Shown here in pieces: positions 1-35,626 of a DNA stretch of 35,626 nucleotides. Under the pieces are notes generated by a model. It saw only the letters and a list, made by a program, of their open reading frames with translations. It did no database searches and was not told the origin of the DNA. The stretch is from Anaerolineae bacterium (GTDB lineage Bacteria > Chloroflexota > Anaerolineae > JACIWP01). The position numbers and the translations under genes are program-made. The first letter of the stretch is position 1. Each line of letters starts with the position of its first letter. The stretch covers positions 1 to 35,626 of the forward strand of contig JAPWUQ010000005.1 in NCBI GenBank assembly GCA_028275445.1, written 5' to 3'.

Positions 1-2
1 GC

Positions 3-596
3 GCCTGGCTGTTGGGACTGCCGGCGGCCCTCATTGGGATGGGCGCGGCGCGCGGCGGCAAATGGCGTTGGGGCGCGCTGGCCGGCGTCCTGCTCATCGG
101 CGCGGCGCTCCTGCCGCTGGCCGGCACTGAGCGCTTGCAAAGCCTGCTGGATACCTCGGCCGGCACTGGTTTTGTGCGGCTGAAGCTCTGGCAGGGCACC
201 TGGAACATGATCCGCGAGCACCCGGTGCTGGGGGTCGGGCCGGACAACTTCCTGTACCTGTACCGCACCCGCTACGTCCTGCCGGGAGCCTGGGAGGAGC
301 CCAATCTCTCCCATCCGCACAACATCGTGCTGGACGCCTGGACACGCACGGGGATAGTGGGCCTGGCGGCGTTGGGGGTGCTGGTAGCGGCGCTGGCGCG
401 CCGGCTGTGGCGCGGCGCGCGGCAGTCCGCGAGGCCGGCCGAACGGATGCTCTACATCGGCCTGTTCGGTTCGCTGGCCGCTTCCCTGGCGCACGGCTTG
501 ATCGACAATTCATTTTTCCTGGTGGACCTGGCGATGGTGTTGATGATGACCGCCGGCCTGGCTCTGCGACTGGCACAGCCGGCGGAAGAACAATAG
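3..596 (+). CDS. O-antigen ligase/polymerase-like (Wzy/WaaL) membrane protein, 5'-truncated by window edge
   Basis: Frame is open to the window start; motif 'MIREHPVLGVGPDNFLYLYRTRY...LSHPHNIVLDAWTRTGIVGLAAL' is typical of the O-antigen ligase family C-terminal half. Confidence 0.85.
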   Translation, partial: AWLLGLPAALIGMGAARGGKWRWGALAGVLLIGAALLPLAGTERLQSLLDTSAGTGFVRLKLWQGTWNMIREHPVLGVGPDNFLYLYRTRYVLPGAWEEPNLSHPHNIVLDAWTRTGIVGLAALGVLVAALARRLWRGARQSARPAERMLYIGLFGSLAASLAHGLIDNSFFLVDLAMVLMMTAGLALRLAQPAEEQ

Positions 597-626
597 ACGG
601 ACGGAAGAATCCGGAGGAGGAATCCG

Positions 627-1580
627 ATGCGCGTGTTAATTACCGGCGGTGCCGGCTTCATTGGCTCTCACCTGTGCGATTACCTGCTGGAGAAGGGCCA
701 TACCGTCATCGCCATGGATAACCTGGTCACCGGCTCGACGCGCAATATCGAGCACCTCATCGGTCACGAGCGCTTCCTGTTCATCAAGCACGACGTGACC
801 GAATACATCTATCTGAAAGGCCCCGTGGACGCCGTCCTGCATCTGGCATCCCTGCCCAGCCCGGTGGACTACCTGCGCCATCCCATCAAGACCCTCAAGG
901 TCGGCGCCCTGGGCACCCACAAAACCCTGGGCTTTGCCCTGGCCAAGGGCGCGCGCTATCTGCTCGCCTCTACGTCGGAGGTCTACGGCGACCCGGAGGT
1001 GCACCCTCAGCCCGAGTCCTACTGGGGTCATGTGAATCCGGTCGGTCCGCGCGGGGTCTACGACGAGTCCAAGCGCTTCGCCGAGGCCATGACGATGGCC
1101 TATCACCGCGCCCACGGCCTGGACACCCGCATCGTGCGCATCTTCAACACGTACGGCCCCCGCATGCGCCTGGACGACGGCCGGGTGGTGCCCAATTTCA
1201 TCAAGCAGGCCCTGCTGGGAGAACCACTGACGGTGTATGACTCCGGGGAGCGCACCCGCTCCTTCTGCTACGTCAGCGACCTGGTGGACGGCATCTACCG
1301 CCTGCTGATGTCGGACGAGGTGGAGCCTGTCAACCTGGGCAATCCCTGTGAGATCACCATCCGGGAGTTCGCCGAGAAGGTCAGGGAGATCGCCGGCAGT
1401 ACCTCCCCCATCACCTACATCACGCCCGAGGATGACCGCACGCGCGACGACCCGCGCACCCGCCGGCCCGATATCTCCAAGGCGCGGCGCATCCTGGGCT
1501 GGGAGCCCAAGGTGGGCCTCGAAGAGGGCCTGCGCCTGACCATCGAGTGGTTCCGCGAGTACCTGGGGCTGAAGAAATAA
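627..1580 (+). CDS. NAD-dependent epimerase/dehydratase, UDP-glucuronate decarboxylase (UXS)-like
   Basis: [10 protein letters not shown] Rossmann motif, '[39 protein letters not shown]' (YxxxK), '[10 protein letters not shown]'; RBS ggaggagg upstream. Confidence 0.9.
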
Positions 1581-1593
1581 GGAGCTGCGGGGC

Positions 1594-2166
1594 GTGCACC
1601 GCCTGCTGGTACGGCCGTACGTGGCACTGGTGAGCTGGTACTTCCGCCGGCTGAAACTGCCGCTCTCGCGCCTGGCCGATCTGTTCCGACCCAAGGAGCG
1701 CTTCCTCCTGCCGTCCTTCGCTTCCCTGGAGGAGTTCGCCGGCTGGCTGGCCGCCCACACCCGCTGGCGCCCCGACCCACTGGCCGGCGCCTTCGACATA
1801 TTCCCCAGCCTGGAGCACCTGGCCTGGCAGTTGGCCCATCACGGCCAGGCCGCCGATGACTGCGACGGCCTGGCCTACCTGGCGGCACAGGGCGCCCTGC
1901 AGTTCGCCGATGCCCCGGACCTGGTCTATGTCGTCACGGTGGTGCTGGACCCCACGCGCCTGCCGCTCCAGCAGGCGGCCCACGTGTTGTGCATCTTCCG
2001 CCACGCCGGCCGCTGGCGCGTCGTCAGCAACAGCGAGCTGTACCCGCAGTCCTACGCCTCGTTCTGGCGGGCGCTGACCGATAACCCGCACTGTCAGGGC
2101 CATGCCATCCTCTTTTATGAGCTTCGTGATGCTCATCTGCGGCCGGCCCGCGAGCCGGCGGCATGA
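1594..2166 (+). CDS. Hypothetical protein, possibly transglutaminase/BTLCP-like cysteine peptidase fold
   Basis: GTG start with aaggag upstream; 'DDCDGLAYLAA' followed by 'AAHVLCIFRHAGRWRVVSNSELY' resembles a C...H...N/D papain-fold order. Confidence 0.6.
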   Translation: MHRLLVRPYVALVSWYFRRLKLPLSRLADLFRPKERFLLPSFASLEEFAGWLAAHTRWRPDPLAGAFDIFPSLEHLAWQLAHHGQAADDCDGLAYLAAQGALQFADAPDLVYVVTVVLDPTRLPLQQAAHVLCIFRHAGRWRVVSNSELYPQSYASFWRALTDNPHCQGHAILFYELRDAHLRPAREPAA

Positions 2167-2194
2167 ACTTTTTCCCCTTCTGACCCATTCGCGA

Positions 2195-2220
2195 TATAAT
2201 TAGTATATCGCCGGCCGGCG
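2195..2220 (+). promoter_or_regulatory. Probable lepA promoter -10 (TATAAT 2195-2200) followed by palindrome CGCCGGCCGGCG (2209-2220)
   Basis: Exact TATAAT about 50 nt upstream of the lepA ATG; no good -35 seen; perfect 12-bp palindrome downstream. Confidence 0.5.
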
Positions 2221-2248
2221 TATATGCCGGCGCGACGGAAGGAAGTAC

Positions 2249-4057
2249 ATGGATCAGGCATATATTCGCAATTTCTGCATCATCGCCCATATTGACCACG
2301 GGAAATCCACCCTGGCGGACCGGCTCCTCGAATACACCGGTACGCTCAGCGCGCGCGAGCTCCAGGACCAGGTGCTCGATTCGATGGAGCTGGAGCGCGA
2401 GAAGGGGGTGACCATCAAGGCCTCGGCGGTGCGCATGCTCTATACCGCCGACGACGGCCAGCAGTACGAGATGAACCTGATTGACACGCCCGGGCATGTG
2501 GACTTCACCTACGAGGTGTCGCGCAGTCTGGCCGCCTGCGAAGGCGCCCTGCTCATCGTGGACGCCACCCAGGGCGTAGAAGCCCAGACCTTGGGCAATC
2601 TGTACCTGGCGCTGGAGCAGGACCTGGCCATTATCCCGGCGGTCAATAAAATTGACCTGCCCTCGGCGCGCCCAGATGAGGTAGCCCAGGAGCTGGAGCA
2701 TCTCTTGGGGACGCCGGCGGAAGAGGTTCTGCGCGTCTCCGCCAAGGAGGGCATCGGCATCAAGGACGTGCTGGAGCGCGTGGTGCGGGACGTGCCACCT
2801 CCGCGCGGCATGCGCAAACAGCCCCTGCGGGCGCTCATCTTCGACTCCCACTACGACCCGTATAAAGGCGTCATCGCCTACGTGCGCGTGGTGGACGGCG
2901 AGGTGCGCCCGGGACAGCAGTTGATGCTGATGTCCAGCCGGCGCAAGGCCGAAGCCATCGAGGTCGGCATCTTCCGCCCTAATATGCAGGCGGTGGACAT
3001 CCTGGAAGCCGGCGAGGTCGGCTACATCGCCACCGGACTGAAAGAACTGCGTGACGTGCACGTGGGCGATACCATCACCTGGTTCGATCAGCCGGCGGAG
3101 ACGCCCCTGCCCGGCTACCGGCCGGTCAAGCCTATGGTCTTCGCCGGCCTGTACCCCTCCGAACCCAACGATTACGAGCTGTTGCGCGACGCCCTGGCCA
3201 AGCTCCAGCTCAACGATGCTTCCCTGACCTACGAGCCGGAGACCTCCCAGGCCCTGGGCTATGGCTTCCGCTGTGGCTTCCTCGGCCTGTTCCACATGGA
3301 GATCATCCAAGAGCGCCTGGAGCGGGAATACGACCTGGACATCGTCTTCACCTCCCCCAGCGTCGAGTACGAGGTACTGCTGAGGGACGGCAGTGTCATC
3401 ACCATTGACAACCCGGCGAAGCTACCGTCGGAAGAGCGCATCGCCGAGATCCGCGAGCCCTGGCTGAAGGTGAGCATCTTCACCCCCACGGAGTACATCG
3501 GCCCGGTGATGGAGCTGGTGTCCAGCCGGCGGGGCGAGTTCATTGACATGGAATATCTGGACGAGCGGCGCGTCGTCCTGCGCTATCACCTGCCCCTGGC
3601 GGAGATCGTGGTGGACTTTTATGACCGCCTGAAATCGGTCTCGCGCGGCTATGCTTCGCTGGACTATGAGTTTGAGGGCTATCGGCCGGCGGACCTGGTC
3701 AAAATCGACGTGCTGGTCAACGGACAGCCGGTGGACGCCCTATCCGTCATCGTGCACCGCGACCAGGCCTATTACAAGGGGCAGAAGCTGGTCAGCAAGA
3801 TGAAGCGCGTCATCCCGCGCCAGCTCTTCGAGGTCCCCATCCAGGCCGCCATCGGCAAGCGGGTCATCAGCCGCGCCAACATCAAAGCCCTGCGCAAGGA
3901 CGTGCTGGCCAAATGCTACGGCGGCGACGTCACCCGCAAGCGCAAACTGCTGGAAAAGCAGAAGGCCGGCAAGAAGCGCATGAAGGCCCTGGGCAATATC
4001 GAGATTCCCCAGGAAGCCTTTATGTCGGTACTGCGTCTCGACGAAGAGGATGAATAA
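2249..4057 (+). CDS. lepA: Elongation factor 4 (LepA GTPase)
   Basis: '[26 protein letters not shown]', '[27 protein letters not shown]', 'NKIDLPSA', C-terminal '[41 protein letters not shown]'. Confidence 0.98.
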
Positions 4058-4068
4058 GGAGCGCTCTC

Positions 4069-4734
4069 ATGTTCGACATTGACTGGAACGTCTTTGAGCT
4101 GGTGGACCTGTCCTGGGAGGTGCAGGCCGGCCAGGACGGGGATCGGCCCTTCCTGGTAACCTCGGCGCGGCTCCCCGACGGCTCGTACAAGTACGACATT
4201 CAGACCCATTCCCACGTGGGCTCGCATGTGGAATTTCCCCGCCACTTCTTCGGCGAGGGCGCTCGCGGCGTGACCGACTATCCGCCGGCCTATTTCATGG
4301 GCCGAGCGGTGCTGTGCCGCATCCTGAAAGGGAACGACTTGGCCATCCGGCCCGGCGACCTGGAGGCGGAGATCGGGGATATCTGCCGGCCGGGCGATAT
4401 CGTGGTCTTCCGCAATGACGGGCCGCGTTCCGACGATGTGGAGCGCCTGCCCTATTTCACGCCGGCGGCCGCCCGCTGGCTCCGCGACCACCGCGTCAAG
4501 CTCCTTGTGCTGGACATGATCCGCCTGGGGCAGGACGTGGAGGGGGTGCGGGCCTTTCATGAAATCCTGATGGGGCCAGGGGCCGAGGTGCCCTTCGTGG
4601 AGTTCGTCAGCAACCTGGACGCGCTCACCCAGCGCGAGTTCTTCCTGATGTGCCCTCCGTATAAGGTGCAGGGGCTGGACAGCTCCTTCTGCCGCGTCCT
4701 GGCGGTGCTAGAGCGAGGGCCGCGCGCCGGCTGA
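4069..4734 (+). CDS. Cyclase family protein (kynurenine formamidase-like)
   Basis: 'DLSWEV...YDIQTHSHVGSHVEFPRHF' metal-binding motif of the cyclase family; overall length fits. Confidence 0.85.
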   Translation: MFDIDWNVFELVDLSWEVQAGQDGDRPFLVTSARLPDGSYKYDIQTHSHVGSHVEFPRHFFGEGARGVTDYPPAYFMGRAVLCRILKGNDLAIRPGDLEAEIGDICRPGDIVVFRNDGPRSDDVERLPYFTPAAARWLRDHRVKLLVLDMIRLGQDVEGVRAFHEILMGPGAEVPFVEFVSNLDALTQREFFLMCPPYKVQGLDSSFCRVLAVLERGPRAG

Positions 4735-4746
4735 CCAACTTGCAGA

Positions 4747-4777
4747 AAAGGCCCCGATGGTTCTCATCGGGGCCTTT
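4747..4777. terminator. Hairpin terminator between convergent genes
   Basis: Perfect 13-bp stem aaaggccccgatg/catcggggccttt with 5-nt loop, lying between + gene ending 4734 and - gene ending 4837. Confidence 0.85.
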
Positions 4778-4836
4778 GTATACTGCGGTGCTGGACAATC
4801 AGGGCTTATGCCCCCGCGCCGCGATGCCGAGGAACG

Positions 4837-6333
4837 CTAGGCCTCCGCCGGCAGGTGATGCAGTTCCAACCCCACACAGGTCCACTGCCGGAAGCCCTTC
4901 CAGTAGGTATGATCCTCTTTGAACGTGCCGTCAGGGTTCTGCGACCACTTCGCCTGGTTGGCAATGGGCACCGGCACATCCAGGTACGCCTGGTACTCCT
5001 CGATGCCCTTCAAGTGCCGGCCCAGGAAAGCGGTCAAGAAATGCTGATTGATGTTGTTACAGCGCATGTTGTCCCAGCAGGGTTCCTGATAATGCATGTA
5101 TTCCCGGAAGCTCGTGTTTGTAATGAAGGGAGCCGGGTTGACCACCACCTCATGGATGCCGCCCTGATAGACCAGCATATAGCGATCGGAGTGCACGGCC
5201 TTCTCGAAGAGGTATTTGACGTTCTGGAAGCCGGCGGTGTCGTCCTGGTCCCCGACGATGAAGAACGCCGGCACCTTGATCCCCTTCAATCCCTCGTCGT
5301 CGAAGAAGTACGGTGCGCCCCAGGGCGCCATGGGCACGATGGCCTTCACCCGGGGGTCGAGAGAGGCCTCGAACTGCGGATTGCCGCGCACACGCACCGC
5401 CAGGTGGCCGCCGGGCACGCCCCAGGGGAGGTCCACGCTTTCGGGACGGAAGCCGGCGCCGGCGACGTTCAACACGCCGTAGCCGCCCATGGAATAGCCC
5501 ATCAGCGCCGTATGTTCGTCGTCCACCATGCCGGCCAGGAAACTGCCGGAGCCGGCCTGCCCCATTTTGCCCATCTCATTCAGCACGAAGAGGATGTCCA
5601 GCGGCCGGTTGAGCAGGGTACTGGCGAACTTGGTGGCATCCCAGTGCGTCGAATCGGTATGCTCGATGGCCGCGACGATATACCCCTTGGAGGCCAGATT
5701 TTCCGTCAGGTTGGTCAGCAGGACGGCCGAACCGGGATAGCCGTGCGAGAGGATAATAAGGGGATACGGCGCCTCACTGCGGTCCGGTTCGGCATCCCGC
5801 AGGGCCCGTCCCGTAAACTCAAAGGGGATAATAGGGCGGTCGGGATTGCCCGGCCCACTTCCGAGGGTATCGGAATAGGTGGTCAGCATCTCCACGCCCG
5901 GCGGGATGATCGCCGGATACCAGACCATGACGCCCAAGGGGCGGTCATAGCGCGGTTCCGGGTTGGACTCGCTGTAGTTCAGGATGTCAATCTGATTGGG
6001 ATTGACCAGGTCCAGCCGGCGCACCCCCACCCCGAATTTGCCGCGCGGCGCGAGCTCCGGCGCATCCGGCCGCGGGTCGCCATAGACGAAGTCGGGGCCG
6101 TACTGGGTGGAATTGAGCCATCTCGGGCCGGCCGGCGCAGTCGTCGGGGCCGGCGTGGCCGTGGGAGGCACTGGCGTCGCCGTCGAGGGCACCGCACAGC
6201 CAGCCAGCATGCCGGCGCCGGCGGCGCCCATCCCCCACAGCACCGACCTGCGGATAAAATCCCGCCGGGTCATCCGCCCGGGCCGCATGAAGCGCGAAAT
6301 GGGTTGCAGGGACGAGTACCACCAAGGGGACAT
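4837..6333 (-). CDS. Tat-exported lipoprotein, alpha/beta hydrolase (PAF-acetylhydrolase/dienelactone-hydrolase-like)
   Basis: 'MTRRDFIRRSVLWGMGAAGAGMLAGC' twin-arginine + lipobox; 'ILSHGYPGS', nucleophile elbow 'GYSMGGYG'; RBS gggagg before ATG 6333. Confidence 0.88.
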   Translation of the reverse strand: MSPWWYSSLQPISRFMRPGRMTRRDFIRRSVLWGMGAAGAGMLAGCAVPSTATPVPPTATPAPTTAPAGPRWLNSTQYGPDFVYGDPRPDAPELAPRGKFGVGVRRLDLVNPNQIDILNYSESNPEPRYDRPLGVMVWYPAIIPPGVEMLTTYSDTLGSGPGNPDRPIIPFEFTGRALRDAEPDRSEAPYPLIILSHGYPGSAVLLTNLTENLASKGYIVAAIEHTDSTHWDATKFASTLLNRPLDILFVLNEMGKMGQAGSGSFLAGMVDDEHTALMGYSMGGYGVLNVAGAGFRPESVDLPWGVPGGHLAVRVRGNPQFEASLDPRVKAIVPMAPWGAPYFFDDEGLKGIKVPAFFIVGDQDDTAGFQNVKYLFEKAVHSDRYMLVYQGGIHEVVVNPAPFITNTSFREYMHYQEPCWDNMRCNNINQHFLTAFLGRHLKGIEEYQAYLDVPVPIANQAKWSQNPDGTFKEDHTYWKGFRQWTCVGLELHHLPAEA

Positions 6334-6402
6334 GGGGAATCCTCCCTTCCGTTGTGTTGTGTGTGGAAGAGTATGCCCTGGCCAGCCGCCCCGCCGGGGA
6401 TG

Positions 6403-6729
6403 CTACCCGCGCTTTTCAAACCACCCCTCGCGAGCCATGACGTCCAGCACGACCGCGTTGCTGGGGGAATCTCCTCGGGCGACGAACACGCCCACCTTCG
6501 GTCCCACCGCCTGCGCCAGCTCCGAGATGTCATGGTGGGTGAAGCCAGGGCAGAGAAGCACGGCATGGATACCCTCTTCGGCAACCAGCCGCCGGCAGAC
6601 CTCCAGGGCCTGGGCCTGATTTCGCACCACCCGCACGAAGAGCTGGTACATGGGCGTTTCCACCATGCACTGATGCCTGTCCGGCTCGGCATCGGGAGCA
6701 TGGGCCAGGAACAGTGCCTTGAGCGCCAT
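6403..6729 (-). CDS. Small conserved protein, DUF6506-like
   Basis: 'MALKALFLAHAPDAEPDRHQCMVETPMYQLFVRVV...EEGIHAVLLCPGFTHHDISELAQAVGPKVGVFVARGD' recalled as DUF6506-like; family not verified. Confidence 0.65.
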   Translation of the reverse strand: MALKALFLAHAPDAEPDRHQCMVETPMYQLFVRVVRNQAQALEVCRRLVAEEGIHAVLLCPGFTHHDISELAQAVGPKVGVFVARGDSPSNAVVLDVMAREGWFEKRG

Positions 6730-6735
6730 CTGACA

Positions 6736-6840
6736 TCACCCCCTTTCAAACCGCCTGGTTCCATATCGCAGGATAATCCCCAGCGCAAAGAGCGTCGTCA
6801 CGCCGACCACGATCCAATAGGAGGATAGGAACACACCCAT
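6736..6840 (-). CDS. Small single-TM ORF, 34 aa (not in supplied ORF track)
   Basis: ATG at 6840 to TGA at 6736: MGVFLSSYWIVVGVTTLFALGIILRYGTRRFERG; 6 nt upstream of the DUF6506-like gene and downstream of a strong promoter. Confidence 0.5.
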   Translation of the reverse strand: MGVFLSSYWIVVGVTTLFALGIILRYGTRRFERG

Positions 6841-6881
6841 CCCCAACAGGGCAGAGGTAACCGTATTGGACCTTGATTGCG

Positions 6882-6910
6882 ATTGTAGTGTGGGTCGCGT
6901 GCGCTGTCAA
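6882..6910 (-). promoter_or_regulatory. Sigma70-type promoter TTGACA-N17-TACAAT
   Basis: Reverse complement of TGTCAA (6905-6910) and ATTGTA (6882-6887), 17-bp spacer; -35 overlaps the AOR stop codon. Confidence 0.75.
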
Positions 6911-8805
6911 GGGGAGCGCTTCATCCCCTCCTGCATCAGCGGCCAGGCCCATCCCACCCCCAGCTCAATCAGTTTGGCGCGGGTGGGGATGCCGGCGTCA
7001 TCCCACCCCATCATGGCATAATACAACTGCAGGGACTCCTGGAACGCCTGCCGGTCCAGGGGCACGCCCTTCGGCGACGCCTCAATCGGCTCAAAGAAGC
7101 GCGCCGGCAGGGTATCATCCTTCGCCGTCATCCCGCGCCGCACATTGACCGCCCGCGCCAATGTCACGCTCCGCTCCCCCACCTTCGTCAGCTCGAACAT
7201 GTTGGTGTTCCAACCGGTGGCCGCCCGCACCGCCTCCGCCACCAGCAGAAAATCGGTCATGTAGGGCTGGCCAAAACACAGCTCCAGCACGTTAAACAGG
7301 CTCCACCAGTTCACATCATACACGAACAGGCGCACTTTTTCCGGCGTCAGCTCGGTCGCTTTGATGGGCTCCAGAATGCCCAGGGAGCGAATGCGGTTGA
7401 ACATGGGGTTGGTCTCGTCCTCGTACCAGACATCGTGCACATTGTGGACGTGGTCGGCGCCCGTAGGCGAGACGGCGTAGCCTAGGCCGATCAGGTGCTT
7501 GGCACGCGGCTCATGCATGGGGAGCTCCTGGCCCTTCACATGCATGGCGTACTGCTCCGTGCCCCGCCCAATTTTCTGGGAGGCGCGGTAAACGCCCTCC
7601 GCCAGCAGGTCGCCAAAGCCCTGACGTTCGGCGATCATCTGGACGAGCCGCACCACCATGTCCCCGTCGCCGAAGCGAAGCTCCAGGCCGCCCGTATCCT
7701 CTTTGGTCAGGAGGCCGCGCTCGAAGCACTCCATGGCCCAGGCGATGTTCACGCCGGCGGCAATGGTATCGATCGTATAGGCATTGCAGATCTCGTTGGC
7801 CTTGCACAGCGCCGCCAGATCGTCCACCCCCACCAGCGAGCCCAGTGCCGCGCCGGTCTCGTACTCGGGGCCGCCGTACGTCGGGCTGATCTCATACGGG
7901 TCATGCGCCTCCACCACGCGCTTGCACTTGTTGCGGCAGGCGAAACAGCTATCGCGGTCAATAAGCAGGGTCTCGGCCAGGGTGGCGCCGGTGATTTTTT
8001 GCGCGCCGGCAAAGGAGCCGGCGCGGAAGTTGTACGTCGGCAGGGCGCCGGCGGCGCTCAACGCCTCCAGGCTCCCGATGGTGCCCAGGTTGGCGTTGCA
8101 TTCCTCCAATGACGGCCCCCGCTCCCGATAGGCCTGGACACAGCGCTGGATGCCGGCGGGGTCCGCCACCGGCACCTGCTTATGGGAGCCGCGCACGTAA
8201 ATGCCCTTCAGCCGTTTGGACCCCATAACCGCGCCCATGCCGCACCGGCCGTAGAAATGGGTGATGTCATTGGCGATGCTGGCATAGCGCACCAGTTTCT
8301 CCGCCGCCGGCCCGATGGACGCCGAACGGATGCGCCGCTCGCCCAGCTCATCCTTCACCGCCTCCAGCGCTTCGGCGGTCTTCAGCCCCCACAGGCGCGA
8401 GGCATCGCGCAGTTCTGCCTGTCCGTCGTGAATCCACAGGTAGACCGGCTTCGGGGACTGGCCTTGGATGACGATGGCATCGAAGCCGGCGAATTTCAGC
8501 TCCGCCCCGAAGAACCCGCCCGATTCGCTCTCCCCATAGCCGCCGGTGAGGGGATTATAGGCGCCGGCGCTGTTGCGCCCGCTGTAGCCAATGGGCACAC
8601 CCGTCAGCACGCCCGTGGCGAAAATCAGCGGGTTGTCCGGCCCCAGGGGGTCCGCATCGCGGGGCGCCTCCTTCAGCAGATAATAGGCGATGATGTTGCG
8701 CCCGCCCATATAGGTGCGGTAGAACTTGTCATCGGGGGATTCCGTCCAAATGCGGCCGTCAGAAAGGTTGACCCGCAGGATCTTGCCGACGTATCCGAAC
8801 CCCAT
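6907..8805 (-). CDS. Aldehyde:ferredoxin oxidoreductase family (tungsten/molybdopterin) protein
   Basis: 'GKILRVNLSDGRI...YMGGRNIIAYYLL', 'GVPIGYSGRNSAGAYNPLTGGYGESESGGFFGAELKFAGFDAIVIQG', 'SCFACRNKCKR' cluster ligands; RBS aaggagg. Confidence 0.95.
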   Translation of the reverse strand: MGFGYVGKILRVNLSDGRIWTESPDDKFYRTYMGGRNIIAYYLLKEAPRDADPLGPDNPLIFATGVLTGVPIGYSGRNSAGAYNPLTGGYGESESGGFFGAELKFAGFDAIVIQGQSPKPVYLWIHDGQAELRDASRLWGLKTAEALEAVKDELGERRIRSASIGPAAEKLVRYASIANDITHFYGRCGMGAVMGSKRLKGIYVRGSHKQVPVADPAGIQRCVQAYRERGPSLEECNANLGTIGSLEALSAAGALPTYNFRAGSFAGAQKITGATLAETLLIDRDSCFACRNKCKRVVEAHDPYEISPTYGGPEYETGAALGSLVGVDDLAALCKANEICNAYTIDTIAAGVNIAWAMECFERGLLTKEDTGGLELRFGDGDMVVRLVQMIAERQGFGDLLAEGVYRASQKIGRGTEQYAMHVKGQELPMHEPRAKHLIGLGYAVSPTGADHVHNVHDVWYEDETNPMFNRIRSLGILEPIKATELTPEKVRLFVYDVNWWSLFNVLELCFGQPYMTDFLLVAEAVRAATGWNTNMFELTKVGERSVTLARAVNVRRGMTAKDDTLPARFFEPIEASPKGVPLDRQAFQESLQLYYAMMGWDDAGIPTRAKLIELGVGWAWPLMQEGMKRSP

Positions 8806-8861
8806 GGCGAACCTCCTTGCCCAGAATGGACTGGTGTTATGCTTGTCAGACCACTATGCCC

Positions 8862-8890
8862 AGTATAGCATGAGCGGTGGGTTTTGACAA
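8862..8890 (-). promoter_or_regulatory. AOR promoter TTGTCA-N17-TATACT
   Basis: Reverse complement of TGACAA (8885-8890) and AGTATA (8862-8867), exact 17-bp spacer. Confidence 0.75.
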
Positions 8891-8912
8891 CCGCCCGCTC
8901 CAGGCGTATCAT
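8884..8912 (+). promoter_or_regulatory. ridA promoter TTGACA-N17-TATCAT
   Basis: TTGACA 8884-8889, TATCAT 8907-8912, 17-bp spacer. Confidence 0.7.
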
Positions 8913-8953
8913 CGCGGCAGTTCTGCTCATATCTTGCTGTCAGGAGGTGCATC

Positions 8954-9337
8954 ATGTCCCGCCAGGTGATCGCCACACCGAAGGCGCCGGCCGCAGTCGG
9001 CCCCTATTCCCAGGCCATCAAGGCCAACGGCTTCGTCTTCACCGCCGGCCAACTGGGGCTGGACCCCGCCACCGGCAAGCTGGTCGAAGGGGATGTCACC
9101 GACCAGGCACGCCAGGCCCTGAAAAACCTGCAGGCCATCCTGGAGGCCGCCGGCTCCTCCCTGGAACAGGTGGTCAAGGTCACCGTGTTCCTGAAGGACA
9201 TCAACGATTTCAAGCGGGTCAATGAGGTGTACGCGGAATTCTTCACCACCCAGCCGCCGGCGCGCTCCGCAGTGCAGGTCGCCGCACTGCCCCTCGGCGG
9301 CCTGGTCGAGATCGAGGCCGTCGCAGTAGCTTCATGA
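8954..9337 (+). CDS. ridA: RidA family enamine/imine deaminase
   Basis: 'GPYSQAIKANGFVFTAGQLGLDP', 'VVKVTVFLKDINDFKRVNEVYAEFF', 'PPARSAVQVAALPLGGLVEIEAVA'; RBS aggagg. Confidence 0.96.
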   Translation: MSRQVIATPKAPAAVGPYSQAIKANGFVFTAGQLGLDPATGKLVEGDVTDQARQALKNLQAILEAAGSSLEQVVKVTVFLKDINDFKRVNEVYAEFFTTQPPARSAVQVAALPLGGLVEIEAVAVAS

Positions 9338-9344
9338 CGCGAAG

Positions 9345-9373
9345 CCTCCCGCAGGAAAAGCTCCTGCGGGAGG
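9345..9373. terminator. Hairpin terminator between convergent ridA and large secreted protein gene
   Basis: Perfect 12-bp stem cctcccgcagga/tcctgcgggagg, loop aaagc, followed by ttcttta. Confidence 0.85.
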
Positions 9374-9377
9374 TTCT

Positions 9378-12300
9378 TTATCGGCCCCCGCCGGCGTATA
9401 AGAGGATAAGAGGCAGAAGGGTCCTCCCCATGCCGGCGCCCCGCAGAGCCACCATGCCGTCCGCCGGGTTCACCGCGTTGCTGAAAATCACCAGCATGTC
9501 GCTCCAGACGCCCGAGGCCGGCGGCGAGAAAGCGATGGCGAAGCTCTCGTACTGGCCGCGCGGGATGACCACGGGAAACCCCGTCGGATGCGCCAGCCGG
9601 AAAGCCCTCCCATCCACGAACGAGGCACCGGTGATGACGAGATTGGCACAGCCATTGGCAATGGGCGGGAAGGAGACCCACACCTCTTCCTGGGCTGTGC
9701 GGCCGGCCGGCAGGCTTCCGAAATCAATGCTCCGGCGGGAGACAGCGATGCGTACCTCGCACGCCGGCGTGACCGTCGGGGTAGGCGTTGGCCCCAGGGT
9801 GGCGGTCGCCGTCGGCGTGGCCGTGCTGGTAGCTGTGGCAGTCGGGGTGGGCGTGCTGGTAGGCGTGAGTACCGGCGTGCCGGCCGTGGGGGTCGGCGTC
9901 CAGGTCATGGTCGGCGTGGCCGTCCAGGTCGGGGTGGCCGTCGCGGTGGGCGTATAGGTGGCCGTCGGGGTGGCCGTCCGGGTGACGGTCGGCGTCGGCG
10001 TGGAGGTCGGCATGACGGTGGCGGTCGGGGTGGCGGTGGGGATCACCGCCGGCACCTGGTAGACGATCTGCAGTTTCGGCCGCGAGGCCGGCGAGACCGT
10101 ATATTCGGACGAGGCGAAGCGGTAATACAGGCTCCCCTGCCCCGGCCCCAGGAGCAGGACGCCGAAATTGCCGGCGGGGTCCCGCACCCAGTCCGCCACC
10201 AGCGAGGTGATATCGAAATTCAGCCAGGTGTTGATATTGGAGGCGGTCTGCACCGCCGCCGGGGTCGTGTCATAATCCCCGCCGGGCGTCTGCCAGGGGA
10301 CGCCGGCACGCGCCGTGTTCCACGTCGCCGCCGCTTCCTCCCAGGCCCTCGTCACCCGATGCGCCGTGATCATCATGGACTGGCTGGGATAGCGATATGT
10401 CGGCCATATGCTCAATGTGGCCTGCAGGATCGTGGCGTACGGCGGGATGCTCGACAGGTCAAAGGCGACCAGCACGCGCAGGGCGTTATCGCCGCGCAGC
10501 CACAGCGCATCTTCCGCGCCGTGGACCTGGTTGGGATTCCAGGCATCCAAGCTGGTATCCCGGACGCCCTGGTAGCCGTCCAGGCCGCGCTGAAGCACGA
10601 TGGTGGTGGGCACCGGCGAGGCTGTCGGGGTCGGTGTATAAAGGGGGGTGGGGGTCGGCGTCGGCGTAGGGATAAAGTAGCTGATGCTGAGGTAGGGGCG
10701 TTTGCCGGCATCCACATATTCCCGCGAATATGCCGAATAGCGCACATAGGGATGCACGCCGGCCTCGCCGCGGATCAACACGCCCTCGTTGGGCAGTGCG
10801 CCGCTGACCCACTCCTGCACCAGCGCGGTGATATCCCACGAAGCCCATCCCAGGCCCGTCAGGAGGGTGATGGCCGCCGGCTCCCCGCGGCGGTCGCCCG
10901 GCACGCCGTTGGCCCCGCCGGCGGACCAGGCCTGCCCCACGGCCGCCTGCCCCCAGGTCGCCTCATATTCCACCCAATGACGATTCACGGCATACACCGC
11001 GGCGGTAATGGTGTCCACGGCACTGCGCTCGCCGAAATAGAGATACATTTGGGCGCTGGTGATAATGGCATCCCGGGGAATTTCGGAAAGGTCGAAGCGC
11101 AGGAGGATCTCCTGCCGGCTGTCCTCCACCACCTGCAGCATAGGGTTGGCGCCAAAATTCACCCCGGGCTGATACAGGTCCAGGGTCGTATCCGCTTCGG
11201 CCGGGGCGTCATCGCGGCCGGTGGCCGGCACGGTGGGGGTAGGAGTGCCGGCCGGCGTGGCGGTCATGGTTGGCGTCGGCGTGCGGGTCGGCGTGACAGC
11301 GGACGAAGTGGCGGTGCGCGTCGGGGTGAGGGTCGGTGTGGACGTTGCTCCGCCGGCCGGGGTGGCGGTGGGCGTCGGGGCGGGAAGGAGTGCCGGCTGG
11401 CGCTCCACGACGACCATATGGATGATCTCGTCCCCGTCGCCCCGGCAGTCAATATAGAAATCGCTCCCGCCGGGCCCCCGGTTGGCGAACTGCGCGTCGT
11501 AGAGCACGAAGCTCACCCGCTTCCATGTGCCCGTGTTGGTCTTATACACGATGCCGGCGCTCTCCGCCGGCGAGTTCGCGCCGTCGTATTTCAGCTCCCA
11601 GGCGTCATAGCCGCGGTCGAAGTAGGTCACCGTGATGGTCACCGGGGCGGTGGTGGTAAAGGCATCGTCCAGCTTGAAGAACATATAGGGGTTGCCGCTG
11701 GCCTGGTCGGTGCGGCGGGTGATCCAGCCCTCTTTCGTGCCGGCGAGGTAGCTCACGTTCACCTCGTCCACCAGCGATCCCTGCTGAATCTCATACCCTT
11801 CGCAGTAGTCCTGGGCGGTGCGTGAGGTCTGCTGGGGATTGCAAAAGCCGTCACGCCAGGTGATGGCGCGCGTGTCACCGCCGGGCACCGTATCGTCCTG
11901 CGTGAGCCATTCGCCGAAGTTGCCCCGCTCGGCGTACCAGTAAAAGCCGGATTCGCGCAGTGCCACCCAGGCCGCCGGCGCCGTGCTCACATCCTGCCCC
12001 AGCAGGCGGTTGGCAAAGCGCAGGATGTCAGTGTTGGCGGTGTCGGTGATGATCTGCCGGCCCAGCACCAGATAGTCGGCATGCTTCGCCAGCCCGCTCA
12101 GGATGCCCCAGTACGCCAGCGTGGAATCCGCGAGATAATAGGGATACGTCCCCTCCCAGGCGATCGGCACCTCCGTCCAATGGAGCAGGATGGGGTCGTA
12201 GGCCCCACACTGGTAGAGCGAATAGCCGGGATCGTTGATGACGGTGGCATCGGCGTCCGCGGCCAGCCCGTTGTGCTTCAGCCCCACTCCCAGCGAGGCG

Positions 12301-13049
12301 GCGTAGTTGGTGAACTCGCGGCGCTCGCAGGGCGAGAGGAAGCGCGGCGCGAACTGCAGGAACAGGGGCTTGTTGCGGAAGGCCTGGCGGTAGATATCGG
12401 TGATGGCATTGACCGTAGCGATCCATTTGGCGCTGTCCAGGCCGGCGGCTTTCAGGCAGTCATTGGCGCTGGCTTCCGCCGGCGTCGTCTCGCCGTACAT
12501 GCCCACCGAAATCTGCACCCAGGCGACGCGCGGGTCGTTGTCATAGCGGGCGGCCAGGGCGCGCACGAAGTTGCCGAATTTCTGCTGATAGAGGGGGTTC
12601 CAATAATGCGGGATGCGCTTGCCGCCGCAGTAGGCAGAGGGCACGCCGGCGCTATACACCCACAGCGGTGTGGCGCTGTCCGCCGGCGCCTCGTTGCGGA
12701 AGGTATCCACCGCAATGCCGGCCGGCTTGCCGGCGGCCTCCTGATTGTCCAGCCAGGTATCGATGAGGCCCCATTGATACTGCCCCTCCGCCGGCTCCAG
12801 CGCGCTCCAGGACCAATCCTGGTGCCCTCCCACAATGATGCCGGGATAATTGGCCGGCGTCAGGCCGGAGCGGCCGTCGTCCTGAAACACGTAGATGCCC
12901 GGGGCAGGGACGCGCGGGGCGGAGAACTGCGCCTGGGCCCCCGCCGGCGAACGAGCATCCACCGGCAGGCTCCGGTAGAGGATTATGACCATCAACAACA
13001 GCCCACCCATTCGCGCGGCCCAGCGCGCGGCCACAGAGCTTTTCATCAC
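9378..13049 (-). CDS. Large modular secreted protein: GH-like TIM-barrel-type domain, CBM-like domain, two DNRLRE-like domains, TP-rich linkers, ASH/HYDIN-like domain
   Basis: N-terminal signal/TM; 'GGHQDWSWSALEPAEGQYQWGLIDTWLDNQEAAGKPAGIAVDTF'; two copies of the pattern 'LRFDLS.IP..A.I..A.....V.R.W.E..ATW....' then 'W...DIT.LV..WV'; 'IDFGSLPAGRTAQEEVWV'; TP-repeat linkers. Confidence 0.85.
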   Translation of the reverse strand: MMKSSVAARWAARMGGLLLMVIILYRSLPVDARSPAGAQAQFSAPRVPAPGIYVFQDDGRSGLTPANYPGIIVGGHQDWSWSALEPAEGQYQWGLIDTWLDNQEAAGKPAGIAVDTFRNEAPADSATPLWVYSAGVPSAYCGGKRIPHYWNPLYQQKFGNFVRALAARYDNDPRVAWVQISVGMYGETTPAEASANDCLKAAGLDSAKWIATVNAITDIYRQAFRNKPLFLQFAPRFLSPCERREFTNYAASLGVGLKHNGLAADADATVINDPGYSLYQCGAYDPILLHWTEVPIAWEGTYPYYLADSTLAYWGILSGLAKHADYLVLGRQIITDTANTDILRFANRLLGQDVSTAPAAWVALRESGFYWYAERGNFGEWLTQDDTVPGGDTRAITWRDGFCNPQQTSRTAQDYCEGYEIQQGSLVDEVNVSYLAGTKEGWITRRTDQASGNPYMFFKLDDAFTTTAPVTITVTYFDRGYDAWELKYDGANSPAESAGIVYKTNTGTWKRVSFVLYDAQFANRGPGGSDFYIDCRGDGDEIIHMVVVERQPALLPAPTPTATPAGGATSTPTLTPTRTATSSAVTPTRTPTPTMTATPAGTPTPTVPATGRDDAPAEADTTLDLYQPGVNFGANPMLQVVEDSRQEILLRFDLSEIPRDAIITSAQMYLYFGERSAVDTITAAVYAVNRHWVEYEATWGQAAVGQAWSAGGANGVPGDRRGEPAAITLLTGLGWASWDITALVQEWVSGALPNEGVLIRGEAGVHPYVRYSAYSREYVDAGKRPYLSISYFIPTPTPTPTPLYTPTPTASPVPTTIVLQRGLDGYQGVRDTSLDAWNPNQVHGAEDALWLRGDNALRVLVAFDLSSIPPYATILQATLSIWPTYRYPSQSMMITAHRVTRAWEEAAATWNTARAGVPWQTPGGDYDTTPAAVQTASNINTWLNFDITSLVADWVRDPAGNFGVLLLGPGQGSLYYRFASSEYTVSPASRPKLQIVYQVPAVIPTATPTATVMPTSTPTPTVTRTATPTATYTPTATATPTWTATPTMTWTPTPTAGTPVLTPTSTPTPTATATSTATPTATATLGPTPTPTVTPACEVRIAVSRRSIDFGSLPAGRTAQEEVWVSFPPIANGCANLVITGASFVDGRAFRLAHPTGFPVVIPRGQYESFAIAFSPPASGVWSDMLVIFSNAVNPADGMVALRGAGMGRTLLPLILLYAGGGR
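9765..10050 (-). repeat. Low-complexity DNA encoding a roughly 90-aa Thr/Pro-rich linker
   Basis: Translated 'PTATPTATVMPTSTPTPTVTRTATPTATYTPTATATPTWTATPT...'; shorter ones near 10625-10680 and 11220-11390. Confidence 0.85.
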
Positions 13050-13091
13050 TTACCACCCCTGGAGATGCGTTATCCGAAGCAAAGGCCGGCG

Positions 13092-13120
13092 TTGCACAAT
13101 TGGCCCACACGTTATATAAT
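13092..13120 (+). promoter_or_regulatory. NUDIX gene promoter TTGCAC-N17-TATAAT
   Basis: TTGCAC 13092-13097, TATAAT 13115-13120, 17-bp spacer. Confidence 0.65.
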
Positions 13121-13178
13121 GACGGGAAAATGACTACCTCGTCACGGCATGCAGTGCCGGAACATCCGATTCGCCCCG

Positions 13179-13207
13179 AGTATAACAGACGAACCGTAAA
13201 GGGACAA
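13179..13207 (-). promoter_or_regulatory. Promoter of the large secreted protein gene TTGTCC-N17-TATACT
   Basis: Reverse complement of GGACAA (13202-13207) and AGTATA (13179-13184), 17-bp spacer. Confidence 0.65.
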
Positions 13208-13230
13208 AACGGGCCAGGAAAGAGGTGCGC

Positions 13231-13821
13231 ATGGCTTCACTGCAACCGGATAAACCCCTGGAAGCGTGGCAGGTATTGGGAGAGCGGGTCGTATATGACA
13301 ATCTCCCCTGGTTGAGGCTGATCGAACAGCATGTGCTGTTGCCCAACGGCCGGCATATCGAGCGCTATCTGGTCAGCGAAGGCCCGGATGTGGTGATGAT
13401 GTTTCCGGTGACTCCGGAGGGCCAGGTCATTTTCGTGGAGCAGTACAAGCACGGCATGGGCATGCTCTCGCTGGACCTGCCGGCCGGCTACATGGACGAG
13501 AGCGACCCCTCGCCCCTGTTCGCCGCACAGCGGGAGCTGGAGGAGGAGACCGGCTATCGGTCAGAGCGCTGGACGCACCTGGGGAGCCTATTCATGAGCC
13601 CCAATCGCTCCCGCGGCCAGATCCATTACTTTTTGGCGGAAGACTGCCGGCCGGCCGGCCAACAGCACCTGGACCCGACGGAGGAACTGCGCGTCTATCT
13701 GCGCCGGCTGGAGGACATCCCCGGGATGATGGTGGATGGCTCCGTGCGCACCATTTCCTCCATCGCCGGCATGGCGCTGGGCGTGCTGGCAGTGCGCGGG
13801 AGCCTGGCCGGCACAGGGTGA
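13231..13821 (+). CDS. NUDIX hydrolase (ADP-ribose pyrophosphatase-like)
   Basis: Nudix box 'AAQRELEEETGYRSERWTHLG'; 'VIFVEQYKHGMGMLSLDLPAGYMDE'; ATG 13231 has a better-placed RBS than GTG 13225. Confidence 0.93.
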   Translation: MASLQPDKPLEAWQVLGERVVYDNLPWLRLIEQHVLLPNGRHIERYLVSEGPDVVMMFPVTPEGQVIFVEQYKHGMGMLSLDLPAGYMDESDPSPLFAAQRELEEETGYRSERWTHLGSLFMSPNRSRGQIHYFLAEDCRPAGQQHLDPTEELRVYLRRLEDIPGMMVDGSVRTISSIAGMALGVLAVRGSLAGTG

Positions 13822-13887
13822 ATCCTGTGCTCCATGTGCCGAAGCCTGTAGAACAGGGTTCATCTTCATTTAGGTAGGGGTGAGCGG

Positions 13888-14931
13888 TTGGAAACATCGG
13901 AGAAACGCGCGGATCGCGAGACAGCAGGGCCAGCGCTGGCTCCCCGCCATATTCGCATGGACACCCTGGCGCGCTGGGCACTGCGCGCCGCCGGCCCCCT
14001 GATCCTGATCGGCATCCTGCTGTTCGGGGTGGACTTTTCGCGCGCCCTGGCCCTGCTCCTGAACGTCCAGCTCCCCTTGCTGCTCATCTCCTGGTTCGTG
14101 ATATTCCCGATAGTGGTGATACTGCGCTCCCTCCGCTGGCACATCATCGCCCGCATATACGACATCCGCCAACCGTTTTCCATGAGCATCTTGCTCTATT
14201 TCCTGGGCTTCTCCGCCGGCTTCTTCATCTCCGACGGCATCAGCGCCTTCGTGCGTTCGGTGTTCCTCAATCGCGATGGCTACCGCTGGTCGGTCTCCCT
14301 CCTGACGCCTTTCTGGGAGAAGACGGTGGAACTCATCGCCATCCTGCTGTCCGGCCTCATCGCCTTTGCCGCCCTGCCCCAATTGGTGTTGAACCGCGGC
14401 CTCCTGTACCTGGCCCTGATCCTGGGCGCCGGCATCACCGCCTCCACCGCGCTATTACTCTCGCCAGGCGTCCAGTCCTGGGCCTTTGAGCGCATTTTCC
14501 CCTGGCTGGCGCGCCGCACATCCCGCCTGCGCCAGGAATCGGGCGCGGCCCTGCTGGCCGAATTCCGCCGCATGCGGCCGAGGGCGGTGGTCGGCCTGAC
14601 GCTGTTCTCCATCGCCACCCGCCTGTTGTATTTCTATTCCCTTTACCTGGTGGGACAGGCCATGGGGTGTCCGCTCTCCTTCTGGCAGGTCTCGCTGGTA
14701 ATGGCCTTCGTCAGCCTGGTCACCATGCTGCCGATCGGCATCGGGGGCATTGGCAGCCGGGATGTGGTGATGATCCCGACCTTTCATCTGTTCGGACAGC
14801 CGGCCGAGCAGGCTGTCGCCTTCTCATTCCTGATCCTGCTGACCAACGTCATCTGGCGGGCGCTGGGCGCGCTGGCATGGACGCTTCTCCCGCGCTACCT
14901 GCCGGCACCCGCCTCCGAGGATACCCCCTGA
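13888..14931 (+). CDS. Lysylphosphatidylglycerol synthase TM region / flippase-like membrane protein
   Basis: Multi-TM; 'LRSLRWHIIARIYDIRQPFSMSILLYFLGFSAGFFISDGISAFVRSVFLNRD...TPFWEKTVELIAI', 'LPIGIGGIGSRDVVMI' typical of the LPG_synthase_TM family. Confidence 0.88.
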   Translation: METSEKRADRETAGPALAPRHIRMDTLARWALRAAGPLILIGILLFGVDFSRALALLLNVQLPLLLISWFVIFPIVVILRSLRWHIIARIYDIRQPFSMSILLYFLGFSAGFFISDGISAFVRSVFLNRDGYRWSVSLLTPFWEKTVELIAILLSGLIAFAALPQLVLNRGLLYLALILGAGITASTALLLSPGVQSWAFERIFPWLARRTSRLRQESGAALLAEFRRMRPRAVVGLTLFSIATRLLYFYSLYLVGQAMGCPLSFWQVSLVMAFVSLVTMLPIGIGGIGSRDVVMIPTFHLFGQPAEQAVAFSFLILLTNVIWRALGALAWTLLPRYLPAPASEDTP

Positions 14932-14986
14932 CCTCGCACGGTCAGCGGAGGTAAGAACATTCGCTATCCATCATAGGAGTATATCC

Positions 14987-16675
14987 ATGCCGGCTCATGG
15001 CTCTCGTTCTGCTCGCACCCTGGTCATCGGCATTGACGGTGCGACCTTTGATCAGATCATCCCGCTGGTGAAAGGGGGCCGACTGCCGCACATCGGCGCC
15101 CTGCTGGAGCAAGGGAGTTGGGGACCGCTCCGCAGTACCATTCCGCCGGTGACCGCGCCGGCCTGGAGCAGTTTCATGACCGGCGTCAACCCCGGCCGGC
15201 ACGGCATCTACGACTTCCGCTACCGCGATGCCGGCACATATGAGCTTCGCACCAACAACCTGACCATGAACCGTGCCCCGACCCTATGGGAGGTGCTGAG
15301 CCGGCACGACAAGCGCTCCTGCCTGATCAATATCCCGGCTTCCTGGCCGCCGCGGCCCATCAACGGGTTCTGGGTGACGGGCATATTGACGCCGGCGGAC
15401 GCGACAACCTACACCTATCCCCCCGAGCTGACGGAGCAAATCCGCCGCGCCATCCCCGATTATGAGGTCTGGCCGGCCAGCGTCTTTCATCCCACGGGCC
15501 GCGAGCGCGAGTTCCTGCGGACCATCGAGGAGCTGACCTGGAAGCGGGTGGAGCTCTTCCGCTTCCTGCAAACGCGGGCAGAGTGGGATACGGCGATGGT
15601 GGTCTTCATGGGGGCGGACCAGGTCCAGCACGCCATGTGGCATTATCAGGACCCGACGCACCCGCAGTATGATCCGGATGCACCGGCCGAGTTCCGCGAT
15701 GCCATCGCCCACACGTACGAGGTCATCGACGCGGCTGTCGGAGCGCTCCTGGCGGAGGCCGGCCGGGAACTCAATGTCTTCCTGGTCTCCGACCACGGCT
15801 TCGGCCCGCTGGACGACTGGTTCCACATCAACACCTGGCTCATCCAGGAAGGGCTGATGGTGGTGAAGCCGCACGTGAAGAGCCGACTGAAGCATCTGCT
15901 GTTTTCCTTGGGCTTCACCCCGCTGAATCTGTATGAGTGGTTGCTCCGGCTCAGGCTGAACCGGGCGGTCGCCCATGCCACGCGCCACCGCCGGGAGGAA
16001 ACCTTTGCCCTACTGCGCCGGCTGTTCGTCTCCTTTGACGACGTGGATTGGAGCCGCACGGTGGCCTATTCCATCGGCAACGCCGGCCCCATCTTCATCA
16101 ATCTGGCCGGCCGGGAACCGCAGGGCTGTGTCCCGCCGGAGCGCTACGAGGAAACGCTGGAGATGGTGGCAGAACGCCTGCGGCGCATCACCGACCCGCG
16201 CACCGGCCGCCCGCTGGTCACCGAAATCGTCTTCGGCAAGGATATATATGCCGGGCCGTATGCCAGCAACGGCCCTGATATCATGGTGCTCATGCGGGAT
16301 ATGCGCGTCTGTGCCTACGGCAACACCCACTTCTCCTCGCACCGCTGGCTGACGCCGGTGTACGGCCGCACGGGCTGGCACCGCATGGACGGCATCCTGG
16401 TGGCCGCCGGCCCGGACATCCGGCAGGGGGAGCAAGTCGCCGGCGCCCGCCTCTGGGATGTATATCCCACCATCCTGGCGCTGATGGATGTGCCCATTCC
16501 CGCCGGCCTGGATGGTCAGCCCCTGCTCTCCCTCCTGCGCGATGCAGCGCGGGAACGCATCCGCTACGATTCCCAGGGTCTGGAGCAGTATTATCAAAGC
16601 GAGGAGCGGTTGGGATACTCCGCCGAGGAGGAGGAGATGATGGAGCGCCACCTGAAGGGGCTGGGTTATGTGTAA
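14987..16675 (+). CDS. Alkaline phosphatase superfamily / type I phosphodiesterase-nucleotide pyrophosphatase-like protein
   Basis: 'LVIGIDGATFDQIIPLVKGGRLPHIGALLEQGSWGPLRSTIPPVTAPAWSSFMTGVNPGRHGIYDF'; 'VFLVSDHGFGPL'; C-term 'YSAEEEEMMERHLKGLGYV'. Confidence 0.92.
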   Translation: MPAHGSRSARTLVIGIDGATFDQIIPLVKGGRLPHIGALLEQGSWGPLRSTIPPVTAPAWSSFMTGVNPGRHGIYDFRYRDAGTYELRTNNLTMNRAPTLWEVLSRHDKRSCLINIPASWPPRPINGFWVTGILTPADATTYTYPPELTEQIRRAIPDYEVWPASVFHPTGREREFLRTIEELTWKRVELFRFLQTRAEWDTAMVVFMGADQVQHAMWHYQDPTHPQYDPDAPAEFRDAIAHTYEVIDAAVGALLAEAGRELNVFLVSDHGFGPLDDWFHINTWLIQEGLMVVKPHVKSRLKHLLFSLGFTPLNLYEWLLRLRLNRAVAHATRHRREETFALLRRLFVSFDDVDWSRTVAYSIGNAGPIFINLAGREPQGCVPPERYEETLEMVAERLRRITDPRTGRPLVTEIVFGKDIYAGPYASNGPDIMVLMRDMRVCAYGNTHFSSHRWLTPVYGRTGWHRMDGILVAAGPDIRQGEQVAGARLWDVYPTILALMDVPIPAGLDGQPLLSLLRDAARERIRYDSQGLEQYYQSEERLGYSAEEEEMMERHLKGLGYV

Positions 16676-16703
16676 TGCCATCCCGCGGCGGAGGGTGTAG
16701 GGC

Positions 16704-18755
16704 ATGCAGATCATCCGACTCATGTTGGCCATTGCGCTTTGTTGGGGGCTGCCCGGCTTCTTCCTGGTGAGCCTCATCTGGCCGCGGGAGGAAGGGCTTT
16801 CCATCCTCGGAAGGGGTGTGCTCTCCGCGGCGTTGAGCGCGGTGGTCACCTCGCTGATTGGCCTGGCGCTGGCCGGCCTGCACCGGCTGAACGCCGGCTG
16901 GGCCTGGGGGGCCATGCTGGCGTTGACAGCCGTACTGGCAGGCATATGGCTGGGCCGGCGGCCGGCGCGGCCGCGGTTGGCATGGAGCCGGCGGAGCGCG
17001 ATCACTGCCTTCATCCTGCTGGTCACCCTGGCGGTCGTCCTGGCGCCGCGGCTCTATCTCGCCTTCGGCCCTAATCCCATTCCCCTGGAGCCCGATTCCT
17101 GGGCCTATATGGCCGACACGACCCGCATCATTGCCGCCGGCACCATCCCCGAACGGGTCTATCAATGGGGCATCGAAACCACATTCCCCACCGACAAGGT
17201 GCTTTTCCTGCTCTTCAGCGCCGTATTCCAGCTCCTCAGCGGCCTGGACGCGCTGGGCGTGATGACCTGGGTCACCCTGTTGTACGCGGCGGCCGGCGCG
17301 GCGGCGCTGTGGCTCTGGCTGCGGGAATTCCTCCCCATCTCCATCGCCTCCGCCCTGACGATGCTGGTCTTCCACGACGATTTGGTGGGCTACGGGCTGT
17401 TCTCCAACCGCTTCGGCGAGGAGTTCTTCCGCGCCGAGGGTTTCGCGCTGATGCTGGGATTCGCCGCGCTGTGGTTGACCAGCCGGCAGTTGCACAGCCG
17501 CGGTCAGCGCCTATGGCCGCTCATCTCCGTGCTCCTGGCCGTCATGGCGCTGTCGCACGGCGTGGCGGCACTGTCTATCGCGCTGTTGATCGCGGCCTTG
17601 TTCGCCGGCCATTGGCTCGTCGAACGTCTGCGAGGAACAGCGCCGCTGGAATTGGCGAAGATCGCCGGCGGCGCGATCACCGCTACCGGCCTGCTGTTCC
17701 TCTGTGTCAACGGCGTCCCCCAGCCGCATTTTGCCGGGGTCCTCGCCGATTCCAGCGGCTATCAGCAGTTCGGGGACCAGGACCCCTCATACCTCCTCAA
17801 GCTCCGCCTGTCGGGAAAGGATGACGGTCTGTACCTGTACCTGCGGCCGAAATCGCTCCAGCGGTTTTATGAATCTCCTGCACGCCTATGGGAGCTGTTA
17901 CTGCGCCGTTCCTTCCCGCCGGCCATGACCTTGGGCCGCGCCCGGGCCGGCATCGCCCTGTTTCTCCTGGGAGCGCTGCTGCTCTGTGGGACGCGGGTGC
18001 TCCCATCGGCCGCCCGTGCCGCGGCGGCCGGCCTGCTGATGGGCTTCCTGGCCCTGTACGGGATAGGCCTGTTCTTCTCCTGGCGTTATGAGAACTACGC
18101 GCTGGCCCTGCACGGCGCCAACCGGGAGTTCCCATATGGCGGGCTGTGCGTGATGGTCCTGGCCGGCATCCTGGCCAGCGCGGGCCGGCAGGCATTCCCG
18201 CGCTGCCGGCCGTGGATGGGCCGCCTGTATGGGCTTGCATGGGCCATCGTGTGGCTGGCCCTGCTGGTGCCCGGCTACCGCAATATGCTGAACTCCTATG
18301 CGTCCCACGGCGACCTGAACCGCGACGGCATGCGCGCCCTCCAGTGGATCGCCCAGCATACCCCTTCCGATGCGGTTCTGTTGGTCAGCCGCCGCACGGC
18401 CGGCTCCGTGGAACTGCTGGCCGGCCGGCGCAGTCTCACCGAGGGCCGGGGCGCCTACCTGCGTCCCGAGGTGCTGGCACAGATTTTCCGGGTCATGGAC
18501 CAGGCCGAATGCTTCTTCCACGATCCCACCTGCACCGATATCATCACGACGCATCATGTGGATGTGGTCCTGTTCGCGCCGGCGGCGAGCATCGGGGGCA
18601 ATCTGCCGGATTTTGCCGAGGGCGTGGGCCAGGCCCAGTTGGACTCGGCCCCATACCTGCAGAACATCGCCCGATTCGGCGGCGTGTACATTTACCAGGT
18701 GAACCATACGCTGTTGGGAACAGACACCCCACCGGGTCAGGAGGTCGCGCCATGA
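16704..18755 (+). CDS. Large multi-TM protein, GT-C-like membrane glycosyltransferase
   Basis: Many hydrophobic segments, first-loop 'PIPLEPDSWAYMADTTRIIAAGTIPERVYQWGIETTFP', C-terminal soluble part; glycan-operon context. Confidence 0.65.
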   Translation: MQIIRLMLAIALCWGLPGFFLVSLIWPREEGLSILGRGVLSAALSAVVTSLIGLALAGLHRLNAGWAWGAMLALTAVLAGIWLGRRPARPRLAWSRRSAITAFILLVTLAVVLAPRLYLAFGPNPIPLEPDSWAYMADTTRIIAAGTIPERVYQWGIETTFPTDKVLFLLFSAVFQLLSGLDALGVMTWVTLLYAAAGAAALWLWLREFLPISIASALTMLVFHDDLVGYGLFSNRFGEEFFRAEGFALMLGFAALWLTSRQLHSRGQRLWPLISVLLAVMALSHGVAALSIALLIAALFAGHWLVERLRGTAPLELAKIAGGAITATGLLFLCVNGVPQPHFAGVLADSSGYQQFGDQDPSYLLKLRLSGKDDGLYLYLRPKSLQRFYESPARLWELLLRRSFPPAMTLGRARAGIALFLLGALLLCGTRVLPSAARAAAAGLLMGFLALYGIGLFFSWRYENYALALHGANREFPYGGLCVMVLAGILASAGRQAFPRCRPWMGRLYGLAWAIVWLALLVPGYRNMLNSYASHGDLNRDGMRALQWIAQHTPSDAVLLVSRRTAGSVELLAGRRSLTEGRGAYLRPEVLAQIFRVMDQAECFFHDPTCTDIITTHHVDVVLFAPAASIGGNLPDFAEGVGQAQLDSAPYLQNIARFGGVYIYQVNHTLLGTDTPPGQEVAP

Positions 18756-21700
18756 CCGGATCGCTTCCAGACAGCCCACGAGGAAGCGCATCCCTGCCCT
18801 GGCGGCAGACAGCGATCGCGCTGGCCGCCATCCTGACGGTGCTGGCCGGCACCTTCCTGCCCCCGCCCCTGCACGACCATATCGCCGTCTGGCAGGCGAT
18901 TTGGCTGGTTGCCTTATTCCTGGCCAGCGCATGGGTGCCCGGCTACCTGTTGGACGAATGGCTGCATCTCAGCGGGGAGCAGGTGACGCCGGCCTCGCCG
19001 GCGGTGTGGATAGCGCTGTCCTGCGGCTTGCTGGCGCCGGCCGGCTGGCTGGTCCTGGCGCTCCACACGCCGCTGACGATGTTCGGGCTGTTGACCGCGG
19101 CCACCATCCTGGTCCTGCTCGCGCCGCATCTCATCGGGCGCATCAGCCCGCGCCCCTTGGTCTGGCCCTTCGGCCGGCAGGACAGGACCTGGTTATTCAT
19201 CCTGGGCATCCTGACGCTGACCCTGTTGGGATTGGCCGTCTGGGGGCCGGAGAACGCCGATAACTGGACGTACAACTCCTATATCCGCGAGTACATCGCC
19301 ACCAATGCGGTGAACGCCGCGCACCCATCATTTGGGGCGGGGATCCCGGACAGCCCCCGCATGATCTACAACGTCTGGCTGGTGTTCCAGGCCTTTCTGT
19401 CACGTGGGGTGGGACTGCACCCAGGCTATGCCTTCGCCCCGCCCTTTAAGGTGTGGATGGCGCTTATGGCCCTTGGGGCGGTATACACCCTGGCGGCGGC
19501 ATTGTTCCGCACGCCGGCACGCGCCCTGCGCGCCACCGCTATCTTCGCCGCTCTGCTGTTCCTGGCGCCGGGGTTCCGGGAACCCGGCTCGCAGTTTATC
19601 ACCACCATCAACTACGACAAGTACACCGCCCTTTTTGTGCTCATGCCGGCAGGGATGTTCCTGGTGCTGAAGGCGCTGGAGGGCGCCACCTGGCGGGATT
19701 GGGCCGGCCTGTTCGTGCTGGGCGCCGGCCTGTCCGCCGTGCACGCCGAGGTGCTGATGCTCCAGCTCCTTTCCTGCGGCTTTCTGCTGGTGACCCTGCT
19801 GGTACTGCGCCATCCTTTTCCCAGGCTTCGGCGCGCGGCCGGCGCCATAGCCTGCCTCTTCCCCTGGAGCGGGTTCGTCGCTTTCACCGCCTGGATGGCG
19901 CTGAAGCGGGGGCCGGCGCCGGGGAGCCAGGCATGGGAACTCCTGCATCAGGCCGATCTGGCGCAGGGGCGCATCCGCTTCCTGGGCGGCAGTCAGTGGT
20001 TCATCGTGGAACCGACGCTGGTGCTCTACCCACTGCTGGTGATCAGCCTTTTGCTCACCCCGCTGTTGCTTTCCCGCCGACTGCGGGGCCGACTTCCTAC
20101 CGCACTGCTGTTGGGCAACCAGATCGGCCCGCTGGTGCTGATGTTCCTGCCCGGACTGCCCAATTTGATGGATCAGTTCACGGAATTTAATACCCTGTGG
20201 CGCATCGGCTGGATATGCATGCCGGCCTTCACCATCATCTATATCCTGGACGGTTTTGAGGACGTCTGGCTCCCCTGGTGGCAGAGGGCCTGGACCGGAC
20301 TGCGCCGCATCCTGCCGGCGCCCCTGCGGTACATGCTCATCACCCTGATAGGAGCGGTCTGCCTGGCCGGCTTGGTCTGGACGGCGGTATCCGCTCTCCA
20401 GCGGGAGATCATCGGGTGGCGGGCCCGCCAGTGGACACCCAGCCCCGGGCTGTACGAGACACTGGCGCCCCTGGAGCCGGCGGTCAGCGCCATGGGCGCG
20501 CCCATGGTCCTGGCTTCCGCCGACGAGACCTACCAAATTCCTTCCATCTGGCCCTTCGCCCGTGTGCTGGCGACGCGCGGCATTCGCGGCACGCTCCCCT
20601 CCTTCCCACCGGAGCGCCAGGAGGAGGCCCTGGCCCGGCTCAACCTTGTCAATCAATGGGGTTCACTGGACCCGATCAGCCAGGAGATATTGGACGCGCT
20701 CCAGCGGTTCGATGTGGAACTGATCGTGCTGAACCGGGAGCAGATGCCGGCGCTGGAGGATCAATTCGACCGCCTGCCGGCGATGTACTGGAAATTAGCC
20801 CGCTCGAACACCCACAGCGTCTATCTCGTGCCGGGCGATCCCTCATCCCCGCTGGCAGTGGTCGGCATGGCGCAGGCGGCCTGGATGCGGGGCGACGAGG
20901 AAGAGGCCTGCCGCTTGTTTGACGAAGCCCACAGCCGCCTGCCCGATTTCGCCACGGCCACCGCCGGCGCCGCCTGGTGCGCCGAGCGCGCCGGCCGGGC
21001 CGGCGAGGCGCTGGACCTGTATCAGCAGGCCCTGGGCCAACTGGATGCTCTTCCGGCGATGCTCTTGGACGCGGCGCCGGCACTGCGGTCCTGGGCGATC
21101 AGCCGGCCAATGACGATACGACTGCTGGCGGACGCGTTCCTCCAGGACACCCATGCTTTCATCGCCGAACGGCTGTCCCGGCTGAGCATGCCTGCCCACG
21201 GGACAGCGAGCGGAGGCGCTCTGCTGTGGGTGGGGGGATGGCCGAGGCTGGCGGTGCAGGCGCCGGCGGGCACCCTGGCTTCCTTACAGCTCCTCAGTTC
21301 GGTCTCTTCCCCCGTGCGCCTCACACTGCGGGCAGAGGGAGCTGATGGGAATGCGGTGTTCTGCTCCCTCTTGGGAGGACGCTCGGACGGGGATCTGCGC
21401 GTGTGGACACAACATATGCTCCTTGCCGGCGAGGAGCAGTTGGTGGAACTGCCGGCGCTCTCCGATGAACGCCTCTGGCTGCAGGCGCAGGGTACCGATG
21501 CCGGCAGTTCCTGCATCGCCTACGGCTGGTACATCACAGAGGAACCGGGAGGCCCTGCTCCCCTCTCGCCAGAGGAAGAACGCCTGGCGGAGCGGCTCTC
21601 CACCACCCTACCGGGATGGGAACCGAGATGGGCAGGCGAGATTGCCCGCGCACTGCTCCGGCCGAAGGCCGGCGACCCGATACTGGCGACCGCCCTGGCC

Positions 21701-22159
21701 GGCCGGAACCTGCTCCAGGATGCGGACTTTGCCCTGGGGGAGGCCGGCCCCTGGCGGCGCATCGCGGCGAATCCCGCGGCCCAATTCGCCTTTCTGCCGG
21801 ATGAAGAAGGGGATCTCGCCGCCGTCGTGCAGGGAGAAGGAACGGTCTATCAGGGCGGATGGTGTCAGACGCTGGCGGTGACCCCCCGCGCAAAATATCT
21901 GTACCTGGTGCGGTTGTCGGCGCGACTGGACGCCGGCGGAAAGGTCATCGCCGGCTATTGGGATTACCGCCGGCTGGGGCAGTACCGCACCCAGGTGGTC
22001 CAAATGCTGAAGCAGTCCACCGATTGGACGGTGGTGCCGGCAGTGATAGAGGTGCCGGCCGGCGTGCGCTCCCTCAGCTTCTGTCCGGCCCTGCTCTCCG
22101 GTCCGGGCGAGGTGCGGGTGGACTGGGCATGGCTCCTGCCGCTGGATGCCCTGCAGTAA
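18752..22159 (+). CDS. Very large GT-C-like membrane protein with TPR-like and C-terminal CBM-like domains (1135 aa)
   Basis: ATG 18752 overlaps the previous TGA (ATGA); N-terminal multi-TM, loop 'ENADNWTYNSYIREYIA'; 'AQAAWMRGDEEEACRLFDEAHSRLPDFATATAGAAWCAERAGRAGEALDLYQQAL' TPR-like; 'NLLQDADFALGEAGPWRR...' CBM-like tail. The ORF track's 18146 start is an upstream extension. Confidence 0.75.
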   Translation: MTGSLPDSPRGSASLPWRQTAIALAAILTVLAGTFLPPPLHDHIAVWQAIWLVALFLASAWVPGYLLDEWLHLSGEQVTPASPAVWIALSCGLLAPAGWLVLALHTPLTMFGLLTAATILVLLAPHLIGRISPRPLVWPFGRQDRTWLFILGILTLTLLGLAVWGPENADNWTYNSYIREYIATNAVNAAHPSFGAGIPDSPRMIYNVWLVFQAFLSRGVGLHPGYAFAPPFKVWMALMALGAVYTLAAALFRTPARALRATAIFAALLFLAPGFREPGSQFITTINYDKYTALFVLMPAGMFLVLKALEGATWRDWAGLFVLGAGLSAVHAEVLMLQLLSCGFLLVTLLVLRHPFPRLRRAAGAIACLFPWSGFVAFTAWMALKRGPAPGSQAWELLHQADLAQGRIRFLGGSQWFIVEPTLVLYPLLVISLLLTPLLLSRRLRGRLPTALLLGNQIGPLVLMFLPGLPNLMDQFTEFNTLWRIGWICMPAFTIIYILDGFEDVWLPWWQRAWTGLRRILPAPLRYMLITLIGAVCLAGLVWTAVSALQREIIGWRARQWTPSPGLYETLAPLEPAVSAMGAPMVLASADETYQIPSIWPFARVLATRGIRGTLPSFPPERQEEALARLNLVNQWGSLDPISQEILDALQRFDVELIVLNREQMPALEDQFDRLPAMYWKLARSNTHSVYLVPGDPSSPLAVVGMAQAAWMRGDEEEACRLFDEAHSRLPDFATATAGAAWCAERAGRAGEALDLYQQALGQLDALPAMLLDAAPALRSWAISRPMTIRLLADAFLQDTHAFIAERLSRLSMPAHGTASGGALLWVGGWPRLAVQAPAGTLASLQLLSSVSSPVRLTLRAEGADGNAVFCSLLGGRSDGDLRVWTQHMLLAGEEQLVELPALSDERLWLQAQGTDAGSSCIAYGWYITEEPGGPAPLSPEEERLAERLSTTLPGWEPRWAGEIARALLRPKAGDPILATALAGRNLLQDADFALGEAGPWRRIAANPAAQFAFLPDEEGDLAAVVQGEGTVYQGGWCQTLAVTPRAKYLYLVRLSARLDAGGKVIAGYWDYRRLGQYRTQVVQMLKQSTDWTVVPAVIEVPAGVRSLSFCPALLSGPGEVRVDWAWLLPLDALQ

Positions 22160-22186
22160 CGATATTGCGAAGAGGGATGTATAGGG

Positions 22187-23047
22187 ATGGAGAACTACAA
22201 GGTCTCAATCGTGATGCCGGCATACAACGAGGCAGAGGCCATCGGGGATGTCCTGGACGCCGTGTTCGCCCTGGGGCTTCCCGAGCTTGAGGTCATTGTG
22301 GTGGACGACGGCTCCCACGATCGGACGGGCGAGGTCGCGCGTGCCAAAGGGGCGCGGGTGATTCGCCATCCGTACAACCGCGGCAACGGCGCGGCGGTGC
22401 GCTCGGGCATCCGCGCCGCGACGGGCGACATCGTGGTCATCATGGATGCCGACGGTCAGCATGACCCAGCCGACATCCCGCGCCTCCTGGAGAAAATGGA
22501 CAGCTATGACATGGCCGTGGGGGCGCGGCCGGCCGGCGCCGGCGCCTGGCACCGCAACCTGGCCAATTGGGTATATAACCGCTTCGCCAGCTACATCGCC
22601 GGCTTTCCGATCCTGGACCTGACCAGCGGCTTTCGCGCCATCCGCGCCCCGCTGGCCAAATCCCTGTGCTACCTCCTGCCGAACACCTTCTCCGCCGCGG
22701 CAACTATGACGCTGGCGGTGGCGCGCGGCGGCTACGGCATCACGTATGTGCGCATTCAGGTGCGCCGGCGCGCCGCCGGCAAAAGCAAAATCTCCCTCCT
22801 GCGCGACGGTTTCCGCTTCTTCGTCCTTATGGCCAAGGTGGCCACCCTCTTTTCGCCGCTGAAGGTCTTTGGGCCGCTCAGCGTCCTGGTCGGAGGCCCC
22901 GGCTTCGTCTACGCCATTTACCGGCTGGCCATCGGCAAAGCCTGGACCATCCCCATCACTATCTCCCTGACCATGGGAGCGCTCATCCTGGTGCTGGGCT
23001 TGATTTCCGAACAGATCGCCACCCTGCGCTTTCAGCAAATGGAATGA
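22187..23047 (+). CDS. Family 2 glycosyltransferase, DPM1/polyprenyl-phosphate sugar synthase-like
   Basis: 'VSIVMPAYNEAEAIGDVLDAV', 'EVIVVDDGSHDRTGEVAR', 'GDIVVIMDADGQHDPADIPRLL', two C-terminal TMs. Confidence 0.93.
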   Translation: MENYKVSIVMPAYNEAEAIGDVLDAVFALGLPELEVIVVDDGSHDRTGEVARAKGARVIRHPYNRGNGAAVRSGIRAATGDIVVIMDADGQHDPADIPRLLEKMDSYDMAVGARPAGAGAWHRNLANWVYNRFASYIAGFPILDLTSGFRAIRAPLAKSLCYLLPNTFSAAATMTLAVARGGYGITYVRIQVRRRAAGKSKISLLRDGFRFFVLMAKVATLFSPLKVFGPLSVLVGGPGFVYAIYRLAIGKAWTIPITISLTMGALILVLGLISEQIATLRFQQME

Positions 23048-23050
23048 GGC

Positions 23051-24073
23051 ATGGCAGAAACGTATCCTCCACTACGTGCCAGCATTATCATCCCGATGTA
23101 CAACGCCAGCGCATACATCGCCGGCTGTCTGGACAGCCTGCTCCATCAGACCGTCCCAAGGGATGCATACGAGGTGATCGTGGTGGACGACGCCTCGACA
23201 GATGGAAGCGCCGAGCTGGTACGAGCGCGGTATCCCGGCGTCCGACTGATCCAGACGCCGGCGAACCTGGGATTTGCCGGCGCCGCCAACCTGGGCGCCC
23301 GAGAAGCCCGCGGGAAATGGGTGGTGTTTCTGAACGCCGACACGCGGCTGGTCCCCGATTGGCTGGAGCATCTGCTGGCAGTGGCGGAGAGCGATGCGCG
23401 CATCGGCGGGGTGCAGGCGGTGCAGATATTTCAATGGCGCCGGCCCAGGGGGACCCACGAGGAAACGCCCTACTATCTGGACCTCTGCCCATGGGGCTTC
23501 ACGCGCTATTATCCGGCCGGCGGCCGCTCGGACCCCATCCCCACCATGTTCCTCTCCGGCGCCGGCTGTGCCGTGCGCCGGGAGTGGCTGGAACAATACG
23601 GGCCGCCTTTCGATCCGCTTTTTTATATGTACGGGGAGGATCGGGATCTGGCACTGCGCCTTATCGTCCAGGGCTACCGCATCTACGCCGTGCCGCAGGC
23701 CAGGATGTGGCATGATCATCCCAACCCACTGATCAATCCTGGGGTGGGACTGCACAAGGCGAACCTGGCGGCGCGCAACGGCTGGCTGGCGTATCTAAAG
23801 AACATGTATCTGGCGGAATTCCTGGCTTATGCGCCGGCCCTCCTGGCCGGCAGTTTCCTGCGCGCCTGGGAATTTCCGGGGCCTTTATGGCGCCGGCTGG
23901 CCGCCGGCCTGGGCTATTTCCTGCTGACCCTGGTCTACCTCGTGCCGGCGCTCTGGTTTTACCTGGTGCGCCACGCGGCGGAGCGGCGGCAGAACCTCCG
24001 CCGGCGCACCCAACCTGCCGGCTGGCTCCTGCGGATGCTCCTGACCCCGGCCGCGCGCCGCACCTGGGAATGA
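23051..24073 (+). CDS. Family 2 glycosyltransferase
   Basis: 'ASIIIPMYNASAYIAGCLDSLLHQT', 'VIVVDDASTDGSAELVRARYPGVRLIQTPANLGFAGAANLGAREARGKWVVFLNADTRL', 'YGEDRDLALRL'. Confidence 0.93.
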   Translation: MAETYPPLRASIIIPMYNASAYIAGCLDSLLHQTVPRDAYEVIVVDDASTDGSAELVRARYPGVRLIQTPANLGFAGAANLGAREARGKWVVFLNADTRLVPDWLEHLLAVAESDARIGGVQAVQIFQWRRPRGTHEETPYYLDLCPWGFTRYYPAGGRSDPIPTMFLSGAGCAVRREWLEQYGPPFDPLFYMYGEDRDLALRLIVQGYRIYAVPQARMWHDHPNPLINPGVGLHKANLAARNGWLAYLKNMYLAEFLAYAPALLAGSFLRAWEFPGPLWRRLAAGLGYFLLTLVYLVPALWFYLVRHAAERRQNLRRRTQPAGWLLRMLLTPAARRTWE

Positions 24074-24076
24074 GAT

Positions 24077-26452
24077 ATGAGCCGCCGGCATGGGTCGGAA
24101 ATTGTCATCCTGCTCACGCTGATGGGCCTGGCGCTGGCACTGCGCCTCTGGCGCCTGGGAGAAGAGAGCCTCTGGATAGATGAGGCCAACGCCTTCGCCC
24201 AAAGCGCCGGCACCTGGGCCGACGTCCTGCGCATATCCCGCCAGGAACCGCTGGATTTTCCACTGGAGCGCTGGATCCTGCATCCGCTGACCACCTACCC
24301 GCCGAATGAGTTCCTCTTCCGCCTGCCGGCGGCGCTGTGGGGCGTGTTGGGCGTGGCGTTGACCTATGCCCTGGCGCGGCAGATATGGGACAAGGAGACG
24401 GCCCTGCTGGCCGCCGGCCTGCTGGCCCTCTCCCCCTATCACATCCGCTACAGCCAGGAGGCGCGCAATTACACCAGCTTTCTCGCCCTGCACCTGCTGA
24501 CGCTCCTGGCGCTGGTGCGGGCCGTGCGCCGGCGGGGACGCGCCGACTGGATACTCTACGCCCTGGCCGCCGGCATCGCCCTCTATGACCACCTTTACAG
24601 CCTCATCGTCCTGGCATGGCAGTGGGGCCTGCATGCCCTGCTGGCCCTGGTGAACACCCGACGCCAGGAACCCATCGGGGGGATCGGCCGGCAAACCCTT
24701 CGGGCACATTCGCTGGCGCTCCTGGGGGCCGGCGCGCTCCTGCTTCCCTGGGCCATCTATGTCGCCGGCGGGCCGTTCCTGCAGGAGCTGGGCACCTCCA
24801 GCGGGTTATTCCATGCACCGGGGACCCTTCGCCTGGAGCCGGACCTGTTCCTGCGCATGCTGTGCTGGTTCACGGCCAATCGAGGGGAGGCAGTGCCGGC
24901 GGCATGGATCGCGCTGGTGGGGATGGCCGGCGCATGCGCCCTCCCCGCCAGACCGGCGCGCCGGCTGGCCTGGCTGACCACCATTTACATGGCCGGCGTT
25001 TTCCTGACGGTAGCGGTGCTGTCGCGGCTCAGCGGCACCTATCTGGCCTACCGCCGTCTGCTGTTCCTGCAACCTCTGCTGTTCCTGCTGACAGCCGGCG
25101 GGTATTTGGCGCTGGCACGCTGGGCCTGGCGGCGGATCACGCGCCGGCCGCGGTCGGCCGGCGAAGTGCTCCTGCCGGCCCTGTTGATCCTCGCGGCAGG
25201 GCTGGCCTGGACGCCGGCCCTCCGGGACCATTACCGCTCCGAAAAGGAAAACTGGCGGGCCGTCGCCCAGGTCCTGAAGAACGAGGCCGGCGAGCGGGAT
25301 TGGGTGGTCAACTGCGCCGACAGCGCCAACGCCTGGCAGGCCCTGCGGGTGTATCTGGGGCCGACAGCGAGGACCCTGCAGTTACTGACGCCGGCCCAGG
25401 CGGGACAGCGGCTTGGCTCCACCTCCCGCCGGCCGGCGCGCATCTGGTACATTCTGCCCATACCGGTGAATGAGGGCGCCGGCCAGGGCTGGCAGTTCAA
25501 CGACCCGCGCCACCTGCGCCCGCTGGACGGGGACCGCTCCCTGCCGCCCCATGCCCTGATGCTCTCCCTGGAGCGCTGGGAGGTGCCGGCCAAGGACCCA
25601 CAGTTTCTGATCCAGAGCCTGCTGGAGGCACTGGCACGCACCTATTCCACCTCGCTTCCCATCCCGCTGGACTGGCGCTTCAATGCCCTGAACGCCTGGG
25701 CATCCTATCACGATGCGCAGGGGGATTGGGCGCCGGCACTGCGCGCCTACCAGACGGTGATGGCTGTACCGGCGGTGCCCGCGGCTATCCGGGAAAATCT
25801 GGCCGGCCTGACGGGGTATCTGTCCTGGAGGCTGGAACATGCCGGCGAAGTGGTGCCAGGCTCCTACTGGGATGCGCCGCGCTTCGGGGAGGCCCTTCGG
25901 GCGTATGCCCGCCAGCAGGGCATGCCCGTGGAGAGGGCGGACCAGCTCATGCAGTGGACCCTGGCGCTGGAGGCGGAGATGGGAGAGGAGCTTCCCGCCG
26001 GCTCCCAGGTTTGGCGCTTTGAGCGCCCGGAGGACCTGGGGGCATGGGACATCCGCCTGGCCGGCGCGTCAGCACACATCGCGCCGGGCGCGGAATGCGG
26101 CGGTGGATGGGCCGGCTGTCTGCGCATCGAAACCCAAGGTGCCGGCTATCACGGCTCGCTGGAACGCCGCCTGCATCTGGAACCCGGGCGCGCCTACCTC
26201 CTGCGTTGCCGCATGCGCACTGCCTCGACGCTGGCCCTGCAGGGCAAGGTGCTGTATGTATCCTACCGCCAGGCATGGCGCCGGCCCGGCGCCTATGCCA
26301 GCGCCTTCTGGGGCAGTGCCGGCTGGCAGACCTTTGTGGCCCTGTTCGTCCCGCCGGCCGGCGTCTCCGAGATCACCCTGGCGCCGGTGCTGGTGGATCA
26401 TGCCGGCGCCCTGTGGATCGCCGAGGTGAGTGTCATCCCCCTCTCGCCGTGA
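24077..26452 (+). CDS. GT39/ArnT-PMT-like membrane glycosyltransferase with C-terminal CBM-like beta-sandwich domain
   Basis: 'LALALRLWRLGEESLWIDEANAFAQSAGTW' GT-C first-loop motif; C-terminal 'VWRFERPEDLGAWDIRLAGASAHIAPG...GRAYLLRCRMRTAST...' region about 26000-26449. Confidence 0.85.
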   Translation: MSRRHGSEIVILLTLMGLALALRLWRLGEESLWIDEANAFAQSAGTWADVLRISRQEPLDFPLERWILHPLTTYPPNEFLFRLPAALWGVLGVALTYALARQIWDKETALLAAGLLALSPYHIRYSQEARNYTSFLALHLLTLLALVRAVRRRGRADWILYALAAGIALYDHLYSLIVLAWQWGLHALLALVNTRRQEPIGGIGRQTLRAHSLALLGAGALLLPWAIYVAGGPFLQELGTSSGLFHAPGTLRLEPDLFLRMLCWFTANRGEAVPAAWIALVGMAGACALPARPARRLAWLTTIYMAGVFLTVAVLSRLSGTYLAYRRLLFLQPLLFLLTAGGYLALARWAWRRITRRPRSAGEVLLPALLILAAGLAWTPALRDHYRSEKENWRAVAQVLKNEAGERDWVVNCADSANAWQALRVYLGPTARTLQLLTPAQAGQRLGSTSRRPARIWYILPIPVNEGAGQGWQFNDPRHLRPLDGDRSLPPHALMLSLERWEVPAKDPQFLIQSLLEALARTYSTSLPIPLDWRFNALNAWASYHDAQGDWAPALRAYQTVMAVPAVPAAIRENLAGLTGYLSWRLEHAGEVVPGSYWDAPRFGEALRAYARQQGMPVERADQLMQWTLALEAEMGEELPAGSQVWRFERPEDLGAWDIRLAGASAHIAPGAECGGGWAGCLRIETQGAGYHGSLERRLHLEPGRAYLLRCRMRTASTLALQGKVLYVSYRQAWRRPGAYASAFWGSAGWQTFVALFVPPAGVSEITLAPVLVDHAGALWIAEVSVIPLSP

Positions 26453-26500
26453 ACCATCGGCCCCGCCAACTCCCCTTCCCCGTGTGCGGGAAAGCCCATA

Positions 26501-26531
26501 CAGGGGGCACACCAACAGGGGGTGTCCCCTG
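26501..26531 (+). terminator. Candidate imperfect terminator/attenuator hairpin
   Basis: cagggggcacacc/gggggtgtcccctg inverted repeat with one mismatch and one G-U, downstream of the gene ending 26452. Confidence 0.4.
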
Positions 26532-26533
26532 CT

Positions 26534-26562
26534 TTGTCGCTGGGGGATAGTGATGGTATACT
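26534..26562 (+). promoter_or_regulatory. Promoter TTGTCG-N17-TATACT with extended -10 (TGGTATACT)
   Basis: TTGTCG 26534-26539; TATACT 26557-26562; 17-bp spacer, about 40 nt before the TTG start at 26602. Confidence 0.65.
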
Positions 26563-26601
26563 TTTGGCATCATACTGCGCGTTGGCGGGAGAAGGGCATC
26601 G

Positions 26602-27729
26602 TTGAAGGTCGCGCTGGTGCATGATTGGCTGAATCAGATGGGCGGTGCCGAGGGGGTGCTGGAGGAGCTGGTGCGCATTTTCCCCGAGGCGCCGATCTAC
26701 ACGTCCATTTACTGGCGGGAAAAGATGCCGGCGGCGTACCAGGCCTGGGACATCCGCACCACTTTTCTGGACCGCTGGCTGCTGGTCAAGCGCCATCATC
26801 AACTGTTCCTGCCCATGTATCCCCTGGCCTTCGAGAGCCTGGATTTGCGCGGCTACGACGTGGTCATCACCAACAAGAGCGGCTTCTGCCACGGGGTGAT
26901 CACCCCCGCCGGCACCCTGCACATCTGCTACTGTCTCACCCCCACGCGCTACCTGTGGAACACCTGGGAATACCTGGAGCGGGAGCAGGCCGGCCGCGCC
27001 GCTCGCGCCGTCCTGGCGCCCTTCCTCCAGTACCTGCGGCTGTGGGACCGGCTGGCGGCAGACCGGGTGGACCGCTTCGTGGCCATCTCGCGGGAGGTCC
27101 AACAGCGCATCGCCCGCGTCTACCGCCGGCCCGCGGACATCATCTACCCGCCGGTGCATACCGAGCGCTTTCGGCCGGCAGATGGGCCGCACGATTATTA
27201 TCTCATCGCCTCCCGCCTGATCCCCTATAAGCGCATTGACCTGGCCGTGCAGGCCTTCAACCAGCTCGACCGGCCGCTGGTCATCGCCGGCGATGGGCGG
27301 GACCGCCGCCGGCTGGAGGCCATGGCCGGGCCGAATGTGCGCTTCCTCGGGCGGGTCAGCGACGAGGAGCTGGCGAAGCTGATGGCCGGCTGTCGGGCCT
27401 TCATTTTCCCCGGCCTGGAGGATTTCGGCATCGCGCCGGTGGAAGCGCTGGCCGCCGGCCGGCCGGTGATCGCCTATGCCGGCGGCGGGGCGCTGGACAC
27501 CGTCATTGACGGCCTTACCGGCGTCTTATTCTACGAGCAGAGCCCGGCGGCGCTGGCGGAAGCGGTGCGCCGGCTGGAGGCGCTGGGCGAGGACCATTTC
27601 GACCCGCTGGAACTGCGCCGGCAGGCGGAGCGCTTTTCCGCGGAGCGCTTCCGGCAGGAGTTTCGCGCCTATGTGGAGCAGGCCTACGCCGAACATGTGG
27701 CGTCCCTGCCGGCGCCGCGGCGGGCATGA
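26602..27729 (+). CDS. Family 4 glycosyltransferase
   Basis: 'VALVHDWLNQMGGAEGVLEELVRIFPEAPIYTSIY', 'FVAISREVQQRIARVYRRPADIIYPPVHTERF', 'FIFPGLEDFGIAPVEALAAGRPVIAYAGGGALDTV'; TTG start. Confidence 0.94.
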   Translation: MKVALVHDWLNQMGGAEGVLEELVRIFPEAPIYTSIYWREKMPAAYQAWDIRTTFLDRWLLVKRHHQLFLPMYPLAFESLDLRGYDVVITNKSGFCHGVITPAGTLHICYCLTPTRYLWNTWEYLEREQAGRAARAVLAPFLQYLRLWDRLAADRVDRFVAISREVQQRIARVYRRPADIIYPPVHTERFRPADGPHDYYLIASRLIPYKRIDLAVQAFNQLDRPLVIAGDGRDRRRLEAMAGPNVRFLGRVSDEELAKLMAGCRAFIFPGLEDFGIAPVEALAAGRPVIAYAGGGALDTVIDGLTGVLFYEQSPAALAEAVRRLEALGEDHFDPLELRRQAERFSAERFRQEFRAYVEQAYAEHVASLPAPRRA

Positions 27730-27752
27730 ACGTCACAGGAGGTAGCCAGGCG

Positions 27753-28469
27753 ATGGAACTGCGGCGCTATTGGTACATCATCTGGAAGCGCTGGTGGCTC
27801 GTGGTGGGGCTGGTACTGCTGACGGGCGTGATTTCCGCGCTGACCATGCCGGCGCGCCCGCAGATGTATCAGGCGCGCCTGCGGGTGACGGTGGGCCTGA
27901 AGCCCGAGGAACGCGGCCCTACTACCTATACCTACGACCGCTACTACACCTGGCTGACGTCGGAATATCTGATTGACAGCTTCAGCGAGCTGGTGAAGAG
28001 CCAGGCCTTCGCCGATGACGTGAGCGCCCGGCTGGCCGGCGCCAATCCCCCCATCCATGTGCCGGCCGGCGCCATCCAGGGCGCCACCGTCTCGGAACAG
28101 CTCCACCGCATCCTGACCATTATCATCACCTGGCCGAACCCGGAGGAACTGCGCGCCATCGCGGACGCGGCGGTGAGCGCCCTGCGGGAGGAGAACGCCA
28201 AGTATTTCGCCCAGTTGGGAACCGAGAGAGCGGATATTTACGTCATAGATGCGCCGGTGATCGCGCCGGTGGGACCGAGCCTGCGCGAGCGGCTGGACCT
28301 GCCCATCCGGCTGTTCCTGGCGCTGGTGGCCGGCATTGCCCTGGCGTTCCTGCTGGACTACCTGGACATCAGCGTGCGGGGCAAAGAGGATGTCGAGGCG
28401 ATGGGCCTGGTAGTGCTGGGACAGATACCGGCGCGCCGGCGTTTCCCCTGGGGCCGGCGGGGGCCGTAA
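27753..28469 (+). CDS. Wzz/chain-length determinant-like protein (paralogue 1)
   Basis: ATG 27753 preceded by aggagg; 'MELRRYWYIIWKRWWLVVGLVLLTGVISAL...YQARLRVTVG', C-terminal TM 'LFLALVAGIALAFLLDYLDISVRGKEDVEAMG.VVLGQIP'. Confidence 0.85.
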   Translation: MELRRYWYIIWKRWWLVVGLVLLTGVISALTMPARPQMYQARLRVTVGLKPEERGPTTYTYDRYYTWLTSEYLIDSFSELVKSQAFADDVSARLAGANPPIHVPAGAIQGATVSEQLHRILTIIITWPNPEELRAIADAAVSALREENAKYFAQLGTERADIYVIDAPVIAPVGPSLRERLDLPIRLFLALVAGIALAFLLDYLDISVRGKEDVEAMGLVVLGQIPARRRFPWGRRGP

Positions 28470-28484
28470 AAAGGCCCTGCCTTT
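28470..28484 (+). terminator. Small hairpin aaaggc-cct-gccttt between the wzz paralogues
   Basis: Perfect 6-bp stem, 3-nt loop directly after the TAA. Confidence 0.35.
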
Positions 28485-28511
28485 GCCCATGTGCCGTTCC
28501 TGTGGTACAAT
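28483..28511 (+). promoter_or_regulatory. Promoter TTGCCC-N17-TACAAT for second wzz/kinase segment
   Basis: TTGCCC 28483-28488, TACAAT 28506-28511, 17-bp spacer. Confidence 0.55.
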
Positions 28512-28562
28512 TTTACAGTGCAGTTCGGGAACGGGATAGAGAATAGAGAGGAGAGGTTCGCG

Positions 28563-29306
28563 GTGGAACTGAAGGATTACCTGAAGATACTGCGCAAGCG
28601 GGGCTGGATCATCGTGCTGGTGGCGCTCATCGCCGGCACCGCCGCCTTCGGCTTCAGCAAGCTCCAGACCCCTATCTACAAGGCCAATATCCAGCTCAGC
28701 GTCGAGCCGGCGCGCCTCGACTGGGGACTCAGCAACACCGTCAAGGACATCCTGCGCAGCTATGTGGTGCGCCTGAACAGCCACTCCATGGCCCAGAAGG
28801 TCATTGACCGCGCCCAGCTCGACATGACCACCGATGAGCTGAAAAGCAAGGTCTTCATCAGCTCCGACGCGTCCAACTATACCATCGAGATCGAGGCCCG
28901 TGACAGCGACCCACAAGTCGCTATGCAAATCGCCCAGACCATGGCGGAACTCTTCGTCCAGGAGCGGGAGCAGTGGAACCAGGAGCAGGACCAGCGCGAC
29001 CGCATCGTGGTTTCCATCGTGGACAATGTGCGGCGCGCCGAGATCCACACCCCCAAGACGAAGATGAACGTGCTGGTCGGCCTCATTTTCGGGGCCATTG
29101 TGGGAGCCATCATCGTCTTCTTCATGGAGTGGCTGGAATCGGATATCGTGCGGGCGCCGGAAGATGTGGAGCGTTTCGTGGGATGGACAGTGCTGGGCAC
29201 CATCCCCGCCGGCGTCGAAGCCTCCGCCGGCCGGCGCTCCCGCCGCAAAGCCCGCGCCCTTGCATCACCTGAACCCTATCAGGCCCTAGGAAGAGGATCC
29301 AGATGA
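28563..29306 (+). CDS. Wzz/chain-length determinant-like protein (paralogue 2)
   Basis: GTG 28563 with gagaggag upstream; 'ELKDYLKILRKRGWIIVLVALIAGTAAFGFSKLQTPIYKA', C-terminal TM then 'SDIVRAPEDVERFVGWTVLGTIP'. Confidence 0.88.
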   Translation: MELKDYLKILRKRGWIIVLVALIAGTAAFGFSKLQTPIYKANIQLSVEPARLDWGLSNTVKDILRSYVVRLNSHSMAQKVIDRAQLDMTTDELKSKVFISSDASNYTIEIEARDSDPQVAMQIAQTMAELFVQEREQWNQEQDQRDRIVVSIVDNVRRAEIHTPKTKMNVLVGLIFGAIVGAIIVFFMEWLESDIVRAPEDVERFVGWTVLGTIPAGVEASAGRRSRRKARALASPEPYQALGRGSR

Positions 29307-29977
29307 CCGAATCACATACCCAGCTCATCACGGTGCAGGACCCGCGCTCGCCCATCGCCGAAGCCTACCGCACCCTGCGCACCAACCTGGAGTTTTCCAG
29401 CCTGGACAATCCTCTCCGGACCTTGGTGGTGACCTCCGCCGGCCCGGAAGAGGGCAAGTCCACCACCCTGGCCAATCTGGCGGTCACCATGGCGGAGGCC
29501 GGCCGGCAAACCATCCTGGTAGACTGCGACCTGCGCCGGCCGCGCCTGCACACCTTCTTCGGGCTGGATAACTCGCGCGGCCTGACCACCATGATGGTGG
29601 ATGAAGGGGCGATGAAGGACCCGCCCCTGCTGGCCACCGGTGTGGAGAACCTCTGGCTCCTGCCCAGCGGCGCCCTGCCGCCCAACCCGGCGGATATGCT
29701 GGCCACCCGGCGTATGGTCGAGGTCATCGAGGCCTTGAAAGCGCGCGCCGATATGGTGCTCTTCGACGCACCGCCGGTCATCGCCGTGACCGATGCCGCC
29801 ATCCTGGCGACCCGGGTGGACGGGGTACTGCTGGTGGTGAGCGCCGGCATCACCAAACGCGACTACGTGCTCCAGGCCAAGGAACTCCTGGAGCGCGTGA
29901 ACGCGCGCGTGGTGGGCGTGGTGCTGACCAACGTCTCCTTTGACGCCACCCTGCACCGCTATTACGGAGAGGGATAA
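29303..29977 (+). CDS. cpsD: CpsD/CapB-type BY-kinase-like P-loop ATPase
   Basis: 'SPIAEAYRTLRTNLEFSS', Walker A 'AGPEEGKSTTLANLA', Walker A' 'TILVDCDLRRPRLHTFF', 'VLFDAPPVIAVTDA'; short tail HRYYGEG. Confidence 0.92.
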   Translation: MTESHTQLITVQDPRSPIAEAYRTLRTNLEFSSLDNPLRTLVVTSAGPEEGKSTTLANLAVTMAEAGRQTILVDCDLRRPRLHTFFGLDNSRGLTTMMVDEGAMKDPPLLATGVENLWLLPSGALPPNPADMLATRRMVEVIEALKARADMVLFDAPPVIAVTDAAILATRVDGVLLVVSAGITKRDYVLQAKELLERVNARVVGVVLTNVSFDATLHRYYGEG

Positions 29978-30004
29978 CGGTGCATTTCCCTGCGGCGTGG
30001 GCAG

Positions 30005-30847
30005 ATGGCTGAGGCAATGGACAGCAGTGGCATGCCGGCGCTGGACGGTCGGATTGACCTGCACGCCCATATCCTGCCCGGGGAGGACGACGGGCCGCAG
30101 ACCCTGGAGCAGGCGCTGGAAATGGCGCGCATCGCCGCCGCAGACGGCATCACCTGCATCGCGGCCACGCCGCACAACGTGGGATGGGCAAAAGCGGACC
30201 ACCGCTCGCGCATCCGCCGGGAAGCAACGGCACTACAACAGCAGTGCCACCAGGCCGGCATTCCCCTGTGCCTTCTGCCCGGCGTCGAAATCTACATTGA
30301 CTTCGATTTGCTGGAGCAGTTGCAGGATGGACGGGCATTTCCGCTGGCAGACAGCCGCTATGTGCTTCTGGAAATGCCCCATTCCGCGTTTCCTCTGTAC
30401 ACCGAGGAGCTGGTCTTTCATCTCCAGGTCAAGGGCTATGGGGTGATGCTGGCCCATCCGGAGCGCAATGCCCTGGTGCAGGCGAACCCGAGCATGCTGG
30501 CGCCGCTGGTGGAGCGGGGGACACTGGTGCAGATTACCGCGGCCAGCCTGGCCGGCCAGTTCGGGCCCCTCGTGGCGCGCACCGCGGCCTATCTACTGCG
30601 CGGCCGGCTGGCGCATGTCATTGCCACGGATGCCCATAACGACCTCCGCCGGCGGCCGGAGCTTTCGGCCGCTGTGGCCGCCGCCGGCGAGATCATCGGG
30701 CCGGCGGAAGCGGAACAAATGGTGCGGGATATTCCACGCGCCATCCTGGCCGGCGAGATCATCACCCCCGACCCACCCCTGAGCCGGGTGCGGCGGGGCA
30801 AATCCTGGTGGGTGCGGGCACTCAGCGGCCGGCACCTCTCGGGCTGA
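30005..30847 (+). CDS. cpsB: CpsB/CapC-type PHP-domain protein tyrosine phosphatase
   Basis: 'RIDLHAHILPGEDDGPQTLEQALEMARIAAADGITCIAATPH', 'LPGVEIYIDFD', 'VIATDAHND'. Confidence 0.9.
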   Translation: MAEAMDSSGMPALDGRIDLHAHILPGEDDGPQTLEQALEMARIAAADGITCIAATPHNVGWAKADHRSRIRREATALQQQCHQAGIPLCLLPGVEIYIDFDLLEQLQDGRAFPLADSRYVLLEMPHSAFPLYTEELVFHLQVKGYGVMLAHPERNALVQANPSMLAPLVERGTLVQITAASLAGQFGPLVARTAAYLLRGRLAHVIATDAHNDLRRRPELSAAVAAAGEIIGPAEAEQMVRDIPRAILAGEIITPDPPLSRVRRGKSWWVRALSGRHLSG

Positions 30848-30882
30848 TTCGCGTACCAAATTTACTGTCAGGGGAGGAAGCG

Positions 30883-31947
30883 ATGAAAGGGCTGATCCTG
30901 AGCGGCGGAAAAGGGACCCGGCTGTACCCCATCACCTATACCAGCGCCAAGCAGTTGGTGCCCATCGCCAATAAGCCGGTGCTCTTCCGGGTCATCGAGG
31001 CGATTGTGGAGGCCGGCATCCGCGACATCGGCATCGTCGTCGGCGATACCGCTGAAGAGGTCATGGAGGCCGTCGGAGACGGTTCGCGCTGGGACTGCCG
31101 CATCACCTACATCCGTCAGGAGGCCCCCCTGGGTCTGGCCCATGCGGTGAAAATCTCCCAGGACTATATCGGCGATGAGCGCTTCGTCATGTTCCTGGGG
31201 GACAACGTCATCCAGGGCGGCATCTCACCCCTCATCGCGCAGTTCGCCACCTCCGACTACAACTGCCAGATCGTGCTGAAGCGCGTCGAGCATCCCGAGC
31301 AGTACGGCGTGGCCGAGCTGAAAGACGGGCGCATCGTGCGCCTGGTGGAGAAGCCGCGCCATCCCAAGTCCAACCTGGCGCTGGTCGGCATCTACATGTT
31401 CGACCACCACATCTTTGAGGCGGTGAACGCCATCACCCCCTCCTGGCGCGGGGAACTGGAGATCACCGATGCCATCCAGTACCTGATTGACCATGGCTAT
31501 AAGGTCTACCCGCACATCCATGAGGGGTGGTGGATCGACACGGGCGCGCCGGGGGACCTGCTGGAGGCCAACAGCCTGGTGCTGGACGAGATCGCCCACA
31601 CCATTGAGGGGTATGTGGACCGGGATTCGGAGATCAACGGCAAGGTGACCATCCAGAAGGGTGCCGAGATTATCAACAGCAGGATCCGCGGGCCGGCCAT
31701 CATCGGGGAATACTCGCGCATCGTCAACTCCTACATCGGCCCCTTCACCTCCATCTATCACCATGTGCTCATCGAGGACAGCGAGATCGAGCACTCCATC
31801 GTGCTGGAGTACAGCAAGATCATTGATATCCCTCAGCGCATCGAGGACAGCCTGATCGGGCGCAATGTGGAGATCCGACGTTCGCCGCTGAAGCCCAAGG
31901 CCTATAAGATGACGCTGGGGGACAACAGCCGCGTCGGCATCCTGTGA
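30883..31947 (+). CDS. rmlA: Glucose-1-phosphate thymidylyltransferase, long form with left-handed beta-helix C-terminus
   Basis: 'MKGLILSGGKGTRLYPITYTSAKQLVPIANKPVLF', 'WWIDTGAPGDLLEANSLVL', C-terminal hexapeptide-like repeats; ATG 30883 with ggggagg. Confidence 0.94.
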   Translation: MKGLILSGGKGTRLYPITYTSAKQLVPIANKPVLFRVIEAIVEAGIRDIGIVVGDTAEEVMEAVGDGSRWDCRITYIRQEAPLGLAHAVKISQDYIGDERFVMFLGDNVIQGGISPLIAQFATSDYNCQIVLKRVEHPEQYGVAELKDGRIVRLVEKPRHPKSNLALVGIYMFDHHIFEAVNAITPSWRGELEITDAIQYLIDHGYKVYPHIHEGWWIDTGAPGDLLEANSLVLDEIAHTIEGYVDRDSEINGKVTIQKGAEIINSRIRGPAIIGEYSRIVNSYIGPFTSIYHHVLIEDSEIEHSIVLEYSKIIDIPQRIEDSLIGRNVEIRRSPLKPKAYKMTLGDNSRVGIL

Positions 31948-31981
31948 TGCCGGCGGCATCCCATACGAGGTACAGGAGCAT

Positions 31982-33409
31982 ATGTCTGAGAAACGGACAC
32001 GGGTCACGCTGATCTACCCGGGCATCGCCGGCTATGGGTTCAACTCCCTGGCCCACGGCATGGAAGCCGGCTGGGTCAGCCACGGCCTGGCGCATATCAG
32101 CTCCGCCGCCAAGGCGGAGGGCTTTCACGTGGATTTGATCGACCTGCGCGCCCTGAAAGGATGGGAGGAGTTCGAGGCGGAGATCGCGGCGCGCCGGCCG
32201 GATGTCATCGGCGTCACTATGATGAGCGTGGACTTCAACCCGGCCAACGAGGCCATCCGCCGAGCCAAGGCCGTCCTGCCGGAACTGGTCGCCGTGGTCG
32301 GCGGGCCGCACCCCACGGTGGCCGTCGAGGAGGTCGCCGCCAACCCGGCCATTGATTACATCGTCCTGGGAGAGGGGGAGATCACCTTCCCCTGGCTGTT
32401 GAACGAGCTGGAGGCCGGCCGGCGGCCCGAGGACCGCGTCCTGCTGGGCCAGATGCCGGATCTGGACGCCCTGCCCTTCCCGGACCGCGAGCTGTTCCTG
32501 GAGGAATGGCGCAAGCACGGCTACACGCTGGACTCGCCCGAGGTGCCCTTTGTGGAGGAACTGCCGCCGCCCTTCCTGACGATCATCGCCGGCCGCGGCT
32601 GTATGTACAACTGCAACTTCTGCCAGCCGGCGGAGCGCAAGATTTTCGGCCGGCGGGTGCGCCGGCGCTCCGTCCCCAACATCATCCGCGAGCTCCAGGA
32701 ACTGCGCGAGCGCTACCATTTCGCCAGCTTCATGTTCCACGACGACTGTCTGACCGAGGACCGCGAATGGGTCATCGAATTTTGCCAGGCCTACCGCGAG
32801 GCCGGCTTCACCCAACCCTTCTTCTGCCAGAGCCGGGCCGACATCATCGTGAAAAACCCGGACATGGTCAAGCTGATGGCCGAGGTGGGGCTGAAGGGGT
32901 ACTTCATCGGGTTCGAAAGCGGCAATGACCGGGTCCTGCGCTTCCTGCGCAAGGGCACCACGCGCGCCATCAACCTGGAGGCGGCCCGCATCTGCAAGCG
33001 CTACGGCATCAAAATCTGGGCCAACTATATGCTGGGCATCCCCACCGAGACGCGCGAAGAGGTCATGGATACCATCTCCATGCTGAAGCAAATTGATCCG
33101 GACTACTACAGCCCGGCCTTCTACACGCCCCACCCCGGCAGTGACCTGTACGATTACTGCATCGAGCACGATCTCTCGCTCATCACCAGCCATGACCAGT
33201 ACCGCCGCAACCCGACGGAGATGAAAATCAAGGGACAGGATTATACCTTCCTGCAGTGGGCGCTGGAGGAATCCCAGCGCCGCACCTGGTACAACCGCCT
33301 GCGGCGCTGGGCGGCGCGCACCTGGAAGCGCTATGCCAATCCGCGCAAGATCGCCCGCAAGCTGGGGCGGATGCTGGGGCTTGCGCGCGGCTCTGCCCAG
33401 CCGGCCTGA
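31982..33409 (+). CDS. B12-binding-domain radical SAM protein
   Basis: N-terminal cobalamin-like 'PDVIGVTMMSVDFN...VAVVGGPHPTVAVEEV....DYIVLGEGE'; radical SAM 'GRGCMYNCNFCQ' (Cx3Cx2C). Confidence 0.93.
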   Translation: MSEKRTRVTLIYPGIAGYGFNSLAHGMEAGWVSHGLAHISSAAKAEGFHVDLIDLRALKGWEEFEAEIAARRPDVIGVTMMSVDFNPANEAIRRAKAVLPELVAVVGGPHPTVAVEEVAANPAIDYIVLGEGEITFPWLLNELEAGRRPEDRVLLGQMPDLDALPFPDRELFLEEWRKHGYTLDSPEVPFVEELPPPFLTIIAGRGCMYNCNFCQPAERKIFGRRVRRRSVPNIIRELQELRERYHFASFMFHDDCLTEDREWVIEFCQAYREAGFTQPFFCQSRADIIVKNPDMVKLMAEVGLKGYFIGFESGNDRVLRFLRKGTTRAINLEAARICKRYGIKIWANYMLGIPTETREEVMDTISMLKQIDPDYYSPAFYTPHPGSDLYDYCIEHDLSLITSHDQYRRNPTEMKIKGQDYTFLQWALEESQRRTWYNRLRRWAARTWKRYANPRKIARKLGRMLGLARGSAQPA

Positions 33410-33459
33410 TCCCGGCCACACTTATCACGACCACGAGGGAGGATGGAAGCAACGTCACA

Positions 33460-34467
33460 ATGAGAAACATCATGGTCACCGGCGGCGCCGGCTTCATCGG
33501 CTCCAACTTCGTGCACTATCTGCTGGAGAAGTACCCGGACTACCGCGTGCTGGTCTTCGACAAGCTGACCTATGCCGGCAACCTAGCCAACCTGGCCGAC
33601 CTGGCCGGCCACCCCCGTTACCACTTCGTGCGCGGCGATATCTGCGACGCCGAGGCCGTGCGCGCCGCCATCCGTCAGTACGACATTGACACCATCGTCA
33701 ACTTCGCCGCCGAGACCCACGTGGACCGCTCCATCATGGACGCGGATGCCTTCATCCGCACCGACATTTACGGCACCTACGTCCTGCTGGAGGCGGTCAA
33801 GGAGTTCCGGCTGGAGCGCTTCCACCAGGTCAGCACCGATGAGGTGTACGGCGAGGTGCTGGAGGGTTCATCGGTGGAGACCGACCCCCTGCGGCCGCGC
33901 AGTCCCTATGCGGCCAGCAAGGCCGGCGCCGAGCACCTGGTGCAGGCCTACTTCGTGACTTACGGCCTGCCGGTCACCATCACGCGCGGCTCCAACAACA
34001 TCGGCCCATATCAATATCCGGAAAAAGTGGTGCCCCTCTTCATCACCAACGCCATTGACGACCTGCCTCTGCCGCTGTACGGCGACGGCACACAGCAGCG
34101 CGATTACCAGTACGTGCTGGATCACTGCGAGGGCATTGACATCGTCCTGCACCACGGGAAACCCGGCGAGGCGTACAACCTGGGCACCGGGGTCGAGACC
34201 CGCAATATTGACATGGCGCGCCTGATCCTGCGCCTGCTCGGCAAGCCGGAGAGCCTCATCCAATTCGTGAAAGACCGCCCGGGCCACGACCGCCGCTATT
34301 CCATCAACTGCGACAAGATCAAGGCGCTGGGCTGGCGCTCGCGCCATACCTTCGAGGAAGCGCTGGAGAAGACGGTGCGCTGGTACGTGGAGCATGAGGA
34401 ATGGTGGCGCCCCTTAAAGAGCGGGGAGTACAAGGAATATTACCGCCGGCAGTACCTCCAACGCTGA
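33460..34467 (+). CDS. rmlB: dTDP-glucose 4,6-dehydratase
   Basis: '[41 protein letters not shown]', 'FAAETHVDRSI', 'STDEVYGE', 'SPYAASKAGAEHLVQAY', 'RGSNNIGPYQYPEKVVPLFI'. The ORF-track start at 33256 overlaps the upstream gene. Confidence 0.96.
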   Translation: MRNIMVTGGAGFIGSNFVHYLLEKYPDYRVLVFDKLTYAGNLANLADLAGHPRYHFVRGDICDAEAVRAAIRQYDIDTIVNFAAETHVDRSIMDADAFIRTDIYGTYVLLEAVKEFRLERFHQVSTDEVYGEVLEGSSVETDPLRPRSPYAASKAGAEHLVQAYFVTYGLPVTITRGSNNIGPYQYPEKVVPLFITNAIDDLPLPLYGDGTQQRDYQYVLDHCEGIDIVLHHGKPGEAYNLGTGVETRNIDMARLILRLLGKPESLIQFVKDRPGHDRRYSINCDKIKALGWRSRHTFEEALEKTVRWYVEHEEWWRPLKSGEYKEYYRRQYLQR

Positions 34468-34483
34468 CATCCTCGCCCATCCC

Positions 34484-34516
34484 GGAAAGGGCCGGCCGGT
34501 GGGCGCGGCCCTTTCC
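34484..34516 (+). terminator. Hairpin between rmlB and arfB
   Basis: Perfect 11-bp stem ggaaagggccg/cggccctttcc with 11-nt loop; no U-tract. Confidence 0.55.
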
Positions 34517-34540
34517 CATCTTGCCGGCGGGCATATCAGG

Positions 34541-34990
34541 ATGAACCTCATGAGCGAGGAAACTGAGCGCCTGGAAATTACCCCTTCCCTCTCCATCCCG
34601 ATGGAGGAACTCTCGTTCCATTTCTCGCGCGCCGGCGGCCCAGGCGGACAGCACGTCAACACCTCCGAGACACGGGTCGAACTGCGCTTCGACGTGCGCC
34701 GTTCGCCATCTTTGAGCGAATGGCAGAGGGAGCGCATCCTGGAACGGCTGGGCACGTATATTGACTCCGATGGGGTACTGCATTTGTTCGCCGCCTCGCG
34801 GCGGAGCCAGCGGCAGAACCGGCAGGAGGCCATCGAGCGCTTTCAGAAACTGCTGGCGCAGGCACTGCGCCCGCGCCGGCCGCGCCTGCCGACTCAACCG
34901 CATCCGGCGGCGCGCGAGCGCCGGCTGACGGCCAAGCGCCGGCGCTCCGAGATCAAGCGCCTGCGCCGCCTGCCCCCGGACGAACTGTGA
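34541..34990 (+). CDS. arfB: Alternative ribosome-rescue factor ArfB (YaeJ-type peptidyl-tRNA hydrolase)
   Basis: 'FSRAGGPGGQHVNTSETRVELRFDV' GGQ motif, 'ASRRSQRQNRQEAIERF', basic C-terminal tail. Confidence 0.95.
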   Translation: MNLMSEETERLEITPSLSIPMEELSFHFSRAGGPGGQHVNTSETRVELRFDVRRSPSLSEWQRERILERLGTYIDSDGVLHLFAASRRSQRQNRQEAIERFQKLLAQALRPRRPRLPTQPHPAARERRLTAKRRRSEIKRLRRLPPDEL

Positions 34991-35021
34991 TCGAGGTGCC
35001 CTGGGAGGAACCCGGCCCCAT

Positions 35022-35050
35022 TTGTGAGCGCTCGTCAGTTGTGCTACAAT
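35022..35050 (+). promoter_or_regulatory. rsfS promoter TTGTGA-N17-TACAAT
   Basis: TTGTGA 35022-35027, TACAAT 35045-35050, 17-bp spacer. Confidence 0.65.
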
Positions 35051-35115
35051 TTTGCCGGCCTGTCCGACAGCGACACGGCCGGCATCCCAATCTCACTGGG
35101 CAAAAGGAGGTGCCT

Positions 35116-35463
35116 CTGGAATCGTCAGCATTAGCTCGACGCATTGTGGACTTGTTGGTGGAAAAGAAGGCAACGGATACCCTGTTGTTGGACATTCGCG
35201 AGATTTCCCTCCTGGCCGACTACTTTGTCATCACGACCGGCGAGGTCGATCGGCAGATCGAGGCCATGGTGGAGGAGCTTTCGGAAACCCTGAAGCACGA
35301 GGGGCGGGTCATCCCCCTGCGCGTGGAAGGGGAGGCCTCCTCCGGCTGGGTGCTGATGGACTACGGCTCGGTCGTGGTGCACCTTTTCTCGCCGGCGATG
35401 CGCGACTACTACCGCCTGGAAGACCTGTGGAAGAACGCCAGGGTGCTGGTGCGCATCCAATAG
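35116..35463 (+). CDS. rsfS: Ribosomal silencing factor RsfS/Iojap
   Basis: 'LESSALARRIVDLLVEKKATDTLLLDIREISLLADYFVITTGEVDRQIEAMVEELSE...GWVLMDYGSVVVHLF'; start uncertain (CTG 35116 or GTG 35110). Confidence 0.93.
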   Translation: MESSALARRIVDLLVEKKATDTLLLDIREISLLADYFVITTGEVDRQIEAMVEELSETLKHEGRVIPLRVEGEASSGWVLMDYGSVVVHLFSPAMRDYYRLEDLWKNARVLVRIQ

Positions 35464-35541
35464 CGCCGGCGCCTCCCCATCGCTCCTGGTCCGGCTGACG
35501 CTGGCCGGCGTCCGACACGCATCCAGGTGGGGAGAAGAAGC

Positions 35542-35626
35542 ATGAAAGTGATATATGCGGTAGGGGCGCGGCTGGCCGGCGGCGGCATCGGCAATACCGC
35601 CTATCATGCCGCCGCCGGCATCTGGC
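35542..35626 (+). CDS. N-terminus of a probable GT4 glycosyltransferase, truncated at window end
   Basis: ATG with ggggagaag upstream: MKVIYAVGARLAGGGIGNTAYHAAAGIW, GT-B-like N-terminal glycine motif. Confidence 0.55.
   Translation, partial: MKVIYAVGARLAGGGIGNTAYHAAAGIW

Follow-up and report, generated by a model that had tools for sequence, protein, structure and literature searches.

Extracytoplasmic CBMs on GT-C enzymes are known and have been tested in EmbC, AftD and GT136 (PMC11127046, PMC3044687), and the CBM of EmbC binds the acceptor glycan (PMC3044687). The GT136 system of Citrobacter youngae (ORF12) combines a polyprenyl-phosphate-sugar synthase, a flippase and an outer-face GT-C enzyme with a C-terminal CBM, and lies inside a polysaccharide locus (PMC11127046). 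A GT-C part joined to TPRs is known from the TMTC proteins. The locus described here, from an Anaerolineae bacterium, was put forward in an earlier note as a candidate undescribed glycan assembly machine. With EmbC, AftD and GT136 as precedents for the GT-C and CBM combination, and TMTC for that of GT-C and TPR, the mechanism is not an undescribed one.

Gene organization

The window, which is the whole stretch of DNA analysed (35,626 nucleotides), is assigned by its LepA to the Chloroflexota, Anaerolineae-type, and contains the following features.

9378-13049, minus strand: CBM96/GH42-like gene, 1223 aa
13225 (start): nudix gene, same run, upstream
13888..14931, + strand: LPG_synthase_TM / flippase-like membrane protein, 347 aa (Pfam PF03706, 106.6 bits)
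14987..16675, + strand: soluble type I phosphodiesterase / nucleotide pyrophosphatase, AP superfamily (PF01663, 142.6 bits)
16704..18755, + strand: A, multi-TM GT-C-like protein without CBM tail, 683 aa (hhalign to B)
18752..22159, + strand: B, 1135 aa, DUF6077 GT-C part followed by alpha/beta, TPR-like and beta domains and a CBM-like tail
18752..20431, + strand: B membrane GT-C part, residues 1-560, ~15 TM helices (alignment, topology)
19259, 19616 and 19742: conserved sites D170, D289-K290 and H331 of B
20837..21187, + strand: B TPR-like helices, residues 696-812 (TPR_12 1.8e-4, below cut-off)
21188..21556, + strand: B middle beta-rich domain, residues 813-935 (nine AF2 strands, low confidence)
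21704..22156, + strand: B CBM-like tail, residues 985-1135 (AF2 pLDDT 88.8)
22187..23047, + strand: GT2a, GT2 of the polyprenyl-phosphate-sugar synthase type with C-terminal TM helices
23051..24073, + strand: GT2b, GT2 with C-terminal TM segments (PF00535, 132.6 bits)
24077..26452, + strand: C, PMT_2 GT-C protein with C-terminal CBM-like tail, 791 aa
25994..26449, + strand: C CBM-like tail, residues 640-791 (homology to the B tail)
26602..30847, + strand: polysaccharide polymerisation/export genes (Pfam), starting at 26602 (GT4), 27726 (Wzz), 28491 (Wzz), 29303 (CpsD-like ATPase) and 30005 (CpsB/CapC)

The tight run of five genes from A to C that had first drawn attention is present in full, with a 4-bp overlap followed by gaps of 27, 3 and 3 bp. 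The limits set for it, 16704-26452, were too narrow: the same run begins upstream, where the nudix, LPG_synthase_TM and phosphodiesterase genes had been overlooked, and continues into the Wzz, CpsD and CpsB genes. Promoter and terminator scans of the window gave signals near background. Two plus-strand ORFs (9588-11825; 12081-13133) were not accepted as genes, since they are taken to be shadows of the gene at 9378-13049 on the opposite strand.

Synteny, which the earlier note had wished to see checked, was compared with one congener (G001). The five-gene set is kept there at 65-85% identity and its arrangement is therefore not due to chance; the LPG_synthase_TM protein is syntenic at 76% identity, and the GT4/Wzz/CpsD/CpsB block is also present (91-97%).

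Membrane proteins and associated enzymes

The view that all three large membrane proteins are of GT-C type is borne out for B by DUF6077, for C by PMT_2 and for A by homology to B. Protein B, counted from the ATG at 18752 in a reading frame that stays open further upstream, scores 28.3 bits against DUF6077 (cut-off 27). When 16 DUF6077-type proteins are aligned, its residues D170, D289-K290 and H331 show conservation of 90% or more, although the proteins from outside the genus are 15-26% identical to B. All of these residues map to the outer side of the membrane in the topology prediction, with D170, the presumed catalytic residue, in the outer loop that follows helix 5. Basic residues are three times denser in the cytoplasmic loops, and the C-termini are placed outside.

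The AF2 model of full-length B is of only moderate quality (pLDDT 71.5, pTM 0.62), and its Foldseek match to PglB is weak (8.3e-4, 588 columns, r.m.s.d. of 16, TM-score 0.24/0.38). The TPR-like region matches a consensus TPR in the PDB at 0.006 and is modelled as helices at residues 700-811. The best Foldseek match to the whole model is a tandem CBM22 (~338 columns, with poor superposition). The middle domain is possibly a second beta-sandwich or CBM, a reading favoured by Foldseek and opposed by the profile comparison, in which the middle domain had no homology to the B tail.

Protein A has ~15 hydrophobic segments and a soluble C-terminal part that is predicted to lie outside. A Pfam search gave no match above cut-off. 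In hhalign A and B are colinear across 285 columns at 98.3%, a value to which membrane-protein bias may contribute, and the alignment pairs D131 with D170 and H285 with H331; the D-K motif of B is missing from A. The homology supports A as a probable GT-C protein. In a further genome (G002) A is fragmented, which we take to be an assembly break.

Protein C matches PMT_2 (PF13231, 51.1 bits, cut-off 26.1) and aligns with a DE motif at D35-E36, after TM1. Its topology was derived from the basic loop preceding the last helix. When its membrane part was compared with A and B using hhalign, one comparison returned the tail alone and the other nothing.

Both GT2 proteins are confirmed by Pfam, and the suggestion that one is DPM1-like agrees with the best PDB matches of GT2a, ArnC (9.5e-22) and Pyrococcus DPMS (1.6e-19), ahead of the GtrB-type sll0501 (1e-8). 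GT2a is also AglJ-like and has hydrophobic segments at residues 211-273; on sequence grounds it is classed as a polyprenyl-phosphate-sugar synthase type. GT2b resembles MftF, EpsD and rhamnosyltransferases, with NCBIfam scores below the cut-offs.

The LPG_synthase_TM protein scores just under the cut-off for the TIGR00374 flippase-like domain and, from its general family, is a candidate flippase for a lipid-linked sugar; no Wzx was found in the window. In the phosphodiesterase, D17, T56, H215, D269 and H270 are invariant across six relatives, and DUF6077-type genes are directly preceded by a phosphodiesterase gene in four lineages.

The CBM-like tails

The B tail and the C tail share homology (BLASTP 1e-6, hhalign 98.8%). 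That they are CBM-like is upheld for the B tail by AF2, which renders it as a beta-sandwich (pLDDT 88.8), by Foldseek (CBM70, 2.7e-8; CBM16, 2.9e-8) and by a profile search of PDB sequences (CBM70, 2.4e-6), and for the C tail by homology. Profile and Foldseek matches alike point to CBM70, CBM16 and CBM4/22, and L039 has a Pfam CBM_4_9 domain, scoring above cut-off, to which the tails are connected by chained homology. Both tails are thus predicted to belong to the CBM4/16/22/70 fold group. Membership of CBM70 itself was rejected because the window tails do not keep W82, R112 and R145, which mutants show to be needed for hyaluronan binding (PMC4175358).

The proposed position of the tails on the outer face agrees with the predicted positive-inside topology. 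Between the window and G001, conservation of the tails matches that of the membrane parts (70% against 73% in B, 74% against 69% in C), unlike the TPR and linker region, where identity falls to 38-49%. The fusion was expected to be kept in relatives; it is conserved in the genus and recurs in other families, the same tail family being found on a PMT_2 protein (G009), on a DUF6077 and TPR protein (G028) and, as a weak match, on a PMT_2-type protein (G117).

Proposed mechanism and alternatives

From the gene set, the folds and homologies, the conservation and the predicted membrane side, we propose an extracytoplasmic glycan-decoration (or assembly) system resembling a three-component one, with a synthase, a candidate flippase and GT-C enzymes bearing CBMs, and give this reading a probability of about 0.6. 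GT2a would make a polyprenyl-phosphate sugar, the likely donor, in the cytoplasm. The LPG_synthase_TM protein, as the candidate flippase, would carry the lipid-linked sugar across the membrane. On the outer face A, B and C would transfer the sugar to a surface polysaccharide as the putative acceptor, whose synthesis and export are probably the work of GT2b and GT4 together with Wzz, CpsD and CpsB, all encoded nearby. With their tails, B and C may hold the acceptor or the growing chain beside the active site, as EmbC does by means of its CBM; we infer this binding for tails that do not keep the residues essential in CBM70.

The architecture of B also recalls that of the human TMTC1-4 O-mannosyltransferases, in which a GT-C part is followed by TPRs (PMC7801869), and C belongs to PMT_2, the PMT O-mannosyltransferases having a luminal sugar-binding-type fold, the MIR beta-trefoil, after the GT-C part (PMC7759382). 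B and C might then glycosylate surface proteins, with the TPR-like and beta domains recognising protein acceptors and the cluster only supplying sugars. However, the cluster goes on with genes for Wzz, CpsD and CpsB/CapC, proteins that work on polysaccharide chains, and the tails are of CBM fold; we consider this reading unlikely, although it survives best among the alternatives.

Jelly-roll domains of this type are able to bind non-sugar targets. The tails could be structural beta-sandwich caps that, instead of binding the acceptor sugar, anchor the proteins to the cell wall or an S-layer or dock onto a partner protein, a reading with which the absence of the CBM70 sugar-binding residues is consistent, as is the different C-terminal domain, without a Pfam match, of a relative from G061. 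Yet the tail is under purifying selection equal to that on the membrane part and its nearest structures are mostly sugar-binding modules, which makes such a role quite improbable. That A, B and C are GT-C-derived glycan sensors or transporters and no longer enzymes is very hard to credit, for although A lacks the D-K motif and the literature search gave no activity study of DUF6077, the outer-loop Asp, the D-K motif and the His are kept in DUF6077-type proteins at 15-27% identity and C has its DE motif.

Returning to the decoration system, the arm of B appears to vary in length among relatives. There are ~3 TPR units in the window protein and ~64 in the 2997-aa G061 relative, and a G035 relative of at least 2290 aa has a long TPR array. 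A speculative and rather doubtful extension is that these proteins form one family, GT-C, (TPR)n and beta-domain, in which the TPR number sets the length of an extracellular arm with a sugar-binding or other cap at its tip, the arm positioning or measuring a glycan outside together with the adjacent phosphodiesterase.

Fusions of GT-C and CBM have been described from mycobacteria and from a small number of other bacteria; their combination with helical-repeat arms of variable length was not found in the literature searched. We regard as new the presence of GT-C, TPR and CBM within a single protein, the sharing of one CBM family by two types of GT-C protein, the phosphodiesterase that recurs as a neighbour and the relatives with TPR arms of up to ~64 repeats. 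The GT-C and CBM solution tested for mycobacterial arabinan and Citrobacter O-antigen synthesis would thus extend to other GT-C families, in a phylum with little-studied surface glycans. A single operon in which both types of GT-C protein carry the same CBM family offers a clean test of whether the tails steer transfer to a polymer, and the module of DUF6077, TPR and phosphodiesterase gives a concrete starting point for finding the role of a family that has none.

Comparison with known systems

The tails share with CBM70 (hyaluronate lyase; PMC4175358) and CBM16 a beta-sandwich fold, with significant profile and structure matches. They differ in being attached to glycan-synthesising and not glycan-degrading enzymes, in their ~15% identity and in their binding residues. 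Unlike TMTC1-4 and the PMT enzymes, the window proteins are bacterial, end in a CBM-fold tail and lie in a polysaccharide locus.

With mycobacterial EmbA/B/C and AftD, the window proteins share a GT-C part with an extracytoplasmic CBM (PMC3044687, PMC11127046), whereas their GT-C families are DUF6077 and PMT_2 and a TPR region is added. Pfam gave no Emb/arabinosyltransferase match for any of A, B and C, the PDB sequence matches for B and C included no chain of Emb or AftD, and no arabinan pathway genes were recognised in the window.

The GT136 system shares the synthase, the outer-face GT-C with C-terminal CBM and the placement inside a polysaccharide locus (PMC11127046), a likeness drawn from its description. 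The present locus holds the synthase and the GT-C enzymes with CBMs, and its flippase is a candidate from another family, the LPG_synthase_TM protein replacing the MATE flippase. The synthase here is a DPMS/ArnC-type GT2, and the window has three GT-C-type proteins of two families together with a TPR spacer.

Gene organization

The window is contig C149 of a fragmented 2.9-Mb assembly. Its LepA shares 73% identity with the LepA of Anaerolinea sp. CH3, and almost all of the best matches come from Anaerolineae or other Chloroflexota. All five open reading frames of the earlier note were found where it had placed them. They are listed here with three genes upstream.

13225-13821, + strand, nudix hydrolase
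13888-14931, + strand, LPG_synthase_TM protein
14987-16675, + strand, phosphodiesterase
16704-18755, + strand, A, multi-TM GT-C-like protein (683 aa)
18752-22159, + strand, B, DUF6077 GT-C protein with TPR-like region and CBM-like tail (1135 aa; tail 21704-22156)
22187-23047, + strand, GT2a (286 aa)
23051-24073, + strand, GT2b (340 aa)
24077-26452, + strand, C, PMT_2 GT-C protein with CBM-like tail (791 aa; tail 25994-26449)

From A to C the junctions comprise one 4-bp overlap and then gaps of 27, 3 and 3 bp, and the same-direction genes upstream are spaced by 28, 55 and 66 bp. Downstream of C, a 149-bp gap is followed by GT4, two Wzz, CpsD-like ATPase and CpsB/CapC genes and, beyond these, by nucleotidyl transferase, radical SAM and epimerase genes. 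A partial Wzy_C is found at the start of the window. The congener G001 keeps the gene order from the aldehyde ferredoxin oxidoreductase gene to the radical SAM gene, differing by two additional minus-strand genes between its Wzz copies. The flanking genes and the order in G001 indicate a natural unit bigger than five genes; the five-gene unit proposed earlier therefore holds for its members but not for its limits. The minus strand at 9378-13049 carries a 1223-aa gene with CBM96/disaggregatase-like and GH42-like parts, and two long + strand ORFs opposite it were rejected as shadow frames.

The phosphodiesterase is a PF01663 protein in which the likely metal-site residues, as we presume them from the AP superfamily, are intact. 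A PF01663 gene lies immediately upstream of the DUF6077-type gene in the window genus and, as two copies, in G048. G061 has several same-strand copies upstream, separated from its DUF6077-type gene by one other gene, and G035 has a C-terminal PF01663 fragment at the end of the contig; in G062 no PF01663 gene stands beside the DUF6077-type gene. The neighbour was thus observed in four of the five testable lineages, among which G028 was not counted. With 7-20 PF01663 matches per genome (3.2-4.6 Mb), chance alone would place a same-strand copy within 5 kb of roughly 1% of genes (a rough estimate), so the association is far from chance. The G061 contig encoding a giant DUF6077-TPR protein (L176, G061:C13) carries clustered PF01663 phosphodiesterases and an additional protein resembling, by eye, a polysaccharide deacetylase.

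Membrane domains

B exceeds the Pfam cut-off for DUF6077 and C that for PMT_2; all Pfam matches of A are sub-threshold. Profile comparison of A with B aligned 285 columns and matched an outer-loop aspartate and also a histidine, although composition may inflate matches of this kind in membrane proteins. When B and its two orthologues were aligned with 13 distant DUF6077-type proteins, which share 15-26% identity with B, conservation reached at least 90% at G64, D170, R203, A214, A258, G279, D289, K290, P299 and H331. The AF2 model of B is of moderate confidence (pLDDT 71.5), and its best PDB GT-C match is PglB (8.3e-4), with weak superposition. Taking helices from this model, and treating the long helix 314-352 as broken at H331, gives a K+R density of 0.18 for inner loops against 0.06 for outer ones. 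The outer side is predicted to hold D170, D289-K290 and H331 as well as all residues after 547, in agreement with the surface location suggested earlier for the tail. A basic loop preceding the last helix predicts the same side for C and A.

The 2.9-Mb genome of the window has a high GT-C load (35 PMT_2 matches). A tandem array on its contig C118 (L029 and L030) encodes PMT_2 and DUF2298 GT-C proteins, including two (1211 and 1230 aa) that also carry PA14 and NHL beta-propeller domains and a single 1558-aa frame joining PMT_2 and DUF2298. A further GT-C + TPR type is an 1824-aa frame (L032:2067-7538, contig C186) with a DUF2298 GT-C and a C-terminal TPR region.

C-terminal domains and TPR arms

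The tails of B and C are homologous (BLASTP 1e-6; hhalign 98.8%). For the B tail, AF2 predicts a beta-sandwich (pLDDT 88.8) that matches CBM70 (2.7e-8) and CBM16 (2.9e-8), then CBM22 and CBM4, in a Foldseek search of the PDB; sequence profiles alone also give CBM70 (2.4e-6) and CBM16 (4e-5). The CBM-like character proposed for the tails is thereby borne out. The residues of CBM70 that bind hyaluronan (PMC4175358) are not conserved in the aligned tails, so a ligand is not to be inferred.

Between the window and G001 the tails are 70% and 74% identical and the membrane parts 73% and 69%, whereas identity drops to 38-49% in the TPR and linker regions. Together with a dN/dS of 0.28 for both tails, this argues that the tails are under selection and are not passengers. 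Across 346 genomes of the class, the tail profile matched a PMT_2 protein of G009, a DUF6077+TPR protein of G028 (this with a second copy), a PMT_2-type protein of G117 (weakly) and a GDSL-hydrolase+TPR protein of G210; in the last, Pfam's own call is CBM_4_9, above cut-off. Among the weak matches, several are CBM_4_9 domains on other proteins, some of them hydrolases. The G210 protein (L039, G210:C83), a GDSL-type hydrolase with TPR and the tail family of B and C, suggests a glycan-modifying enzyme that may share a targeting module with them.

The part of the finding expected least is the GT-C-(TPR)n-cap plan. B has about three TPR-like units. A 2997-aa relative in G061 runs from GT-C through a clear 34-residue period (about 700 to 2890; some 64 TPR units, counted by length) to a short beta-type end; a G035 relative of at least 2290 aa follows the same plan, and one in G087 (1344 aa) also has TPR.

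Comparison with known systems

The assembly had been put forward as undescribed, a claim that precedents for GT-C + CBM and for GT-C + TPR speak against (PMC11127046, PMC3044687, PMC7801869). Text searches of an open-access library for DUF6077 and for GT-C + TPR + CBM found no report, and the combination is taken as a variant of these known types.

Two known systems lead us to read B and C as putative outer-face transferases, which would act at that face while their tails would hold the polysaccharide acceptor. In the three-component GT136 pathway, a GT-C enzyme with a CBM puts side-chain sugars onto a finished polymer (PMC11127046); the counterparts here would be GT2a, whose closest matches are ArnC and DPMS, the GT-C enzymes that carry CBMs and, as a candidate flippase, the flippase-like LPG_synthase_TM protein. 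In EmbC, substitutions in the CBM lowered both acceptor binding and chain extension (PMC3044687).
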